A stretch of DNA of 64,000 nt from Nostoc edaphicum CCNP1411 (lineage in GTDB: Bacteria; Cyanobacteriota; Cyanobacteriia; Cyanobacteriales; Nostocaceae): positions 6,099,001-6,163,000 of the forward strand of contig NZ_CP054698.1 of NCBI RefSeq assembly GCF_014023275.1, in the 5' to 3' direction. Below, piece after piece: positions 1-64,000 of this stretch. The notes beneath the pieces are model-generated. The model saw only the letters and a program-made list of their open reading frames with translations, ran no database searches and was not told where the DNA came from. Position numbers and translations under genes: made by a program. Every line of letters begins with the position of its first letter. Within the stretch, counting starts at the first letter, position 1.

Positions 1-385
1 ATTCGGCAATTTTTTAAGTTATTCCCGTGAGGGATTAGCCCAGGAAATCGGTGATTGGGCAGAGGGAGTTTCTGAGTCCGGTTATTGGATTGCCACAACC
101 CATCCATTTTTAATCATTGCTATCCGCTTTTTAGTGATCCAGCAAAGGTTAAATAAATTGCGTAGCTTTGAATCAGAATTGGATGTGACTGCTGTTGAAC
201 AACAGATTCACCAAATCCGCACAGCTTTGGGACGAATCAGAACTGTAAAAAAAACCCTGACAGAAATTGGGAAGGGTATATCTGTTATTAAAGTTGAGGC
301 AGATGCATTAAACGCAGATATTCAATCAGCGCTGAAATCAATTGAGCAAACCCTGAGTTTCGTTCCAACTGAAAATCCTGGCTAA
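1..385 (+). CDS. Hypothetical protein, C-terminal part (truncated by window edge)
   Basis: The reading frame is open from base 2 to the TAA at 383-385, giving 127 visible residues without a start, so the true gene begins left of the window. A GTG at 134 could serve as a start, but the frame upstream of it is clean and protein-like. The visible part has a hydrophobic stretch around residues 29-44 followed by a charged, probably coiled-coil tail ending in a short proline-containing end. I do not recognise a family. It points toward the convergent recombinase operon and, because the comM 3' half is absent from the window, it most likely is cargo of the same inserted element. Coding is likely; function is unknown. 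Confidence 0.6.
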   Translation, partial: FGNFLSYSREGLAQEIGDWAEGVSESGYWIATTHPFLIIAIRFLVIQQRLNKLRSFESELDVTAVEQQIHQIRTALGRIRTVKKTLTEIGKGISVIKVEADALNADIQSALKSIEQTLSFVPTENPG

Positions 386-511
386 CAGTTTAGCTAGCAT
401 ACTCCTGCAATATTTCTCACCCAATAACCCACCCAAGATTTTTTAATTCAGCAAATGATTTAAGTTATGGAATATTAACACAGGTAGTTCAAGTGAATTA
501 TTTATTTTAAA

Positions 512-1834
512 TCAAACTGTTATATTACGAATTTCTCCGATGCTACCATCAAAAAGCACTTTACAAACTCCAGTAGCACCATTTCGATTCTTTGCTACGT
601 TAATCTCCATCACCCCTTTGTCTGGGGTCTTAGAATCATAATATTCATCTCTATAAAGAAGCAGCCCTACATCCATATCCTGTTCTATATCGCCTGAATC
701 CTTAATATCTGCGATTGCAGGACGTTTGTCTGTTTGATTTTCGACACCTCGATTAATTTGTGCTAATGCCACAAAAGGACAGCTAAACTCTTTGGCAAGG
801 TCTTTAAATGCACCAGAGAATTTTCCAATTGCTTGCGCTCGATTCGAGGCTGCTCTGTCTCCTAATTTTTGGATATAGTCCATGACTATCAATCCTAAAT
901 TCCCCCTTTCAAACTTAATTCGACGCAATGCAGAGCGCATTCTAATGGGATTCTGGAGACTGGCTGGTGTATCATCAATAATGATAGGTAAGCTATACAA
1001 TACCTCTAAAGCTTTACGAAGTTCAGCTACCTCACTTTTATAAATTTTGTTATGAATCAGTCGATGAGAATTAATTTTAGCGTGCATTGCTAAAAATCGC
1101 TTCGTTAGCTGTTCTTTACTTGTCTCAGAACTGAAAAATACTACAGGAAGATTGTAGGTTAGGGCAACGTGATTTGCAAAATGACAGCCGAGCCAAGTTT
1201 TCCCCATTGAAGCTCTGGCTGCAATCACTATTAAATCTTCATTCAGCAATCCACCCATTAATTTGTCTAAGTCTATTAATCCTGTGGATAAAGCAGGGGT
1301 TACTTCCTGCCCTAATTGCTTCACAATCAATGATAGAGAATTACTGATTGCTTTTGGGCTGAATTTATCAACTTTATTTTCTGTAATTTTGAATATTTTC
1401 TCTTCTGATAAATCAATAACTTTCTCTAAATCAATAGTAGTGTCAAAACCTAGCTCAACAATTTTACTTCCTGCTTCAATTAGCTGGCGGCGTTTATATT
1501 TTTCTAAAACTAATTCAGTATAGCTGTCTATGTTGTCTGCTGATACTTTATTATTGGCTAACTGGGCTAGTTTATTTCGTCCGCCAATGTTTCTCAGCAG
1601 CTTGTGGTCGGACAACCAACTGCCAACAGTTGTTATATCTGTTAGCTTGTCTTGATAATACAATTCTAGGGCTGCTTTATAAATTTGTTGATGGGCAGAT
1701 AAGTAAAAAGCATCAACAGGAAGTTTATCGGCGGTTTTACTAATAGCACTAGCATCTAGCAAAATACTGCTTAGTATGCTTTCTTCGGTATCTGTATCCT
1801 GTGGAAGAAATTTCTCAGTCATTGGGTTGAGCAA
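512..1834 (-). CDS. DnaB-like replicative helicase (element-borne)
   Basis: A 440-aa RecA-fold helicase of the DnaB family, which unwinds DNA at replication forks as a hexameric ring. The N-terminal DnaB domain (about residues 14-115) begins with the usual 'EESILSSILLD' type sequence. The C-terminal helicase domain has the Walker A 'ARASMGKTW' near residue 212, a Walker B-like 'LIVMDYIQKL', and the DnaB 'ALAQINRGVE..DKRPAIADIKDSGDIEQDMD' region. The alternative ATG at 1822 gives a more usual start. The gene overlaps the upstream TnpC-like gene by 8-20 bp, so it is translated as the last gene of the recombinase operon. It is close to the length of chromosomal DnaB (about 440-460 aa) but diverged, and is probably a replication or repair function of the element rather than the host dnaB. 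Confidence 0.85.
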   Translation of the reverse strand: MLNPMTEKFLPQDTDTEESILSSILLDASAISKTADKLPVDAFYLSAHQQIYKAALELYYQDKLTDITTVGSWLSDHKLLRNIGGRNKLAQLANNKVSADNIDSYTELVLEKYKRRQLIEAGSKIVELGFDTTIDLEKVIDLSEEKIFKITENKVDKFSPKAISNSLSLIVKQLGQEVTPALSTGLIDLDKLMGGLLNEDLIVIAARASMGKTWLGCHFANHVALTYNLPVVFFSSETSKEQLTKRFLAMHAKINSHRLIHNKIYKSEVAELRKALEVLYSLPIIIDDTPASLQNPIRMRSALRRIKFERGNLGLIVMDYIQKLGDRAASNRAQAIGKFSGAFKDLAKEFSCPFVALAQINRGVENQTDKRPAIADIKDSGDIEQDMDVGLLLYRDEYYDSKTPDKGVMEINVAKNRNGATGVCKVLFDGSIGEIRNITV

Positions 1835-2747
1835 AAATACTACTTAAAACTTTCAGTTCTTCTCGTGAAGCCAATTCTTCCTCTAATATTGACTGCCTAT
1901 TATCAAAATAAGTTATATAGGAATTAGATGTGGTTTCAGGTTTGTTCTCTGGTACATATTCTTCCTTAATTGCTGCGTATAGCCATTTACTAGAATCATC
2001 AATCTTATCGCCTTTAATCATAGCTTGTTTTAAAGCTTGAATCGCATTGTTAACAACAGATTCGGGCTTTGATTTAATCAGTTTCTTAAATGTTGCATTA
2101 AATTTAATATTTAGCGCATATAACTCGTATTCAACTTGTTTCATAAAGCTTAATTGCTGAGATTTTAATTCATCTTCGCTATTTTTAGATGTTTGACCAT
2201 TAATTGGTACAACATTATCTCCGTGAGCAGGTAGATTTTGTACAGGTAAATTAACTACCTTTTCTTGGGCAGTAGGCGAAGAAGCTTTCAAGTCTTTAAT
2301 CACAATTCGTAAAAGCTTTACCTCATCCTCTAAGCCTACAACCTGTGCAGCCTGGGCTAGAAGCTCCCTGTTCATTCGCCGCTGCTCATCTAGTATTGTT
2401 TGCAAGCGCTTATTTGATGCTTTGAGTTTTTCTAGTTCATTTTCTAATGCATCAATGTTGCGTGCAGTGCGTGGTTTCTGGGCGGACTCCTTCTGTTGTT
2501 TCTGTGCTTTTTCAATTTCATCACGCAGGTGTTTATTAACAAAGCCAACACTGAAACCAGTTCGCCTTGCCACCTCATTCTGGCTGATAGTGACACCCTG
2601 ATTTAGCATTTCCTGAATGACAGCTTGAGCAGAAAGAATTCTCTCCTCACGCTCACGGGCAGAACGTTCTCGCACCTGTTGACCATGACGGCTACGTTCT
2701 GTCTCATCCCAGTTCCGGTGAATTTGTCGCTTCTTTTCCTTGTTCAT
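1815..2747 (-). CDS. TnpC-like / DUF6262 coiled-coil protein of a Tn554-type element
   Basis: A 310-aa basic protein. The N-terminus is highly charged (residues 1-40) and is followed by a helix-turn-helix-like stretch, residues 45-75 ('ISQNEVARRTGFSVGFVNKH'), then a long coiled coil (about 90-150) and an acidic C-terminal half. This arrangement matches TnpC/DUF6262 proteins that accompany tyrosine recombinases in Tn554-type elements and are thought to set transposition frequency and orientation. Its start overlaps the end of the 722-aa recombinase by 44 bp, and its end overlaps the helicase start, so co-translation is likely. It is longer than classical TnpC (about 125 aa). The family call rests on context plus architecture; the detailed role is inference. 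Confidence 0.7.
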   Translation of the reverse strand: MNKEKKRQIHRNWDETERSRHGQQVRERSAREREERILSAQAVIQEMLNQGVTISQNEVARRTGFSVGFVNKHLRDEIEKAQKQQKESAQKPRTARNIDALENELEKLKASNKRLQTILDEQRRMNRELLAQAAQVVGLEDEVKLLRIVIKDLKASSPTAQEKVVNLPVQNLPAHGDNVVPINGQTSKNSEDELKSQQLSFMKQVEYELYALNIKFNATFKKLIKSKPESVVNNAIQALKQAMIKGDKIDDSSKWLYAAIKEEYVPENKPETTSNSYITYFDNRQSILEEELASREELKVLSSIFAQPND

Positions 2748-4872
2748 CTGCTCCCTCTAGCGCATCAATAATACTCTCTAGAGCGTTTACAATTTGTTGA
2801 TAACTTTGATAAATTTCTGAAGAGCCATGACTAAAGGCAATCTCCTCTTTTATTTTTAATCGCTCAAGTTGAGATTTGTAATAAAAAAGTTTATCGGCAG
2901 AAGCAATATGATAACCGCAGGTGTAGCACTTTCCAAAGCGGGGACAGAATTCACGGAAAGAGCAGTAGCCATAAAGGGGTTCCCCACTGAGCATTGTTAG
3001 CCCATCCAATTCATGTAATTTTGAATTCTGGCGTAGGCTTTCAGGATTCAGGCTTTCAGGATTGCTATCGTAGGAATAATATTTCTGATCAAGATTTGCC
3101 ATTACACTAGCTACATCCAGCAGTTGACCAGCCTTATAGCGCGTATAGTGCCGCCTTGTAGTTCTTTCACTACGGTGTTTAAGCCAGCTACGGACAAAAT
3201 TTAGGCTATAACCAGTGTTTATAAGTTGTGTTGCTTGTGATGGCCGTAGAATAGCTCCAGTGAAGTTTGCCAGTTTTCCGTTGCTGTCTAGAATCTTACA
3301 TTTTTCGATGAGAAATCTAATGACTTTAACCATAGGGTTATCAAAAGCTGCAACCATTGGCGGGCGCTTTATAGCTTTCATCTGTGGATAGTTTGGATAA
3401 CCAGTTATCCCTAATTGCTGATAATGGCAGAAAAGGTAAGGATAGTCATCACCAAAAAGTTCATTAATGTAAGTTTTCTGCTTTTTAATAAGGTGAACAA
3501 TCTCAGTTGGAACGGGTAGCCTATGTTCGTCCGATGATTTTTCACGCTCAAACTCCACCCACCAAATAGTCCCGTCCTGGTCGGGCTTGCAACAGTCTTT
3601 ACGAAGATAGCACAGTTCGCCCGGACGTGCCCCAAGATGAAAACCTAGCATGAACATTAGCTGTAGTGATTCTGGTAAAATATGAAGATTCTCTATAATT
3701 GCTTCGATAACAGAGTCTTCTAATGGATCAGGTTCCTCATTGAAAATTTTTGGATAGTCAAAAGAAGAAATTAGCGTAGATGGAGTGATAAAATTCTGCG
3801 TTTCATTTCCCCAGTTAAAAAAAGTGGACAGGCGGGAAATAAAATTTATGAATGTACTATTTGCTAAATGGCAAAGTTCTTTATTGTAATAAGTTGCTAG
3901 CAAATTTCGATCTATTTCCTCGATACAAGTTACGCCCTGCCGTTCAAGAAACCACCCAAAATGCCTATAATTATGTAGTTCTGCAAACACTGTTTTTCCT
4001 TTTATGCCAGAATTGATACGCCAAATTACATAAGTTTTAATCAAATTTACGAACCAGTTTGAACCACAGTTAGTAAAGTTTAGAAATAAGCTCTTTAATT
4101 TGTACTCCTCAATGCCTGGATAGAGTACTCGTAAATCCCACCTGTCTTTCTCAAACTCCCAAGGCTCCAAAGGGATTGTTTTTCCAAGCTTTCGCTTTGT
4201 ACTATTACTCCAGTCTTTTCCTTCTCCCGTAAACTCTTGACTACAACTTAAGCAAATCATTCTTTTTGTTTGTTTATGTCTTTTATTGTCATAATACTCT
4301 GTTTTTAATACTACCTCGTTTTGCTTACAATTCGGACAAGAAACATTGTCTATAATCAGCAACTCTGAATCATCCCAATAGCTATATATAACTTTACCTT
4401 CATGGGAAATAGTTCGTCTCTTTCTACCGCCCAACGTAAATCTCCTATTACATTCCTTACATAGGCATAGCTGGACAACACTATATTTGCGTTCTAGAGG
4501 CTTCCCATTTTTAATAGTTTCAGAACTCTCACAGTGTGGACAATTTACACCCGCAGGTTGAGCTTGTTTACTGCCCAACGTAAATCTCCTACCACATTCC
4601 TTACATAGGCATAGCTGGACAACTCCATGTTTGCGTTCTATAGGTTTTCCACTTTTAATAGTTTCAGAACTCTCACAGTATGGACAATTTACATCCGCAG
4701 GTTGAGCTTGAGCTTGTTTACCGCCCAACGTAAATCTCCTACCACATTCCTTACATAGGCATGGCTGGACAACCCCATGTTTGCGTTCTTGAGGGCTTCC
4801 TCTTTTAATAGTTTCAGAACTCTCACAGTATGGACAATTTACATCCGCAGGTTGAGCTTTGTCTTGACTCAT
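2704..4872 (-). CDS. Tyrosine recombinase with repeated N-terminal zinc ribbons
   Basis: A 722-aa protein with four zinc-ribbon-like modules and a tyrosine recombinase domain. The first three modules are nearly identical 40-50-residue copies, each with CPxC..CxCxxC cysteines (first Cys at residues 13, 63 and 111). A fourth, diverged CPNC..CLSC module follows at about 176-215. The catalytic part lies at about 380-600: an Arg box 'GARPGEL', a box 2 in which the usual HxxR histidine is replaced (G.ILRPSQAT), a histidine in 'WLKHRS', and the nucleophile in 'RHYTRY'. The C-terminal tail carries more cysteines (CSFREFC..CYTCGYH), as in Tn554-type TnpB partners. It is the third recombinase in the operon, 12 bp behind the second. 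The ribbons probably bind element ends; that is inference. Confidence 0.85.
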   Translation of the reverse strand: MSQDKAQPADVNCPYCESSETIKRGSPQERKHGVVQPCLCKECGRRFTLGGKQAQAQPADVNCPYCESSETIKSGKPIERKHGVVQLCLCKECGRRFTLGSKQAQPAGVNCPHCESSETIKNGKPLERKYSVVQLCLCKECNRRFTLGGRKRRTISHEGKVIYSYWDDSELLIIDNVSCPNCKQNEVVLKTEYYDNKRHKQTKRMICLSCSQEFTGEGKDWSNSTKRKLGKTIPLEPWEFEKDRWDLRVLYPGIEEYKLKSLFLNFTNCGSNWFVNLIKTYVIWRINSGIKGKTVFAELHNYRHFGWFLERQGVTCIEEIDRNLLATYYNKELCHLANSTFINFISRLSTFFNWGNETQNFITPSTLISSFDYPKIFNEEPDPLEDSVIEAIIENLHILPESLQLMFMLGFHLGARPGELCYLRKDCCKPDQDGTIWWVEFEREKSSDEHRLPVPTEIVHLIKKQKTYINELFGDDYPYLFCHYQQLGITGYPNYPQMKAIKRPPMVAAFDNPMVKVIRFLIEKCKILDSNGKLANFTGAILRPSQATQLINTGYSLNFVRSWLKHRSERTTRRHYTRYKAGQLLDVASVMANLDQKYYSYDSNPESLNPESLRQNSKLHELDGLTMLSGEPLYGYCSFREFCPRFGKCYTCGYHIASADKLFYYKSQLERLKIKEEIAFSHGSSEIYQSYQQIVNALESIIDALEGADEQGKEATNSPELG
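4427..4860 (-). repeat. Three tandem near-identical zinc-ribbon coding repeats
   Basis: Within the 722-aa recombinase gene, three consecutive 140-150-bp units share almost the same DNA sequence, including the stretch encoding CLCKECGRRFTLG (seen on the + strand near 4431, 4574 and 4725). DNA identity is much higher than protein-level constraint would require, so the array looks like a recent in-frame duplication. Unit lengths differ by a few codons in the linker (extra QA pairs). Confidence 0.9.
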
Positions 4873-4884
4873 TATGTATCTCTT

Positions 4885-6330
4885 TTACTGTTGCAAGCTA
4901 ACAATGATAGGGTTAAGAATATTGATGAACTGACGAGCGCTATTAGCGCGACGACTGTCTGATTGATTGTTTTCCAGGCATTTATCCAATAACTGTTGGT
5001 TTGCCTGTTTTATCTCTATTAATTTAAGTAAATGCTCCTGTGAAAAACGAATATGTTCGCAACCTAAACATACATATTCAGACTTGCATTCTTTAATAAT
5101 GTCAGGTCGAGCGCAAAGTCCTAGTTCCACCTGTCTAACTGTCCATTCTTCACGAATGAATTCACTATCTTGGTCTGTAAAATAAATAGTAGTCCGTTCT
5201 CCATCTTTGTTTACTAGCACTCTCTCTATACGCTTTTCCTGCTGTTGTGGTGAAACGTAAACATAGGAGTCCTGCATATTGGGATTAGTATGTCGTAACC
5301 CATGCTGAATTAAATCTGGGCGTTTACCCATACGATCAGCTACTGTTGCATAAGTGCGTCGAAACATGTGAGTCGTTACATACGCTAGATTGCCATCATT
5401 AGTACGAATATCGTTTTCTTCAATAAGCGATTTTAGTAGCTGATTAAGTTTATGCCCTACATTTATAATTTGCTCTTGATGGTATGCAAAAATGGGTGGC
5501 CAACCTTTACCCGAAAATCCTGGTCTACGGCTTCTCCAGTTGGGAAACAACCACGAGAATGTGTCCCCAAAATGCTCCCGGACAAATGCCTGTTGTTGAT
5601 GCACTAGCGGTATCAATTCTTCAGGTATGTCTTGCTCTTGTTCTATGTCGTTTTGTTTACCTGTACATAGACGGATTCGGTGTATCTCCTTACGTGTCCT
5701 TAAGCAATCCAAAGGAATTTTAGCAAGTTCTATACTTCTAGTTCCCAACGCCTCATGTAACTTGAAGATGAGATAGATAGGTTTATCTAGTTGTTCCAAA
5801 GCTAGATCAATTTTATGTTTAACCTCCTCTGGGATAATGTTAGGAGATTTTGCTTGTTTATTAGATGGCCAACTCCCTTGAATTTTAAACTGAATACAAC
5901 CTAGCTCATTTAGTACAGAAAGGAATCCTAAAACAGCACATTCATTAACTTCGGTTACATTTTCTGCCCACTTTTGCACAACTTGATAATTTAATACAGA
6001 TGGTGTGACATACCCCTGATTAACCAACCAAACACTAAATTTATTCACTGCACTAACAATATTGGATAGCCTACTTAAGCTCCACCGTCGGTTTCCGACC
6101 GCAATAAGTGCTGCCAGCTTAACTAAATCTTTCAACCACTCCAGAATAATTATCTGAAAATTTATATTCTTACGTCCGGCTAGGTGTGCCTCTTCTCTCA
6201 GTAGAGGTAAGTCCTGCTCTATATTCCAGATATCTCGTTGCAACCTTACATCAGTGATATATGTAGATGCTATATTTCCAGGATGAGAAAGTATTTCAAA
6301 CAGTTGTGCCTCTTGTAATGCTACGGTCAT
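4885..6330 (-). CDS. Tyrosine recombinase (TnpB-like, second of trio)
   Basis: A 481-aa integrase-type recombinase. The N-terminal SAM-like core-binding region is followed by the catalytic domain: an Arg box ('LGTRSIELAKIPL'), box 2 'THMFRRTYAT' (HxxR intact), 'HGLRHTN', and the tyrosine in 'MQDSYVYV'. A cysteine cluster near the C-terminus (C..C..CLGC) resembles the metal-binding tail of Tn554 TnpB proteins. The stop overlaps nothing downstream (12-bp gap to the 722-aa gene), while its ATG overlaps the TGA of the upstream recombinase (4 bp), so the two are translationally coupled. DNA strand exchange for insertion and excision of the element is the expected role, probably as a heteromeric complex with its neighbours. 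Confidence 0.9.
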   Translation of the reverse strand: MTVALQEAQLFEILSHPGNIASTYITDVRLQRDIWNIEQDLPLLREEAHLAGRKNINFQIIILEWLKDLVKLAALIAVGNRRWSLSRLSNIVSAVNKFSVWLVNQGYVTPSVLNYQVVQKWAENVTEVNECAVLGFLSVLNELGCIQFKIQGSWPSNKQAKSPNIIPEEVKHKIDLALEQLDKPIYLIFKLHEALGTRSIELAKIPLDCLRTRKEIHRIRLCTGKQNDIEQEQDIPEELIPLVHQQQAFVREHFGDTFSWLFPNWRSRRPGFSGKGWPPIFAYHQEQIINVGHKLNQLLKSLIEENDIRTNDGNLAYVTTHMFRRTYATVADRMGKRPDLIQHGLRHTNPNMQDSYVYVSPQQQEKRIERVLVNKDGERTTIYFTDQDSEFIREEWTVRQVELGLCARPDIIKECKSEYVCLGCEHIRFSQEHLLKLIEIKQANQQLLDKCLENNQSDSRRANSARQFINILNPIIVSLQQ

Positions 6331-7511
6331 TTTCCTTCTGTTACACGTTCCATTTCATTTAACATTTCAGCCTCGTCAAAGGAATGCTCATAAATATCTA
6401 AGGTTGTAGCGATTGACTTATGCCCCAATTGTCGTTGTACACTCTTTGCTGTCTTCTCTTGATCTTGTCCTTTTTCCCTTCCCTTACGAATGTTGTGAGT
6501 TGCAAAGGTGTGCCTGAACAAGTGCGGATATACCCTTGTTATGTCGATATCTGTTTTTTGATGAAGTCGTTTTAGCAACTTGTTTAGATTTTGCGGTTCC
6601 AATGGTTTACCGTAACTGGCTGAACCTTTATGTAAGACGACGAAAACCATGTCATGTCCCAAATTTTTAACAACATCATGGGGATAATCGATATCAGAGT
6701 ATTTACTAAGGATTTTGCAAAACTCTCGATTTGTCATAAGTCCAGCTATAGAAAGTTCGCGTTCCCGACCTTTAGCATAAGCCTGATTAATATTGTCTCG
6801 ACGTACTATCTTCAGTGTTCGAGCATTCCAATCTATATCAGACCAATGAAGCCCCAGTAGTTCACCTTTTCGCATACCAGTATCAGCCAGGAGCCAAAGG
6901 ATTAGCTTGTCTCGATTTTGGTAACAGGCATTAATTAGGGTACGCACTTGATCAGGGGTTAAACAACCAGGAAACTTTTCCCGCTCCTTATTTTTTACCA
7001 ACCTGACTTTAACAGGTGACTCCTTTCTGTAGCCTGCAAACATCCCACTTTGCTTCTCTCTACGGGGTTTGCGATATACGCACAGGTTTTTGTCATCGAA
7101 AGTTTTTCTCCTGACGTGAAAATCATAGAATTGCACCACAGCAGTCAATGCCAAGTTCACTGTAGATTCGTTACGTGGAACCAAGATATTTTCTGAGTTA
7201 GAAGAGACAAAATTTTCATCAAGCAGCAACCCACCAGTTAAATACCAGTGGTTGAACTCAGCCATTTCCTCTAGATCAAAGTCCTGCCAGTTAAGCACTT
7301 TTATGTCTAGATATTTCCAGAAAGCTTTGAGCTTCTCTGCGTATGTCTTAATTGTTCCGATAGCAGAACCGGATGATTGCTTAAACCGCAAAAACTGCTC
7401 AACAGGCTTAATAACCTGATAATTATCATCTACTAGATGCCACCGAACTAATTCTTTACCGTCCGGCAAGCGTTGTACTGAGTCCAGAACTTTAGCCACC
7501 ATGAATAGCAT
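6327..7511 (-). CDS. Tyrosine recombinase (TnpA-like, first of trio)
   Basis: A 394-aa phage-integrase-family recombinase with a full catalytic set: an Arg box in 'TGMRKGELLGLHW' (about residue 215), box 2 'HLFRHTFAT' (about residue 340), 'LGHKSIATT' and the tyrosine in 'LDIYEHSF'. The N-terminal SAM-like DNA-binding domain spans about residues 25-150. It is the promoter-proximal gene of the operon and lies about 90 bp from the junction with comM, a position typical for the integrase of a site-specific element. A second ATG (Met4) is a possible start. It probably performs the initial cleavage at the att site together with the next two recombinases. Confidence 0.92.
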   Translation of the reverse strand: MLFMVAKVLDSVQRLPDGKELVRWHLVDDNYQVIKPVEQFLRFKQSSGSAIGTIKTYAEKLKAFWKYLDIKVLNWQDFDLEEMAEFNHWYLTGGLLLDENFVSSNSENILVPRNESTVNLALTAVVQFYDFHVRRKTFDDKNLCVYRKPRREKQSGMFAGYRKESPVKVRLVKNKEREKFPGCLTPDQVRTLINACYQNRDKLILWLLADTGMRKGELLGLHWSDIDWNARTLKIVRRDNINQAYAKGRERELSIAGLMTNREFCKILSKYSDIDYPHDVVKNLGHDMVFVVLHKGSASYGKPLEPQNLNKLLKRLHQKTDIDITRVYPHLFRHTFATHNIRKGREKGQDQEKTAKSVQRQLGHKSIATTLDIYEHSFDEAEMLNEMERVTEGK

Positions 7512-7601
7512 GAATAACGTGAATAACTTACTTAAAAATAAGTTTACACGATTAGTGGTATTGTTGTTGTTTTTTTGAATAGATAGTTAATGTATATAAA
7601 A
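7512..7601. mobile_element. Right end of Tn554-like element; junction with comM
   Basis: Between the first recombinase start (7511) and base 7601 lies about 90 bp of AT-rich DNA holding the operon promoter region. comM codons stop being recognisable at 7602: the minus-strand frame reads GVLFL and then leaves the family sequence (FYIH, stop at 7587-7589). The element therefore occupies at least 1-7601 and continues left of the window, because no comM 3' half is present here. No long terminal inverted repeat is visible, as expected for tyrosine-recombinase elements. Confidence 0.8.
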
Positions 7602-8516
7602 TAGAAAAAGTACACCTCTGTGAGATAATGAAATCTCTCCAGGACGAGGGAAGCTACCACCACCCACAAGAGAAGGCCCGGATGCCGAGTGGTGGGGACT
7701 GCGAAAAGGGCGATCGCGTACCAATGAACCACGATTTTTCAGTAAACCAGCTACCGAATGAATGCGAGTCACTTCCAAAGATTCGGCAAAGCTCAAAGGC
7801 GGTAAAATTCCCGGTAAGCGCCTTGCTAACATCGTCTTGCCACTACCGGGCGGCCCGACAAAAATTAGATTATGCCCACCAGCCGCAGCAATTTCTAAAG
7901 CACGACGCGCGTGAGCCTGTCCTTTCACATCATGCAAATCTGCGCCAGGGTAAGATTCTTTTGTGATCTCTGTTGTACTATCCATCTGTACGGGTTTGTA
8001 ACGCCCCGGATTATTTAAAAAATCCACCACCTCAGACAAATGTTTGCAGCCATAAACAGCCAAACCTTCGACTACTGCCGCTTCTTGGGCATTATCAGCA
8101 GGGAGAACTAAACCGGCAATTCCCATCTTTTGGGCTGCTGCTGCGATCGGTAATACACCAGCCACAGGGCGTAAGCTGCCATCCAAAGAGACTTCACCCA
8201 AAAATAGATAATCCCCCAATAAATCAGCACTAACTTGTTCAGAAGCCGCCAAAATTCCCACACTAATCGGCAAATCGAAACAGGGGCCTTCTTTGCGTAA
8301 ATCTGCCGGAGTTAAATTAATTACTATCTTTCGCATCGGAAAGGCAAAGCCAGCATTTTTCAAAGTTGCTTTAACTCTTTCTCTTGATTCTTGAATCGCT
8401 GAATCTGGCAGTCCCAAGACAACAATTCCCGGTAATCCTCCTGAAACATCGACTTCCACGCCTACTTTGACGGCATCGATGCCCACAATTGATGCACTCC
8501 AGACTCTAGCAAGCAT
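7602..8516 (-). pseudogene. comM: comM (YifB, Mg-chelatase-like AAA+ ATPase), 5' part, interrupted by insertion
   Basis: The 305 codons match the first 60% of ComM/YifB, a hexameric branch-migration helicase that promotes recombination of incoming single-stranded DNA in natural transformation. The N-terminal Lon-like fold (1-170, 'MLARVWSASIVGIDA') and AAA+ Walker A 'GPPGSGKTMLARR' are intact. The sequence breaks off at 'GEISLSHRGVLFL', directly before the Walker B DEL.EF that should follow, and ends after four foreign codons. Normal ComM is about 510 aa. Loss of Walker B, sensor and C-terminal parts predicts an inactive product. It would regain its frame if the element excises precisely. The start ATG at 8516 fits the family. 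Confidence 0.92.
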
Positions 8517-8809
8517 TTCTTATATAAGAGTAAACCTTTCAAATCTCTAACAAATGAGTTGGTAGATTGGCATTAGTGAAACCACATAGACGATTTCTCC
8601 ACTTACCGCTTGCAGCAAATGTAGGCTTCCCAATTCATTCACAGTCTTAGTTTGGCAGTAGTGCCAAACTGTAGTAAGTAGGTAGGTGGAAATAAACTAA
8701 ACTATCTTACTAAAAGTAAACACGCCTAAAACCCTTACTAATGACAAATGACAAATGACAAATGACGACCCTCACTAGTTAACTTTATTTACGCCCACCT
8801 ACTTATCAA
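8517..8809. repeat. Intergenic with tandem heptamer repeat
   Basis: No gene. At 8740-8766 there are almost four tandem copies of the heptamer AATGACA, a short tandemly repeated repetitive (STRR) element common in filamentous cyanobacteria. A related copy occurs near 62983-62996 followed by the same 'CTCACTAG' tail. Confidence 0.85.
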
Positions 8810-10039
8810 TTAAAAATTTGCTTTCGAGAGTTTTTCAATTTGTCCGGTAAAGTATGCTTCCTCATGTTTGAGTTGTTGTGCCAGTTCTAAGCCTTTTTGA
8901 AAAGCTGTTAGTGCTTGCGGAAACTCTTTGCGTTCTAGATACAATTGCCCAATTTGGTCATAAGCTTGCATCATTCCGTAAAAGTTGGCAGCTTGCGTCT
9001 GTGTCTGCACAAGAATTTGGCTAGCCTGCAAAGCCTCGTCTGTTTGTCCTTGAGAACGGTACAGCGCAATTAGCTTCTGCAAAGCTTCACCAGCACGAGC
9101 ATACTCCTGTAATTGCCAAGCAGTGGTATAAGCTTCTTGATAATTGTTAAAAGCTTCTAGCAGTAAGTTAGGATCTTTCTTGGCTAGAAGTTCGTAATCT
9201 GAGGCGATCGCTAGTTTTAATTCTGGTATTTCAGTAAGCTTATTCTCATTGATGTAAATTTCTACTAGTTTATTACGTATATTCAATGATTGCTGTGGTT
9301 GTTGGCTCTGCTCGTAGATGTAAGCTAGTCGTTGCAGATATGTTACCTCGTTTACACGTTCACCTTGGGCAGTAGCTAAACTCAATAATTCTTCGTAGAT
9401 TGGCGCAGCTTTGGGATAATCAAACCAACTCAAATGTAGTTCTCCAATTATTTTGAGGGTTTCTACTACGGCTGTTGTATCTTGTTGCTGTCGTATTACT
9501 AGCAAAACTTGGTCGTAAGCTTCCAGAGCTAGTTTAGGCGATCGCACATTCTGATAAGCTTGACCTAGCGCTCGCCACAATTCTAAATCAATTGGAGCAG
9601 TTGTTTTCTGAGATTGGGCCTGCTTTTGAATCGCTTGCAATCGTTGAGTAATATATTGTACTTCTTGTCCGTCATTTTGATTCCAAGCGATCGCCCCAAC
9701 TCGTGATAGTGCTTGCACCTCTGCTAATGAACCGAAAAAGCGCCGCAAGCGCAGTTCTCGGTTCCAAATTTCAAACGCCCCTACCTTATCCCCTGCTTGC
9801 AGTTTCGCCGCAGCTTCTTGATTTAACCCATCTAACGCTGGCTCTAACTTTTGCCGTTCTTGGAGAGTTAACGGCTGTTTATCTTTAGGCGATCGCGGTA
9901 GCAGTGGATCAGGTGTGGTAATCTCAAGAGGACTGGGAGGAAATTTATCCGGTGGTTTGGGCTTCTGACTCTGTGCCAGCGCCAAGGAACTGCTAAAGAG
10001 TATAGTGGCAGTAACGATTACAATTAAGCGCCTGAGCAT
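8810..10039 (-). CDS. Secreted tetratricopeptide-repeat protein
   Basis: A 409-aa protein with a Sec signal peptide (basic start, hydrophobic core, likely cleavage after SLALA at about residue 22), a proline-rich linker (25-60) and a C-terminal array of TPR helices from about residue 150 to the end, for example 'ALGQAYQNVRSPKLALEAYDQVL' (about 155-180). It is expected in the periplasm or thylakoid lumen as a protein-protein scaffold. It stands alone between comM and cpcT, divergent from cpcT. A specific partner cannot be read from the sequence. Confidence 0.85.
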   Translation of the reverse strand: MLRRLIVIVTATILFSSSLALAQSQKPKPPDKFPPSPLEITTPDPLLPRSPKDKQPLTLQERQKLEPALDGLNQEAAAKLQAGDKVGAFEIWNRELRLRRFFGSLAEVQALSRVGAIAWNQNDGQEVQYITQRLQAIQKQAQSQKTTAPIDLELWRALGQAYQNVRSPKLALEAYDQVLLVIRQQQDTTAVVETLKIIGELHLSWFDYPKAAPIYEELLSLATAQGERVNEVTYLQRLAYIYEQSQQPQQSLNIRNKLVEIYINENKLTEIPELKLAIASDYELLAKKDPNLLLEAFNNYQEAYTTAWQLQEYARAGEALQKLIALYRSQGQTDEALQASQILVQTQTQAANFYGMMQAYDQIGQLYLERKEFPQALTAFQKGLELAQQLKHEEAYFTGQIEKLSKANF

Positions 10040-10254
10040 GGGTACTTTACTTTGCCTTGAGTTGGTTACATAAGGTAATTCTACGATTCATCTAAAGCAT
10101 CCTGATTTTCTACAGTTAGAGTATCTATCTTATATTTAAGTTCAATAATTGCGTAGGCAAAGCCGACCAAAGGTATCGCAGCCGGGATTTTTGAGTCGAG
10201 AAAGTGTCAAAATAATTCTAGATAATTTTTAAGCAACTAGTTAATCGTTTTGTA

Positions 10255-10845
10255 ATGACTCATTCCACTGATATCGCCACCTTAGCCCGCTGGATGGCAG
10301 CTGACTTTAGCAATCAAGAACAAGCCTTTGAAAATCCGCCTTTTTATGCTCATATCCGCGTCTGTATCCGTCCTCTTCCCTTGGAATTGTTCTCAGGGGT
10401 AAGTTTGTTTCTCGAACAAGCTTATGATTTTATGCTCAATCAACCCTACCGGATGCGGGTAATGAATTTGATACAGGCAGAAAACCACATTGCTATTGAA
10501 CACTACACCGTTAAAGAAGAACAAAAATTTTACGGTGCATCTCGTGAACCCGAACGCCTCAAAGAGTTGTCTGTTGAGCAATTGGAAAAAATGTCAGGCT
10601 GCAACATGATTGTAGAGTGGACAGGTAAGAGCTTCAAAGGCAGAGTTGAACCTGGTAAAGGCTGCATAGTTGTACGTGACGGCAAAAATACTTATCTGGA
10701 TAACGAATTTGAGATTGACGCTAAAGAATTTTTCAGCCTTGATAGGGGAAGAGATTTAGACACCGACGAACGTCTCTGGGGTTCTATCGCCGGTCCCTTT
10801 CACTTTGTCCGTTGGAGTAATTTTGCCGATGAAGTAAAAGTGTGA
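10255..10845 (+). CDS. cpcT: Phycobiliprotein chromophore lyase CpcT/CpeT
   Basis: A 196-aa protein with full-length similarity to CpcT/CpeT, the lyase that attaches phycocyanobilin to the beta-subunit Cys-153 position of phycocyanin (and phycoerythrocyanin). Recognisable family segments are 'LARWMAADFSNQEQAF' near residue 10, 'QAYDFMLNQPYRMRV' near residue 60, 'MSGCNMIVEW' near residue 117 and 'WGSIAGPFHFVRW' near the end. The ATG at 10255 is the start used by the family. It acts in the cytoplasm in phycobilisome assembly. It is monocistronic, divergent from the TPR gene, and is the last host gene before the tRNA-Cys integration site. Confidence 0.93.
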   Translation: MTHSTDIATLARWMAADFSNQEQAFENPPFYAHIRVCIRPLPLELFSGVSLFLEQAYDFMLNQPYRMRVMNLIQAENHIAIEHYTVKEEQKFYGASREPERLKELSVEQLEKMSGCNMIVEWTGKSFKGRVEPGKGCIVVRDGKNTYLDNEFEIDAKEFFSLDRGRDLDTDERLWGSIAGPFHFVRWSNFADEVKV

Positions 10846-10927
10846 GGAATTAAAACTCATAACTCTAATCTGCTAAGAGTTGTTTGTGCAGATAGTCAAC
10901 CCGTTATTAGGATTTTTTAGCGATCGC

Positions 10928-11098
<171 letters not shown>

Positions 11099-11190
11099 GT
11101 CATTAGAGATGGTAACTAGTAAGTCCCAAACCTTGGCAGAATAAGCCTTTCGGTCATTTCTCACAGGAGTATAACCAAATCTCTCGTTAG

Positions 11191-11231
11191 AAAATGATAG
11201 CTGTTCTTTTCTATTAGCTATCATTTTTTTT
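11191..11231 (+). terminator. Strong intrinsic terminator between tRNA 5' half and integrase
   Basis: A perfect 12-bp stem (11191-11202 with 11216-11227, arms AAAATGATAGCT / AGCTATCATTTT), a 13-nt loop and an eight-T tract ending at 11231. It would stop transcripts that start at the truncated tRNA-Cys promoter before they enter the integrase, whose TTG start overlaps the T tract. Confidence 0.85.
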
Positions 11232-12420
11232 GCGAGGTTTTACTGTGGTCGGGGCATCCAGGAATACTATTGGTATCGAAAACTTCCGTGGTTTTTTTAG
11301 GCTGCGGCTACCATCTTCTATAGCTAAAGGATCGTCTAGGTATTTCAGTACTGGCATATCTGCGACGCAAGAAAACCATAAAAAAGCACAAATTATTGCT
11401 TGGGCGATAGAAGAGGATATAGCCAAGGGGGATTTTGACTGGACACTCAATAAATACAAGCCTCAAAGTACAACCTTATTCCAAGCTCAAGAATGGGTTT
11501 GGAATTTAGAGAAGCTTTGGGAAAAGTATTGTGAGTTTATGCGATCGCAACTGTCCGAGACGACTTATCAGAAGGACTACGTTCGGAAGTTCGCTAATCA
11601 TATTAGAACGCTCCCCAGTAAAGATGCTCGGAACGCTATACAGATAAGAGACTATCTTTTAGCTAAATCCTCTACAGAGACTACGAAACGAGTACTTACA
11701 TACCTATCTGCTTGCTGTCGATGGGCTGTGAAATCAAAACTACTGCCGATCAACCCTTTCGATGGGCTGGCAACTGACATCAAGAACTCTAAAAGTAATA
11801 CTCTTACCGCTGCTATTGACCCTTTTTCGATTAAGGAACGAGAGTCAATAATTACTGCTTTTGAAGCGCACAAACTACACAAGCACTATGTTCCGTTCAC
11901 ATCTTTCCTTTTCTTCACGGGTTGTCGCCCAGGTGAAGCGATAGCCCTTACTTGGCAACACATTAACCCTGATTGTACAGAGATACTATTCGCAGAAAGC
12001 TACGACACGAGGCTGAATATTCGCAAAACCACCAAGACAGGTAAAAGTAGGCTATTCCCATGCAACACAAGATTAAGGAAGTTGCTATTAGAGATTAAGC
12101 CAGAAATTTTTACCCCTACTACTACTGTATTTCCGTCCCACCGAGGCGGATTAATAAACGCTAGTAAGTTTACGGCCCAGGTGTGGCGAGGATGTCAGTC
12201 TGGTAAAAAAACCTACAAAGGCATCGTTACCAGACTCGTAGAAACTGGGGAAGTTACCCGCTACAGACCGCCATATAACTGTCGCCATACTTTCATCACG
12301 GAATGTTTGGAGCGCGGCGTGCCCGTGGCCCTGATTTCTCGTTGGGTTGGGAATTCTCCAGAAGTTATTTTTAAACATTACGCGGGGGTCTTGACTGAAG
12401 CTTCAGTCCCAGAGTTCTGA
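11230..12420 (+). CDS. Tyrosine integrase of the 31-kb element
   Basis: A 396-aa integrase of the cyanobacterial tRNA-site type. The N-terminus (residues 10-80) carries the 'IGIENFRGFFRLRLP' to 'DFDWTLNKYKP' segment typical of these proteins and likely binds arm sites. A core-binding SAM-like domain spans about 95-180. The catalytic domain has an Arg box 'FTGCRPGEAIALTW', a box 2 'NCRHTFITE' lacking the first His, 'RWVGNS' (Trp in place of His) and the nucleophilic Tyr in 'KHYAG'. Its paralogue at 42332 shares the same substitutions. The TTG at 11230 sits in a terminator T tract without a clear ribosome site; a GTG about 15 nt later is an alternative. It sits at the attL end as expected for the integrase of the element. 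Confidence 0.9.
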   Translation: MRGFTVVGASRNTIGIENFRGFFRLRLPSSIAKGSSRYFSTGISATQENHKKAQIIAWAIEEDIAKGDFDWTLNKYKPQSTTLFQAQEWVWNLEKLWEKYCEFMRSQLSETTYQKDYVRKFANHIRTLPSKDARNAIQIRDYLLAKSSTETTKRVLTYLSACCRWAVKSKLLPINPFDGLATDIKNSKSNTLTAAIDPFSIKERESIITAFEAHKLHKHYVPFTSFLFFTGCRPGEAIALTWQHINPDCTEILFAESYDTRLNIRKTTKTGKSRLFPCNTRLRKLLLEIKPEIFTPTTTVFPSHRGGLINASKFTAQVWRGCQSGKKTYKGIVTRLVETGEVTRYRPPYNCRHTFITECLERGVPVALISRWVGNSPEVIFKHYAGVLTEASVPEF

Positions 12421-12558
12421 TTCCTTATTCCTTAGATTAAGGATCTATTTTCTTACGCACAGAAGAAAATCCTTAGCTCTAACGTTCTGATTCCTTATTC
12501 CTTATTCCTTAGATTAAGGATCTATTTTCTTACGCACAGAAGAAAATCCTTAGCTCTA
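12414..12558. repeat. Tandem duplication of a 70-bp hairpin unit
   Basis: Unit 1 (12414-12483) and unit 2 (12484-12558) are the same sequence except for one extra CTTATTC heptamer in unit 2. Each contains an imperfect hairpin (AAGGATCTATTTTCTT paired with AAGAAAATCCTT). The first unit overlaps the integrase stop codon. They probably act as tandem terminators; a role as integrase or excisionase binding site is possible. The remaining DNA to 12771 shows no gene. Confidence 0.85.
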
Positions 12559-12771
12559 CGCTATCAACTTTTTTTGATATGAGAATACTCTCTCGAAAGC
12601 ACCAAAGTATTATTTTTTACAAATTTCTGAAGTTCGTATTTCTTGTATAGCAAGGGTTACAGGTTTTGAGGCTAAGTAAAAGCACATAAGCAAACTAAAG
12701 TGATGCCGTAAATTGGTATCACGTGTGTTACAGTATTTATAGAGTATAAAAAAGCACTCAACTGTTGAAAC

Positions 12772-12912
12772 ATGAAAGATACAAGACTACAAATCAGAGT
12801 CACTCAAGCAGAGAAGAAAAGCCTTGCCATTCGTGCCGAGAAAATAGGCTCTACTGTATCCAATCTCGTGCGCGTTGCCGCAGGGTTGCCGGCTAGTGAC
12901 AGTAAACATTGA
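12772..12912 (+). CDS. Small ribbon-helix-helix protein (46 aa)
   Basis: The ATG at 12772 opens a 46-aa frame: MKDTRLQIRVTQAEKK then a helix rich in Ala/Glu and 'GSTVSNLVRVAAGLP'. The beta strand 'TRLQIRVT' followed by two helices is the layout of plasmid CopG/Arc-like or MobC-like RHH proteins. It lies 130 bp upstream of the replication gene, the place of a copy-number repressor, and is followed by a terminator. Too short for confident family assignment, but the pattern is good. Confidence 0.65.
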   Translation: MKDTRLQIRVTQAEKKSLAIRAEKIGSTVSNLVRVAAGLPASDSKH

Positions 12913-12921
12913 TCCAGAAAT

Positions 12922-12957
12922 AAAAAAGCCCTCCAGTTGGCACTAGAGAGCTTTTTT
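12922..12957 (+). terminator. Intrinsic terminator after small RHH gene
   Basis: Arms AAAAAAGC.CTC and GAG.GCTTTTTT form a 10-11-bp stem with one mismatch, followed by a T-rich stretch. It begins 10 bp after the RHH stop codon. Confidence 0.75.
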
Positions 12958-13044
12958 AGTTTTTTTTCTTAAAAATCACCCATCCACCTTCGCCCTGAGA
13001 AAGCAAGTGGATGGACTACTTAGAACTAACGCCGTAAGGCCGGC

Positions 13045-16000
13045 ATGATTATGAATTATAGTTGCGATCCAAAACAAAAACAAGATTTTTATTACAACAA
13101 TTATATCACAGAAAAGAGTCAGAAGCTAGACAGAGCAAAGGATATAACCTCACTGACGGGTTACAAAGCTTTTGATGAATTTATCCGCCTCAGTTATAAC
13201 TCAGGCGATACAGCTTGGTTCAAAATCGGCAATAACCGATTCATAGTTGGCCAAATAGATAAAGATGGTAGCTTGGGCGAAGTTTGGGAAACCAAAGGGG
13301 AAAACACAGAACGCAAGAGAACCACACCACATCCAGACGGGTACACATTTCTCTCTGATTTGGCAAAGAGAAACTATGGTGGGGTCTTCTATATTCCTGG
13401 TAAACCTGAAGAGTTCCCGCTCAAAGATTACACCTACGCCTCTAACGATATTGGCGCGGAGATGGACGACGGGACAGAAGAAGAACAACTCGGACGCATC
13501 AAATTCGTAGAGGAATTGAGTGGGTTACAAGCGTCTCTACTGATTGGTTCTGGCGGTAAATCAAAACACACACACTACATTCTTACTGAAAGTGTAGACA
13601 TTGACCGTCGCTCTTATTTTGCTAAATTACTCTGCATTGCTCTAATTGGAGATCCAGCCGTTACCAACGCGCATCAACCAATGAGAGCGCCTGGGTTCCT
13701 TCGTAGAGAAATAAAGGATAATCAATTACGAGAGAAAGAGCAATTACTAGAGAAAGTTGGCGATCGCTACACACCTGAAGCATTTAGCGAAGGGATGGAG
13801 CGCTGTTTCGAGGCTTTAGACTTCAAATTCTACGATGAGGCAGATTTTTCAGAGGAAAGATGGAAAGAACTTAAGCGCGTTCTATCGTCCAAGGATTTTA
13901 ATCGCCTCAAGAAAGAGATTGAAATTAAGAGGATTCTTAGCTTAAGTGAAGAATATCTCCCAGCAAATACAAAGAAGAAGGCATCTGAAGAGAAAGCCGC
14001 TATTCGTAAAACTAAAGCAGAAACCAGTAAAGCGCTGGGCTTTAATTATATCGGTGGCGGGAGTCTGGTAGATGCCGTTAACGAGTGGAAACGCACGGGC
14101 GGCCGTAGCTTGTTTGACTGGAGCGGTCACAATTGGGACGGCGCAGATAAGCGCGGGTGTTGCCCGTGGCATGATTCCACAACAGGTACTAGCTTTTGGC
14201 TGTCTGAACTAGAAGACGGAACTGTACTTGCTCACTGCCCTACCTGTACCGATAACGAAGGCATTGACGCTCTAACTTATCAGTATTCACTCCAGTACGG
14301 CACAGTCACACACCCCACTGGTAAAGATTGGGCAGATTTTGCTAAGAAAGTGACTGGCTTTGTAGATGCTGCCCCATTCACTCCTACACCGGAAGAGGCA
14401 GAGGACTGGAAAGAGAAATATGAACGTGCGCGGGTCGAGAAAGCTATATTTAAGTTCACGCGCAAAGCTGATGTAGAAGTATCTTCTGGCTATCTCCCAA
14501 ACCTTAAACTAAGCGACATTCCTTCTAGGCATCTAGGCTTAAAAGGGGATTGGGGCATCGGCAAGACAACCTTAATCTCTGGTTTATGCAAGGGTTACAA
14601 CGGTAAAATCATCCAAGTTGGACACCTTAACGCACTGTTAGAGAACACCTCACCAAAGTTTCTTTGCATCCACCACAAAGCGCTCAAGGCTAACGGTGAT
14701 TATGATTCATTACATAGCCGAGAGGGTAGCCGGATTGCAATTACCATTGATTCCTTAGCATCTCAGTTAGACCCCGAAAAATGGGCATGGGGTAGAAAAT
14801 TCATACTTATTCTAGATGAGGTTGAGCAAGTACTAGACTACTGCCACCACTCGCAAAACATTAAAAGTAATCGCCTAGCAGCTAGAGCCAAACTGATTTG
14901 GTTGATTAAGAATGCCGAATACATTGTCAGTTCCGATCGTGATTTGTGCGACGCAAGTTTAGATTTTATCGAGGGGATTTGTGGAGACGGCAAGAAGGCT
15001 TACTTAATCCACCACACCGAGCAAAAAGGGCTTGGTAGAACGGTTAAGGTTAACACCAACACTACAAAAGACGTAGTTTTAGAGAGGATGGTGTGGGATG
15101 TTCGCGCAGGAAAGAAGATTGCGATCGCCTGTGAAAATAAAACTGACCTGCTAATGATTGAAAAAATCTTAAGCCAAGTCGGAGTTACAGACAAAGAGTT
15201 CTTTTTCGCTCATGGCGACAACTCCAACGAGAAGGGTGTTAAGGAGGTCATAGCACGGATTAACGAGGAATATACCAATTACAACATCCTCGGTTACACA
15301 ATGACTCTTGGAACAGCCGTTAGCCTGGAAATTCCACACTTTGATAAGGTTTACGGATTCTTTACTGGTGATGCTTTCGGCGCAGGTAAGCAAGCGCAAA
15401 TGTTATTCCGTTACCGGATTGAGTGTGAAATTGAGATTTGGGTTAATCCTCGTAAGCGCACTCTAGAGATTAGCGAAGAGAAGATGCTTAAGGACTTGAC
15501 TAGAAGCGAAAAAGAAAATGGTAAGTTTCTTGCAAGGTTTGACAAGTTAGATCATCTAACTCCATTAGGTGCTTGCCCAACAATCGACGGCTCAATACCA
15601 GCATCAGAGATGGACTGGCTAATGCACGGTTTTGGCATTAGGGCACGGGAAAACGCTTCAATGGCTAATCCATCCCAAAGCCTTTGTGACCTGCTAGAAA
15701 GCGCTGGATTTGATTTAGAGATTGAATGCAGTGAAGATACAGTGAAAACCTTAGCAGGTGAAGAAGGGCGAGAGATTAAGAAAGAAATCAAGGAGAAAGA
15801 TGATATTGCGATCGCCCACGCTAAACTCTTAACCGATGATGAATATAAGGAAGCACTCAAGGGTTCTGGTTCCTTGACTAAAGAGCAACGGAACGAACTT
15901 AAAAAGACTTTCTTAAATAAGGAAACGGGGCTAGAGGTAACGCCAGAGCTAGTTAAGAAGGAACGGACTAAGAACTTTACCAGCGCTGTGAAGATGCTAC

Positions 16001-16776
16001 GGATCGTCCTTGGCAGCGAAGAAGATGCGATCGCCGCAGATTTGACCCAGGCAGAGGGTAAATCTGTAGGAGACAAGAAATATTACAGCCTACGCCGCAA
16101 CCTATTCATTAAGCTCGGCGCAGTTGACTTAATTGAATACCTTATCCGTGGGGGTAGCTATGCCTCTAAAGGTGGTAATTCACTAGTAAAGGAAGTAGCA
16201 AATAATATCCGTATCAATAAGAGCGATATCAAACGCCTACTGGGGTACAAAGTGAATACTGCCAAGATTACCAAGAACGCGATCGGGGGCGAGATTGACG
16301 AAGCGCTACAAAACTACAAAGTCTCTGATGCTAATTTAGTCAACGAACTCTTGGGTAAACTTGCCATCAAACCAGCAAGCAAGGATAAAAGACTGACGAC
16401 CGGGGAGACGTTCAGAATTTACTCTCTTGACCCTCAAAACTGGGATGAGATTACGGGCGTAATTGAGCATCAAAAAACGCTCAAAAACACGCCAAAATGG
16501 GAGACTTTTTTAGAGGCAAAAAAAGCTAAATTTTTAGAGGCTGAAAGCCAAGCAGGGCAAGGGCAAAACATGGCCGCACCCCCTACTAACTTTTCCTATA
16601 TAAAAGACCAAGGGGGTGCGGCCATAAATCAGCCCATTGAAATGACCATCAAAAATGAGCAAAAACCACAACCGCTCCCCCAGGCTTATGAATCTAAGGA
16701 GCTACCCGATCCAACAGTGCGGATGATGGAACGACTAGCCAGGGAGTTTGACCCCAGCCTAGTGCCTTCGTTCTAG
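13045..16776 (+). CDS. CyRepA-like plasmid replication protein (primase-helicase)
   Basis: A 1243-aa multidomain protein resembling the cyanobacterial plasmid replication family CyRepA1. Residues about 60-250 look like a primase/polymerase fold (acidic 'AEMDDGTEEEQ' near 139, 'SKHTHYILT' near 172). A zinc-ribbon-like unit follows (CCPWH near 372 and CPTC near 399). A P-loop helicase domain has Walker A 'GDWGIGKTT' near 501-508 and Walker B 'FILILDEVEQ' near 590. The long C-terminal region is charged and ends in a low-complexity tail. It should initiate replication of the excised element. It is placed directly after the small RHH gene. A GTG/ATG choice does not matter here: ATG 13045 or ATG 13051 are both possible. 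CyRepA naming is from pattern memory; the primase-helicase architecture is visible. Confidence 0.82.
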   Translation: MIMNYSCDPKQKQDFYYNNYITEKSQKLDRAKDITSLTGYKAFDEFIRLSYNSGDTAWFKIGNNRFIVGQIDKDGSLGEVWETKGENTERKRTTPHPDGYTFLSDLAKRNYGGVFYIPGKPEEFPLKDYTYASNDIGAEMDDGTEEEQLGRIKFVEELSGLQASLLIGSGGKSKHTHYILTESVDIDRRSYFAKLLCIALIGDPAVTNAHQPMRAPGFLRREIKDNQLREKEQLLEKVGDRYTPEAFSEGMERCFEALDFKFYDEADFSEERWKELKRVLSSKDFNRLKKEIEIKRILSLSEEYLPANTKKKASEEKAAIRKTKAETSKALGFNYIGGGSLVDAVNEWKRTGGRSLFDWSGHNWDGADKRGCCPWHDSTTGTSFWLSELEDGTVLAHCPTCTDNEGIDALTYQYSLQYGTVTHPTGKDWADFAKKVTGFVDAAPFTPTPEEAEDWKEKYERARVEKAIFKFTRKADVEVSSGYLPNLKLSDIPSRHLGLKGDWGIGKTTLISGLCKGYNGKIIQVGHLNALLENTSPKFLCIHHKALKANGDYDSLHSREGSRIAITIDSLASQLDPEKWAWGRKFILILDEVEQVLDYCHHSQNIKSNRLAARAKLIWLIKNAEYIVSSDRDLCDASLDFIEGICGDGKKAYLIHHTEQKGLGRTVKVNTNTTKDVVLERMVWDVRAGKKIAIACENKTDLLMIEKILSQVGVTDKEFFFAHGDNSNEKGVKEVIARINEEYTNYNILGYTMTLGTAVSLEIPHFDKVYGFFTGDAFGAGKQAQMLFRYRIECEIEIWVNPRKRTLEISEEKMLKDLTRSEKENGKFLARFDKLDHLTPLGACPTIDGSIPASEMDWLMHGFGIRARENASMANPSQSLCDLLESAGFDLEIECSEDTVKTLAGEEGREIKKEIKEKDDIAIAHAKLLTDDEYKEALKGSGSLTKEQRNELKKTFLNKETGLEVTPELVKKERTKNFTSAVKMLRIVLGSEEDAIAADLTQAEGKSVGDKKYYSLRRNLFIKLGAVDLIEYLIRGGSYASKGGNSLVKEVANNIRINKSDIKRLLGYKVNTAKITKNAIGGEIDEALQNYKVSDANLVNELLGKLAIKPASKDKRLTTGETFRIYSLDPQNWDEITGVIEHQKTLKNTPKWETFLEAKKAKFLEAESQAGQGQNMAAPPTNFSYIKDQGGAAINQPIEMTIKNEQKPQPLPQAYESKELPDPTVRMMERLAREFDPSLVPSF
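16570..16625. repeat. Perfect 15-bp inverted repeat inside the replication gene
   Basis: ATGGCCGCACCCCCT at 16570-16584 pairs perfectly with AGGGGGTGCGGCCAT at 16611-16625 across a 26-nt AT-rich loop. It is GC-rich, unlike its surroundings, and lies in the low-complexity C-terminal tail (encoding MAAPP and QGGAA). Possible roles are an origin hairpin, a regulatory mRNA structure or a small inserted palindrome. Confidence 0.9.
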
Positions 16777-17306
16777 AACGCTAAGGGTATGACCAATACT
16801 TATACCCTTAACTAATTACTCATTACTCCCGCGCTTTCTGCCCCATTCCACCGCTTAAAGCGCTCTAAACGCCAATCCTACCAATACAGAAAAACAACCG
16901 CCTTAATGACCATTCTGGCGAGGCATCCCCCAACCACCACAACAATGCAAAGGGACTAGGGAGAGTTGTTTTTCTGCCTGTACTGAGCTATGCTGAGTAT
17001 TAAGCGTCACATAGACGCTACTCATCGCTATTTCTAAACTCTTGCTTGTTCGCGTTTGTGCAAAAATCCTCGCTGCTTTTCTAACTCCGGCAGTGGGGAT
17101 TTTTGTATCTAAAGAAAATGTTAGTAAGAGCTAAGGAACGGAAGAAAGCAATTTCTTAAGCTAAGGAATATTCCTTATCAAAAAAATCTTGATGTGTCAA
17201 ACAAATGCAGGGTGATTAATTAGTACGTATCTTAAATATACGCATATAAAATAAATAAAGTATAATAAAAGTGTGGGTAACTTTTTAATACTAACTTGTA
17301 CTGAAA
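16777..17306. other. Gene-free interval with three hairpins downstream of the replication gene
   Basis: No convincing ORF. At 16782-16810 TAAGGGTAT/ATACCCTTA forms a terminator-like hairpin after the replication gene. At 16887-16898 and 16965-16976 the 12-bp arms CAGAAAAACAAC and GTTGTTTTTCTG pair over a 66-nt loop. At 17061-17105 CAAAAATCC/GGATTTTTG forms a second terminator. The 16810-17060 stretch could be an untranslated RNA or origin; nothing identifies it. Confidence 0.5.
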
Positions 17307-17864
17307 ATGAAAAATGATTTAGTAAGAGCATCTAATGAAATTTGGGGCTACCGTCCAGAATGGGACTCGCCAAAATCTTATTCTGCTTTTTGTGTATACC
17401 GTGATTTCGGCGTTAATAGAAGCTTAGATTTTACAGCTAAGACTCTGAATAAAAGTGTAGGTCTGATTAATCGCTGGAGCGGCGAGGGTCGATGGGTAGA
17501 ACGTGCAGAGGCTTTTGATATTCATGAGGAGGAAATCGCGCGAGATTTGGGTACTAAGTTAGCAATAGAAAAGCACGTTTTAAGCTTAGAAAAATATAGA
17601 AGTTGGTGTGCAAACCTTGGCTGGGCTAACCTTGAGCTAGCGGCTGATTGTTTAGACATCTCCAAAAAATCGCTAGAGAAATACCGAGACGATCCAGATA
17701 CAAAACTCAAGCCATTTGAAATTAAAGCGTTGTCTAGTGCTGGCGTTTCGAGTGCGGAGATAGGGCAGAAATTGATAAGTGAGGCGTTAGCCGTTGGGAA
17801 GCTTTTAGAGCAATTACCGATTGATGTAGACGCTGAAGAAATCGCCAATCAAGAGGAGGTTTAA
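17307..17864 (+). CDS. Phage small-terminase-like helix-turn-helix protein
   Basis: A 185-aa protein. The first 75 residues fit the phage small terminase/phBC6A51-like pattern: 'SPKSYSAFCVYRDFG', an HTH-like 'LDFTAKTLNKSVGLINRWSGEGRWVERAEAFD', then a long helical region. Small terminase subunits bind phage pac/cos DNA and hand it to the large subunit. Here no large terminase follows; the next gene, 2 bp downstream, is a tape-measure protein. Its SD-bearing 3' end (AGGAGGT at 17853) serves the next gene, so they form an operon. It could instead be a transcriptional or DNA-binding regulator of that operon. Confidence 0.6.
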   Translation: MKNDLVRASNEIWGYRPEWDSPKSYSAFCVYRDFGVNRSLDFTAKTLNKSVGLINRWSGEGRWVERAEAFDIHEEEIARDLGTKLAIEKHVLSLEKYRSWCANLGWANLELAADCLDISKKSLEKYRDDPDTKLKPFEIKALSSAGVSSAEIGQKLISEALAVGKLLEQLPIDVDAEEIANQEEV

Positions 17865-17866
17865 TC

Positions 17867-20800
17867 GTGGACTTAGGTCAACTCGTTATTGGGCTAGCCG
17901 GTGACTACTCTCAGTTACAAAGGGATATAGAACAAGCCAAGATAATGGCTCTACGGCAAGCTTCTCAGTTAGAGAAGAATTTTAGAATCAGCCCGTCACT
18001 TGATACTAAAGCGCTTCAGTCAGCCGCAGAAAGTGCGGGGATTAGCGCGGGTAAAACCATCGCAAAAAGTTTGGAATCTTCGCTAAATTCCTATAAGTTC
18101 TCTAACGCCAGCTTTAAGAAAGCAGGGCAGGAAATCGCTAAGGGTTTAAGCGCGGGGATAAAACAAGGGGAAAATCAAGTAAAAAATGCCTCGGCTCAGA
18201 TGGCAGTGGTTGCGATCGATGAGACTAAGCGCAAGCTAAAAATACGCTCTCCGTCGAAAGTGTTTATGGACATAGGTGGCGATATCGCCGCAGGTCTAGC
18301 CGCAGGAATCGCAACGGGCGGAACACTGGCGATCGCAAATCTGGTTGAGAGTACGATTAATGCGGCTAGAAGCGCTGTAGACAGTGGGCTGGCATTCACT
18401 GGGGACTCAATCTCGAAATACAGTAATTTTAAATCAATATCAACTCAGTTAGAAACTATACAAGGAAGTGCCACGGCTGCGGCTGATAGCTTGAAGTTTC
18501 TGCGGCTAGAGTCTGATCGACTAGCGCTCCCGATGCTGTCCAGTGCCAAGGGCTTTGCTAGTCTCACCGCAGCCACACGAGGCACTGCTCTAGAAGGACA
18601 GAAAACACGCGATATTTTTACTGGCATCGCTACGGCGGCCCGCGAAGCCAATCTAAGTAACGATGATTTCAATGGTGTACTTTTAGCCACGCAGCAAATT
18701 ATCAGCAAAGGGAAAGTACAGGCGGAAGAATTGCGGGGTCAAATTGGCGAGAGACTGCCTGGAGCATTCACAAAAGCTGCCAAAAGCATTGGTGTAACTA
18801 CATCTCAACTAGACAAGCTCTTAGAAAGTGGGCAGCTTACAGCCGAGGTTTTCTTACCAGCTTTCACGCGAGAACTCAGTAATGTTTCTACAGCCAATAT
18901 CACAAAAGCTACAGATAATTCAGCGTCGGCACTGACTAGGCTAAACAATCGCTTAGATGAGCTAAAAATAAGCCTTGGTCAAGCAATAGAACCTGGAGTA
19001 GTAGCTGGATTAAATTTCGCTCAAAAAACGCTCTCGGAACTTGGACAAGCCGGATTGTTTGACGACCTCAACAAATCGGCTAAGGACTTCTCAGAATATC
19101 TCAAGCAGAATCCACAACTCGCCAAAGAAACAGCTAATATCATTCGCTCCGCGCTCAAGGATGCGATCGCAAGCACTGTCGAATTATCGAAAAAACTCGC
19201 CAATTACTTAAGCCAAAATCCTACAGCATTAAAAGACGCAACGAACGCTATAGGCAGTTTTGGCAAGGGTTTAAGTGATTCAGTCGCCTATGCAAAACAA
19301 ATGCTGGGCATCTTTCAAAACATAGGTAAATCTATCGATTTAGCTTATGATAAAGCGTCAAAGTTACTGGGTGGCACACCAGAGCAGCAAGGGCAGTTCA
19401 AGAACTTTCTCAAGTACGGCCCCGCCGCGCTATTTCAATCACCCACATCACCCAACGTAAAATCAAATTTCAAAGCTGCATCTCCCTTGGCTGGTGTCAG
19501 TCTTGAAAAACTGCTAGCCTATCAACCGACTCCAGGACAAGGGTTCTACGGGATGCGGGATGGTGGGAGGCGTAGACACTCTAAAATAGACTTTGATTCA
19601 CGGGTGGGAGCGGGTGAAGGTGCTGTAGCCCAAGCTGCCTTGTCTGGTAGCGCTACGATGCGGCAGATTACCAGCACAAGCGCAGGTATTGACATTGCAA
19701 CAACAGACGCAAACGGTAAGCGCGTGACCGTTGTCTACAATCATCTACGCTTAGGTGATATTCAAAAACTGTTTGGTGGTCAGAAGCAGATACAAGTCAG
19801 CGCGGGGCAAGCACTGGGGCGGATAACTAAAGATGCTCTATCGACTGGCGCACACCTTGATTTTGGTATTAAAGTTAATGGCTCATACGTAGAGCCGCAG
19901 AAGTTTATTAGAGACTATATCCAGCCCATGAGCAAGGCTGGGGCGGTTGGGGCACTGTCTAGCATTTCAAAGCCCACAGCCCCAACCGCCACGGGAGGCA
20001 ATTGGATGCGGACTATTGCCAGCACTTATGGCGCGGGTGATGGTTTTGACGGTCAAAAAACCTCATCTGGGGAAAGGTTCAACCAGAACGCGCTTACCGC
20101 CGCAATGAACGAGAACCTCAAAAAGAACCTCGGCGTTAAGTGGGGTGATAGAGTAGAAGCCGTAAACCCAGCTAACGGCAGGAAGGTAACGGTTAGGATT
20201 ACGGATCACGGCCCATACGAGAGAAAAGATGGTCGCTACGTTCCGCATTCTACCCGTGGTTTGGATTTGTCCACTGCCGCAGCTAAGGAAATTGGCATTA
20301 GTCTGGGTGAGGTTGCTTTTAGAGTTTTGGGTAAGACTAATACCCAGACTCCAAGCAATTCTAAGTTAGTAAGCTCGGTTGCTCCTCCATCCCAGGCACT
20401 CGCAGCAGGCAACCAACCGCCAGAAATCCGATCCATCCTCGAAGGTCAAGAACTCAAGGAAATAGCAGCCCGTCGTCAGAAATTCCGCGAGGCTGCGGCA
20501 CAAATGCAGCAATCATTACAGCAGGCGCGAGATTTAGAATTTTCTGCTGTAAAGAACCCAAGTCTTAGCGATCGCCAAGCTGAGGAAGCGAGAAAACTGC
20601 AACAGCGCTACGACGACGCTTTAAGAGAAGCTATCCAGCGACAACAAGACTCACAATCTAGGTTGGGTATAAACAACGCAAGAATGGGTAGTGGGAGTGT
20701 GCCAGAGCAAGAAGCTAAAGACCTTCAGTTGCAAATCGCGCTTGATAAAAAATCTGTCACTGAACTAGACGGCGTTATCAAACAACTCAGTAATTCTCGT

Positions 20801-22474
20801 GCCCAAGCAACCAAAGAGTTAGCCGTTTTTCATGCCCAGCAATCAGCTACAAGACAACGTGGGGTTAACTTTGAGGCGATGACTCAAGAGGTCGCTATTC
20901 TCCAAGCGCAGATCCAAGGACTAAAACAACTTCCTCAGCAATCGCCTGGGCTTGATAATCTACCAAAGCTTGAGCGGGAGCTATCACTCAAACAAACCCA
21001 ATTAGACTTGGAAAAGAAAATATTTGACCTAAGTGACCGGGAATTTAAGAAAGAAATCGACCCGATCCAGGCAGAGACGCGATTAGAACAGTTACGCAGA
21101 GAGAATGACGCGCTTTTAGTCAATATCAATGCTCAGTACCAGGCATCGGAGGCAGCGATCGCACTGTCAAAAGCCCGTAGAGAGTTAGCCGCAACTGTTA
21201 AAGAGAATACTACCATCGCTGAAGGTTTGCGTAGTCAATCCCAACTTAGAGGCTATGGCATCGGCACGGGCGATCGCCTTGCTATGGAGCGAGACGCTAC
21301 CGCGCTGGATCTAAAAAGCCGCTATGCTCAGGATAAATTCTCACTTTTTGAACGGGCCCGTGAAGAACAGCTAACACCAACTCAAACAAACGGCGAACGA
21401 GTGCGGCTGGCGCTTAGATTTAACGAATCTAATCTATTGAACAATGCTAATTATCAGCGCCAAAGCAAGGATGAAAGCATTACTAACGCTCGGTATTTGC
21501 AGCAGACAGATATAGATTTGCTGGCGGGTAAAGCTGAGTCGCTGCAAGGGCTTGGGCTTGATTACAGTTCTAGAAATATTCAGAAACAAGTCGCTGTTTT
21601 AAATCAAGGATTAAGCTTTCAAGATGCGATCGCAGAGCTTGAGCGATTACGAGAGACATCAAGCCTCACTGTCGCTGAGTTCACTCAAGCCAAGGATAAT
21701 TTAGAAGCAATCAACAACATCAAATTAGAGTCAATTAATAGCGAATTCTCTCAGTTCTCAGACGTTATAAAAGGCATCCAAACAGATAGCCAGAGTGCTT
21801 TTAAAGACCTAATACTTAATACAGAAGACTTTGGTAGTGCAATCTCTAAAATCTTCGAGAGTATTTTGGATAACTTGGCTAGTATGGCTTCGCAAATGCT
21901 TTCGGATCAACTATTCGGAACAATCTTTGGGATGAAAGGGCAGGGCAGTAGTGGTGATAATGGCGGATTTGGCTCAATCCTCAGCACAATTGGCGGTTTA
22001 TTTGGCTCTGGCACTGGCGGCGGAAGCGATTTTAGCTCTTTCCTGGGTGGTTCAGACGGCGGATTTAGCATGATTCCTGGATTTTCTTCTGGCGGGATGG
22101 TGGGAGACATTGCCCGTAGCATGAGCCAGGAAAGGGCAATAAGCGGATATGAGCCACGTTTAATCATCGCCAACGTGGGCGAGAGAGTGTTAAATCCAGA
22201 GGAGACAAAAATCTGGAATCGCCTACAGAGTGCTGGGCGATTGCCAAGCTACGCCAGTGGTGGGATGGTGGGTGGCAATGGCTCATCAGTCCAAAGCAAC
22301 AGTAATTCAGGTGTTAACGTTGGGGGCATAAGCGTTACTATCGCAGGATCGGAAGCGCCAAACTATAACATTCCCCAACTTAAAAAAATTCTTGAGGCAA
22401 AGATACAGGAAGGTATTAAGGACTCTCGCAGGCCCGGTGGTAGCTTGACTCGTGGCAGTATCTACGGGCGTTAA
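17867..22474 (+). CDS. Tape-measure protein with M23 peptidase and RlpA-like domains
   Basis: A 1535-aa protein starting at GTG 17867 behind a perfect AGGAGGT. Residues about 185-335 match the tape-measure N-terminal domain ('ISTQLETIQGSATAAADSL', 'GQIGERLPGAFTKAAKSIGV'). Residues about 555-680 form an M23-type endopeptidase with zinc-ligand-like HSKID and 'GAHLDFGI'. Residues about 712-820 form a double-psi barrel of the RlpA lytic transglycosylase type ('TSSGERFN', 'VRITDHGPY', 'RGLDLSTAAAKEIG'). A long coiled coil (860-1300) and a Gly/Ser-rich end follow. In phages such proteins set tail length and carry wall-degrading activities for DNA entry. No tail tube, sheath or baseplate gene was recognised nearby. 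It could be a satellite tail component or part of another DNA-transfer device. Confidence 0.9.
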   Translation: MDLGQLVIGLAGDYSQLQRDIEQAKIMALRQASQLEKNFRISPSLDTKALQSAAESAGISAGKTIAKSLESSLNSYKFSNASFKKAGQEIAKGLSAGIKQGENQVKNASAQMAVVAIDETKRKLKIRSPSKVFMDIGGDIAAGLAAGIATGGTLAIANLVESTINAARSAVDSGLAFTGDSISKYSNFKSISTQLETIQGSATAAADSLKFLRLESDRLALPMLSSAKGFASLTAATRGTALEGQKTRDIFTGIATAAREANLSNDDFNGVLLATQQIISKGKVQAEELRGQIGERLPGAFTKAAKSIGVTTSQLDKLLESGQLTAEVFLPAFTRELSNVSTANITKATDNSASALTRLNNRLDELKISLGQAIEPGVVAGLNFAQKTLSELGQAGLFDDLNKSAKDFSEYLKQNPQLAKETANIIRSALKDAIASTVELSKKLANYLSQNPTALKDATNAIGSFGKGLSDSVAYAKQMLGIFQNIGKSIDLAYDKASKLLGGTPEQQGQFKNFLKYGPAALFQSPTSPNVKSNFKAASPLAGVSLEKLLAYQPTPGQGFYGMRDGGRRRHSKIDFDSRVGAGEGAVAQAALSGSATMRQITSTSAGIDIATTDANGKRVTVVYNHLRLGDIQKLFGGQKQIQVSAGQALGRITKDALSTGAHLDFGIKVNGSYVEPQKFIRDYIQPMSKAGAVGALSSISKPTAPTATGGNWMRTIASTYGAGDGFDGQKTSSGERFNQNALTAAMNENLKKNLGVKWGDRVEAVNPANGRKVTVRITDHGPYERKDGRYVPHSTRGLDLSTAAAKEIGISLGEVAFRVLGKTNTQTPSNSKLVSSVAPPSQALAAGNQPPEIRSILEGQELKEIAARRQKFREAAAQMQQSLQQARDLEFSAVKNPSLSDRQAEEARKLQQRYDDALREAIQRQQDSQSRLGINNARMGSGSVPEQEAKDLQLQIALDKKSVTELDGVIKQLSNSRAQATKELAVFHAQQSATRQRGVNFEAMTQEVAILQAQIQGLKQLPQQSPGLDNLPKLERELSLKQTQLDLEKKIFDLSDREFKKEIDPIQAETRLEQLRRENDALLVNINAQYQASEAAIALSKARRELAATVKENTTIAEGLRSQSQLRGYGIGTGDRLAMERDATALDLKSRYAQDKFSLFERAREEQLTPTQTNGERVRLALRFNESNLLNNANYQRQSKDESITNARYLQQTDIDLLAGKAESLQGLGLDYSSRNIQKQVAVLNQGLSFQDAIAELERLRETSSLTVAEFTQAKDNLEAINNIKLESINSEFSQFSDVIKGIQTDSQSAFKDLILNTEDFGSAISKIFESILDNLASMASQMLSDQLFGTIFGMKGQGSSGDNGGFGSILSTIGGLFGSGTGGGSDFSSFLGGSDGGFSMIPGFSSGGMVGDIARSMSQERAISGYEPRLIIANVGERVLNPEETKIWNRLQSAGRLPSYASGGMVGGNGSSVQSNSNSGVNVGGISVTIAGSEAPNYNIPQLKKILEAKIQEGIKDSRRPGGSLTRGSIYGR

Positions 22475-22685
22475 TCATTTTTTACGTCAGGCGAATTCCT
22501 ATAGAAGAGAAAAATTAATCAATTCGCCTGACGTAAATCCACGATTGCAGGGAGTGCTATCTGGAATTCGCCTGACGTAAATAGCTTGAAATGCTTATTC
22601 TTTCGTTAAATCAGAATTCGCCTGACGTTTTACAACAGATGTCTATTGTGTTATATTTTATACATAGCTTACAGAGAGCTTACTA
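22475..22685. promoter_or_regulatory. Cluster of GCCTGACGT repeats upstream of RHH/BRO genes
   Basis: A perfect 17-bp inverted repeat (22481-22497 with 22521-22537, core AATTCGCCTGACGTAAA) begins 6 bp after the tape-measure stop. Two further direct copies of GAATTCGCCTGACGT follow at 22564-22578 and 22614-22628. The same core recurs at 23764 and 23854. The spacing and position before the RHH gene suggest operators. The first hairpin may also terminate the tape-measure transcript. Confidence 0.75.
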
Positions 22686-22850
22686 ATGAGTAAAAACTTA
22701 ATTCCGAGCTACCCACTAAGAGTAGCTCCTGAACTTAAAGCTGAAATGACGGCTTATGCAGCAGAAAGAAGAATCCCACTCAATACAGCGATCGCTAATG
22801 CAATGCGTTTCTATCTAGATTCACTAGCCGCAAAAAAAACAAACTTCTAG
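22686..22850 (+). CDS. Arc-like ribbon-helix-helix regulator (54 aa)
   Basis: A 54-aa frame with the sequence layout of Arc-type repressors: a short strand 'PSYPLRVAPELKAEM', helix A 'TAYAAERRIPLNTAIANA' and helix B 'MRFYLDSLAAK'. Such dimers bind operator half-sites in the major groove. The gene sits between the GCCTGACGT cluster and the BRO antirepressor gene, 43 bp upstream of the latter, so an autoregulated repressor/antirepressor pair is plausible. The stop at 22848-22850 is followed by a short hairpin (CTAGCG...CGCTAG). Confidence 0.75.
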   Translation: MSKNLIPSYPLRVAPELKAEMTAYAAERRIPLNTAIANAMRFYLDSLAAKKTNF

Positions 22851-22893
22851 CGCGTCAACGCTAGAAGCTCACACAAAATAAAGGATTTAAACT

Positions 22894-23685
22894 ATGTCTA
22901 ATCTAACAATTTTCTCATTTGAAGATCAAGAAGTACGTTTTGTTGGTACTCCTGAAAACCCCTGGTGGGTAGCTCAAGATGTTTGTAAAATACTCGGCAT
23001 CCAAAACGTTACTCAAGCTATATCTAAATTAGATGACGATGAACGATCTATGTTTAACATAGGTCGTCAGGGCGATGCTTGGAGCATAAACGAGCCTGGG
23101 CTTTATTCTCTTGTTGTTACTAGTCGCAAAGAATCGGCAAAACGGTTTAAGAAATGGCTTACTTCTGAGGTTCTTCCATCCATTCGCAAAACCGGAAAGT
23201 ACGAAGTAACCACACCACAATCAGATCCAATACCTCAGCTTGGAGAAAGAGAAGTATTCTTACTTGAAGTACTCAAGCTCGGCGTTGACACTGCTAAATA
23301 CGTCAAAGATGATAGAGCGGTTTTGGTTTATAACACTCAGTTACAAAACCTATCTCAGAGAACTGCTGCATCTCTAACTAGTGTTACTGGTGTTACTACA
23401 CTTCCTACCTTGCCTGAACCTAAGTGGTTGACCCTTTCTGAGGTTCTGGAACGTTATGGATTTCCTCTATCACAGAAAGCCTATCAAAATAGCCTCGGTC
23501 AAATCGGTAAGTTGGTTAAGTCCTATTTCATAGCCGAGACTGGTGAAGCCGTTAAATCAGTCCAGAAGCTCGTAGGCTCTAATCATAACGCGGCTAATAT
23601 CAAAGTTTATCCTGAGCATTATCATGAGCGAATAGTAGATATCGCATTAGAATACTGGGACGAAAAGGGAATCGGAATTAATTAA
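22894..23685 (+). CDS. BRO-N domain antirepressor-like protein
   Basis: A 263-aa protein. Residues 1-105 are a typical Bro-N domain ('FSFEDQEVRFVGTPENPWWVAQDVCKILGIQN', 'DDDERS', 'INEPGLYSLVVTSRKESAKRFKKWLTSEVLPSIRKTGKYE'). The C-terminal half (about 165-260) is a helical domain that I do not recognise; it ends in 'YHERIVDIALEYWDEKG'. Bro-N proteins occur in phages and viruses and act as antirepressors or DNA-binding regulators. An AAGGA site lies 9 nt before the ATG. It lies behind the Arc-like gene and between two copies of the GCCTGACGT repeat family. Confidence 0.9.
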   Translation: MSNLTIFSFEDQEVRFVGTPENPWWVAQDVCKILGIQNVTQAISKLDDDERSMFNIGRQGDAWSINEPGLYSLVVTSRKESAKRFKKWLTSEVLPSIRKTGKYEVTTPQSDPIPQLGEREVFLLEVLKLGVDTAKYVKDDRAVLVYNTQLQNLSQRTAASLTSVTGVTTLPTLPEPKWLTLSEVLERYGFPLSQKAYQNSLGQIGKLVKSYFIAETGEAVKSVQKLVGSNHNAANIKVYPEHYHERIVDIALEYWDEKGIGIN

Positions 23686-23742
23686 AACTTTGTCCCCGGC
23701 ATCGTCCGGGGATTGTTGTATTCAACGTCAGTCAATTTCACA

Positions 23743-23881
23743 GACTAACGTCAAGCTATTTACGTCAGGCTAAGGCTCAATTCTTCCTCAATATATGGAA
23801 TTTTGCTTGACGCTATCGGCTAGAAGCCCTATTCTTACGTTAAATCAGAAATCGCCTGACGTAAATAGCTTGACGTTAGTC
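23743..23881. repeat. 139-bp palindromic element with 28-bp perfect arms
   Basis: The 28-bp arms at 23743-23770 and 23854-23881 (start GACTAACGTCAAGCTATTTA) are exact inverted copies separated by 83 bp. The interior shares CTTACGTTAAATCAGAA with the 22600 copy. The element ends 13 bp before the YaaW-like ATG. It resembles a MITE, or an attC-like cassette site; no integrase of integron type is present. Confidence 0.85.
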
Positions 23882-23894
23882 TTCAATTAAAACC

Positions 23895-24557
23895 ATGCAA
23901 GAGTTTTATAGAATTATCGGATCTGCTACGGAAGAACAACGACAGAATTTAGCGCAATTGACAGGTTCGGCATTTGGCGATTCTCCCGAAACTCTTTGCA
24001 ATCACATACGATATCTCAGGGCTGGAAGCATTGGACAGCTTTTTTGGAACAATTCTTGGAAGCAGGTTGTGACAGATGTCGCTGACCACATCGGTATTGA
24101 TTGGTCAGCAACATTAAACGGTCGTAACTGGCATGACTTGGAAACTCAAGAAATAGAAGCTACTGTAGTCTCCAAGCTGTTTCAAAATATGCTTGAACAA
24201 CTTTCACCGGAGCAACAGCAACAAATTGTTATGGAGATGGCAAGAGACGCTAATGATCCAGACATTGCTAACTTGCTGGTAGGTGGTAGTGCAATGGCTG
24301 TTGCAAAAATGAGTGGTTTCGGCGTGTATTTGTTGGCAAGTACCGTACTAGGCGGACTTACTAATACTTTAGGGATTACCTTGCCATTTGCTGTTTATAT
24401 GGGTATGAGTCAAACCATTGCATTTATACTGGGCCCTATCGGATGGGTAGCGCTAACTGGAGGTATCCTCTTTACAATTAATCAACCCAACTGGAATCGT
24501 CTAGCTAATGCTATTGTGTATATTTCAATACTCCGATACTTACCCTCTTCAGGCTAA
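23895..24557 (+). CDS. YaaW-like (DUF3944 / ubiquinol-cytochrome c chaperone-like) protein
   Basis: A 220-aa protein. The first 110 residues are soluble and helical ('SATEEQRQNLAQLTG', 'CNHIRYLRAGSIGQLFWN', 'WKQVVTDVADHIGID'). Residues 125-215 are hydrophobic and glycine-rich, with two or three membrane-like segments ('GVYLLASTVLGGL', 'TIAFILGPIGWVALTGGILF'). This resembles YaaW-family proteins, whose function is unsettled. It stands alone between two repeat clusters, in the same orientation as the phage-like genes. The family call is from overall layout and could be wrong; a membrane-acting effector is an alternative. Confidence 0.55.
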   Translation: MQEFYRIIGSATEEQRQNLAQLTGSAFGDSPETLCNHIRYLRAGSIGQLFWNNSWKQVVTDVADHIGIDWSATLNGRNWHDLETQEIEATVVSKLFQNMLEQLSPEQQQQIVMEMARDANDPDIANLLVGGSAMAVAKMSGFGVYLLASTVLGGLTNTLGITLPFAVYMGMSQTIAFILGPIGWVALTGGILFTINQPNWNRLANAIVYISILRYLPSSG

Positions 24558-24674
24558 TTTCTTACGTTAAAAGTTTAATTCCTAGCTAAGACTCGTAAGT
24601 AGCCGCTAATTCTTTCGCCGAAGGTTAAAGCTTTTTCTTAATTATAAGTTTTTCGCTTGACGCGAGAAGCTAAG
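24558..24674. repeat. Short intergenic with diverged TTCTTACGTTAAA repeat
   Basis: The 117 bp between the YaaW-like stop and the convergent 176-aa gene begin with TTTCTTACGTTAAA, matching parts of the 22600 and 23835 copies, and contain GCTTGACGCGAGAAGC near 24654. It looks like a third, diverged member of the same repeat family. Confidence 0.5.
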
Positions 24675-25205
24675 TTAAGTATTTGGCTTACCTGGGTAAA
24701 TCTCCCAAAGTTCGTTTTGAAAATCTTCGTCCCATTGTGATTTATCCTCAAGGCAGTTAAGTTTGTCAAAAATCTGGGTTAAACCATCCTTGACGGATAC
24801 CAAAGAATGTTTAAGTGCTGAAACCCTTGGTTTACCGTCTCTTTCATTGTTTTCGCCATAGAACACGAGTGGATAATATGAGTTAGTTTGATCCACTAGA
24901 ACGACCCCCTTGGGTATCCCTTTGGTTCCTCCTGCAAATAAATTCCCCGCCAATGGGAACCCCGCAAAGGGATACAATTCAATAAAATCTTTGCACTGGT
25001 AATATCTGTCCTTATCCAGCGCTGCGATAACGCTATCTACCTGTTGAGCCATCCAATCACTATCTTTACCAGCGATAATGTTTATAGCAATTGAATAAGC
25101 GATAGCGTGTCTGTAATAAATAGGGTATCCAAAATTTCCATCATCCCTCATACCTTCCTGCAAAAACCAGTCTCCACGATTAAAAATCTCTAGGTTGCGA
25201 GGCAT
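24675..25205 (-). CDS. Hypothetical protein (176 aa)
   Basis: Not recognised. A soluble, aromatic-rich protein of normal composition: 'GDWFLQEGMRDDGNFGYPIYYRHAIAYSIAINIIAGKD' at about residues 11-50, a Gly/Pro segment 'PFAGFPLAGNLFAGG', and 'YYPLVFYGENNERDG' near 110. It has no signal peptide or membrane segment. It lies downstream of the methyltransferase gene on the same strand, separated by 240 bp containing a terminator hairpin, so it is probably transcribed on its own. It might be an accessory cargo gene (for example defence-related), but no motif supports a function. Confidence 0.65.
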   Translation of the reverse strand: MPRNLEIFNRGDWFLQEGMRDDGNFGYPIYYRHAIAYSIAINIIAGKDSDWMAQQVDSVIAALDKDRYYQCKDFIELYPFAGFPLAGNLFAGGTKGIPKGVVLVDQTNSYYPLVFYGENNERDGKPRVSALKHSLVSVKDGLTQIFDKLNCLEDKSQWDEDFQNELWEIYPGKPNT

Positions 25206-25329
25206 AAAATACTATCCTTCTGAAGAACTATTTATATAGTTCCCGTGAGTAGCGAGACAATCGTTATTGTCGTTGTTTAACAAGTTTTTCAGCCGTACTC
25301 ATAGGCTTAGAGTAATTCTGTAAAATACC

Positions 25330-25392
25330 AAAACCAGCTTTACGCTATTGGCGATTTTCAACCTGTAACTCCTTAGCGTAAAAGCTGGTTTT
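25330..25392 (-). terminator. Long hairpin downstream of the methyltransferase gene
   Basis: The 18-nt arm AAAACCAGCTTTACGCTA (25330-25347) pairs with 25374-25392 with one bulged A and a 26-nt loop. It lies 57 bp after the Mod stop codon on the minus strand and has a run of A/T at both ends, so it may end transcription in both directions. Confidence 0.75.
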
Positions 25393-25448
25393 GACGACAT
25401 CAAAAAAACTGGGAAGCAACAAGTCTTTCGATCAACGATCGCACGCTA

Positions 25449-28199
25449 CTACATCTGATAAACCTTCAGCACCTCATCGCCATAGTGGTTAATTACCTTA
25501 ACAGCAATCTTCCCAGGCTTACCGTCGTTGGTTTGCGGCGGGTCAAAGGGACGGCTGGTAGTGGAGTAGAGGTCTGACCACGCATCTTCATCAACCTCAG
25601 CTTTCAGAGTTTTCTTGAGTTTTTCATAGGGTTGATCTGCTCCGGTGAAGTAGGCATGACGGACAAAAAAGCTTTCGCCGTTATAGTTGGTGTCAATGAA
25701 CCAACAGGCAATGTCATTGGTTGAACTACTGCGGATTTCGCCAGTGGTGGGGTCATAAATATCTAGACCATGCAGAATAGCGGTGACTTTACCGTTATCT
25801 TGTTTTATCTCAACATCTGGTTCCCCAAACACCATAAACAAGTTGCCTGCTCCAGTTTTTTTGAGCAGTTCATCACCCAGAAGCAAGTCAGTGTTCATCC
25901 GCGTTATCAGAACTTGCAGCTTACCGTAGCGTTTTGATTCTTCCGAAACACCAGGGTCAAAGGTAAAACCGCAGACAACCAGCAGGTCATACCCTAAACC
26001 TTGCACAGCTTCTTTCGCAGCATCCTTAATATGGTCTGAGCCAACAGTGCCATATTCAGGGCCAATAGAAACTGCCACCCGTTTCACTTTGCCGTCTTTA
26101 TCAGTGTATTCTCCCTCTGCTTGTATCCAAATGCCAGGATGAGGTTCAAGCGAGTCCAATTTGAGGCGTTCATCTTTTTTAGTGTTCTGAACTCCCGCCT
26201 TCCTTAAGTTCTCAATAATTCTGATTTCAAATTGGTCAGAGGCGTGTTGAGTACCTTCAGCTTCTGAGGCAGGTCGTTCATCGTCGGCGGCAAGGACGCG
26301 GTGAGGGGAAAGGCTTTCTACAGTAAAGGGGCCAGTTACCCGCAAGCGTTTTTTATCTTCATAGGGTTGGTCATAGAGGGTTTCATAATCTGCGTTACGG
26401 GCAATAGATGCGTCAATTTCCTGCTGGCGCTGCTGTCTGAGCTTCGACCACTCTTGCAATAAGTCTTTTGCTTCCTGTGACCATTTATCTTGAGGTTCGC
26501 GGGGGATTTCCCACTCTTCCCAGGATTTTTTGAGGAGTTGGTTTAACTGAGTGCGAATGGGTTCTAGTTTTTGCTGCCACTTGTCGTGGATGGTGTCGAT
26601 TTCGGCATTGTTAGCGATTGCTTTTAGAGTAACGTGAGGAACGCGCTTGTAAACAAAGCCTTTTTTGATATCGCCTTCTGTTTTAATGTTGGTGGATGGC
26701 AGTTGTCCGGTGATTTCTGCTTCTTTTTGGATGCCTTCTGAGGAGTCAGCAAGTAAGTAGTAGGGAAACTGGGCTGACATGAGGCGAGTTCTGGCTAATG
26801 CTAAGGCAACGCGACTGGTATCGATAGTAATCCAGCGTCTTCCCCATTGTTCAGCGACGTAGGCTGTTGTCGAGCTTCCCATTGTTGGATCTAAAACTAG
26901 GTCGCCAGGGTCTGTGGTCATTAGAAGGCAGCGTTTAATAGCTTCTGTAGCTGTTTGGACAACATAAACTTTTGGATCTGTACGGCTTTGAATTCCCCCA
27001 ATATCTAGCCAAATGTTAGATTGATTAAAAACTGGAAAATCATTTAAAAATCTGATAAATCTAATTGAATTCCCCTGAATCATTAAACGTCCTGAAGCAT
27101 CTAACCTTTCTAATCCTTTTACAGTTGTTTTCCAATGCATATTTTCAGGAGGTTTCCAAACCTTTGCACGAAAAGAAAAACTCTGTTCTGATCTTAAATT
27201 TGCCCCTTGTGAAGTAATAGAATCGCATGATACGAAGCTATTAGGATCGAAACATATATGTTTTAACTCTGAATAGCTTGATATAGTACGATATTTAGCA
27301 GCGCCATCATCTCCTGCTACTTTTTCTTTATATAAAGGTCTATATTTTAAATCTGAATAAGATTTTGCATACCATAATATATAATCACTAATTGATGATA
27401 GATAATTACTTGAAAATCCTGCTGTTTTAGCAAAAGTAATCAAACTAACAAAATTTTCACTTCCAAACACTTCATCAAGCAGATTCCTCACCAGATGCAC
27501 ATTCTCATCACCAATCTGCACAAAAACACTACCAGTTTCAGTCAATAATTCTCTCGCCACCATTAAGCGATCGCGCAGATAAGCCAAATAAGAATGAATC
27601 CCTAACTCCCAAGTATCCCGAAATGCTTTAACCTGCTCAGGCTGTCTGGTTACTTCCTCAGCTTTACCATCCTTAACATCTCGCTTTCTGGTTGATACCT
27701 GCCAATTTGACCCAAACTTAATGCCATAGGGGGGGTCTAGGTATATCATTTGCACCTTGCCTTTTAGCCCTTCCTTCTCAGCCAAGGAACCCATGACGAG
27801 CAAGGAGTCACCAAGAATCATGCGGTTAGTCCAACTTACCCCTTCCTTGTGTTGGTAAAAATCAATTAATTTATCAAAAGCCAATCCATTGAAGTCACCA
27901 AATAAACTCAACTGTTCAGGTTGTTCTTTTTTAGCCTGAGTGCGGAAATTTTCAATAATGGCTTGGGGATGAATCTTTTCTTGAATATAAATTGGTACAG
28001 TAGGAATTTCTAAACCTTGACTGTCTTGTTTATCTTTTTCTTTCCAAACTAACTGAGGGTCTAAGGCTGTGTCACGAGGGTAGAGTAAAGGTTTTTGCTC
28101 TTTCTCTTCATCAGATAAAAAATCACGCAGTTCTTCTGTAGGAATATTCGCTCTTTTATCTTTATGCTTAACAGTAGTAATAGGAGTTTTTTTAGACAT
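25449..28199 (-). CDS. Type III-like DNA methyltransferase (Mod)
   Basis: A 916-aa beta-class adenine methyltransferase. Motif IV DPPYGIKFGSNW lies near residue 153 and the SAM-binding motif 'DPTMGSSTTAYVAEQWGRRWI' near 435; the IV-before-I order is that of type III Mod enzymes. The region between (190-430) includes the target-recognition part. The C-terminal 400 residues are an extension rich in helices and a beta domain ('RVTGPFTVESLSPHRV' near 620) seen in Mod proteins paired with BPTD_3080-type endonucleases. It would methylate one adenine in the recognition site and protect host DNA. It follows the helicase-nuclease gene by 59 bp, in the same operon. It looks complete. Confidence 0.9.
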   Translation of the reverse strand: MSKKTPITTVKHKDKRANIPTEELRDFLSDEEKEQKPLLYPRDTALDPQLVWKEKDKQDSQGLEIPTVPIYIQEKIHPQAIIENFRTQAKKEQPEQLSLFGDFNGLAFDKLIDFYQHKEGVSWTNRMILGDSLLVMGSLAEKEGLKGKVQMIYLDPPYGIKFGSNWQVSTRKRDVKDGKAEEVTRQPEQVKAFRDTWELGIHSYLAYLRDRLMVARELLTETGSVFVQIGDENVHLVRNLLDEVFGSENFVSLITFAKTAGFSSNYLSSISDYILWYAKSYSDLKYRPLYKEKVAGDDGAAKYRTISSYSELKHICFDPNSFVSCDSITSQGANLRSEQSFSFRAKVWKPPENMHWKTTVKGLERLDASGRLMIQGNSIRFIRFLNDFPVFNQSNIWLDIGGIQSRTDPKVYVVQTATEAIKRCLLMTTDPGDLVLDPTMGSSTTAYVAEQWGRRWITIDTSRVALALARTRLMSAQFPYYLLADSSEGIQKEAEITGQLPSTNIKTEGDIKKGFVYKRVPHVTLKAIANNAEIDTIHDKWQQKLEPIRTQLNQLLKKSWEEWEIPREPQDKWSQEAKDLLQEWSKLRQQRQQEIDASIARNADYETLYDQPYEDKKRLRVTGPFTVESLSPHRVLAADDERPASEAEGTQHASDQFEIRIIENLRKAGVQNTKKDERLKLDSLEPHPGIWIQAEGEYTDKDGKVKRVAVSIGPEYGTVGSDHIKDAAKEAVQGLGYDLLVVCGFTFDPGVSEESKRYGKLQVLITRMNTDLLLGDELLKKTGAGNLFMVFGEPDVEIKQDNGKVTAILHGLDIYDPTTGEIRSSSTNDIACWFIDTNYNGESFFVRHAYFTGADQPYEKLKKTLKAEVDEDAWSDLYSTTSRPFDPPQTNDGKPGKIAVKVINHYGDEVLKVYQM

Positions 28200-28258
28200 A
28201 GTTCACAACTCTAACCATTAATTAATTACAGACTTGAAAAATTATTAGCAATCACTAA

Positions 28259-31200
28259 CTAGGCTGCTTGAAGGTTCTGGAGAAGTGATGGGTTAGCACA
28301 ACCATGACTAATAAAATTACGAATAGTATCTTCTGCATCCCAAGGGTCAGTGATTTCGATAAAGTTCCACCTACCAAAACCACCATGTTGATTTATCGCT
28401 GGTATCCAAAGATTTTGGGTTGTAGCAACTTTCGCTGCTTTATCTTTTCTGGCTTCTCCTGATACCTCAACAATCAAATTCGATAAATCACCATGCCCAT
28501 CATTTATCCTTGCAATGAAGTCAGGCATATAGTTCTTTTGTTCACCATTTAAGGTATAGGGAATCAAGAAACCGAGTCCCTGGTTTTTGACATAACAAAC
28601 TACTTCATCCATATCTTCCAACACCTGTGCCATCTTCTGTTCCCAACTGTTGGTGTCAGCAACCACATGAGAGATATGACACTTCATAGGGTTAGTCACA
28701 TAAACAGGACGGGCGGTGCTAAAGTCTACATAACTTGTTGAACCCATTGGGTCATAAGGTCGCAATATCGGTTTAAGAGATTTTTCACTTTCTCCAGCAA
28801 CTATTGCCTGATAAATACAATCCGAGGCATCATGGGCATACTCATTCAGCAGTAGCATTTGGGGATATGTCCCAGATTTGTAGGTGACGCATTCTCTTAT
28901 CCACTGCTTTGCTATTTGCAACACCTGGGGAAATAACCAAGCCTGGACTTCTGACTCAAACTCACTGCATCGGAAATACTTTTCTAAGGTAAACTTCGCT
29001 AGCAAGAAAACTACTTCTTGTTCACGTTGCGATCGCAGGTCATCAAGGGTATGAATATTAGACAGACCAATGATAGGGGCAACTGTTGTGCTACTGGGTA
29101 AGTTAGCCGTAGATAGGGAATAGTGACAGCCAGGTTTAGTAAAATCTGGTGTCAGTTTTTTGCTGCTGATTTCGTAACGATAGCCTAACAACTTCGGGAA
29201 AGTAATTTCACAATCAATCCTTTCTGGAAGTGAGCGTACACGAGTAGGCAGTAACCCCGGTTTTGGTGTCTTGTTTGAACCAGCACAGGGAATAAAGGCA
29301 AAGGGAATACCGTAGACTTCGGCATACTCCGGCTCAAACATCCCTTGGTCATTGCTGGTATAGCTAATGCGTCTTAGACCCCTTCCTACTACTTGTTCGC
29401 ACAAAAGCTGAGTACCAAATGCCCTCACCCCCAAGATGTGGGTAACTGTATTAGCATCCCAACCTTCAGTCAGCATGGAAACTGAGACAACACAACGAAT
29501 ATGTTCACCTAGCTTGCCAGCTTTACCTACTGTGTTAAGTACCTCTCGCAACAGGTCTTCATTACTGATTTTGTCTGGGTCTTGACCTGGATATCTATTT
29601 CGGTACTCAGTTTTAAACTCTTCTATTTCCCGTGCTGCGAGTTGTTTAAACTCAGCAGTCATGCTTTCCCCAGACTCTAACTGCTCACTGTCAATCAGAA
29701 TTGTGTTAGGTCGAGATGCCCAGTTACCATCTTTGACATTGCTAAACACCGGTAACTGACCAGCCTTTAAAACAGGTCTGCCATCGGGGTAAGTTCTACC
29801 AGTATCCCAACCACAGATATAGTCATAAACCATCTTCGAGACGCTGGTATTGTTGCAGACTACGATAAAAACTGGTGGTGTGAGTCCCTTGGCTTGTGCC
29901 TCAGAATTTTGCTCCCAGGCTTTGTAAGACTTTTCATAGTTGCCATACAACGTCCGTAGCGCACCTTCTAATTCCTTGGGTATTTTTGGTTCTGGAGTTG
30001 AGGGGACATTTTCTTTAGAACCCCTTCCTTTCTTGGGCAGATGGTCACGAATTAGCGTCCAAATATTGCGATAAGTAGGCAGTTCTCCCTTCATGCTGTC
30101 ATCAGATACAGGCACACGAGGGATTTTGACAATGCCAGATTCAATAGCATCAATTAAGGAGAAATCGGATACAACCCAAGGAAATAAAGTCCCTTCCTTA
30201 TAGCCTGAACCTTTTAAGAAAAACGGAGTAGCTGAGAGGTCATAAACTACCTTTACCCCTAATTTCTGTTGAATAGCTTCTAAGCCTGAAATCCAAACTC
30301 TCGCTTCCTCTTCATTTTTTTTCGCTTCCTTTAAATCATCTCCTTTATATTTTTCTTCATCACCACCAACACGGCGACGGTAACAGTGGTGTGCTTCATC
30401 ATTAATAACAATAATATTTTTCTTAGTCCCCAGTCCTCGACATACCCGATTAACCATCTGAGATGGGGTTTCAGTAAATGGGTTTTCCTTGCCTTGCCTC
30501 AGAATACTTTTAGTTAATGCAGCAGCATTGGTATGCTCTTTGAGTTTGAAAGCATGATAGTTGGTAATTACTATTTTGGCTTTCTCTAATTCTGCAAATA
30601 AATCTGAGGGTACTAAATCTAACTTTTTGTAATAGTTTTCTGGATCGTTGGGCAACAACACACGTAAGCGATCTCGGATTGTAATCCCTGGCGCAACCAC
30701 CAAAAACGTATCACTAAATTCTCGACGCTGAGGATTAGCAATTTTATTGAGGGAATGCCAAGCAATCAGCATTGACATCACGACGGTTTTTCCGCTACCT
30801 GTCGCCATCTTCAACGCTTGACGAAATAGCAACGGGTTAGCGTCCTCTTTAAACTGGTTAAGCTTATTTTTAATCCAAGTATCTCCAGACTTCTCAGCAA
30901 CCTCAGTAATATAAATAACTGTTTCTAAAGCCTCTATTTGACAAAAAAACAGTTTTCTTTCTCGATGTGGATTTGTCCAATGTTCTAATAATCGCCGTGT
31001 TATGGGAGTGATATTGACTGCACTACGATAACCACCACGCCGCCATAATGAAACGCGTTCGCGGATATCGTTAATATCCTTGTTTTCCTCTATTCGGTCT
31101 TGCGTCCATAGACCTAAGTCAAGCTCAAGCTGCTTATCCTGCTTTTTTGGTTTAGCAATGGGAATGAAGTAATGACTTTTGCGCCTAGTATCAACAACGT

Positions 31201-31294
31201 CGCTGGTAATGCCATCGTCATCAAAGCGAAAATGTCGCTGAGGCTCGGAAAATGCTGAGTTAATAATGGGGTTTTCAATAACGACTTGCTTCAT
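28259..31294 (-). CDS. Type III-like restriction endonuclease, DEAD/DEAH helicase subunit (Res)
   Basis: A 1011-aa superfamily 2 helicase-nuclease. The motifs seen are Walker A 'MATGSGKTVVM' (about 164), DEAH box 'VINDEAHH' (about 297), motif III 'LSATPF', and motif VI 'EQVVGRGLRR'. Near the C-terminus 'NYMPDFIAR' (about 920) and 'NLIVEVSG' (about 941) match a PD-(D/E)xK nuclease with Ser where Lys is usual. It closely fits the BPTD_3080 family of restriction endonucleases. Together with Mod it should cut unmodified incoming DNA after ATP-driven movement. Here Res precedes Mod, the reverse of the classical mod-res order. The pair gives this element a defence and stabilisation function. Confidence 0.9.
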   Translation of the reverse strand: MKQVVIENPIINSAFSEPQRHFRFDDDGITSDVVDTRRKSHYFIPIAKPKKQDKQLELDLGLWTQDRIEENKDINDIRERVSLWRRGGYRSAVNITPITRRLLEHWTNPHRERKLFFCQIEALETVIYITEVAEKSGDTWIKNKLNQFKEDANPLLFRQALKMATGSGKTVVMSMLIAWHSLNKIANPQRREFSDTFLVVAPGITIRDRLRVLLPNDPENYYKKLDLVPSDLFAELEKAKIVITNYHAFKLKEHTNAAALTKSILRQGKENPFTETPSQMVNRVCRGLGTKKNIIVINDEAHHCYRRRVGGDEEKYKGDDLKEAKKNEEEARVWISGLEAIQQKLGVKVVYDLSATPFFLKGSGYKEGTLFPWVVSDFSLIDAIESGIVKIPRVPVSDDSMKGELPTYRNIWTLIRDHLPKKGRGSKENVPSTPEPKIPKELEGALRTLYGNYEKSYKAWEQNSEAQAKGLTPPVFIVVCNNTSVSKMVYDYICGWDTGRTYPDGRPVLKAGQLPVFSNVKDGNWASRPNTILIDSEQLESGESMTAEFKQLAAREIEEFKTEYRNRYPGQDPDKISNEDLLREVLNTVGKAGKLGEHIRCVVSVSMLTEGWDANTVTHILGVRAFGTQLLCEQVVGRGLRRISYTSNDQGMFEPEYAEVYGIPFAFIPCAGSNKTPKPGLLPTRVRSLPERIDCEITFPKLLGYRYEISSKKLTPDFTKPGCHYSLSTANLPSSTTVAPIIGLSNIHTLDDLRSQREQEVVFLLAKFTLEKYFRCSEFESEVQAWLFPQVLQIAKQWIRECVTYKSGTYPQMLLLNEYAHDASDCIYQAIVAGESEKSLKPILRPYDPMGSTSYVDFSTARPVYVTNPMKCHISHVVADTNSWEQKMAQVLEDMDEVVCYVKNQGLGFLIPYTLNGEQKNYMPDFIARINDGHGDLSNLIVEVSGEARKDKAAKVATTQNLWIPAINQHGGFGRWNFIEITDPWDAEDTIRNFISHGCANPSLLQNLQAA

Positions 31295-31780
31295 TTACCC
31301 ACTACTTAAAGTAGTAATTAATGCTAAACAATATATGCATTTAAACTACTTTATCGTATCAGTGAAAACACTGAAAATTGGATGCTAAAAATATTTTTAT
31401 TACAGAATTGCAGTAAGTATTTTATTTTGGCTTCATAAAAGGTAAAAAGCTTGGGGCATTTTTGGAATAAAGTTTATCAAGCTTAACGCTCATTGACTGC
31501 TACTGCGCTCTTGCGCTTATTCTCGTAGCCATTTTCATTCATCAGTTGGCGATCGCCAAAAGCCAGAACAATACTTTCAAACCTAGATTGAGTAACTGGT
31601 GTGAATCTAAAAATGCCTCTTTGAGCAGAAGTACCAAAGGTTAGTAGGGCGATCGCTAAAGTCTCTTCCTAGTAATCCTGCAATTACTGATTTAAAGCAA
31701 CAAATTTAAAAGCACGAGTGTCAGTTTGTCGCTCGTGAATCTACAGTAGAAGATATTTTTTTAATACTACAAAGCTTCTC
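31295..31780. other. Gene-free interval upstream of the restriction operon
   Basis: AT-rich DNA just upstream of 31294 should hold the Res promoter. On the minus strand 31483-31668 is open for 61 codons and reads like a protein end (…GDRQLMNENGYENKRKSAVAVNER), but no start is available and a stop lies directly upstream. It contains two HIP1 sites and looks like a gene remnant. Nothing else is recognised. Confidence 0.4.
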
Positions 31781-32239
31781 TCAGTCCGGCTTCTGGGAAT
31801 CTCTATCTGACTCTAAGTTTAAATTTTTCTTCTTACGCTTTTTTTTAGCCGTTACCTTCAATGGTGTAGGAGATGTGTCTGTAATTGTACGAGAGGCTTC
31901 CAATTCCTTTTCGTGTAACTTTTTACCGTAGATAACCGCATCGTCGTAAATTTTTTGCCAAATATTTTTATTTTCATTTGCTGTCATTGCATTTACCTGA
32001 AGCGTATTTTTTTCACTGGTTTGATTCATAAGGAAGGCAGTATTATCATGCTGCTTAATAATCTCGATTATTTCATCATGGCTCAATTCCTCAATCGGCT
32101 TGTTTAATGTGTTTGCAGCCTGTTTTATAGCTTCAAAGTTACAGACCATAAACTCTGCTACCGATTTAAGTTGTTCGTTGTTCCAAGGCAGAGAATTGAT
32201 TTTCTCTAACGCTGGTGATAGCTTAATTTCTTCATACAT
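31781..32239 (-). CDS. Hypothetical protein with basic C-terminus (152 aa)
   Basis: Not recognised. Residues 1-70 are helical and acidic ('LEKINSLPWNNEQLKSVAEFMVCNFEAIKQ'), the middle is Asn/Gln-rich, and the tail holds a basic cluster 'AKKKRKKKN' at about 132-140, typical of nucleic-acid binding. It lies 31 bp downstream of the serine recombinase on the same strand, so it is probably co-transcribed and could be an accessory factor of the recombinase. This is inference from position only. Confidence 0.6.
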   Translation of the reverse strand: MYEEIKLSPALEKINSLPWNNEQLKSVAEFMVCNFEAIKQAANTLNKPIEELSHDEIIEIIKQHDNTAFLMNQTSEKNTLQVNAMTANENKNIWQKIYDDAVIYGKKLHEKELEASRTITDTSPTPLKVTAKKKRKKKNLNLESDRDSQKPD

Positions 32240-32270
32240 AAAATTATTTTTTTTAATACCTGGTCTTATC

Positions 32271-32957
32271 TTAATTCGCTTTCGGGTACATCCGGGTCAA
32301 TACTCTACCTACAGAAGTACCAGACCACGCCTTACCTTGCTTGGATTTGTACCCATTCTTAGTTAAGTATTCTGCGATCGCTCGTTGGCTCTTGCCCGAC
32401 TTGTGATGCCTGCGGATAATCTCGATCACCTTTTGTTCTTCATCATCAATCACTAGGTTTTTGTTCTCAGCCTTAGATCCAAACTTCGGTGCGCCACCAT
32501 TAGCATATTCAGAGGTCTTAGCCCGTGCCTTCCGCCCATCGCCAGTACGTTTATTGATTTGGTCTTTTTCAAACTCGGCAAACACCGAAAGAACGCCGAG
32601 CATCATCTTGCCCGTAGCGGTTGAGGTATCAATATTGTTTTCAACAATAATTAGTGCTTTATTTTGAGGGGCAATAATATTATCAAAAAAAGACAGTACA
32701 TCGCTGGCCCGGCGGCCTAAGCGGTCTGGCTTAATAACGATTAACCCATCTATTCCCTCAGTTTGGAGATGGGCGACGGTTTTTTGAAACTCAGGGCGAT
32801 TATCTGCCCTTCCCCCAGATTTTACTTCTCTGTATATGTGAATCAATTCATGCCCTAATGCTTGGCAGTATGCATTAATCCGTGATACTTGCTCATCCAA
32901 ACTGGTGTTATCCTCTTGCCCAGCGCTGCTAACTCGGATGTATCCTACCAGTTTCAT
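32271..32957 (-). CDS. Serine recombinase, resolvase/invertase family
   Basis: A 228-aa small serine recombinase. The catalytic motif 'GYIRVSSAGQ' is at residues 5-14 (Arg8, nucleophile Ser10), with 'LIVIKPDRLGRRASDVL' near 75-90 and 'MMLGVLSVFAEFEKDQINKRT' near 118-138. A DNA-binding HTH of the Hin type follows at about 175-225 ('GKSQRAIAEYLTKNGYKS'). It may resolve multimers of the excised circular element, like plasmid resolvases, or invert a segment. A res site would be expected in the 33-33.9-kb gene-free stretch just upstream. Full length for the family, no defect seen. Confidence 0.93.
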   Translation of the reverse strand: MKLVGYIRVSSAGQEDNTSLDEQVSRINAYCQALGHELIHIYREVKSGGRADNRPEFQKTVAHLQTEGIDGLIVIKPDRLGRRASDVLSFFDNIIAPQNKALIIVENNIDTSTATGKMMLGVLSVFAEFEKDQINKRTGDGRKARAKTSEYANGGAPKFGSKAENKNLVIDDEEQKVIEIIRRHHKSGKSQRAIAEYLTKNGYKSKQGKAWSGTSVGRVLTRMYPKAN

Positions 32958-33414
32958 CTAAAACTCCTTCTGTTAATGCATTTGACTACTTTTAAATGAT
33001 ACAATACTTTTAACTTTTGTGCCAATAAAATAGCTATAAACATTACTATATAAGCTTTATAAGCAATATAGGTTATAAAATTCGCCCTACTGTAGGTCTA
33101 ACATAGAGCCTCATTGTACAAATACCTTCTTTCCATAGAGTTAAGTCTATTTAACTGGCTACAAACTGGCACATATCGAGAAACACCCGCATAAATCACT
33201 AATCAGAGTGCGGTTACTCTATGGATAAAGACTGATAAGCCAAAGCTAGCAATAGCCCGTCTAAGCAATAAGCCCAACTGATGCATAAGCTAAATCTTAA
33301 ACTCATAGCTTAAATACTAGCTCTGGCTTATGTCTGCATAAACAAAAAAAATAACCGCATCCCAATCAATAGGACGCGGTTATTTTAGACAGGGTTAATT
33401 TAATATCCTCACGC
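32958..33414. other. Gene-free region upstream of the resolvase, with a bidirectional hairpin
   Basis: No ORF is supported. The region holds the resolvase promoter side and several short imperfect repeats of GCTTAAA/TAAGC type around 33235-33340. At 33351-33384 ATAACCGCATCC pairs with GGACGCGGTTAT and is flanked by A and T runs on both sides, giving a strong bidirectional terminator. A resolvase res site could lie here, but I cannot define it. Confidence 0.55.
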
Positions 33415-33724
33415 CCAATTCGATCGGGTAGCTCACGCCTTTTGGTGAGGCAGTTTTATATCGTTTAAAACTCACCAGTAAAAACTGGTTTGAAAATTCT
33501 ACGGCTATTTACAGGGTGGTTGAAATGCTAAGTCTACCAACAGTAACGTACACTGTCAGACGCTCGTTTTACTTTACGTGGTGTACGAGAAAGTGACGGA
33601 ATCGACTTGTTTAACGTGGACGTTCATTAACACGTGAGCGTTAGATATGTTGTGACCTCATCGTTGATTCCCCGTTCGTAGCGTAGGAAACTGGAGTTAC
33701 CTTTCGGTTCCCTCCCTCACCGCT
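33415..33724. ncRNA. Highly structured 300-bp stretch, candidate untranslated RNA or origin
   Basis: The stretch is free of ORFs but dense in short perfect hairpins: CTCACGCC/GGTGAG at 33434, CCAGTAAAAACTGG at 33475, ACAGT/ACTGT at 33540, CTCG/CGAG at 33563-33591, AACGTGGACGTT at 33617, and GGAAAC/GTTCCC at 33688-33713. It is bounded by the 33351 terminator on the left and the AT-rich iterons on the right. No known RNA family was matched by eye. Its position next to an RHH gene fits a replication origin, partition site or regulatory RNA; the choice is open. Confidence 0.35.
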
Positions 33725-33850
33725 CATATATACAATATATACTATTTATATACAGTTGTCTATACTAGTTGCATACAAATTATCTATATAGCGTTCTATA
33801 CAAAATCAGAAATTCTTATATACAATTTATATACAAAGAATGCTATGCTA
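33725..33850. repeat. AT-rich iteron array upstream of RHH gene
   Basis: About ten variants of TATATACAA or CTATACAA are spaced roughly one helical turn apart from 33725 to 33850, ending 26 bp before the RHH start. Such arrays are bound by RHH proteins as operators or as plasmid centromeres. The same CTATACAA motif recurs inside the gene at about 34046 and 34135. Confidence 0.7.
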
Positions 33851-33876
33851 GACGGCGTATATAAAACGGTGTAAGT

Positions 33877-34161
33877 ATGAGTAAATTAGCAACTTTTCGT
33901 ATAGACGATGAAGACTGGCAGAAATTTCAGGAACTAGCCAAGACTCAAGGTACATCGGCATCAGCCTTACTGGTTAATTTTATCCGTAGCTCTATCACTT
34001 CTCCAGAAGTGACAAAGCGCCAAGAGAGCGGTGATGTGGAGAGCGCTATACAAGCCAAGCTAGCAAGTATAGACGAACGTATAGAAAATGCTGTACAGCT
34101 AAAATTAGCTGATGTAGATCGGCGTATAGAAAGCGCTATACAAGAAAAGTTGGTAGCCTGA
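33877..34161 (+). CDS. Ribbon-helix-helix protein with heptad-repeat tail (94 aa)
   Basis: Residues 1-45 form an RHH domain ('KLATFRIDDEDWQKFQELAKTQGTSASALLVNFIRSSI'). Residues 58-94 contain a repeated unit of about 18 residues of the type 'ESAIQAKLASIDERIENAV', a coiled coil for oligomerisation. Cyanobacterial plasmids often carry such proteins next to partition loci. The iteron array directly upstream is the likely binding site, so autoregulation or a centromere role is suggested. The gene is followed by an overlapping small frame and a terminator. Confidence 0.8.
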   Translation: MSKLATFRIDDEDWQKFQELAKTQGTSASALLVNFIRSSITSPEVTKRQESGDVESAIQAKLASIDERIENAVQLKLADVDRRIESAIQEKLVA

Positions 34162-34301
34162 GCAGGACTCAGGCAGATTATGAGGCAATCCGCGATCGCG
34201 TCCTAGCTGGGTGGAAATTAGCTAAGAGAGCAGAAACTAAAGAACGGATTGCACTGGCTATCGACAACTTTATCGCTGAGTTGAAAGCGCTTGAGGGGTA
34301 G
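34158..34301 (+). CDS. Small ORF overlapping the RHH stop, apparent CTG start (47 aa)
   Basis: In the -1 frame the codons from CTG 34158 to TAG 34299-34301 read LSRTQADYEAIRDRVLAGWK and continue to 'FIAELKALEG'. The composition is protein-like (helical, charged), and a strong terminator begins 3 bp after the stop. The CTG overlaps the RHH TGA as CTGA, exactly the arrangement of ATGA termination-reinitiation overlaps. No ATG, GTG or TTG lies in frame nearby. Either CTG is used, or the start mutated, or a -1 frameshift fuses it to the RHH protein. Confidence 0.45.
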   Translation: MSRTQADYEAIRDRVLAGWKLAKRAETKERIALAIDNFIAELKALEG

Positions 34302-34304
34302 GGG

Positions 34305-34330
34305 GGGGTCGAGAGGAACCGACCCCTTTT
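34305..34330 (+). terminator. Intrinsic terminator of the RHH operon
   Basis: GGGGTCG (34305-34311) pairs with CGACCCC (34320-34326) over an 8-nt loop, followed by TTTT. Confidence 0.85.
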
Positions 34331-34384
34331 AAAAGGCACGGGGGGTACTTTTGCGTCACTCCCAAAAGCTCAAATTCATCCCAA

Positions 34385-34437
34385 AACCAAAGCCCTCTCT
34401 ATCTTGCTTATGAAGGCTGATAGAGAGGGCTTTGGTT
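34385..34437. repeat. Perfect 19-bp inverted repeat
   Basis: AACCAAAGCCCTCTCTATC (34385-34403) and its exact complement at 34419-34437 enclose a 15-nt loop. It lies between the convergent RHH operon and the 110-aa gene. It probably is a bidirectional terminator, although no T run directly follows. Confidence 0.9.
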
Positions 34438-34529
34438 AATACTATTAGTATAACACTTTTAAGAGGGGTATCCCCAGAAGAGGGGGGGGTGTTTATATAA
34501 GGGGCGACCCCCAAAAAAAATTTTAAAAA

Positions 34530-34862
34530 TTATTTCTGATTTGGTCTTTTTGGTAATAGCTTAGGAGTTTTACTTAAGAACGCCTTAACTCGGTCTGGGT
34601 CTTTGATATAGCCTTTAAAAAAGACTGCTGGGCCATCCCACAATTCCCCTGGCCAGAATTTGAAATCATCGCAGACACCGAGGCGAGGCGTTTTGTTATC
34701 CCAACGATCAATGTCTCCTAACTTCTGTCTTTGGAAGAAATCTAACTCGATCTCTGCCTCTTGATTGACGATAGTATTTAAGTCTTCTTCTGTTATTTCT
34801 CTATCCTCTGTCCAGGAAACAATAAACAAATCGGTTTCTAATTTTTTTGTGGCGCTTTTCAT
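34530..34862 (-). CDS. Hypothetical protein (110 aa)
   Basis: Not recognised. An acidic N-terminal half ('DLFIVSWTEDREITEEDLNTIVNQEAEIELDFF') is followed by a Trp/Gly/Phe-rich segment ('FKFWPGELWDGPAVFFKGYIKD') and a basic end. A normal soluble protein profile. It lies at the 3' end of the large minus-strand block, separated from the ATPase gene by the GGAAC/GTTCC array and a hairpin, so it may have its own promoter. No functional clue is visible. Confidence 0.6.
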   Translation of the reverse strand: MKSATKKLETDLFIVSWTEDREITEEDLNTIVNQEAEIELDFFQRQKLGDIDRWDNKTPRLGVCDDFKFWPGELWDGPAVFFKGYIKDPDRVKAFLSKTPKLLPKRPNQK

Positions 34863-34911
34863 GCTAAAATTACCTTGGTGAGAACTACTAACTACTATTA
34901 ATTACTATTGT

Positions 34912-34951
34912 AATACACCGGCATTTTTAATACAAATGTCGGTGTATTTTT
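34912..34951. terminator. Hairpin upstream of the 110-aa gene
   Basis: AATACACCGGCATTT pairs with AAATGTCGGTGTATT with one mismatch and is followed on the plus strand by five Ts. It may isolate the small gene from transcription through the neighbouring array. Confidence 0.6.
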
Positions 34952-34978
34952 GCGTTATTGACTAAGGTTGAAGACTCA

Positions 34979-35125
34979 GGAACACTCTGGAACAGGGAAC
35001 TGGAACAGACTCAGGAACAGACTCAGGAACAAGGAACAGGAACGGCTAGGAACATTGTTCCTGCGTTGTTCCTGAGCGTTCCAGCCCAGTCTCTAGCGGT
35101 TGTTCCTGTTCCAGTTCCATGTTCC
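34979..35125. repeat. GGAAC / GTTCC array forming a large inverted repeat
   Basis: Nine GGAAC pentamers (34979-35052) are followed by seven GTTCC pentamers (35057-35125) in about 147 bp, with irregular 3-10-bp spacing. Read as one, it is a large imperfect palindrome around 35054 (ACATTGTTCC). It ends 4 bp before the stop codon of the ATPase gene. It contains a local direct duplication (GGAACAGACTCA twice). It looks like a multi-copy protein-binding site. Confidence 0.85.
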
Positions 35126-35128
35126 AGA

Positions 35129-36940
35129 TTAGTTGGCTAGGGTATACCCAGCCTCGCTATCTCCTTCAATTAATTCTTTACTGATTAGCTCATCAATTCC
35201 ACTTTTGACAGTGGCACTAGCGGGCGTTTCGTCCCATTTTCTAGATTTACGAATCGCATCAAACTTAATTGGAGGATTGCCAGCTTTTATAATCTCCAAG
35301 ACTATGCTAGCTGTACGTGAGGTTTGATGGGTAATAGTTCTTTCTGCTGACGAAAGCGTTAATAAATATTCAAGCATCATCTGGGTTTCTACTTGACTTG
35401 GTTGTTGTGTTGGTTGTGGTGGGTTATTAGTCATTGAATCTGGTGTAACTTCTGTTCTGTAAGTTTGATACTCTGCGTAAATCGAATCTGGCACTATGCC
35501 TAGAACCCAATTGTTATTGTTAGCTAAAATTATTGGCTCATTGCCAGAGTCTAGTGCATCAAGCGCGGCTTTAAGCTCTGCCCGTTTTGCTGCATTGCTA
35601 ATAAGATGCGCGTTACTTAAGGACATCTCTAAAAATTCGCGCTTGTTGTTTTTGGCGAGAAAAATAATATCCCCAACGCTCCGAGAATCACGCGAACCGC
35701 AGAATGGTAAGGTATCTATATTTGGGGAATGTGAAGAAACCCAGAGACATAAATTATATTCGCGTCCGACCAACCAAGCCTCATTTAGCGTTGCATGAAA
35801 ATGCCCAGCTAAAGGCACTAAACCCACTTCTTTTTTGTCGCTTAAAGCGTAAGTGCTAGGCTCGATCCAAACGCCTTTAACCGCATTGTCTAACAACAAA
35901 TTCATGGTGAGAAAGTCATCCAGGAATACTCGCGTTATCTTTCCTTCTCTCATTCCTGCATCAATGAATTTGATAACGGCTACGGCAGCAGCTATTGGAT
36001 CGTGCTTCACACAAATCGCTGTGGTAGCGAATCGCTTAAAGAACAAAAGATCAGACTGTTTGACCACTACGGCAAGAGATTGGAAGCGATCGCCATACTT
36101 TGATCTAAGTCTGCCCCAGGCCGTACCCAGGAATGTTGTTTTACCTGCTCCAGGGGACGCAATAATCACGCAACCGCCCAAAGCCCTATCGTTGGCTGGG
36201 GTTACGAGCGAATCTAAAACTTTTAGCGCAACTTGATGCCAGTTTGGTGTTCCTGTGGGTGTGGGTGGTGGTGTCTGTGGTGATTGGAGTACCGTTATAG
36301 CCTCGGACTGGGGCGGGGTTTGGTGTTGAATTACAGTAGGCGCAGCAGTAACAGCAAGATTGTTGCATTTCTCCAGCAACTCAACACGGGTCAAATGTAA
36401 TCGGTCTGCACAATAATCCACCGCAACAGCTAAGGCGTTCTTACCATCGTTTCTAATCAACTTTCCTTGATGGTTAATACTGCCCTTGCTGGCACTCACT
36501 AAACTTTCTAGAAATAGCTCATACCCAGCGATATGCCAGAGTTTTGACCAATCCTTAGCAGGAGAGGAGTTTAGAGCCAGGGCATAGCGTTTTAGTTTGG
36601 GGATTTCTTGGGATAATTTCTGATTGTGAAGGCAAGATCCAGCGATTACCGCCAGTGCAGAACTAACAGATGTAAAGCCTATTGCTGCGGCTAAAAGCGG
36701 ATTTAAAACGCTCATGCCAGCAAGACTTAGGCAACCACTGAAGCCAGAGAATATCGAAATCGCATACAAATGCGTAGTTTGATTCTCGGAATTGCATTCT
36801 AGTGCCTCAAGCTCATGTTGAAAACGCTGAATTAAGGCTGTTTTACTGCCCAAGCTCTCAAAGTCTTGGTCTTGGATGTGAGCATTAAATAATATTTTTA
36901 GCGAATCGTTGGGTAAAGACTTAGATACATTTGATAACAT
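35129..36940 (-). CDS. Membrane-anchored P-loop ATPase with C-terminal winged helix
   Basis: A 603-aa protein. Two adjacent hydrophobic segments (about residues 58-103) form a membrane hairpin. A helical stretch and Pro-rich linker (200-233) lead to an ATPase domain with Walker A 'ASPGAGKTTF' at 261-270 and Walker B 'RVFLDDF' at 337-343. The last 80 residues resemble a winged helix ('IVLEIIKAGNPPIKFDAIRKS'). This recalls DNA-translocating or assembly ATPases (TraD/FtsK- or Zot-like) but is not a clear member of either. It is the last gene of the ParM-led block and has a 65-bp gap to the four-helix membrane protein. The role in DNA transfer or element assembly is inference. Confidence 0.7.
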   Translation of the reverse strand: MLSNVSKSLPNDSLKILFNAHIQDQDFESLGSKTALIQRFQHELEALECNSENQTTHLYAISIFSGFSGCLSLAGMSVLNPLLAAAIGFTSVSSALAVIAGSCLHNQKLSQEIPKLKRYALALNSSPAKDWSKLWHIAGYELFLESLVSASKGSINHQGKLIRNDGKNALAVAVDYCADRLHLTRVELLEKCNNLAVTAAPTVIQHQTPPQSEAITVLQSPQTPPPTPTGTPNWHQVALKVLDSLVTPANDRALGGCVIIASPGAGKTTFLGTAWGRLRSKYGDRFQSLAVVVKQSDLLFFKRFATTAICVKHDPIAAAVAVIKFIDAGMREGKITRVFLDDFLTMNLLLDNAVKGVWIEPSTYALSDKKEVGLVPLAGHFHATLNEAWLVGREYNLCLWVSSHSPNIDTLPFCGSRDSRSVGDIIFLAKNNKREFLEMSLSNAHLISNAAKRAELKAALDALDSGNEPIILANNNNWVLGIVPDSIYAEYQTYRTEVTPDSMTNNPPQPTQQPSQVETQMMLEYLLTLSSAERTITHQTSRTASIVLEIIKAGNPPIKFDAIRKSRKWDETPASATVKSGIDELISKELIEGDSEAGYTLAN

Positions 36941-37005
36941 GGGTAATAACTCCTATAGTTAAAGCCCACACAAAGCGTCAATCTTTGCGTGGGCTAATTT
37001 TGTTT

Positions 37006-37725
37006 TTAGTTGAAGCTAACGTGGTCTTTCTCTGGCTCTGCGTCATCCATTGTTGATGAGACTTCACCAAGCACAGAGATCATGGACGAAACGAGTTTTA
37101 AGGTAAGCTCTGGCAGAATCAAGCTAATCGCCGCAGTGGCTATAGCAAAGAACTCCAGCCCAGTGCCTAAAACGGCATAACTCAACACCAAGGCAGTCTC
37201 TACGGCGAAAGAAACTAAGCGGGTTTTCTTTAGACTGGAGTGTTTAATACTGTTCCAGTTTTCATCTATGGATTGGGGTGTAGAATCATGCTCTAGCCCA
37301 TCTACTTCTATGCCCATTTTGGCGTAGGCTATTGCCCACGAGCGTTTAATTTTGTACAGTTCAGGCGTTAACTGGAAAACGTTTATTCCCAATCCCAAGA
37401 GTAAACCGCAAGTGCCAGAGCCAACGCCCCACAATCCTTTCAGCCCAAGGAAACTACCTAACCAAACGCCGATTTGCGCCCATTGAGTAGCAGCGATCGC
37501 AGATACTAACAGAAACAGGCATAGACTGGCGATAATTCCTGCATTGGGATGCGTAAGCTGATCCGTGATTATCTTAAAGAAATAAATCACTAGCCGCAGA
37601 GATTCTTGAATCAGATGTGAAATGTGGCGCAAGACCTCTCTAAAGATAAAGAAAACTTTCTTGATAAACTTTGTAATCGCTTGCCCTTGTTGAGGTTTAG
37701 CGCTTCTTTCGGTTCTAGCTCTCAT
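37006..37725 (-). CDS. Multi-pass membrane protein (239 aa)
   Basis: Not a recognised family. A basic N-terminal tail (1-35) is followed by a hydrophobic amphipathic stretch, two strong membrane segments at about 64-85 and 90-120 ('GIIASLCLFLLVSAIAATQW', 'GSGTCGLLLGLGINVF'), a soluble loop with 'MGIEVDGLEHDSTPQS', and two more segments at about 175-215. The acidic end is cytoplasmic or periplasmic. The start shares one base with the stop of the upstream 132-aa gene, so translation is coupled. With the ATPase and the 132-aa protein it may form a membrane complex. Confidence 0.7.
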   Translation of the reverse strand: MRARTERSAKPQQGQAITKFIKKVFFIFREVLRHISHLIQESLRLVIYFFKIITDQLTHPNAGIIASLCLFLLVSAIAATQWAQIGVWLGSFLGLKGLWGVGSGTCGLLLGLGINVFQLTPELYKIKRSWAIAYAKMGIEVDGLEHDSTPQSIDENWNSIKHSSLKKTRLVSFAVETALVLSYAVLGTGLEFFAIATAAISLILPELTLKLVSSMISVLGEVSSTMDDAEPEKDHVSFN

Positions 37726-38123
37726 TAGTTATTCTCCTTTTTACGTTGCTGCCTGATCAATGAAATTTGACTGCGAACTTCCTTTCTGCTGTAGACCTGA
37801 TCAACTACCAATTGACCATTGCTGTATGCGAGAAAGATGAATTGGTTTGTTTTTGGTGCGTAGATGCAAGACGTAGGCGAACGACCATCTTCTGACCCAT
37901 TCAGGACAATTTGATCGCCAAGTTTGAATGGTTGGGGCTGCTTGGATTTCCAGCAAGTATCAGCCAAAACGTGTTTGCTAAGAACGCTCAAAGATTTAGC
38001 TCTTTCTGTGATTGCCGTGTCAGACTTTAGTCGGGCGTTGACCGTTGCGGTAGTCACGAAACCGAGGCACAAAATGTTTACGCCCAGGCCTACCCACAGC
38101 ACGGGAGAAATTGGTATTTTCAT
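37725..38123 (-). CDS. Single-pass membrane-anchored hypothetical protein (132 aa)
   Basis: Residues 5-27 form an N-terminal membrane anchor ('PVLWVGLGVNILCLGFVTTAT'). The remaining domain contains two cysteines ('LADTCWKSKQ', 'PTSCIYAPK') and a beta-rich segment 'QFIFLAYSNGQLVVDQVYSRKEV', so it may be extracytoplasmic with a disulfide. Its ATG overlaps the preceding gene stop by 4 bp (ATGA). No family recognised. Confidence 0.65.
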   Translation of the reverse strand: MKIPISPVLWVGLGVNILCLGFVTTATVNARLKSDTAITERAKSLSVLSKHVLADTCWKSKQPQPFKLGDQIVLNGSEDGRSPTSCIYAPKTNQFIFLAYSNGQLVVDQVYSRKEVRSQISLIRQQRKKENN

Positions 38124-38410
38124 CGCTGAAAACTTTGATGTTTGAGTTGGTTTACAATCGCATCGATTAGGCTAAGGTGGTCGTCAATGGGTAGCCGCTC
38201 ATGGATGCCAATTTGTAGTTTACGAATGGTTTCGGCATTCCCTTGCAATGGTTCTGCGTGAATTAGATTGATGACCAAAGCGTTGAGAATGTGCAGTTTT
38301 TCTACTTTTGATAATTTTTCTAACTGACTGCCGTATTTGTTTTGAAGATGGTCTAAGAAGCTCCCATCACCTGGCGTTACAGCGCAAAAGTAGCCTATGG
38401 GTTTAGACAT
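38120..38410 (-). CDS. Hypothetical protein (96 aa)
   Basis: Not recognised. A soluble helical protein: 'FLDHLQNKYGSQLEKLSKVEKLHILNALVINLIHAEP' in the first half and a Leu/Ile-rich helix 'HLSLIDAIVNQLKHQ' at the end. It overlaps the next gene by 4 bp, so it is a true operon member. Confidence 0.65.
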   Translation of the reverse strand: MSKPIGYFCAVTPGDGSFLDHLQNKYGSQLEKLSKVEKLHILNALVINLIHAEPLQGNAETIRKLQIGIHERLPIDDHLSLIDAIVNQLKHQSFQR

Positions 38411-38501
38411 GGTTTAGAATCCTTGTATCCTGTTTAGTTTCAATGTTTTAGTTGATGCGATCGCCAAGATTAAGACCTTGGCGATTTGTTTTAGATTGCT
38501 T

Positions 38502-38777
38502 TTAGGCTGTCTGTTGATCTGCCCATTCTTCTAGTGATATGCCTGGGGTTAAGAGTTCTTCGGTTACCCAGTTGCGGTACGAATCAACCGAATCAAAGAA
38601 GTAGGAAACGCCGAGGGGGTCTGATATGTAGTAATCTCTTTCACCCTGGGAATACTCTAGATATTCCTGCTCATTCTCGAAGATTTCTGAGGGGAAATGG
38701 GGACAAACATAAACAAATCGATCTAGTGGATTAAGCAGTGCTACACCTGAAGTCATTCTTCTCTCTCCTCCCATCAA
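38502..38777 (-). CDS. Hypothetical acidic protein (91 aa)
   Basis: Not recognised. An aromatic and acidic protein ('FENEQEYLEYSQGERDYYISDPLGVSYFFDSVDSYRNWV'). The frame starts with TTG/GTG-like codons; ATG 38757 ('MTSGVALLNPLDRF', residue 8) is the more likely start because a GGAGAGAG run precedes it (38762-38769 on the complement). It lies in the same operon. Confidence 0.6.
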   Translation of the reverse strand: MMGGERRMTSGVALLNPLDRFVYVCPHFPSEIFENEQEYLEYSQGERDYYISDPLGVSYFFDSVDSYRNWVTEELLTPGISLEEWADQQTA

Positions 38778-38786
38778 AACTTAGTT

Positions 38787-38990
38787 TTAGTTCTCGAAAT
38801 TAAGCGACAAATGAACATGAATGAAGCGCGTATCATTAAGGGCTTTATCTAGCTCGTTACAAGCCTGAATTGCGTCTCCGATCATCGAATCTGGATGATA
38901 ATCCAAGGCAATAAATTCGGGATGCTGCCGAATTTCTTCTAGTGCCGAACGTGCTTGATCAATTAGAAGATTTAGCGATTTTGTAGCCAT
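38787..38990 (-). CDS. Hypothetical protein (67 aa)
   Basis: Not recognised. A small helical protein, 'MATKSLNLLIDQARSALEEI' then 'ALDYHPDSMIGDAIQACNELDKAL'. It is 9 bp from the next upstream gene and 9 bp from the next downstream gene, which supports expression as an operon member. Confidence 0.6.
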   Translation of the reverse strand: MATKSLNLLIDQARSALEEIRQHPEFIALDYHPDSMIGDAIQACNELDKALNDTRFIHVHLSLNFEN

Positions 38991-38999
38991 AGCTTTGGT

Positions 39000-39272
39000 T
39001 TAGAGAAGTGATAACTGTACGTATTCTTTAGAAACCACAGACGCGCTGGTATGCAAACCTTCCACGTGGTAGCAACGCCGCGTTAAAGCTCTATGGTTTA
39101 GCTGTAATTGGGCTTTCTTCCTCTGCCCTGGTAATGGTTCAAAAATGTACTGTGGTGCGCGGATCGAATCTGTCTCAAATCTAAAAAGGTAGAGCGTCCC
39201 CTGGTGCTGGTAGACTTTTGAGCGTGATAGAAGCGTAGCGTCATGGACTAGGCTAAGATTATTCATGTTCAT
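39000..39272 (-). CDS. Hypothetical basic protein (90 aa)
   Basis: Not recognised. A beta-rich, basic protein with 'SRSKVYQHQGTLYLFRFE' and 'KKAQLQLNHRALTRRCYHVEGLH'. Either ATG (39272 or Met3 at 39266) can be the start. Operon member by spacing (53 bp behind the two-helix membrane gene). Confidence 0.6.
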   Translation of the reverse strand: MNMNNLSLVHDATLLSRSKVYQHQGTLYLFRFETDSIRAPQYIFEPLPGQRKKAQLQLNHRALTRRCYHVEGLHTSASVVSKEYVQLSLL

Positions 39273-39325
39273 TTTTCTTTTGATGACTCTCAGCTAGAGG
39301 TGCAAACTCTTGCTGAGAGTGTTTT

Positions 39326-39535
39326 CTAGTGTTGCGGCTTCTTCCTTGTTGCCAGTGTCTTGTTTGTGGATGATTGGATCACCGCTCCAGTAGTGGCGAG
39401 GGCCGCCCCTAATCCAAAGAAATAGCGTGAGCCAAACTTTTGAGCGCCAAAATAGCCGATGCTACCGCCAACGATGATGACCGCTGCTAAGACTGTAAAC
39501 GGGAAGGATTGGGGCTTTGGTGTGGATTTGGTCAT
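39326..39535 (-). CDS. Small membrane protein (69 aa)
   Basis: Two membrane segments, about residues 10-30 ('SFPFTVLAAVIIVGGSIGYFG') and 37-57 ('YFFGLGAALATTGAVIQ'), with a basic end. The start overlaps the ParR-like stop by 4 bp. Small two-helix membrane proteins can be pore-forming or holin-like; nothing further supports this. Confidence 0.65.
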   Translation of the reverse strand: MTKSTPKPQSFPFTVLAAVIIVGGSIGYFGAQKFGSRYFFGLGAALATTGAVIQSSTNKTLATRKKPQH

Positions 39536-39771
39536 GATTTTTTAGTTGCCATCGCTGCTAATTTATTGATGTTTGGCGCTTGTGCTTGAGGCGTAGGAGT
39601 GATTTGTACAGGCGTTGGCTGAGGAGTAGTTAGATACTCGAAAATCATTCTTTCTACGTATCCGGCTAATGCTTGAGGCGGGAGGTCATTAGGCAGGTTA
39701 TAAACCTGCTTTAGTCGTTCCACGGCTGGGTAACTGAGGGTCAAGCGTTGAGACTTATACATCAGATTCAC
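39532..39771 (-). CDS. ParR-like small DNA-binding protein (79 aa), candidate ParM partner
   Basis: The first 50 residues have an RHH-like layout (strand 'SQRLTLSYPAVERLKQVYNL', then helix 'ALAGYVERMIFEYLTTP'), followed by a Pro/Gln/Thr-rich linker and a short basic helix 'NINKLAAMATKKS'. ParR adaptors combine an N-terminal RHH domain with a C-terminal tail that contacts the ParM filament, which fits. The gene overlaps the ParM-like gene by 17 bp. The assignment depends largely on this neighbourhood. Confidence 0.55.
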   Translation of the reverse strand: MNLMYKSQRLTLSYPAVERLKQVYNLPNDLPPQALAGYVERMIFEYLTTPQPTPVQITPTPQAQAPNINKLAAMATKKS

Positions 39772-40900
39772 CCACTGTTACTTGGGTTAACAATTTCAGC
39801 CCGTTGGCGTTTATGAATTGAGGATCAGGCAGTAGCAAAACATTAAATTCTGCTAGCGCCTCTGCCATTCCCGGTAACTGTGCAGCACCACCCCAGGCGG
39901 TTAAATGTTTCGCTCTATCTAAGTAGCCAGCGCCAGATGCAAAGTTAGCGATTTGCTCAATTTTTAAGTTGAACCACTGAGAAAAACTTTGGTGATATTC
40001 TTCCTCGAAAGGCTTACCAGCTAAGGAGGAAACACCATAAACGAATTTGCCACGTTCTTTGAAGTCCTCAACGCCTTTGCGGATAAGGCTTATATCGTGT
40101 TGGGTATCGCGCATCAGACGATTAGCAGCCGTATTCCGCCTGTCCATCGTGTCTGCGATCGCCTGATATAGTTGACCGCTACCACCTTCGATTAAACTCC
40201 TTTCGATAATTGAGCCAGTGCCATCGAACACCGTAGCGATAACTGTAGAAGTTCCAAAGTCTAGCCCGATAGCGATTTCACTTTCGGCTAAATCAATAGA
40301 GGCTTTCTCATCGCCTGAGAATAGACAATAGGCAATACTGCCGTATCCTTCGGGGTAGACTTCGTTAAGCGTAATTTTGTAAGTCTTTTGGACTTTCGAG
40401 CGGCTAGCGTCGTTTCTCAGATGCTCGATTGTGTGAGTACCAGAGATATTACGGCGGATATCCTCTGCCCATTTGTCGGGGTTGTGTGAGGAAGTGGAGA
40501 TGATTATCTCTGTATTGTCTGGTGTGTCGAGTACTGCCAAGTCTGCAAGGATGCTCTCTAGCGCGTATACAGCCTTCGCTTTTGTGTCTTCGTGCAGTTT
40601 CAAGTAGTTCTTAGGATCTTTGTTGATTGCAGCCGTTCCCCAGTAGTACTGACTATCGGCTAAATCTTTTCGAGAACCTTCTACATATCGCACCCAGCAA
40701 CCATCTTTTGAGATTGTCTCGTGGTGTTTTACTGTCCGGTCTGCGACTTTAAGATACGCGGCGGGAAGGATTATTGATTTATCGCCGTAGATTCCCTTGC
40801 CGAATCCTGCGCCGGCATCCTTGCCAGAGATTAGAGTTGTCAAAGCCAGAAATTGGCTCTCTGGTTGCCGATTATTGGTTCCGAATAACGTTGCAGTCAT
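39755..40900 (-). CDS. ParM/StbA-like actin-type partition ATPase
   Basis: A 381-aa protein of the actin/Hsp70 fold. Phosphate loop 1 is 'LISGKDAGAGFGKGIYGDKS' (about 23-42), and phosphate loop 2 'IGLDFGTSTVIATVFDGTG' at about 211-229; the adenosine-contact motif 'AWGGAAQLPGM' lies near 340. ParM polymers push plasmid copies apart during segregation. Here it heads a ten-gene minus-strand operon with a ParR-like gene overlapping its end. Partition of the excised element as a plasmid is the likely role. The two DFGTS-like loops are in the order expected of archaeal/phage actin-like proteins. Diverged from enteric ParM, so the symbol is withheld. Confidence 0.85.
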   Translation of the reverse strand: MTATLFGTNNRQPESQFLALTTLISGKDAGAGFGKGIYGDKSIILPAAYLKVADRTVKHHETISKDGCWVRYVEGSRKDLADSQYYWGTAAINKDPKNYLKLHEDTKAKAVYALESILADLAVLDTPDNTEIIISTSSHNPDKWAEDIRRNISGTHTIEHLRNDASRSKVQKTYKITLNEVYPEGYGSIAYCLFSGDEKASIDLAESEIAIGLDFGTSTVIATVFDGTGSIIERSLIEGGSGQLYQAIADTMDRRNTAANRLMRDTQHDISLIRKGVEDFKERGKFVYGVSSLAGKPFEEEYHQSFSQWFNLKIEQIANFASGAGYLDRAKHLTAWGGAAQLPGMAEALAEFNVLLLPDPQFINANGLKLLTQVTVGESDV

Positions 40901-41323
40901 TTTTTATTGATTGTTGGGTGTTTTTTGATTGTTTTATGGCTGCAACGCCAGAAGCATTGTTCTTGCTACCATCTAGGGCTTTACCACTCAATGAAGAGAA
41001 TGTGCTATACCTAGAACTCACTGGAACCCTTCGGGCGGCTCAAACCACTGTATATAAAAGCTTCTGGCGCATGGGACGAAAACTCTAAAAATGTTTGGTC
41101 TTCGTTTTGGTTACTTGCCATTTTCTGGTTTTGCTAGAGCCAGAAAATGGTTTTGTGAAGCATTGGTTTACGGTTCCTTTGCTCCATGTTTTAACTGTAC
41201 ACGGTTAATGCACAGTATGTGTACACCATGTGGCACTGGCTTAACTGGCACAGTTTGTACACGGTTAATGCACTGTAGATGCCAAAATAGCTCAAAGGAT
41301 ATACATTTATAGGGATAAAAAAT
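40901..41323. promoter_or_regulatory. Control region between ParM operon and RHH gene
   Basis: No supported gene. An 18-bp direct repeat, TGTACACGGTTAATGCAC, occurs at 41196-41213 and 41256-41273 (60-bp spacing), with further TGTACAC-like copies near 41218. Together with the divergent genes it fits operators or a partition centromere. The region near 40900-40920 holds the T-rich promoter side of the ParM operon. Confidence 0.6.
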
Positions 41324-41512
41324 ATGTTGGCAATGCCAGAAGTAATGTCTAGACCGAAGGGTAACGAGAAGCGGCTTGTAGTCTACGTTTCACAGGAAAT
41401 TTTTGACGAACTTGATGCCTTGGCAACTAAGGAGGATAGATCAATCTCGAACTATACAAGAAACCTTATCTTGCAAGCATTAGAGAAGCTTAGAGGCGGT
41501 AAAAATGATTAA
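41324..41512 (+). CDS. Ribbon-helix-helix regulator (62 aa)
   Basis: A CopG/RHH-like protein: a strand 'EKRLVVYVSQEIFDELDALA' followed by 'EDRSISNYTRNLILQALEKL'. The ATG at 41324 or Met6 (41339) can be the start. Its promoter region contains the TGTACACGGTTAATGCAC repeats, which it probably binds. It faces away from the ParM operon, so it may control both directions. Confidence 0.75.
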   Translation: MLAMPEVMSRPKGNEKRLVVYVSQEIFDELDALATKEDRSISNYTRNLILQALEKLRGGKND

Positions 41513-41561
41513 ATCTCGCAAACCCGCACTGGCGTAAGCGTGAGTCACTTGCCTTGATATC

Positions 41562-41801
41562 TTGGCGTTGACGTGGCTAAAAAAAAGCGGAATTAAGTTA
41601 AAAATTTCTAGTAAAATTTATGGCTATAGTTCAGAAACGTATAAGAAGGATATGAAGGAACAACTAACGGCTGACCAAGAATTTAGCGAATTCATGCGAG
41701 GGCTTTTGCGCGAGTATACTAGAGCCAAGGAAGTGTCTACTGCCGAGGGAATAACACTTAAGGAAGCTTATATCAAGCTCGATCTCGAAAAACAACAATA
41801 G
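41562..41801 (+). CDS. Hypothetical protein (up to 79 aa), start uncertain
   Basis: The frame opens at a TTG (41562); a later ATG at 41652 gives a 49-aa product starting MKEQLTADQEFSEFM. The C-terminal part is a clear charged helix ('FMRGLLREYTRAKEVSTAEGITLKEAYIKLDLEKQQ'). It is the last gene before the right direct repeat, the usual place for a small excisionase-like or regulatory protein, but no family was recognised. Confidence 0.45.
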   Translation: MALTWLKKSGIKLKISSKIYGYSSETYKKDMKEQLTADQEFSEFMRGLLREYTRAKEVSTAEGITLKEAYIKLDLEKQQ

Positions 41802-41894
41802 AAGATGCGATATAAAACAACGGATTCAAGTGTAAGATAACGAACATTTCAGAAAAGACAGCTATCATTCTGCTATTTGCCAAGCGCTTTCGCG

Positions 41895-42098
<204 letters not shown>

Positions 42099-42119
42099 TT
42101 ATTGATAAATAACTGTTAC

Positions 42120-42140
42120 AGGGCTTTAAAGCCCTTTTTT
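42120..42140 (+). terminator. Terminator after tRNA-Cys
   Basis: AGGGCTTTAAAGCCCT followed by six Ts. Confidence 0.85.
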
Positions 42141-42182
42141 AATGGTAGTTGTAGGGCTTGTTTCCAGAGCCTTCCAATATTT

Positions 42183-42317
42183 TTGGGGTAATTTTGGGTA
42201 GTTTTGGTAAAGAACTGGGGTAAAAATGGGGTAAAAATGTAAGGTAGAGGTTTTTACCCCAATAAGTATTTCTGGGGTAAAACTGGGGTAAAGTGGAAGG
42301 GTAAAGGTCTTTACCCC
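42183..42317. repeat. TGGGGTAAA repeat array between tRNA-Cys and second integrase
   Basis: At least seven direct copies of T(G)GGGTAAA and two inverted copies (TTTTTACCCC near 42251, CTTTACCCC near 42309) lie in 135 bp directly upstream of the integrase start. Such arrays are typical integrase arm-type binding sites. They do not occur at the attL side next to the other integrase. Confidence 0.85.
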
Positions 42318-42331
42318 AGTTGATTACCCTT

Positions 42332-43570
42332 ATGGAATCTCAAAAATCTCAAAGTATTGCCCGTCGGGGTTCAGTGCAGATTAAGAACTCTAACGGCAGC
42401 CTCCAATTAGTTTTTTCTCATCCTATTGTTACGCCGACGGGAGAGCTAAAAACCAAGCGTTTCTACCTTTCGACAAGGCACTACGATACAACTTTAGGAA
42501 GACATCAAGCATCGACTTTAGCGGCAACAATTCAGAGGGATATTGACTATGGAGAGTTTGATGCCAGTTTAGCTAAGTACAAACCAGCAGCTTCATTAAG
42601 CACCGTTAGCCCAATTACGCCAATTAGTCCTTCAGCTACGCCCCAATATGACTTGGGAGAATTATGGGAAAAATACGCTGAGTTTAAAAAACCACAGGTT
42701 AGTCCTTCTACTTATGCGGTTGACTACCGCAAGTATCGCAATCACATTGCTAAGTTACCAACTAAAACTTTAGATGATGCGATCGCAATTCGAGACTATT
42801 TACTTGCAAATCTCAGTGCTAATGCCGCCAAACGTACTTTGACAAATATAAATGCTTGCTGTGATTGGGCACTCAAGAGTCAGCTAATTGAATCAAATCC
42901 CTTTCAAAATATGGCAAAAGACATTCAGATGCCGAAGTCAGAATCAGCAGAATATGAAATTAATCCCTTTACTAAGGAAGAACGGGATAGCATAATTCAA
43001 GCATTTGAGGAGAGCAAACTCTACAACTACTATGCTCCTTTAGTAAAATTATTATTTTTTACTGGGTGCAGACCATCAGAAGCGATCGCTCTACAATGGA
43101 AGCATATCAGTGATAGATACATTACCTTTGAGCAAGCAATTACCATCAGTACTAAAGGGTTAGCTCTCAAAGATGGATTAAAAACCCAAAGCCAAAGACG
43201 TTTTCCGATTAATAATCAGCAACGTGAAATTTTAGACTCTATCAAACCTGAGAACTGTAACCCAGATGATTTTATCTTTAGAAGCAAGAAAGGCGGCATA
43301 GTAGACTTTGGAGATTTTCTCAATCATGCCTGGAAAGGTTACAAAAATCATCGTGGTACACATATAGATGGGATCGTAACTCAACTTGTAAAACAAGGTG
43401 TAGTAAGCGAATATCGCAAACCTTACCAATGCAGACACACTTTTATTACTCTTTGCCTGGAAGCTGATATTGATGCGAAGGATGTAGGAAGGTGGGTTGG
43501 TAACTCTCCAGAAATTATTTACAAGCATTACGCAGGTAATAAACGTAACCTACAAGTGCCAGAATTATAA
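42332..43570 (+). CDS. Second tyrosine integrase, paralogue, beyond attR
   Basis: A 412-aa integrase starting at ATG 42332 (an in-frame TTG at 42320 is possible). Its order is the same as in the 11230 integrase: an N-terminal arm-binding part ending in 'EFDASLAKYKP', a core-binding domain (about 100-190), an Arg box 'FTGCRPSEAIALQW', a box 2 'QCRHTFITL', 'RWVGNSPEIIYKHYAG' with the nucleophilic Tyr. It has a Ser/Thr/Pro linker (about 80-105) that the other lacks. It lies outside the 171-bp repeats, 230 bp after the rebuilt tRNA. It is either the integrase of a second element sharing the tRNA target or a remnant. No truncation is seen, so it should be active. Confidence 0.92.
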   Translation: MESQKSQSIARRGSVQIKNSNGSLQLVFSHPIVTPTGELKTKRFYLSTRHYDTTLGRHQASTLAATIQRDIDYGEFDASLAKYKPAASLSTVSPITPISPSATPQYDLGELWEKYAEFKKPQVSPSTYAVDYRKYRNHIAKLPTKTLDDAIAIRDYLLANLSANAAKRTLTNINACCDWALKSQLIESNPFQNMAKDIQMPKSESAEYEINPFTKEERDSIIQAFEESKLYNYYAPLVKLLFFTGCRPSEAIALQWKHISDRYITFEQAITISTKGLALKDGLKTQSQRRFPINNQQREILDSIKPENCNPDDFIFRSKKGGIVDFGDFLNHAWKGYKNHRGTHIDGIVTQLVKQGVVSEYRKPYQCRHTFITLCLEADIDAKDVGRWVGNSPEIIYKHYAGNKRNLQVPEL

Positions 43571-44017
43571 ATTTTTTGAATTAAAATATAGGCGATCGCC
43601 TAAAAAGCAATTGTATCAACAAAAAATACGGTGATCTAATAAAAGTAGCTTTTGCACCGAATGCTACCACTTATGATCACCTTGTTCATTAATTCTTACT
43701 ACGACAGTATATATAGATGTATTTATTGCCCTGCCATCTGCTTTTAACGCTACAAAGTCGATTTGGCTTAAGTCGATGCGTTGACTGTGGGATTCCTAAA
43801 TGACAAACTCTCCAGCAGTGATGGACAGATCCAACAGTTCCTCCACTTGTTCCATCACTTCGGACACATCAACTTCTGGTACTTCTGCTAGAATTTGGTC
43901 TTTGATTGCCTGCAAGTGGGCATTAATAGCACCCCGCCCCACTCCCTAAATCCTAAAGATGCAACTTGAATCCTGATAGCTTATTCTTTTGTTATCCAAA
44001 TACTAAGGATGCTTTAG
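43571..44017. other. Intergenic after second integrase, with a small minus-strand ORF
   Basis: On the minus strand 43942-43796 (GTG start) encodes 48 residues ending 'VEELLDLSITAGEFVI'. The frame is protein-like and may be the 3' remnant of a chromosomal gene. Apart from that no gene is seen. The interval contains one HIP1 site and the promoter side of the DUF1838 gene. Confidence 0.4.
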
Positions 44018-44833
44018 ATGGTTGCCCAAATCCAAGAACTTGAAGCGCAGCACTGGGTTAAAACTCGTTCTTCCCTCGACCCTAGCGAATCGACTTTCCT
44101 GATTTGGAAAGGTAAAATTTATGCCTTTATCCCCGGCGAAAAAAGACAACTTCTGTTTAAGATCATGGGATTGAGCGTTAGCAGGTGTATTCCCACAGCA
44201 GAAGGTAGCTGGGATTTTACTTCTAGGGAACTAACTTACTACCTCAACCCAAAAACAGATGAAGTCTTATCCAAATGGGAGAATCCTTGGACAGGCGAGA
44301 CAGTTCCGGTGATTCACGTTGCCAATAATCCAGTGCAAGGAAAGTTTGAGGGAAATTTCCCCGGACAAGTAGATGGTGACAGCACAACCTTCGTTTTTGA
44401 TATATTTCCCTATTACCCCAATCCCCTAGCAGACGATCGCAAATTTGCCGAATATAGCCCTAATCCAATTTATCAGGCGGCGGAATTGTTTAAATTAACA
44501 GTGCCAACCGCAGATTTATTCAACCCAGCCCTTTCCTCAGTTTCCGAACTCAAACTGAGTTGGGATCGGATTGGTCAATGGCTTCCCTGGATGAAAATGG
44601 GCGATCGCCCCGGTCAACTGATCTATAGTGCTGTAGGTAGCAAAGTCAATGGTTTAACAGAACTACCCCCACTGCTGCAAGACGAAATTAATAACCGTAT
44701 TCCTCTATATAAACAAGCCCCAAAAGAATTGATAGATGGAGAAGATATGACTTCCTGGTTATACTTCCAAAAGCATTTTCCAGCTTACTTGGCTGGTGAA
44801 ATCTTTCCGCTTCCCCAAGCGGAAGAATTATAA
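44018..44833 (+). CDS. DUF1838 family protein
   Basis: A 271-aa soluble protein with the DUF1838 pattern: 'FLIWKGKIYAFIPGEKRQLLFKIMGLSVSRC' (about 28-58), 'RELTYYLNPKTDEVLSKWENPWTGE' (about 72-96) and a Trp/Tyr-rich C-terminal part ('DMTSWLYFQKHFPAYLAG'). The biochemical role of the family is unknown. Its TAA stop is used as the target duplication of a MITE, so the insertion left the coding sequence intact. It is preceded by a weak purine stretch. Confidence 0.75.
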   Translation: MVAQIQELEAQHWVKTRSSLDPSESTFLIWKGKIYAFIPGEKRQLLFKIMGLSVSRCIPTAEGSWDFTSRELTYYLNPKTDEVLSKWENPWTGETVPVIHVANNPVQGKFEGNFPGQVDGDSTTFVFDIFPYYPNPLADDRKFAEYSPNPIYQAAELFKLTVPTADLFNPALSSVSELKLSWDRIGQWLPWMKMGDRPGQLIYSAVGSKVNGLTELPPLLQDEINNRIPLYKQAPKELIDGEDMTSWLYFQKHFPAYLAGEIFPLPQAEEL

Positions 44834-45193
44834 GGGACTTCCAAATAAAAAAACATCCCAAATTTTCTTGTGGGATGGGTGTCCCCACCATAGGTGTCAA
44901 GTTAAGCTCAAACTTCCTATGTCAATAAGCATTTATCCTTAACAATTTGGTTTTAAAGGGACAAAAAACGAACTTTTTCAGGGACTATTAATGATTTGTT
45001 TATTAGCACCACTCCCAGCGTGCGTATAAAAGTCAGAAAAAGTTCACCTTTATACTTCGTTCCTAACAAAACCTATCGTTGACCAATGGGTTTTAACCTT
45101 AAGTTGACACTAATGGTGTCCCCACCCGTCCCAGATTTAGGGCGCTCATGTTGCCCACCCCACAAAATGGATAATTTATTTCTTGGAAGTCCC
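44834..45193. mobile_element. MITE with GGGACTTCCAA ends and TAA target duplication, carrying a nested MITE
   Basis: The outer element has terminal inverted repeats GGGACTTCCAA...TTGGAAGTCCC and is flanked by TAA (44831-44833, 45194-45196). Inside, at 44890-45114, a second element has imperfect terminal inverted repeats (TAGGTGTCAAGTTAAG and CTTAAGTTGACACTA) and is flanked by the 12-bp direct repeat GGTGTCCCCACC (44878-44889 and 45115-45126). No transposase gene is encoded in either. Confidence 0.85.
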
Positions 45194-45298
45194 TAACCTC
45201 TTGGCGATCGCTGAATTGGGGATTGGAGACAAGCAGATAAGGCAACTAGAGAAATAACCCAATGCCCAATGCCCAATGCCCAATGCCCCATACCCAAT

Positions 45299-46318
45299 TC
45301 ACTCTTCACCTGAACAATCAAATAGATGTAAACCTAACCGTTGGGAAAGTTCTTCACACACTTTTACCCCCCGCACACTATTACCACGCACATCCAACAG
45401 GGGCGAAAAAACTCCAATGCCCATCTTATTGGGTACAACTGCCATAATCCCGCCAGTAACACCGCTTTTCGCCGGAAACCCAATTTTGTAAGCCCACTCA
45501 CCTGCAAAGTTATACATCCCACAGGTATACATAACACTCAGAATATCTTTGATGTAACGCTTATCTACCGCCCGTTCTTTGGTGATGGGATTAATACCTC
45601 TGTTGGCAAGCGTGGCCGCCATCACTGCTAAGTCTTGACAATTCACCATCACAGCACACTGCTGGAAATAAAGATCCAGCGCCTCTTCAATGTTCCGGTC
45701 AATCATGCCAAAGTTAAGCATTAGATGCGCCATTGCGCGGTTCCGATGGCCTGTACTCCGTTCTGAGGTAAAAACTGAAATGTCAACGAATACGTCCCGG
45801 CCAATATATCGCCGAAACATATCTAGCACTCGGTTGAGGCGTTCGGTGGGGCCGGAACCTTTAATTAAGCTAGTGGTTGCGATCGCTCCAGCATTTACCA
45901 TTGGATTATAAGGTCGCTTCGATTGCTCATCCAAAATAATCGCGTTGAATGCATCCCCCGTCGGTTCCACACCAACTCTAGTCAAAACATAATCCCGTCC
46001 ATGATCTTCTAAGGCCAGTCCATAAGCAAACACCTTGGAAATTGACTGAATCGTAAAAAGTTGCTCGTAGTCCCCAACGTTGTAAACCTGACCATCTACT
46101 GTCACAATACAAATGCTGAACGAGTCCGGGTTTGCCTTTGCCAGTTCGGGAATGTATTTCGCTACTGCACCTTCCCGCAGCGACTTGTACTGGGAATGCA
46201 AATCGTTGAGAACAGCTAATAATGGCGATGGTTCTATTTCTAAATCTCCTTGATTTGTCATTAGGCTGATAGCATTTCCAAAATACTCACTATATATAGT
46301 AGGGGTGCAGATGTACAT
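45299..46318 (-). CDS. glsA: Glutaminase A
   Basis: A serine-dependent glutaminase that hydrolyses L-glutamine to glutamate and ammonia in the cytoplasm. The catalytic motif SxxK is seen as 'TIQSISKVF' (Ser92, Lys95), with further family sequence '[16 protein letters not shown]', '[19 protein letters not shown]' and '[19 protein letters not shown]'. At 339 aa from 46318 it is slightly long; ATG 46261 (Met20) gives 320 aa, closer to the family length, and is preferred. Its 3' end abuts a CAATGCC heptamer array (45262-45292), a common cyanobacterial tandem repeat. Confidence 0.93.
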
Positions 46319-47099
46319 CCCTAGAGTTACAAAGATTTTGTCAAAAACAGCTTGCTCTCAAAAATCCTACTTGAGCAATTACTGAGGGCAAAAAAGATGA
46401 ACTGTATTTTTTGATACGCATAAAATCTTTTGCCCAAGCGATCGCGAAGTTTTCTTAACTTTTGAGTCATTAATCCTGAAAAATATTAAGTTGAGTATCC
46501 TCCTTTTTTTTATACTCAGCAATACTAGATACAAAAGTAATATTTATTACTAATCTAAGTCTAGTCATGGAGAATAAAAGTGATGATTAATGTAAGTAGA
46601 AAAAACTTGGAAACAAGATATTAAACTCAAACTAATTTACATAGTTATTTCACATGTAACTCATATCACGACTTATTCATAGATAAATCTAAATATTTGA
46701 TTAAATAAGTGATTTTAAGTATTTATGCCGATGCCATTTAATTAAAGTTATATTATATCCTTATAGGAAATATTCAAAAAAGATGTGATATAGAATACAC
46801 GAAGAGTTACGAGCCTTTAGAACCGATGTGAGTGGGGTATCGTCACTTTAGCGTGAAATAAACGTAAAGTTTTTTTAAGAAATTTTTGACTTGCCGAAAA
46901 AAACGTTACATAGCCAAAGTCCGCATTTGAGAAAGGTTTCACCCTGAAAATTGGAATTGGAATTTGAGAAAGGGGCCGATAGTTACGCTAAAACCCTGAT
47001 CCCCAAGCTAAAAGGTTCGTGTTAGTCTGTTGCAGTTAAGAACAACAAAGTGAAAACGGAACGATTTCGAGTTTTTCAGAAGGGAAATCACTTTCATTA
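46319..47099. other. Gene-free interval and long leader upstream of rlpA
   Basis: No ORF is supported across 780 bp. It is AT-rich from 46450 to 46800. The last 250 bp before rlpA contain GC-richer, structured-looking sequence (GGGGCCGATAG...CTGATCCCC around 46974-47003), so the rlpA mRNA may have a long regulated 5' leader. I could not match a riboswitch family. Confidence 0.4.
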
Positions 47100-47159
47100 G
47101 TGAAAAATCCCGCAAGTTATAAAACTTTAAGTTCTACAGTCGCTTTCAAAAACGGACGC

Positions 47160-48263
47160 ATGAATCAAAGACATTTGTGGACTATTGTTACCCTGTTTCT
47201 GACTGTTTTGGGAATCCCCTCAGTCGGTTGCACTCAAACCACCAAGGGAAATGCGCTAGCATCGCAAAAATCACCCGCCCCTGATGTGGTTAAGGTGGGA
47301 GAGTACCAATCCAGAGCAGGGAAACAAACCTTGGATGCTGTGATTACAGAAATTCATCCTCACGACATTAAAGGACGTAAGGCGGCAACCCTTTTTATCA
47401 GAAATATACCTGTTTTAACCTTTTTGAGTTCTGTATCAAATACGAATCTTGAAACGAAAAAAGTTGGTGAAATTGGAAATACTAGGGGCGTACAAAAGTA
47501 CGCCCTTATTGCTAGTAATTCATCAAATGCACTGAATTCTGGCAACGTCACAGATGTAAGTAACCAGATTAGTTCCGCCGACAATGACCCGGTTCAGATA
47601 GCTGGTGTAATAGCAGCTAAGATCAACCAGTTGAATCGGGAAAATGTGGACGGGAGTAAGATTACCGTAAGCTGGAAAGCAGGGGAAAAATCTACTGGCA
47701 ATCAAGCGCAAAACAAAAGCGCTCCCCTCCAGCAAAATAGCGATCGCTATGTAATCAAAATTAATGGCGAAGAATTGGTCGAAATCAACGAAGGTACGCG
47801 ACTAGCAGATAGCACCAACAATCTGGCGCAAGATGCTTTGCAAGCAACCAATCGTCTGCGGAGGCTATTAGGTAATGCATCTCCCCTAAAAGAGATTGCG
47901 AATATGCCAGTGCGTCAACCAATATCAATGCCAAAGCAGCCTCAGCAAATTGCCGTCGGCTCTGTGCAAGCCACCTTGAGAGGTATAGCTTCTTTTTATG
48001 GCTATGACTTTGCTGGTAATCCCACTGCTAGCGGTCAGAGATTTAACCCTGAAGGAATGACTGCCGCTCATCGCAGCTTACCCTTTGGTACAAAAGTCCG
48101 TGTAACCAACACCCGCAATGGTCGTTCTGTAGTGCTACGGATTAATGATCGAGGCCCATTCATTCGGGGTCGAATCATTGACGTGTCTACTGGCGCGGCT
48201 AGAGTTTTGGGAATGATGGGCAGTGGCATAGCACCAGTACAAGTTGAAGTCTTGGGAAAATAA
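47160..48263 (+). CDS. rlpA: Septal-ring lytic transglycosylase RlpA family protein
   Basis: A 367-aa protein from ATG 47160 (a GTG at 47100 adds 20 residues without obvious function). It has an N-terminal signal peptide ('WTIVTLFLTVLGIPSVGC', possibly lipoprotein-like with the Cys), a long variable periplasmic region, and the RlpA double-psi beta barrel at the C-terminus ('ASFYGYDFAGNPTASGQRFN', 'AHRSLPFGTKVRVTN', 'VVLRINDRGPFIRGRIIDVS'). RlpA cleaves peptidoglycan strands lacking stem peptides. The same domain occurs inside the tape-measure protein at 17867. Monocistronic by spacing. Confidence 0.9.
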   Translation: MNQRHLWTIVTLFLTVLGIPSVGCTQTTKGNALASQKSPAPDVVKVGEYQSRAGKQTLDAVITEIHPHDIKGRKAATLFIRNIPVLTFLSSVSNTNLETKKVGEIGNTRGVQKYALIASNSSNALNSGNVTDVSNQISSADNDPVQIAGVIAAKINQLNRENVDGSKITVSWKAGEKSTGNQAQNKSAPLQQNSDRYVIKINGEELVEINEGTRLADSTNNLAQDALQATNRLRRLLGNASPLKEIANMPVRQPISMPKQPQQIAVGSVQATLRGIASFYGYDFAGNPTASGQRFNPEGMTAAHRSLPFGTKVRVTNTRNGRSVVLRINDRGPFIRGRIIDVSTGAARVLGMMGSGIAPVQVEVLGK

Positions 48264-48308
48264 TTATTAGGCAATAGGCAATAGGCAATAGGGAGTAGAG
48301 ATAGATTT

Positions 48309-48349
48309 TACCAATGCCCAATGCCCAATGCCCAATGCCCAATGCCCAA
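48309..48349. repeat. Tandem CAATGCC heptamer array
   Basis: About six tandem copies of the heptamer CCAATGC lie just upstream of panC. The same heptamer array stands at 45262-45292 beside glsA, and GGCAATA copies precede it at 48270. Confidence 0.9.
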
Positions 48350-48452
48350 TTCAAGTTCCGTATCACTTAATTCCCCTAGTTCAATCATCTCTTCCCTCTA
48401 TTTCAGATATAAACTAACGGGGGAGGGATCGATAAGAACTAGGGGTATTTTT

Positions 48453-50057
48453 GTGCGCCTGCTGACAACAGTCGCAGCTTTACGCTGCTATTTAACTAAA
48501 CGCTACTCAGAAAACAAGCTGATTGCGGTTACTGAGGATCTGAGACTAGATGAGATGACTGGCTGGTATCAGACGGCGGTCGGTCTGGTGCCAACGATGG
48601 GGAATTTACATCAAGGCCATTTAAGCTTAATCCAACGGGCGCGGCAAGAAAATTCTACGGTGATTGTGAGTATTTTCGTCAATCCTCTGCAATTTGCTCC
48701 CAATGAGGATTTTCAACGCTACCCCCGCACTTTAGAGCAAGACCAACAACTTTGCGAACAAGCTGGGGTAGATGCTATTTTCGCACCGACTCCGGAAGAT
48801 ATGGCAGTTCCCCAGAAGAGTATACAAGAATCAAAAGTTACACAAGTTATCCCCCCATCTGCTATGATAACAGGCTTGTGTGGTCGTTCTCGGCAAGGTC
48901 ACTTTCAAGGTGTCGCTACGATTGTGACCAAACTTTTCAACTTGGTACAGCCTGACCGTGCCTACTTTGGTCAAAAGGATGGTCAGCAACTGGCAATTAT
49001 TAAACGCTTAGTAGCTGATTTAAATTTGCCAGTAGAAATTGTTGCTTGTCCAACAGTGCGGGAAGGGTCGGGTCTTGCCTTCAGTTCTCGTAATCAATAT
49101 TTGACTGCAACGGCAAAAGAGGAAGCAGCGGTATTATATCGCGGCTTGCGACGGGCCCAAGCCGCGTTTCGGGCAGGCGATCGCGATCGCGACAAGTTGA
49201 TAGCAGTGGTACAGCAAGAAGTGGCAATGGTCAGCACGGTCTCAGTGGAATATATTGAATTGGTTGAACCGACTACGTTGATGTCTTTAGAAAAAGTTGA
49301 GGAGGAAGGAATGTTGGCGATCGCAGCTCGTCTTGGTGCTACACGTTTGATTGACAATACGATATTGCGCGATCGTCAACCCATTATCGCCATTGATGGC
49401 CCAGCTGGGGCTGGAAAGTCCACGGTGGCGCGGCAAGTGGCAGCAAACCTGGGTTTAGTGTATTTAGATACAGGAGCAATGTACCGTGCTGTCACTTGGT
49501 TAGTATTACAAAAGGGGATTGCGATTGATGATGAGTGTGCGATCGCTGAATTAACTAACCAGTGTAAAATCGAACTTACTCCTAATCAGGATTTACAATC
49601 TTCTGTGCGGGTTTGGATTGATGGTACTGATGTTACCCAGGCAATTCGCACCATTGAGGTCACTTCTCAAGTATCTGCGATCGCAGCACAAAGCGCTGTC
49701 CGTCAAGCACTGGTTAAACAGCAGCAAAACTGGGGTAAAAGAGGTGGTTTAGTAGCTGAGGGTCGGGATATCGGTACTCATGTTTTCCCCGACGCCGAAG
49801 TGAAAATCTTCTTAACCGCTTCTGTCAGTGAACGCGCCCGTCGCCGCCAGCAAGACTTTCACAAACAAGGTCAGCCCGAAGTGAGTTTAGAGCAGCTAGA
49901 ACACGACATTGCCGAACGTGACTGGAAAGATAGTACACGCAAAGTTTCTCCTTTGCAAAAAGCAGCCGATGCGATCGAAGTTGTAACCGACGGTTTAAAC
50001 ACTTTTGAAGTCACAGCACAAATCGTTAATTATTACCAGCAGCATTTATCTCAGTAG
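48453..50057 (+). CDS. panC/cmk: Bifunctional pantoate-beta-alanine ligase / cytidylate kinase
   Basis: A fused enzyme typical of cyanobacteria. The PanC domain (about 1-285) condenses pantoate and beta-alanine to pantothenate using ATP ('VGLVPTMGNLHQGHLSLI', 'VVSIFVNPLQFAPNEDF', 'RLVADLNLPVEIVACPTVREGSGLAFSSRN'). The Cmk domain (about 310-534) phosphorylates CMP/dCMP ('IAIDGPAGAGKSTVARQVA', 'DTGAMYRAVTW', 'RDIGTHVFPDAEVKIFL'). The frame stays open upstream to 48321, but the first residues are encoded by the heptamer array, so GTG 48453 (start MRLLTTVAALRCYL) is preferred. That gives 534 aa, the usual length. Confidence 0.95.
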   Translation: MRLLTTVAALRCYLTKRYSENKLIAVTEDLRLDEMTGWYQTAVGLVPTMGNLHQGHLSLIQRARQENSTVIVSIFVNPLQFAPNEDFQRYPRTLEQDQQLCEQAGVDAIFAPTPEDMAVPQKSIQESKVTQVIPPSAMITGLCGRSRQGHFQGVATIVTKLFNLVQPDRAYFGQKDGQQLAIIKRLVADLNLPVEIVACPTVREGSGLAFSSRNQYLTATAKEEAAVLYRGLRRAQAAFRAGDRDRDKLIAVVQQEVAMVSTVSVEYIELVEPTTLMSLEKVEEEGMLAIAARLGATRLIDNTILRDRQPIIAIDGPAGAGKSTVARQVAANLGLVYLDTGAMYRAVTWLVLQKGIAIDDECAIAELTNQCKIELTPNQDLQSSVRVWIDGTDVTQAIRTIEVTSQVSAIAAQSAVRQALVKQQQNWGKRGGLVAEGRDIGTHVFPDAEVKIFLTASVSERARRRQQDFHKQGQPEVSLEQLEHDIAERDWKDSTRKVSPLQKAADAIEVVTDGLNTFEVTAQIVNYYQQHLSQ

Positions 50058-50556
50058 TAATGACCGCTATTTGCTGTTAGTGTTTTAGTCTCAAAGGGTG
50101 GTGGGTGAGTGATTCTTCACTTACCATCCTCAGAACTGCATTTTAAAACAAAATCAATAATTTGACTATTGGCTATGTTTCTTGTAAATCAAGATTTGTA
50201 TTTTAGATTTTATATTTATTCAAATAATTAACTCATCTCGCTTGCGACTGATTTCTCACATCGAAATTAATCCTACTAAAGGTGGAAGTATCAAAGCTTG
50301 AATTGCTAAATGCTAATTAATTATTGGCTTTTTCCTATGAAGTATTAGCCATTTTTATTTATAGTCATGAATTCCTAGCGATTTGACTTATCACCGAAGT
50401 ACTTTGTTTTCGTATTCACTTTGGTAGTAGAATGACGATGTTAAGTTTTATGTTCCATCATTAAAGACATAAAACCACCAAAAATGAAAGCTGTTAATTT
50501 CCCAAGCTTCTGCAATAGCTTTTAACTGGAAACCGGTAAAGAGAGGATTTCACACA
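50058..50556. other. Gene-free interval between panC/cmk and sodB
   Basis: A hairpin of GGTGGGTGAGTGA with TCACTTACCATCC near 50098-50130 probably terminates panC/cmk. The rest is AT-rich, with no gene; the last 100 bp should hold the sodB promoter, and GAGAGGA precedes the sodB start. Confidence 0.6.
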
Positions 50557-51159
50557 ATGGTATTTGTACAGCCCCCCCTACCTTTTGACAAGAATGCTCT
50601 AGAGCCACATGGCATGAAAGCTGAAACTTTCGAGTATCACTATGGCAAGCATCACAAAGCTTACGTAGACAACCTCAACAAGCTAACTGAAGGTACAGAA
50701 CTTGCTGATAAGTCTCTTGAAGAAGTGATCAAAATTTCTTTCCAAGACTCCTCTAAAGCGGGAATCTTCAATAATGCTGCCCAAGTTTGGAACCATACCT
50801 TCTTTTGGAATTCTTTGAAGCCAGGCGGTGGCGGCGCACCCACAGGTGATCTCGCAGCCAAAATCGATAAAGATTTTGGTAGCTTTGATAAATTCAAAGA
50901 AGAGTTCTCTAACGCGGCCGCAACTCAATTTGGCAGTGGATGGTCTTGGCTCATCGATGATGGTGGTACGCTGAAGGTGATCAAAACACCCAATGCAGAA
51001 AACCCTCTAGCTCATGGTAAGAAGGCACTCCTAACCTTAGATGTTTGGGAACATGCCTACTACATTGATTATAGAAATGCCCGTCCGGCGTTCATCAAGA
51101 ATTTCTTAGAAAACTTGGTCAACTGGGACTTTGCTGCTGAAAACTTGGCTAAAGCTTAA
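50557..51159 (+). CDS. sodB: Superoxide dismutase [Fe]
   Basis: A 200-aa iron superoxide dismutase, cytoplasmic, converting superoxide to hydrogen peroxide and oxygen. Metal-ligand signatures are present: 'TFEYHYGKHHKAYVDNLN' (His28), 'AAQVWNHTFFWNS' and the DxWEHAYY box 'LDVWEHAYYIDY' near residue 160. The AAATQFGSGW stretch with Gln supports iron rather than manganese. The ATG is preceded by AGAGAGGA at 9-15 nt. The length and start fit the family. Monocistronic. Confidence 0.96.
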   Translation: MVFVQPPLPFDKNALEPHGMKAETFEYHYGKHHKAYVDNLNKLTEGTELADKSLEEVIKISFQDSSKAGIFNNAAQVWNHTFFWNSLKPGGGGAPTGDLAAKIDKDFGSFDKFKEEFSNAAATQFGSGWSWLIDDGGTLKVIKTPNAENPLAHGKKALLTLDVWEHAYYIDYRNARPAFIKNFLENLVNWDFAAENLAKA

Positions 51160-51298
51160 TTAATTGCCAGTTTTGACCTGGCTGCGATACGGCTACGTGG
51201 CTTGTGCCAGATATGTAAAGTAGAAATAATCAGTTAACACCCTTGTCAGCAGTCACGACAGTAGTGTGTCAAGTTTAAATTGATGGGTAAGCAAGTTC

Positions 51299-51347
51299 GT
51301 AGTAAGGACTTTAGTCCTTATTTTCTAAGCACTAAAGTGCTTACTAC
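51299..51347. repeat. Double palindrome (MITE-like)
   Basis: AAGGACTTTAGTCCTT and AAGCACTAAAGTGCTT stand side by side within outer GTAGTAAG/CTTACTAC ends. The stretch can fold into a double hairpin and may terminate sodB transcription. The neighbouring 51160-51474 interval has no gene. Confidence 0.8.
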
Positions 51348-51474
51348 AAACCCTGAAAACTAGCTTGACAAAGTACCAGTATCGTGGCTGTTTTTGGTTG
51401 GGCGTTGAGAGGATAGGGGAGATGGGGGAGATGGGGGAGCAGAAAATTTATATGAAAATAAAAATATAAAATAT

Positions 51475-51690
51475 ATGGATAATATGGATAGCAAAGAACT
51501 AGCGCAATACATCGAAGCTACGAATAGCATCTCTAAACCTTGGGTATTGGTACAACTGCGCCTCAAGAAATTGCAAGAGCGTCGAGCCACCCTTACAAAC
51601 GATGTTTACACCAAAGAATTAGAAGATATTTACCAAGACTTGATGAATTTGGGGGAATGGTGGCGCGGTATTGAAGATGAGGTATTTTGA
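51475..51690 (+). CDS. Conserved cyanobacterial small protein (71 aa)
   Basis: A small acidic helical protein without a known function. The body 'KPWVLVQLRLKKLQERRATLTNDVYTKELEDIYQDLMNLGEWWRG' is a strong amphipathic helix pattern. A second ATG (Met4) is possible. It is followed by repeats (AGACGTGATTAATCGCGTCT at 51742 and 51776) and is not linked to the next gene. Confidence 0.65.
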   Translation: MDNMDSKELAQYIEATNSISKPWVLVQLRLKKLQERRATLTNDVYTKELEDIYQDLMNLGEWWRGIEDEVF

Positions 51691-51821
51691 GGTATTTTAA
51701 AGTGAGGAGTTATGAGTTTTCCTAACTTTTAACTCTTGTACAGACGTGATTAATCGCGTCTCTTAACTCTTGCACAGACGTGATTAATCGCGTCTCTACT
51801 CCTAACTTAAAACGCAACCTG

Positions 51822-52958
51822 ATGGCTCAAGCTCTCGATCAAGTCGATTACGATACTCTCGATGCCGCAAAACGACGCTTCATCGATGCTGCAAAACGCA
51901 CACTTGGTTTTGCAAGCAATTACGGCATTGTCCCCGCGTCGGGTCTGGGAGCAAGTGCTAATGCTTTCAGCTTCAACCTCGCTCCGTTTCTGGAGGCGGG
52001 GGCTAGAGAACTTTCTATGACACTTGTCCCCGAAGGTCTGGGCACCGCAGACGATACCCGCCCTGATGATCTTTCCGAAGAAGAACTTCGACGATTCTGG
52101 TGGAATATTGGGATCAAGATCATCTCGTGTCTGACGAACGACGCTGCAACTTCTGGTATGCAGACTATACTTCTCGGTCTTTATCTGCCGTCGAGTACTC
52201 CTGAAACGATCTTTACCCCCGCTTTCCTTGATGGATTTCTGGATGGAGTGGTTGAGGGGTGCAAACGAGTGGGGTGTGTTTATCTCTCAGGGGAAACTCC
52301 TCAACTAAAAACTAAGATGATTCCAGGGCGGCTCGACATCGCCGGCTCGGTTTTTGGGGTTATGCCGGCTGGTGTCGCTCCCATTGATAGTTCGCGTCTG
52401 GATGCCGGAAATACCATTGTTCTCGTCGAGAGTTCGGGGCCCCATGAGAACGGCTTTACCCCACTGCGAAAGCTCGCTGAGTCACTCCCTGATGGCTATA
52501 GAACAAAACTTCCAAGTGGGCAGGAGTTCTGGGAAGCGATGAATGCTGCGTCGTATCTTTACACGCCTCTTGTACAGGCGGTACTTGGTGAGGGAATTCG
52601 TCCCACGGCGATGGAAAATATTACTGGTCATGGCTGGCAAAAACTGATGCGGTCGGTGAAGCCGCTCCGGTATGTCATTGAAACAATGCTCCCAGTGCCA
52701 GAAATATTTACGTTTGTCGAGGGTCATCTTGAAGGCGGGGCCGAGACGATGCTTTCCGTGTTTAATTACGGTGCAGGATTTGCATTCTATACGGAGTCGG
52801 AGCAGGATGCAGAGAAAATTGTCATGCTTGCAAAAGAACATCAACTCTCGGCTGTGATTGCAGGAAGGGTTGAGGTGTCCCTTAGCCGCGAGGTGGTAAT
52901 AGAACCTCTTGGAGTCACTTTGAAGGGAGATTCTTTTGGGATTGCGCGAGGGGTATAA
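51822..52958 (+). CDS. AIR synthase-related (PurM/ThiL fold) protein
   Basis: A 378-aa protein starting at ATG 51822 ('MAQALDQVDYDTLDAAKRR'); the longer frame from GTG 51780 is encoded by an interspersed repeat. It has the AIR synthase two-domain layout: a first domain with 'NDAATSGMQTILLGLYLPS' and an acidic/Gly segment, and a second with 'DAGNTIVLVESSGPHENGFTPLRKLAESL' and 'ITGHGWQKLMRSVKPLRYV'. The pattern matches PurM (formylglycinamidine cyclo-ligase) relatives, but it is diverged, so its substrate is uncertain. The gene has more GC, and almost no HIP1 sites compared with neighbours, which hints at horizontal acquisition. Confidence 0.8.
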   Translation: MAQALDQVDYDTLDAAKRRFIDAAKRTLGFASNYGIVPASGLGASANAFSFNLAPFLEAGARELSMTLVPEGLGTADDTRPDDLSEEELRRFWWNIGIKIISCLTNDAATSGMQTILLGLYLPSSTPETIFTPAFLDGFLDGVVEGCKRVGCVYLSGETPQLKTKMIPGRLDIAGSVFGVMPAGVAPIDSSRLDAGNTIVLVESSGPHENGFTPLRKLAESLPDGYRTKLPSGQEFWEAMNAASYLYTPLVQAVLGEGIRPTAMENITGHGWQKLMRSVKPLRYVIETMLPVPEIFTFVEGHLEGGAETMLSVFNYGAGFAFYTESEQDAEKIVMLAKEHQLSAVIAGRVEVSLSREVVIEPLGVTLKGDSFGIARGV

Positions 52959-53679
52959 TACAGCCCAAGCGTAGGGCATAGCCCGTCGTAGACATCGCTA
53001 GTTTTCTCCAAGCTTTGTAGACTTACAAAGAAAGGCAGGGGGCAGGAGGAACCCATATTTAAAAACATGTAATTGTAGTAAGGACGCTTTGTATACAGCA
53101 CTTCCGGCAGCTATGAGGTACATCATCCTCAAAGCTGAAAACTATGCTAGGAGAGGGGCAAGAAGAAAAACTGTATTGCATAATAGCGGTAAGCGCTGTA
53201 TCGGGCTACGCGTCTCGATCCAATTCTTTTTTTTTGACTGGGCAATGACCCAGAACTAAAGTTTTCTTCCTTCTGCTTCCTGCCTCCTATGATCGCTAAA
53301 GTCATTACTGGTCAAATAAAAACAGTGTAATCACTGATGTAAATAATATTTTTACACACAATATAGGATTGCATTTTAGGCTTATTAGAGATCATAACTC
53401 TACCAAGACTCTAGTATCTAAGTCATTTACCACAGATGCTATAGGCGTATTTATGAAATTTTGGATGCATTATTTATTACTACTTAAAAGCAAAGTAGTC
53501 CAAAACACCCATGACCACTGAGGTTAAGATTTGCTAACGTAGTCTTAACATATTGAAAAATTTGCTGAAAAAGCTGAGAAAGTAGCAGCCAACACTAAAT
53601 TTTTAGTGCTGGATCTTTCTCATCTGTAGATGTGGCGTTTTAGTGTGTTGAGAATTTATATTTTTATTCAGAGGGGGTT
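52959..53679. other. Gene-free interval with fragments of interspersed repeats
   Basis: No gene. Near 52975-53000 GCGTAGGGCATAGCCCGTCG is a fragment of a repeat found widely in Nostoc genomes, and T-rich and purine stretches follow. The last 100 bp likely hold the promoter of the PHP gene (GAGGGGG 3-10 nt before its ATG). Confidence 0.6.
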
Positions 53680-54366
53680 ATGGCTGTAAATTTGGCCCGG
53701 ACTACTGCTTCCACAGAACTTTTGAAGCAAATATTCCATAACATTGATGCACATAGTTGTCCAAGGTTATTCAACTTTCACATGCACACTGTCTACTCGG
53801 ATGGGAGGTTGCAGCCGAGTGGATTGATGGAACAAGCGATCGCTATTGGTCTAAAAGGGTTAGCCATTACCGATCATCATGGTATTATCGGCTATCAAGC
53901 TGCACTTGCTTGGTTAGAAGACTGGAAGTGGAATAATCCTGGTGAAAGCACTCCTCACCTGTGGAGTGGCGTGGAAATCAATGCCAACCTTTTGGATATA
54001 GAAGTTCATATTTTGGCTTACGCTTTCGGGACAGAACACCCTAGTATGAAACCCTATCTGCAAAGAAGGGCGACTACAGGACAAGAATATCAGGCAAGTA
54101 ACGTGATTGCCGCTATTCATGAAGCTGGTGGATTGGCAGTTCTGGCTCATCCAGCCCGTTACAAGCGATCGCATTTTGACTTAATTCCAGCTGCGGCCGA
54201 TAAGGGTATCGATGGCGTGGAAAGTTTCTACGCCTACAATAACCCTAGCCCTTGGAAACCCAGCATAGTGGAATCAGAACAAGTGCAAAAGTTAGCTGAT
54301 GAATACTTTCTTTTCAATACCTGTGGTACTGATACCCACGGCTTGAGCCTGCTACAACGTTTGTAA
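53680..54366 (+). CDS. PHP-domain metal-dependent phosphoesterase
   Basis: A 228-aa PHP domain protein. The four metal-binding PHP motifs are visible: 'FNFHMHTVYSDG' (His34, His36), 'LAITDHHG', 'HILAYAF'/'LAVLAHPAR', and 'CGTDTHG' near the C-terminus. It resembles YciV/RNase AM-type phosphoesterases that hydrolyse nucleotide 3',5'-phosphates or 5' RNA ends, but is short. The Asp and His of motif IV are intact, so it should be active. GAGGGGG precedes the start. Monocistronic. Confidence 0.9.
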   Translation: MAVNLARTTASTELLKQIFHNIDAHSCPRLFNFHMHTVYSDGRLQPSGLMEQAIAIGLKGLAITDHHGIIGYQAALAWLEDWKWNNPGESTPHLWSGVEINANLLDIEVHILAYAFGTEHPSMKPYLQRRATTGQEYQASNVIAAIHEAGGLAVLAHPARYKRSHFDLIPAAADKGIDGVESFYAYNNPSPWKPSIVESEQVQKLADEYFLFNTCGTDTHGLSLLQRL

Positions 54367-54557
54367 AGATGAATCCATTTTTTTCAACTCTCCTGGTTCA
54401 ATCTGCCAGGAGGTTATTCTATTTTGGATTTTCGTTCAACAAAGGACTATAGCAATACGCTTGGGTTAAGGGCGGCTGGCAAAAATTTTGGGTTTTCGAG
54501 ACGCGATAAATTGCCGTCTCTACAAGTGTTTTGGTCTTATCTGAACTGTATTGAGGA

Positions 54558-55268
54558 CTATAGTCGATTTTTGGTGGGAATCACAATCATTGAAAAATAG
54601 GGTACTTCATCTGGATTAACTTCATCCAGGGGTATGATTCGTTGCTGTGATGTTGATGCCCGCTCAATATATCTTGCCCGTGATGCAAGTCCTAATTTGT
54701 GCAGGATATCCCGCACTTTGGTAAAGTGGCGACCTAGTTTCATAATTGCCGCTGCGTCGGTCATCAGCAGATGTGTAGTCAGTTCTTCTGCTGGTAGTGG
54801 GGCGGGTAGAACGGTGAGAATATCGGTGTAGTAGGTAAAAGGTACACCCAAGGCTACCGGACAAGCCATCAGTGAAGAAACTCCGGGGACAACTTCTGTT
54901 TCGTATTGGTCACATAACCGCGTAAACAGGTACATGAACGAACCATAGAAAAATGGATCGCCCTCACATAGCACTACGACATCTCGACCTGCTGCTAAAT
55001 GGTCGGCGATTGGTTCAATTTCCTTGTCATAAATAGACTTTGCCTTTTCTGGTTCCAAAGCGCGGGGGAGATGAAATAGCACCTCGATTTGATTGCCAGG
55101 AAGATATTGCGCTACGATCGCTCTGGCAATACTTTCTTTATCTGTGGCTGATTGATAAGCTACCACAGGAGCCGCACGTAATAGCCGTAGCGCCTTCAGG
55201 GTTAATAGTTCTGGATCGCCTGGGCCGACACCAATTCCATAGAGACGACCTTTGGGTTTCATGTTCAT
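54558..55268 (-). CDS. cobI: Precorrin-2 C20-methyltransferase
   Basis: A 236-aa SAM-dependent methyltransferase that methylates C-20 of precorrin-2 to precorrin-3A in cobalamin synthesis. The start has the tetrapyrrole methylase motif 'LYGIGVGPGDPELLTLKA', and 'GRDVVVLCEGDPFFYGSFMYLF' and 'EVVPGVSSLMACPVALGVPF' follow. Its ATG overlaps the cobH TGA by 4 bp (ATGA), so it is the last gene of the cobG-cobH-cobI operon controlled by the riboswitch at 57680. Length is normal for the family. Confidence 0.96.
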   Translation of the reverse strand: MNMKPKGRLYGIGVGPGDPELLTLKALRLLRAAPVVAYQSATDKESIARAIVAQYLPGNQIEVLFHLPRALEPEKAKSIYDKEIEPIADHLAAGRDVVVLCEGDPFFYGSFMYLFTRLCDQYETEVVPGVSSLMACPVALGVPFTYYTDILTVLPAPLPAEELTTHLLMTDAAAIMKLGRHFTKVRDILHKLGLASRARYIERASTSQQRIIPLDEVNPDEVPYFSMIVIPTKNRL

Positions 55269-55891
55269 TCTTCCTCCGTTGCCAGGGCGTTAACTGCTGC
55301 TGCCGCGATCGCACTTCCACCGCGCCGACCGTGTAAGGTTAAAAATGGTACATTTCTGCTGTCTGCTGCTAGTGCGGCTTTCGATTCTGCTGCACCGACA
55401 AACCCCACTGGAAAGCCTAAGATAATCGCAGGTTTCGGCGCTCCTGCATCGAGCATTTCTAACAGTCGGAAAAGTGCTGTGGGCGCATTGCCAATTGCAA
55501 TCACTGATCCTTCCAGGTGCGATCGCCATAATTCTAGAGCTGCTGCTGACCTTGTAGTACCCATACGCTGGGCAAGTTCTGGCACTTCTGGCTCGTTGAG
55601 GGTACAGATAACTTGATTGTTTGCAGACAACCGCCGCCTGGTAACGCCATCGGCAACCATCCGACAATCGCATAGAATTGGCGCTCCATTTGCTAGTGCT
55701 GCCCTTGCGGATTGCACTGCTGTTGGTGAATATCCCAAGTCAGTAACAATATCCGTCATTCCACAGGCATGAATGAGACGTACAGCAACTTTTGCTACAT
55801 CTGGTGGCAACACATCTAGGTTCGCTTCTGACCGGATGATTGCAAAGGAATTACGGTAAATTTCGTTGGCATCTCGGATATAGTCGGGCAT
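55265..55891 (-). CDS. cobH: Precorrin-8X methylmutase
   Basis: A 208-aa enzyme that moves a methyl group from C-11 to C-12, turning precorrin-8X into hydrogenobyrinate. The catalytic His is in 'RLIHACGM' (His41). Other family segments: 'GAPILCDCRMVADGV', 'SVIAIGNAPTALFRLLE' and 'AIILGFPVGFVGAAESK', 'LHGRRGGSAIAAAAVNAL'. It lies 55 bp after cobG; this gap holds TTTTGGA heptamers. Co-transcribed with cobI. Confidence 0.96.
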   Translation of the reverse strand: MPDYIRDANEIYRNSFAIIRSEANLDVLPPDVAKVAVRLIHACGMTDIVTDLGYSPTAVQSARAALANGAPILCDCRMVADGVTRRRLSANNQVICTLNEPEVPELAQRMGTTRSAAALELWRSHLEGSVIAIGNAPTALFRLLEMLDAGAPKPAIILGFPVGFVGAAESKAALAADSRNVPFLTLHGRRGGSAIAAAAVNALATEEE

Positions 55892-55946
55892 TAAATTTTG
55901 GATTTTAAATTTTGGATTTTGGATTGATGTATAAAAATCAAAAGGC

Positions 55947-57632
55947 TTAGATTGCCGACTTCTCTAAAAAGTTGGGAATCTTGTTATTCACAAATGATTG
56001 AGGAATAATATTAAATAATTGCTGTAATTGTGTCAGTGCATATCGATTAGCAAATTTCCCAAAGGACTCATCAGAATTTAAACGTCGAATTTTATATACA
56101 TATAGCATCCGCTCTATTAATGCAGGTAGTTCGGCAAAAGTTACATATTGATATAGTTCACGTCCGAATTTATATTTGCTGTCACCAACATAAACGTGAT
56201 ATCCCTCTACAGTTCCATTTTCAGCCTCAATGCTGACGCCGAGGAGAGTAATATCACTCTTGCCATGCTGGGCACAGGATTTTTCGCAGCCAGTGAAGTG
56301 GATATTAACTGAACAATCGAGAGTAACGCGAGTTTTAAGATACTCCGCTAATGTCAACGCATGACTTTTAGTATCCGTAGCCGAAGAGGCGCAACCCTTT
56401 TTACCAGAACAGGCAACTAATGCACTCTTGATGTTGGTTGCTGAGGAATCTAATCCTAAAAAAGCAATTTCATTTTGGACATCAGCAACCCATTGCTGAG
56501 GAATATCTGTCAGGAGCAAATTTTGCCAAGGGGTTAGCCTGAGAGTTCCACTACCATATTTTGCTGCTAAATCTGCCAAACCTCGCATCTGTCTATTCTC
56601 CAATCGCCCAAGGGGCAAGACGACACCAATGTAAAATAAGCCTTGCTGACGTTGGGGATGGATACCAATATGCTGATATTTTTCACCCTTGCCTTGGTCT
56701 ACAGTGTACACACAAGTCGAATTACCCCCCTTAATCCCCCCTTGGAAAGGGGGGAAACTAGAAATACAGTTCCCTCCCCTTTCCAAGGGGAGGGTTAGGG
56801 AGGGGTAAAACTTACGCTTAAACTCAGATGAGTAAACTGTTTCAGACTTGTGTGTACACCGTAGCTTATCTTGGTGGGGGGTTAGGTCTTTTCTTTTTTC
56901 ACTGAATAAAAGCGGGAAAGGTAAACACTGTTCAACTTCCTGGAGATAATTTTCACAACCCAAAGTATTGAGTAACTCTCTCAGACGTAGCCGCCGCTTA
57001 CTTGTAGTATTACTATGAGCTAGATAGACATCCGCCAAAGCTGCTAAGACTGGCAAACATTGCTCTGGTGGTAACAAAATTCCCGTATCGCTGGGCGGTT
57101 GACCCTTCTCGCCTACACTGAGATAGAGGCGAAAGTAAACATTATCGTCAATTAAGACAGCAGCAAAGGCGATATCATTCAAGCGATCGCACACCTGAAT
57201 TATCCCACCACCATCAAAGCAAACGCTAAACTTTGCCGACAGTCCCGAAAGCGCCGGATGTGCAGCAATATAATCATCCCAACTTTGGACAAAAGGGCGA
57301 GTGTCGATTAATTCCTGGGGATCGATACCAGCAGTTGGACTGGTCATAATATTACGGATTTGGTCTACAACAGTATTGCCAGAACCCAATCCCATATCTT
57401 GTAGGTACTTCAAAACCTCAGCATTTATCCCGGTGCGGATTTCACGGACTTGCAGGTTAGCTCGATTAGTCACATCTATATAGCCGCCACCGTGCTGTTC
57501 TGCTATATCTGCGATCGCACGGCACTGCTGACTACTAATAATTCCACCTGGTATTCTAATGCGAGATAATATACCATCTGCGGCGGGAGTAGCATAAAAC
57601 AAGCCAGGACAAGTGGCAAATCCAGAAAGCAA
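55947..57632 (-). CDS. cobG: Precorrin-3B synthase CobG, with in-frame repeat insertion
   Basis: A sulfite/nitrite reductase-like siroheme or 4Fe-4S enzyme that hydroxylates precorrin-3A at C-20 with O2 (aerobic route). A strong ribosome site, GGAAGGAG, lies 7 nt before TTG 57632, giving 561 aa beginning MLSGFATCPGLFY; the frame continues upstream through the riboswitch, but those 46 residues are an artefact. Cluster ligands 'CSGKKGCASS' and 'GCEKSCAQHG' are intact. Between the two halves, about 55 residues are encoded by a palindromic repeat (56699-56864), adding a segment with 'FPPFQGGIKGG'. The loop lies between domains, so the enzyme may tolerate it. Confidence 0.93.
   Translation of the reverse strand: MLSGFATCPGLFYATPAADGILSRIRIPGGIISSQQCRAIADIAEQHGGGYIDVTNRANLQVREIRTGINAEVLKYLQDMGLGSGNTVVDQIRNIMTSPTAGIDPQELIDTRPFVQSWDDYIAAHPALSGLSAKFSVCFDGGGIIQVCDRLNDIAFAAVLIDDNVYFRLYLSVGEKGQPPSDTGILLPPEQCLPVLAALADVYLAHSNTTSKRRLRLRELLNTLGCENYLQEVEQCLPFPLLFSEKRKDLTPHQDKLRCTHKSETVYSSEFKRKFYPSLTLPLERGGNCISSFPPFQGGIKGGNSTCVYTVDQGKGEKYQHIGIHPQRQQGLFYIGVVLPLGRLENRQMRGLADLAAKYGSGTLRLTPWQNLLLTDIPQQWVADVQNEIAFLGLDSSATNIKSALVACSGKKGCASSATDTKSHALTLAEYLKTRVTLDCSVNIHFTGCEKSCAQHGKSDITLLGVSIEAENGTVEGYHVYVGDSKYKFGRELYQYVTFAELPALIERMLYVYKIRRLNSDESFGKFANRYALTQLQQLFNIIPQSFVNNKIPNFLEKSAI
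56699..56864. mobile_element. 166-bp palindromic MITE inserted in frame in cobG
   Basis: The 20-bp ends CTACAGTGTACACACAAGTC (56699-56718) and 56845-56864 are inverted copies with one mismatch. Inside are further palindromic C/G-rich pieces (CCTTGGAAAGG, CCTTTCCAAGG). The reading frame of cobG stays open through it. It matches the class of repeats that encode 'PPFQGGIKGG' peptides in many cyanobacterial proteins. Confidence 0.85.
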
Positions 57633-57659
57633 ATTTAGAACTCCTTCCCCGTGCAACGC

Positions 57660-57860
57660 AGGGAGTAGACGGTGAGTATGTCTTGAGGACATCCTGAGAG
57701 TTGGCATTCTGACTTGGGTGATCCCATCACAGCTGCGGCACAGTCCCGGAATTTCACCGGAGTTTCCCAAATCTCAGCTTTAGTAATTTAGATTTTGTTT
57801 TGGTTATGGATATTAACCAGACATCATCCAGATAATCATCTTACATTACCATAGCCATAA
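57660..57860 (-). promoter_or_regulatory. Cobalamin (B12) riboswitch upstream of cobG
   Basis: The minus-strand leader contains the B12-box elements in the right order: GGGAAACTCCGGTGAAATTC, then CCGCAGCTGTGATGGGATCA, then GTCAGAATGCC. A following CAGGATGTCCTC stretch and the strong ribosome site near 57645 can form the expression platform. Cobalamin binding should reduce expression of cobG-cobH-cobI. The exact 5' end is uncertain. Confidence 0.85.
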
Positions 57861-57934
57861 ATTTTACCTTAGCTTATCCACTGGCGTTTTAGGTGGTTGA
57901 TAGCTACGTTGGTGCGATCGCATGGTGAGTTTTT

Positions 57935-58414
57935 GTTTTTATCCCCTTGCGGGGTAGTGCGATCGGAAAGTTAGGATCGGCAACGATCCAGACTCTTGAC
58001 GTGAAAGAGTTTCCATCCCCTTTCGGGGCGATGCGATCGTAAAGGCAAAGTTTGCCACGGGTAAGGATTATTTATCCATGTCGTTTCCATCCCCTTTCGG
58101 GGCGATGCAATCGTAAAGGTTGCTACAGGCGGCTATTTGCGTCTTACCTCCTCGTTTCCATCCCCTTTCGGGGCGATGTGATCGTAAAGGCGAAGATGGC
58201 ACCATTGTAAAAATGGAAGTTATTAAAGAGTTTCCATCCCCTTTCGGGGCGATGTGATCGTAAAGAAATAATATTTCGGAAAGTACGGATTACGGTGTGA
58301 AGTTTCCATCCCCTTTCGGGGCGATGTGATCGTAAAGACCAGATTTATCTGTGGTTTCTAATGCATATTTTAGATGGAGTTTCCATCCCCTTTCGGGGCG
58401 ATGTGATCGTAAAG
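57935..58414 (-). CRISPR. Orphan CRISPR array, 6 full repeats and 1 degenerate
   Basis: Six copies of a 36-nt repeat (starts GTTTCCATCCCCTTTCGGGG on the + strand) lie at 58009, 58083, 58154, 58230, 58302 and 58379; a degenerate seventh at 57935-57970 has about eight differences. Spacers are 38, 38, 35, 40, 36 and 41 nt. The complement ends GGGGATGGAAAC, so the array is transcribed on the minus strand, with the degenerate repeat at the trailer end and the leader at 58415 onward. Copies 1 and 2 differ from the rest at 1-2 positions. No cas genes are in the window. Confidence 0.97.
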
Positions 58415-58796
58415 AGTTCACTTCTGGAAGCCTTACTGTGAGAGAGTTTTAGACCCCCTAATCGACACACCTCTTGAAAAACACAAAAATTTTTTGAAAA
58501 ATCATCAATTTTGCAGCTTGAAAGGCTTACTGCATAAGGCATCGACACACCTCAACGAGGTTATGCGGTTTTCAAGGTTCGGGCGAGGTGTGTCGATGAG
58601 TTCAACACATTTAGGAAAAAGGTATATTACTTTACCTGTAGTTGTCAATATTTTTTCAAAACCCTTAATAATTGTGGGCAGAAATGTCAAATCTTTTTTT
58701 ACCTTCCTACTCCCTGAAGACGAACTTTTTGTTAGTCTAGGTTAACTGAAAACTCAGCTAACCTAGACAAGAAGGTAGATGATTGTTTCTGGAATC
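58415..58796 (-). promoter_or_regulatory. Leader side of the CRISPR array, with inverted repeats
   Basis: The AT-rich stretch upstream of the first repeat on the minus strand is the presumed leader. CATCGACACACCTC (58540-58553) pairs with GAGGTGTGTCGATG (58585-58598), and a third copy of ATCGACACACCTC stands at 58461-58473. These may be leader-associated motifs or a small palindromic element. No gene. Confidence 0.6.
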
Positions 58797-59282
58797 TTAA
58801 CAATTTTCTCCTGATGTTTCACAAGCGCCAATACTCACCCAACGGCTAGAACCATCTTCCCAATGTTCTTTCTTCCATATTGGCGCATTATGTTTGAGCG
58901 TATCAATAGCATATTGGCAAGCTTCAAACGCCTCACTCCGATGAGGACAACCCACTGCTACTAAAACGCTGATTTCCCCAACTCGCAAACGTCCAACGCG
59001 ATGATAAATCGCTACTCGATTCACATCAGAGGTAGATAAACGAATATCAGCAGCAATTTGATAAAATATCCGCATTGCCATCGGTTCGTAAGCTTGATAC
59101 TCTAAAGCAACCACAGGTTTTCCATCGGTTTGATTGCGAACCATGCCACTCATCACAACCACAGCACCGTTTGCTGGATCATCAGACTTGGTGTAAATTT
59201 CTTCGAGAGATAATGGTGCAAAGGTAATGGCAAAACTATCTTCGGATCTTGGTTTAACAGCAGAGGCTAGTGTAGTCGTCAT
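58797..59282 (-). CDS. moaE: Molybdopterin synthase catalytic subunit
   Basis: A 161-aa MoaE, the large subunit of molybdopterin synthase, which inserts sulfur from MoaD into precursor Z. Family signatures are 'ITFAPLSLEEIYTKSDDPANGAVVVMSGMVRN', 'LEYQAYEPMAMRIFYQI', 'IYHRVGRLRVGEISVLVAVGCPHRSEAFEACQYAID', and the catalytic Lys in 'APIWKKEHWEDG'. The ATG at 59282 is the usual start. Monocistronic here; MoaD is not in the window. Confidence 0.95.
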   Translation of the reverse strand: MTTTLASAVKPRSEDSFAITFAPLSLEEIYTKSDDPANGAVVVMSGMVRNQTDGKPVVALEYQAYEPMAMRIFYQIAADIRLSTSDVNRVAIYHRVGRLRVGEISVLVAVGCPHRSEAFEACQYAIDTLKHNAPIWKKEHWEDGSSRWVSIGACETSGENC

Positions 59283-59619
59283 AACTGCATTGATACTATG
59301 TGGGCTTTTTCTATTCTCTCTGAACTGAGCATTGCTGGTCTATGTTTTATAGCCGTTGTTAATGCTTTTGAACAAAAAAAGGATTTTTTTAGTTTATAAA
59401 TTTTCTTGCCCATTAGGAAAGCAATCAAGGCTTCAAATTCTCTTCTCAGAGTAAAAATGGTTTTATCTGTTAGCGAAAAATAATAATGCCGCAAATCTTC
59501 TAAAATTTACTTAAAATAACCAAATTGCACTGTTATCCTCTTCAATGCATATTATTATAATTAAAGCGGTCAAGTTATCTGCTTGTTCGCGTCTTGAAAT
59601 AATTGGATAGACAAGAGGA

Positions 59620-59816
59620 CTTTTCAAACATCCTCTAAGAGGATGTTTGAAAAGTTTTGGGCGATTGGAAATCGCGGCTACACAAGCAAAGTCCGCCTGC
59701 GCGGACTAACACAAAATCAAGCTTCTTAACCCACATAGGTGGGTTTCGTCTGTGTAGCCGCGACTTCTAGTCGCCAGGGCAAGTAATAATTTAGACTTTT
59801 CAAACATCCTCTAAGA
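59620..59816. repeat. Composite of palindromes and a 116-bp MITE
   Basis: A perfect 35-nt palindrome (59620-59654, arm CTTTTCAAACATCCTCT) is followed by a MITE at 59660-59775 with 25-bp imperfect ends (GGCGATTGGAAATCGCGGCT). The first 21 nt of the palindrome recur at 59796-59816 as a direct repeat. No gene is carried. The rest of 59283-59914 is gene-free. Confidence 0.8.
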
Positions 59817-59914
59817 TATTGATGGCAATCCCCACCTACAGAAAGGGCGATAAATAGACGTTGCTTAGTAACACGAGGACAAGTTGTCATTCAGCAATAG
59901 TTAGGAACAATGTA

Positions 59915-62359
59915 ATGAAATCTTTCGTGTGTAACAATGAATCAGCGAGACTTGAGGCTTTGCGTCAGTATCAGATTCTCGACACTCCACCAGAAGAAGC
60001 ATTCGACGATCTAGCGTTCTTAGCCGCACAGATTTGTAACACACCGATCGCCTTGATTAATCTAATTGACGCTAACCGTCAGTGGTTCAAAGCCAAGGTG
60101 GGGTTGAATCTCCAGGAAATGCCACGAAATAACGGGTTCGATTCGATTTGTATGGAAAGTGGCGAAGTTTTGATCATTCCCGACACCTTAGCCGATAAAC
60201 GATTTGCGACAAATCCCATAGTTACCTCTGCTGAATTTGCTGTGAGATTTTATGCTGGCGTACCTTTGTTAGCACCGGGAGGAGAAGCGATCGGGACTCT
60301 GTGTATAGTTGATCGCGTAACACACCAAATCAGTCCCCAACAGGTGGAAGCGCTGCAAACTCTGAGCCGTGTGGTAGTTAGACAACTAGAAATCCGGCGG
60401 AACTCAGTTGAACTAGCAAGCGTACAACAGAAGTACAATCAGGCACGGGAAGCATTACACCAAAGCGAATCTACTTTGAGCAGCTTCTTTAACAGTTCGC
60501 CGATGATGATGGGAATTGCCGAGTTGGTAGATAATGAAATCCTGCATATTTCGGATAACCCCGCCACAGCTAAATTTTTTGGACTCACGCCAGAAGAAAT
60601 GCAAAATCGGCTAGCGCGAAACATGGGTGCAACAGATAAGCGTGTTTCCCAGTGGATACGTTGTTACCGTGAAGCAGAACACAGTCAATCACCTGTCAAG
60701 TTTGAATATTCTTACGATACTCCCCAAGGTGAAACATGGATATCAGCTACAGTCTCAACAATTGCGGTAAGTTCTGGTAGTCGTCCGCAATTCGCATACA
60801 TAGCTGAGGATATTACCGAACGCAAGCAAGTAGAACAAAAAATCTGTGAACAAGCAGCATTGCTGGATATTGTCAGTGATGCGATCGCTGTGCAAGATTT
60901 GTCTAACAAAATTTTATTATGGAATAAAAGTGCTGAAAAACTTTATGGCTGGAAGTCAGAAGAAGCTATAGGTAAGCAGTCCGATGAACTTTTATCTATT
61001 GAATCTTTGACGCAACACCTAGAAATTTGTCAGACTGTTTTAAAAAATGGTTTTTGGCAAGGTGAGTTACACAAAACCAGCAAATCTGGCAAAAAACTGA
61101 TTGTTGAAAGTCGCTGGACGCTGATCAAGGATGAGCATTTTCAAGCTAAATCAATTCTTGTTGTTGATACTGATATTACCCAGAAAAAACAACTAGAAAA
61201 GCAATTTTTACGTGATCAACGCATGGAAAGTATCGGCACTCTTGCTAGTGGGATTGCTCACGATTTAAATAATTTGTTGTCACCAATTTTGATGTCAGTG
61301 CATCTGCTCAAAGCTAAAAGCTGCGATCAACAAATTAATCAGATGCTATCAATAATAGAAAGCAATGCCAAACGTGGTGCTGATTTGGTTAAGCAAGTGC
61401 TGTCATTTGCTAGGGGAATTGAAGGTGATGTTCAAGGACAAACGGCTACGCGTCAACATACCGTGCTTCAACTCAAGCACCTGATTTTAGAAATGCGGCA
61501 AATTATCTCACAAACATTTCCCAAATCAATTGCAGTGTGCACCGAAATTCAGAAGGAATTGTTACCTATTTGTGCCGATAGTACCCAACTGCATCAGGTA
61601 CTCATTAATTTGTGTCTCAATGCGCGGGATGCCATGCTTACAGGTGGAACTTTAACAATATCTGCTGAGAATATTTGGATTGATGAAACTTATGCGAGTA
61701 TGCATATAGAAGCTACAGTTGGTGCTTACATTATTGTGAAAGTTGCTGATACAGGATTTGGAATTAGCAAAGAAATATTAGATAGAATATTTGAACCATT
61801 TTTTACAACAAAAGAGTTGGGAAAAGGTACGGGACTTGGACTATCAACGGTAATGGCAATTGTTAAAGAGCATGGTGGCTTTATTACCGTATCAAGTTGT
61901 GTAGGCAAGGGAACAGAATTTAAGGTGTACTTGCCAGCAGTTAATCAAGTTCCAACGCAGTCGTTAGAAGATATAGAAATTCCGATTGGTTCTGGAGAAT
62001 GCATTTTAGTTGTAGATGATGAAGCTGCTATTCAGGAAATTACTAAAACATCCTTGGAAAACTATAATTACACTGCAATTACTGCTAGTGATGGCATGGA
62101 AGCATTAGCAATTTATGTCCAGTATAAAGATAAAATTAGTGCTGCTATTATTGATATGATGATGTCCAAAATGGATGGAGCAACTACCATTCGCACATTG
62201 CAAAGTATCAATCCGTTATTGCCGATTATTGCTGTTAGTGGACTGCTAACAAGTGAGCAAGTACCAATCGATAAAACAGCCCAATATACCGCCTTTTTAC
62301 CTAAACCTTACACGACACAAGAATTATTGAAAACCCTAAATGCAGTTATTAGTCATTAA
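59915..62359 (+). CDS. Hybrid histidine kinase: GAF-PAS-PAS-HisKA-HATPase-REC
   Basis: An 814-aa soluble sensor kinase starting at ATG 59915 (an upstream in-frame TTG at 59861 is less likely). A GAF domain (about 10-160, 'LRQYQILDTPPEEAFDDLA', 'FYAGVPLLAPGGEAIGTLCIVD'), two PAS domains (about 190-305 and 320-430), the HisKA box 'LASGIAHDLNNLLSPI' with His449, a HATPase domain with 'LINLCLNARDAM', 'DTGFGI' and 'GTGLGLSTVMAI', and a C-terminal REC domain ('LVVDDEAAIQ', phospho-acceptor Asp747 in 'AAIIDMMMSKMDG'). No membrane segment, so a cytoplasmic signal is sensed. The cognate output gene is not nearby. Confidence 0.95.
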   Translation: MKSFVCNNESARLEALRQYQILDTPPEEAFDDLAFLAAQICNTPIALINLIDANRQWFKAKVGLNLQEMPRNNGFDSICMESGEVLIIPDTLADKRFATNPIVTSAEFAVRFYAGVPLLAPGGEAIGTLCIVDRVTHQISPQQVEALQTLSRVVVRQLEIRRNSVELASVQQKYNQAREALHQSESTLSSFFNSSPMMMGIAELVDNEILHISDNPATAKFFGLTPEEMQNRLARNMGATDKRVSQWIRCYREAEHSQSPVKFEYSYDTPQGETWISATVSTIAVSSGSRPQFAYIAEDITERKQVEQKICEQAALLDIVSDAIAVQDLSNKILLWNKSAEKLYGWKSEEAIGKQSDELLSIESLTQHLEICQTVLKNGFWQGELHKTSKSGKKLIVESRWTLIKDEHFQAKSILVVDTDITQKKQLEKQFLRDQRMESIGTLASGIAHDLNNLLSPILMSVHLLKAKSCDQQINQMLSIIESNAKRGADLVKQVLSFARGIEGDVQGQTATRQHTVLQLKHLILEMRQIISQTFPKSIAVCTEIQKELLPICADSTQLHQVLINLCLNARDAMLTGGTLTISAENIWIDETYASMHIEATVGAYIIVKVADTGFGISKEILDRIFEPFFTTKELGKGTGLGLSTVMAIVKEHGGFITVSSCVGKGTEFKVYLPAVNQVPTQSLEDIEIPIGSGECILVVDDEAAIQEITKTSLENYNYTAITASDGMEALAIYVQYKDKISAAIIDMMMSKMDGATTIRTLQSINPLLPIIAVSGLLTSEQVPIDKTAQYTAFLPKPYTTQELLKTLNAVISH

Positions 62360-62772
62360 TCTACACCATCTAGCCGATCGCAATCATATCTACCTTTAAT
62401 CTCTTGATTGAAAAAGCTGCCAATTGAGTTAGAGGAATGTAAATCTTCCCAAGTATCCTCGTCTATGCCTAAGTATTGATAAACAGCACCACTTTGAAAC
62501 TCAACTTGCAAAATCTGTTCGTTGCGATCGTAGCCTACAGCCATAGCCATTGATGAGACAACTGGTAGCATGACAATTGGTTCTTCTTCAAATGGCAATG
62601 CAGGCGTTTCAGCAATCGCTTCGTTAAGTTCTTGCAATCCTTCATAAGCTTCTATTGGCGCCGGAATTTCCAAAAACTCTAGTTCATCGCCTCGATCGAG
62701 CAACAACTGCAAATATCCGTCAGAGTGAGCGATCGCAACTAAACTGCTCAAGTCTACCTTAGATAGCTTCAT
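62356..62772 (-). CDS. KTSC-domain protein
   Basis: A 138-aa acidic protein. The C-terminal part (about 70-130) matches KTSC domains: 'SSMAMAVGYDRNEQILQVEFQSGAVYQYLGIDEDTW' and 'SIGSFFNQEIKGRYDCDRLD'. The N-terminal part (1-60) is predicted alpha/beta, without a family. KTSC domains are small and occur with RNA- and lysyl-tRNA-related proteins, but the function is unknown. Its stop overlaps the kinase stop by 4 bp on the opposite strand (convergent genes). Confidence 0.85.
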   Translation of the reverse strand: MKLSKVDLSSLVAIAHSDGYLQLLLDRGDELEFLEIPAPIEAYEGLQELNEAIAETPALPFEEEPIVMLPVVSSMAMAVGYDRNEQILQVEFQSGAVYQYLGIDEDTWEDLHSSNSIGSFFNQEIKGRYDCDRLDGVD

Positions 62773-63239
62773 TTATATGCTCTCCTGTTGGCATAGTCGG
62801 GAGTGTTAAAGTTTTATGCAACACTTACGTGCTTTGTAGTACAAATATACTATAAAAGCATTTGGCTGTCAAGCTTGCTAAAACACTGAGTAAAGAATAT
62901 GTCAGAACAGACCTTCATTCAAACTGACTTTGAGCGATCGCAGGACATTAACTCATCTCACAGCTTTTCGAGTCATTAGCACCAATGACAAATGACAACG
63001 CTCACTAGTACAACACGACAGAAATAAACTAATCATTCCAAATCAACGAAACCCTTATGCTGTATTCATTTTTAATTTTTAATTTTTAATTTTTAATTCC
63101 GCTTTGCGGTACTAGTTCACCCTTTTGGGTGAGTCATATATCAACCTATCAGGTGACCTGACTGAAGGAAGCTGAGATTAATAATAAAGAGGAATCTATT
63201 ACTAAGGAACACCGATCGCATTTTACCTAAGAATAACTT
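62773..63239. other. Gene-free interval with heptamer repeats
   Basis: No gene. AATGACA copies at 62983 share the CTCACTAG tail of the 8740 array, and at 63066-63101 there are five TTTTTAA heptamers. A hairpin CTAGTTCACCCTTTTGGGTGAG stands at 63111-63132. Confidence 0.75.
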
Positions 63240-63632
63240 ATGAAACTTGCTACCTTAATAAATTCTGCACTAATTTTTGCTTCTATTACTCTTTTACCTG
63301 GAATCGCTAACGCTCAAACAGCTACTACCAACAACAATGAAATAATAGTTATTAACTCTAACAATTTATCCAGTAACTCTACTGCTGTTAGTTACCTCCA
63401 GCCTTTCAATCTAGTTACTTTTGCTTATCAAGGAGGTCTGCAACAGCACGGCATTCCTAGCGGTGGAGAGCTAGTATTTAAAACTTTGAACAGAAATATT
63501 ATTGCGAAAGATGTGGTTAAGGCTGCTGTTAATGCAGATAAATTACCATCACAAGTTTTAAACGACCAAAGTTATCTCAGTGCTGTTAATTTAGAACTCA
63601 ATGCATTGCCCGATTATGCTGCTGCTGACTGA
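63240..63632 (+). CDS. Secreted protein of unknown function (130 aa)
   Basis: A signal peptide is visible at 1-25 ('LINSALIFASITLLPGIANA', likely cleavage before QTATT). The mature part is Asn/Ser/Thr-rich, then 'LQPFNLVTFAYQGGLQQHGIPSGGELVFKTLNRNIIAKDVVKAAVNADKLPSQVLNDQ', a helical segment common in small secreted cyanobacterial proteins of unknown role. It is expected in the periplasm or outside the cell. No operon partner. Confidence 0.75.
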   Translation: MKLATLINSALIFASITLLPGIANAQTATTNNNEIIVINSNNLSSNSTAVSYLQPFNLVTFAYQGGLQQHGIPSGGELVFKTLNRNIIAKDVVKAAVNADKLPSQVLNDQSYLSAVNLELNALPDYAAAD

Positions 63633-63673
63633 TTTTGTTTTTCTTATAGAACCCATTTAGCATCTAACATTTC

Positions 63674-63835
63674 CTAGCCTTTTTCCACAATAAAAACTAA
63701 GGGTCTGCTAAATTCAACGCCCAAGATTAATGTAGATTCAGCAGTACGCCCAAATTCTTCTGATGCATATTGCAGATAAACTTCCGCACCAGTCCAAGAA
63801 AATTTACTTAGATTTGCTGTAGCCAAAGATGGCAT
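63674..63835 (-). pseudogene. Duplicated 3' fragment of the alpha-2-macroglobulin-like gene
   Basis: On the minus strand an ATG at 63835 opens a 53-aa frame with 'FSWTGAEVYLQYASEEFGRTAESTLIL', nearly the same as the last residues of the neighbouring partial gene ('FSWPGAQVHLQYAPEEFGRTAESTLIL'). It then continues into a different tail (SRPLVFIVEKG). It is a tandem duplicate of the gene end and almost certainly not a separate functional gene. Confidence 0.75.
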
Positions 63836-63840
63836 AAAGA

Positions 63841-64000
63841 TTACTTCCCATCCTCCAATATTAATGTAGACTCAGCAGTACGCCCAAATTCTTCTGGTGC
63901 ATATTGCAGGTGAACTTGAGCACCAGGCCAAGAAAATGTCCCAGGTGTTACAGAACGGACTAAGTAGTGCAAGCTATAAACTCCTGGTTCGAGGTGGTCG
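63841..64000 (-). CDS. Alpha-2-macroglobulin-like protein, C-terminal end (partial)
   Basis: The minus-strand frame from the window edge to TAA 63841-63843 encodes 'HYLVRSVTPGTFSWPGAQVHLQYAPEEFGRTAE' and ends LILEDGK. The 'VTPGTF..P.A.V..MY.PE.FGR' pattern is that of the C-terminal part of bacterial alpha-2-macroglobulins, periplasmic lipoproteins that trap proteases with an internal thioester. Only about 53 residues are visible, so the name rests on this end pattern alone. Confidence 0.7.
   Translation of the reverse strand, partial: DHLEPGVYSLHYLVRSVTPGTFSWPGAQVHLQYAPEEFGRTAESTLILEDGK

Follow-up and report, generated by a model that had tools for sequence, protein, structure and literature searches.

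What does a phage tail tape measure protein (TMP) do in an element in which hardly any other virion gene can be recognised? We addressed this question for an element of Nostoc edaphicum CCNP1411 that lies within a stretch of 64,000 nucleotides (the window, to which all positions refer). An earlier note on this DNA had put forward two answers: a phage satellite that replaces the tape measure of its helper, and a conjugation-like transfer device.

A plasmid-type element integrated at tRNA-Cys

The element is integrated at a tRNA gene. It comprises 30,967 bp between perfect 171-bp direct repeats that end in the anticodon loop of tRNA-Cys, and its integrase gene is just inside the repeat. The discrete integrated form, with its own integrase and attachment repeats, is what is expected of a satellite. 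In 11 of 11 other loci examined, the order was CpeT, tRNA-Cys, integrase, and the site was empty. That integrase corresponds to a second integrase gene in the window, at 42320, which is not an element gene: it is not enclosed by the repeats and comes after tRNA-Cys at each of the 11 other loci, as a single unbroken match in eight and a broken or partial match in three. The description of the element as plasmid-like and 31 kb long held up, given the repeats and a replication protein (Rep) that scored above the curated cut-off for CyRepA1 (200 bits for NF042913, applied to the Rep of the window only). The boundaries and the genes other than the two discussed in the next section are:

10928..11098, forward strand: left repeat copy and left element boundary (comprises the tRNA-Cys upstream region and the initial 38 nt of the tRNA)
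11230..12420, forward strand: tyrosine integrase (Pfam PF00589, 2.3e-11; phrog_1, 3.8e-38)
13045..16776, forward strand: CyRepA1-family plasmid replication protein, 1243 aa (NCBIfam NF042913, 243.8 bits; phrog_4913 replication, 7.7e-39)
22894..23685, forward strand: Bro-N antirepressor-like protein (PF02498, 1.1e-22; phrog_130, 5.8e-45)
23895..24557, forward strand: JukA-like protein, 220 aa (PADLOC, 8.3e-14; 85% identical in the element of Desmonostoc muscorum)
25449..28199, reverse strand: type III DNA methyltransferase, cargo (PADLOC, 5.4e-301; PF01555)
28259..31294, reverse strand: type III restriction subunit-like helicase/nuclease, cargo (PF04851, 4.9e-11; PADLOC REase_III, 1.5e-10)
32271..32957, reverse strand: serine resolvase/recombinase (PF00239, 1.7e-34)
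35129..36940, reverse strand: P-loop ATPase, 603 aa, with a hydrophobic N-terminal region (P-loop and hydrophobic stretch recognised by eye; no family above cut-off)
37006..37725, reverse strand: 239-aa backbone protein (hydrophobic stretches by eye; 87% identical in D. muscorum)
37725..38123, reverse strand: 132-aa backbone protein (76% identical in D. muscorum)
39755..40900, reverse strand: actin-like partition protein, ParM/ALP type (PF17989, 1.3e-7; phrog_691, 1.7e-13)
41895..42065, forward strand: right repeat copy and right element boundary, continuous with the intact tRNA-Cys
42028..42098, forward strand: tRNA-Cys (GCA), the integration target, intact at the right junction

Relatives of the 239-aa protein were found in 4 of 388 genomes of the order. 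The noncoding stretch 33407-33739 reached no Rfam gathering score (best nearby E 0.063) and folded scarcely better than shuffled sequences (z -1.80, -0.85).

A terminase small subunit beside a complete tape measure protein

The interval 17307-22474 contains two open reading frames separated by 2 bp, the first starting with ATG and the second with GTG:

17307..17864, forward strand: terminase small subunit-like protein (TerS), 185 aa (phrog_6299 terminase small subunit, E 7.8e-17)
17867..22474, forward strand: TMP, 1535 aa (Pfam TMP_3, 9.7e-26; phrog_2335 tail tape measure, 2.3e-36)
18422..18964, forward strand: TMP_3 core, residues 186-366 (Pfam E 9.7e-26)
19616..19897, forward strand: M23 peptidase-like domain, residues 584-677 (Pfam E 4e-5, 24.2 bits, below the cut-off of 28.7 bits)
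20018..20302, forward strand: DPBB/RlpA-like domain, residues 718-812 (Pfam E 2e-10)

The upstream protein, earlier called terminase-like, matches a terminase small subunit family. Members of this family directly precede the gene for the large terminase subunit (TerL) in one genome (G449; TerL phrog_38, 6.2e-59) and in Aphanizomenon phage CL131. Judged by sequence family and gene order, this is a genuine cyanophage TerS family. The CL131 terminase small subunit matched the TerS of Nostoc sp. PCC 7107 at 33.5%, and no other named phage of a filamentous cyanobacterium gave a better TerS match. PDB sequence searches with TerS and two ATPases gave nothing convincing.

The 1535-aa protein has the phage tape-measure N-terminus and the RlpA domain that had been read from its sequence. 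The M23 domain is below the Pfam cut-off in the window, and its assignment is backed by the PCC 7107 orthologue, which scores above the cut-off (30.1 bits) at the equivalent position, and by the first motif, HxxxD, present there in 9 of 13 aligned relatives. In the DPBB/RlpA region, Asp780 is invariant (13 of 13). We found 15 members of the TMP family (14 by one search, plus that of D. muscorum), and the same architecture was kept across 35-78% identity. The 11 aligned proteins longer than 1450 aa were 1512-1586 aa in length (mean 1542, sd 25), and each had an M23-type and an RlpA-type region, although the wall-lytic modules themselves differed.

The conservation of length and architecture bears on what the protein is for. 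The usual virion operon has TerS as its first gene and TMP as a late one, so a deletion could join the two, and CyRepA1 and ParM are plasmid genes. TerS and TMP might thus be leftovers of an ancestral phage-plasmid that now serve another role with no helper involved; TerS might, for instance, regulate by binding DNA, and TMP might modify the wall or be injected. Elements that have TerS and lack TMP (below) would fit this reading. We consider it unlikely, as a free wall hydrolase would need neither the shared architecture of the 15 relatives nor the near-constant length of those aligned above 1450 aa.

The same features bear on the proposed transfer device, in which the wall-lytic domains of the 1535-aa protein would work together with the membrane ATPase at 35129. 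Wall-lytic domains are frequent in transfer systems. A relative of the ATPase in D. muscorum carries PF01935 (precomputed annotation), which we take to be HerA-type, in a superfamily that includes DNA translocases, and the element ATPase may have a TraB-like role. But the wall-lytic domains form part of a protein that has a phage TMP core and a nearly constant ruler length, and the ATPase does not travel with it: strong ATPase matches (E < 1e-30) were found in 11 of 217 Nostocaceae genomes, and the TMP of the element in only two of these 11. In addition, the ATPase domain differs between the window and the D. muscorum element, and no relaxase or type IV secretion system (T4SS) family, as would mark an integrative conjugative element, was matched among 17 element proteins scanned with Pfam. 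Based on these results, the conjugation proposal is very improbable.

The best phage match to the element TMP covers 20% of the protein, and no phage in 50,697 records contains its C-terminal 685 residues; we thus know of no phage whose tail would match. A search of the genome of the window with the TMP found no second TMP, and hence no sign of a resident helper whose tail would be similar.

Sister elements and the search for other virion genes

The gene set recurs in other cyanobacterial elements, where the earlier note had proposed to look for it. The order Integrase-Rep-TerS-TMP was present in three divergent sisters (D. muscorum FACHB-395, Nostoc PCC 7107 and N. piscinale). All four elements are flanked by perfect repeats of 93-171 bp that end in the tRNA anticodon region. 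The sister Reps are only distantly similar to that of the window, and in N. piscinale the rep gene is broken across reading frames. Other genomes have parts of the set: Int-Rep-TerS without TMP (G442), TerS with no TMP match (G447 and G478), and an ATPase-239-132-ParM module without any TerS or TMP match (G425). IMG/VR scans with the 239-aa protein and with TerS gave no relative, and the N-terminal part of the TMP, used in the same way, matched 18 loci at 24-31% identity. The conserved order, architecture and TMP length rule out an isolated, decayed remnant.

TerS and TMP diverge far more than Int and ParM of the same elements. Between PCC 7107 and N. piscinale, TMP was 62% identical (dS 2.7) and TerS 53% (dS saturated), versus 88% for Int (dS 0.71) and 92% for ParM (dS 0.72). 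Both TerS and TMP are under constraint, with pN < pS in every pair. This divergence is expected if TerS and TMP must fit different helpers.

Rapid divergence also fits an arms race. TerS and TMP could be dominant-negative virion proteins that poison phage packaging and tail assembly, protecting the host without riding in particles. The element also has a type III restriction-modification pair and a JukA-like protein, and defence by interfering with tail assembly is known (PMC11364771). But such a decoy would need neither full ruler length nor two wall-lytic regions, both kept in 11 of 11 aligned TMPs longer than 1450 aa even as the modules were exchanged, and the integrase, Rep and ParM suggest an element that is mobile and stands to gain from transfer. 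A purely defensive role therefore has only a small chance of being correct.

Of 21 element proteins, 19 were scanned with PHROGs and 17 with Pfam, and none was recognised as TerL, portal, capsid or tail tube, in agreement with the earlier reading of the locus. The scan did not include the open reading frames at 38787-38990, 39326-39535, 41324-41512 and 41562-41801 (62-79 aa), shorter ones, or those antisense to listed genes. As a control, PHROGs called portal, major head protein and TerL in a prophage of N. piscinale; tail tube was missed there too. No head or packaging gene but TerS was recognised in the scanned proteins of the element or its sisters, and we rejected a plain prophage on this ground. 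Neither of the findings that the earlier note had named as fatal to its proposals was made, there being no recognised tail or capsid module and no sign that the TMP is a decayed, isolated remnant in relatives.

We considered whether the element might be a complete phage or virus-like device whose parts escape recognition, with core genes for a divergent head and neck and the membrane ATPase as packaging motor. For the 239-, 132-, 96- and 90-aa core proteins, neither Pfam nor PHROGs gave a family. Weak matches were found between the D. muscorum ATPase and phrog_2666 'terminase large subunit' (E 2.1e-6; E 0.073 for that of N. piscinale), and between two glutamate-rich proteins and phrog_10 'major head protein' (E 0.072 and 0.0039). 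However, the ATPase of the window has no PHROG match, the ATPase-239-132-ParM module of G425 occurs apart from TerS and TMP, and PHROGs do call portal, head and TerL in a Nostocaceae prophage. We regard this reading as quite improbable.

A search for resident helpers used queries that were too insensitive, as both PF04860 and phrog_38 missed the N. piscinale prophage; PF04860 matched in none of five genomes and phrog_38 weakly in two of the five (E 4.6e-4 and 8.8e-4). A CL131 TerL query gave weak matches in seven of seven genomes (best E 3.7e-7, 27%).

A candidate satellite that would rebuild the tails of its helper

Because TerS and a complete TMP occur without any other recognised virion gene and are conserved in three divergent sisters, we believe that the element is probably an integrative plasmid-type phage satellite, in which TerS would redirect packaging and the TMP would build chimeric helper tails. 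An incomplete virion set combined with genes that redirect packaging or assembly is a satellite trait, and TerS and TMP would be those genes, as judged by their families. More broadly, TerS and a tail ruler in tRNA-integrated elements of Nostoc-type cyanobacteria suggest hitchhikers in the particles of another virus that bring their own tail ruler.

In such a satellite, infection or induction of a tailed cyanophage would lead the element to excise and replicate. TerS would steer the large terminase of the helper onto element DNA, which would be packaged in helper capsids. The element TMP would substitute for that of the helper, setting tail length and equipping the particle for entry with the two wall-cutting domains of the element. 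At roughly 0.15 nm per residue, a ruler of about 1540 residues would predict tails of about 200-230 nm. Between phage events the plasmid genes would maintain the element, and the restriction-modification, JukA-like and other genes would be exchangeable cargo.

We tentatively extend this reading, with somewhat less than even confidence, to a lineage of plasmid-type satellites in filamentous cyanobacteria. Its virion-facing part may be a minimal, exchangeable TerS and TMP cassette, replaced to follow helpers while the plasmid backbone stays, and the wall hydrolases of the TMP may rebuild the helper tail in both length and wall-piercing tool.

The element shares features with several known systems. 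SaPI/PICI satellites carry their own TerS, the gene that would here steer helper packaging to satellite DNA. The cyanobacterial element has no recognised PICI regulator or capsid-remodelling gene, and its replication and partition genes are of the cyanobacterial plasmid type. The cf-PICIs make their own capsids, whereas no capsid gene was recognised here. They resemble the element in being outside Vibrio and are satellites with a putative tmp, according to one figure legend (PMC12987554, Extended Data Fig. 10).

The closest mechanism is that of Vibrio PLEs. As reported in 2026 (PMC12987554), these satellites build their own TMP into chimeric helper tails, and a PLE without its own TMP loses 96-99.9% of transduction. 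This demonstrated mechanism, together with a full-length TMP conserved beside a genuine TerS, makes replacement of the helper tape measure the better supported of the two original proposals; the conjugation alternative is not supported. PLE1, PLE4 and PLE11 of Vibrio cholerae resemble our element in being satellite-sized and integrated, with a TMP and without the full virion set. In PLEs, the gene beside tmp encodes a tail assembly chaperone, in some cases together with a baseplate hub. In our element, the TMP gene is instead 2 bp from that of TerS, and no chaperone family was recognised among the neighbours of tmp, where a divergent chaperone could be missed. The element also differs in its CyRepA1/ParM backbone, its cyanobacterial host and a TMP with M23 and RlpA domains; chimeric tails are demonstrated for PLEs (PMC12987554) and predicted for the cyanobacterial element.

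CyRepA1 plasmids of cyanobacteria have a Rep of the same NCBIfam family (PMC10899382). Unlike them, the element is integrated in a tRNA gene, carries TerS and TMP, and is found in assemblies only in integrated form. Aphanizomenon phage vB_AphaS-CL131 has a terminase small subunit of the same TerS family but is a 112,793-bp phage with TerL, and its 2131-aa TMP has no BLAST similarity to that of the element.

If the satellite reading is correct, the element would, as far as searched, be without precedent both as a tail-remodelling satellite of cyanobacteria and as one with a plasmid backbone; no cyanobacterial satellite with a tape measure was found in the literature covered, which left preprints and most subscription papers out of scope. 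A separate TerS and TMP family in cyanobacteria would suggest that satellites use tail remodelling more widely. The TMPs would also be a natural experiment on roles besides length, because their wall-lytic modules differ while length is nearly constant, and the elements would be candidate vehicles by which genes, those for defence among them, pass between filamentous cyanobacteria that fix nitrogen. The idea is directly testable, since the element or its TerS-TMP pair is present in culture-collection strains (Nostoc sp. PCC 7107, N. piscinale CENA21 and Calothrix sp. NIES-2100).

The inverted repeats around the Bro gene of the window are not a genome-wide MITE: their 20-nt core has three matches in the genome, all at this locus. 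A related copy precedes the JukA-like gene of D. muscorum.

Terminase and tape measure genes in an integrative plasmid

The region at 17307-22474 consists of two ORFs, encoding a terminase small subunit (TerS) and a tape measure protein (TMP). The earlier note had described a 1535-aa protein with a tape measure N-terminus, an M23 peptidase and an RlpA domain behind a terminase-like HTH protein. We confirmed this arrangement: the protein has a TMP_3 core and a DPBB/RlpA domain, with an M23 match below threshold. The AlphaFold model of TerS was all-helical (pLDDT 84.7, pTM 0.55).

Features of the element and its right flank
11230: integrase (backbone)
CyRepA1 replication protein, Rep (backbone; 243.8 bits, cut-off 200)
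17307-17864: TerS, 185 aa; phrog_6299 terminase small subunit, E = 7.8e-17
17867-22474: TMP, 1535 aa, GTG start; PHROGs tail tape measure families, best E = 2.3e-36
32271: serine resolvase (backbone)
35129: P-loop ATPase; P-loop and hydrophobic N-terminal region both recognized by eye
37006-38123: two partner proteins (backbone)
39755: actin-like partition protein (backbone)
Cargo: type III restriction-modification pair, JukA-like protein, Bro-N antirepressor
42320-43570: second tyrosine integrase, directly behind tRNA-Cys, outside the element

Because integrase, CyRepA1, resolvase, ATPase, partner proteins and partition protein occur together, we conclude that the element is an integrative plasmid. 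A perfect 171-bp direct repeat (10928-11098 and 41895-42065) bounds it around TerS and TMP. The right copy starts 133 bp upstream of tRNA-Cys and extends 38 nt into the gene, to three bases beyond the anticodon. The left copy comprises that segment too, and the tRNA is interrupted there. A search with the right junction gave matches in all 53 genomes of the genus, and we fetched the best 12 loci, the window's own and 11 others. All 11 had the order CpeT, tRNA-Cys, integrase (the counterpart of that at 42320), indicating that the element lies between CpeT and the intact tRNA-Cys and does not include the integrase at 42320, an older occupant of the site. That integrase gave a single unbroken match (93-98% identical) in eight of these loci and a broken or partial one in three. 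Beyond the 12 fetched loci, several genomes gave split matches to the right junction.

The Bro-N gene is flanked by inverted and direct repeats (22481-22628 and 23742-23882), whose 20-nt core has three copies genome-wide, every one at this locus; D. muscorum has a related copy ahead of its JukA-like gene. Outside the element are an AdoCbl-II riboswitch (57694-57777) and a single CRISPR-DR28 repeat match (59685-59708).

Sister elements and divergence of TerS and TMP

The TerS-TMP gene set represents a genuine and conserved family. A profile built from three TerS proteins matched 11 of 217 Nostocaceae genomes, and four of these had the order integrase (Int)-Rep-TerS-TMP. The gene set, sought in other cyanobacterial elements as the earlier note had proposed, was thus found in three sisters.

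Elements with the order Int-Rep-TerS-TMP
Window element: repeat 171 bp; 30,967 bp; tRNA-Cys
Desmonostoc muscorum FACHB-395 (genome G047): perfect repeat 169 bp; 23,496 bp
Nostoc sp. PCC 7107 (G377): perfect repeat 93 bp; 24,191 bp
N. piscinale CENA21 (G494): perfect repeat 129 bp; 23,603 bp

Three of the four elements are at tRNA-Ser(CGA). Each perfect repeat (93-171 bp) takes in the 5' half of the tRNA and the 50-133 bp ahead of it; an integrated element thereby supplies both to the intact tRNA. Rep of the sisters is distant from the window's (22-27% identity over part of its length), and the N. piscinale rep is split over frames. Clusters of TTCCTTA/TAAGGA-type motifs precede terS in all four elements (window, 17132-17172) and lie just behind int in three (window, 12422-12547).

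The other TerS genomes varied in layout. A TMP match was missing from the 20.6-kb contig of G442, which carries Int-Rep-TerS, and from the TerS stretches of G447 and G478, which match the ATPase module. TerS of G449 directly precedes the terminase large subunit, TerL (phrog_38, E = 6.2e-59), and G444 looks similar by gene layout. TerS of G507 is 122 aa, and G031 gave a weak partial match. In Calothrix NIES-2100, TerS, TMP and ATPase are at locus tags 73850, 73840 and 73770.

TerS and TMP diverged more than the other element genes compared. Between the window and D. muscorum, identity was 87% for the 239-aa protein and 85% for the JukA-like protein, versus 44% for TerS and 53% for TMP. For the PCC 7107 and N. 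piscinale pair, Int (88% identical, dN 0.07, dS 0.71) and ParM (92%, dN 0.06, dS 0.72) were compared with TMP (62%, dN 0.31, dS 2.7) and TerS (53%, dN 0.44, dS saturated). Synonymous sites were saturated in most other pairs, and pN was below pS in all pairs. Based on these results, we conclude that both genes are under constraint and are either older than the element ends or exchanged independently of them. Matching to different helper phages would account for the divergence, and so would recombination for other reasons.

A search with three TMPs (7,990 candidates scored) found 14 proteins at E = 0, after which E dropped to 4.4e-73, with matches over a small part; counting that of D. muscorum, known from its genome, there are 15 relatives. 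The alignment comprised 13 of them, all but P0028 and P0032. Eleven were longer than 1450 aa (1512-1586 aa, mean 1542, sd 25, excluding P0026 at 1371 aa and P0033, labelled partial, at 1024 aa). The middle region varied module by module. The first M23 motif, HxxxD, was present in nine of 13, eight of which have HLD as last motif and one HLH. In P0029 the first His is missing and the last motif is HLH; in P0024, P0033 and the D. muscorum TMP the first motif is missing and the last reads HAH or HSH. The RlpA region was of a short type in five and a long type in eight, and Asp780 of the window was invariant in all 13. The catalytic role of these M23 and RlpA residues is putative.

Virion genes, phage relatives and the satellite reading

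None of the proteins scanned in the four elements (21 from the window, 14 from PCC 7107, 11 from D. muscorum and 10 from N. piscinale) convincingly matched a head, portal, TerL or tail-tube family. The D. muscorum ATPase weakly matched phrog_2666 'terminase large subunit' (E = 2.1e-6; that of N. piscinale, E = 0.073), and two glutamate-rich proteins weakly matched phrog_10 'major head protein' (E = 0.072 and 0.0039). As a control we scanned 10 proteins of an N. piscinale prophage (contig C1, ~931000-959000; loci L131 and L132), which gave portal (9.4e-63), major head protein (9.9e-60), TerL (3.6e-9) and two further head proteins. Its 269- and 204-aa tail-region proteins gave no PHROGs call; the scan may therefore overlook a divergent tail tube. 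The top family of its TMP was phrog_2335 (6.5e-43), as for the element TMP, and the TMP cores of prophage and window were 49% identical over 189 residues. This prophage may represent a helper type.

PCC 7107 TerS matched seven of 50,697 phage records, among them CL131 (33.5%, E = 4e-16), in which the TerS-family gene directly precedes TerL; the others were S-CRES1, S-CRES2, three PSS2 records and one further phage. The window TMP matched 871 records, the best at 38% over 20% of the protein; none of the 871 matched over 80% of its length, and its last 685 residues had no match among the 50,697.

According to PMC12987554, Vibrio PLE satellites place their own TMP in chimeric tails, deletion of tmp lowers transduction by ~99.9% (PLE11), 96% (PLE1) and 99% (PLE4), and putative tmp genes occur in PLE-like elements and some cf-PICIs, another satellite class; neither 'cyanobacteri' nor 'terminase' appears in its main text. 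A phage satellite, one of two readings in the earlier note, is the best supported and somewhat likely to be correct; we infer that the element would be packaged by a helper and take part in tail exchange.

The ATPase module

The earlier note's alternative, a conjugation-like device combining the wall-lytic domains of the TMP with the membrane ATPase, was not supported. An ATPase profile matched 60 of 217 genomes, most only near its C-terminus. Of the 11 matching at E < 1e-30, only two (the window's and D. muscorum) had the element's TMP; in G404 and G480, also strong matches, TMPs of prophage type lie on other contigs. The PCC 7107 and N. piscinale ATPases are too different for that profile to match. 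The window and D. muscorum ATPases were 65% identical over the N-terminal 271 residues and not alignable beyond.

In G425 (contig C1, ~60100-77700; loci L039 and L040), an ATPase-239-132-ParM module, accompanied by a large serine recombinase, had no TerS or TMP match. It apparently lies within a gene for cytochrome oxidase subunit I (named by eye), in the manner of the developmentally excised elements known from heterocyst-forming cyanobacteria.

Noncoding 33407-33739 matched no Rfam family and had a weak fold signal. It is 89% identical to the D. muscorum element (locus L023, 1218-1555), exceeding most element genes, and is a candidate origin, centromere or RNA.
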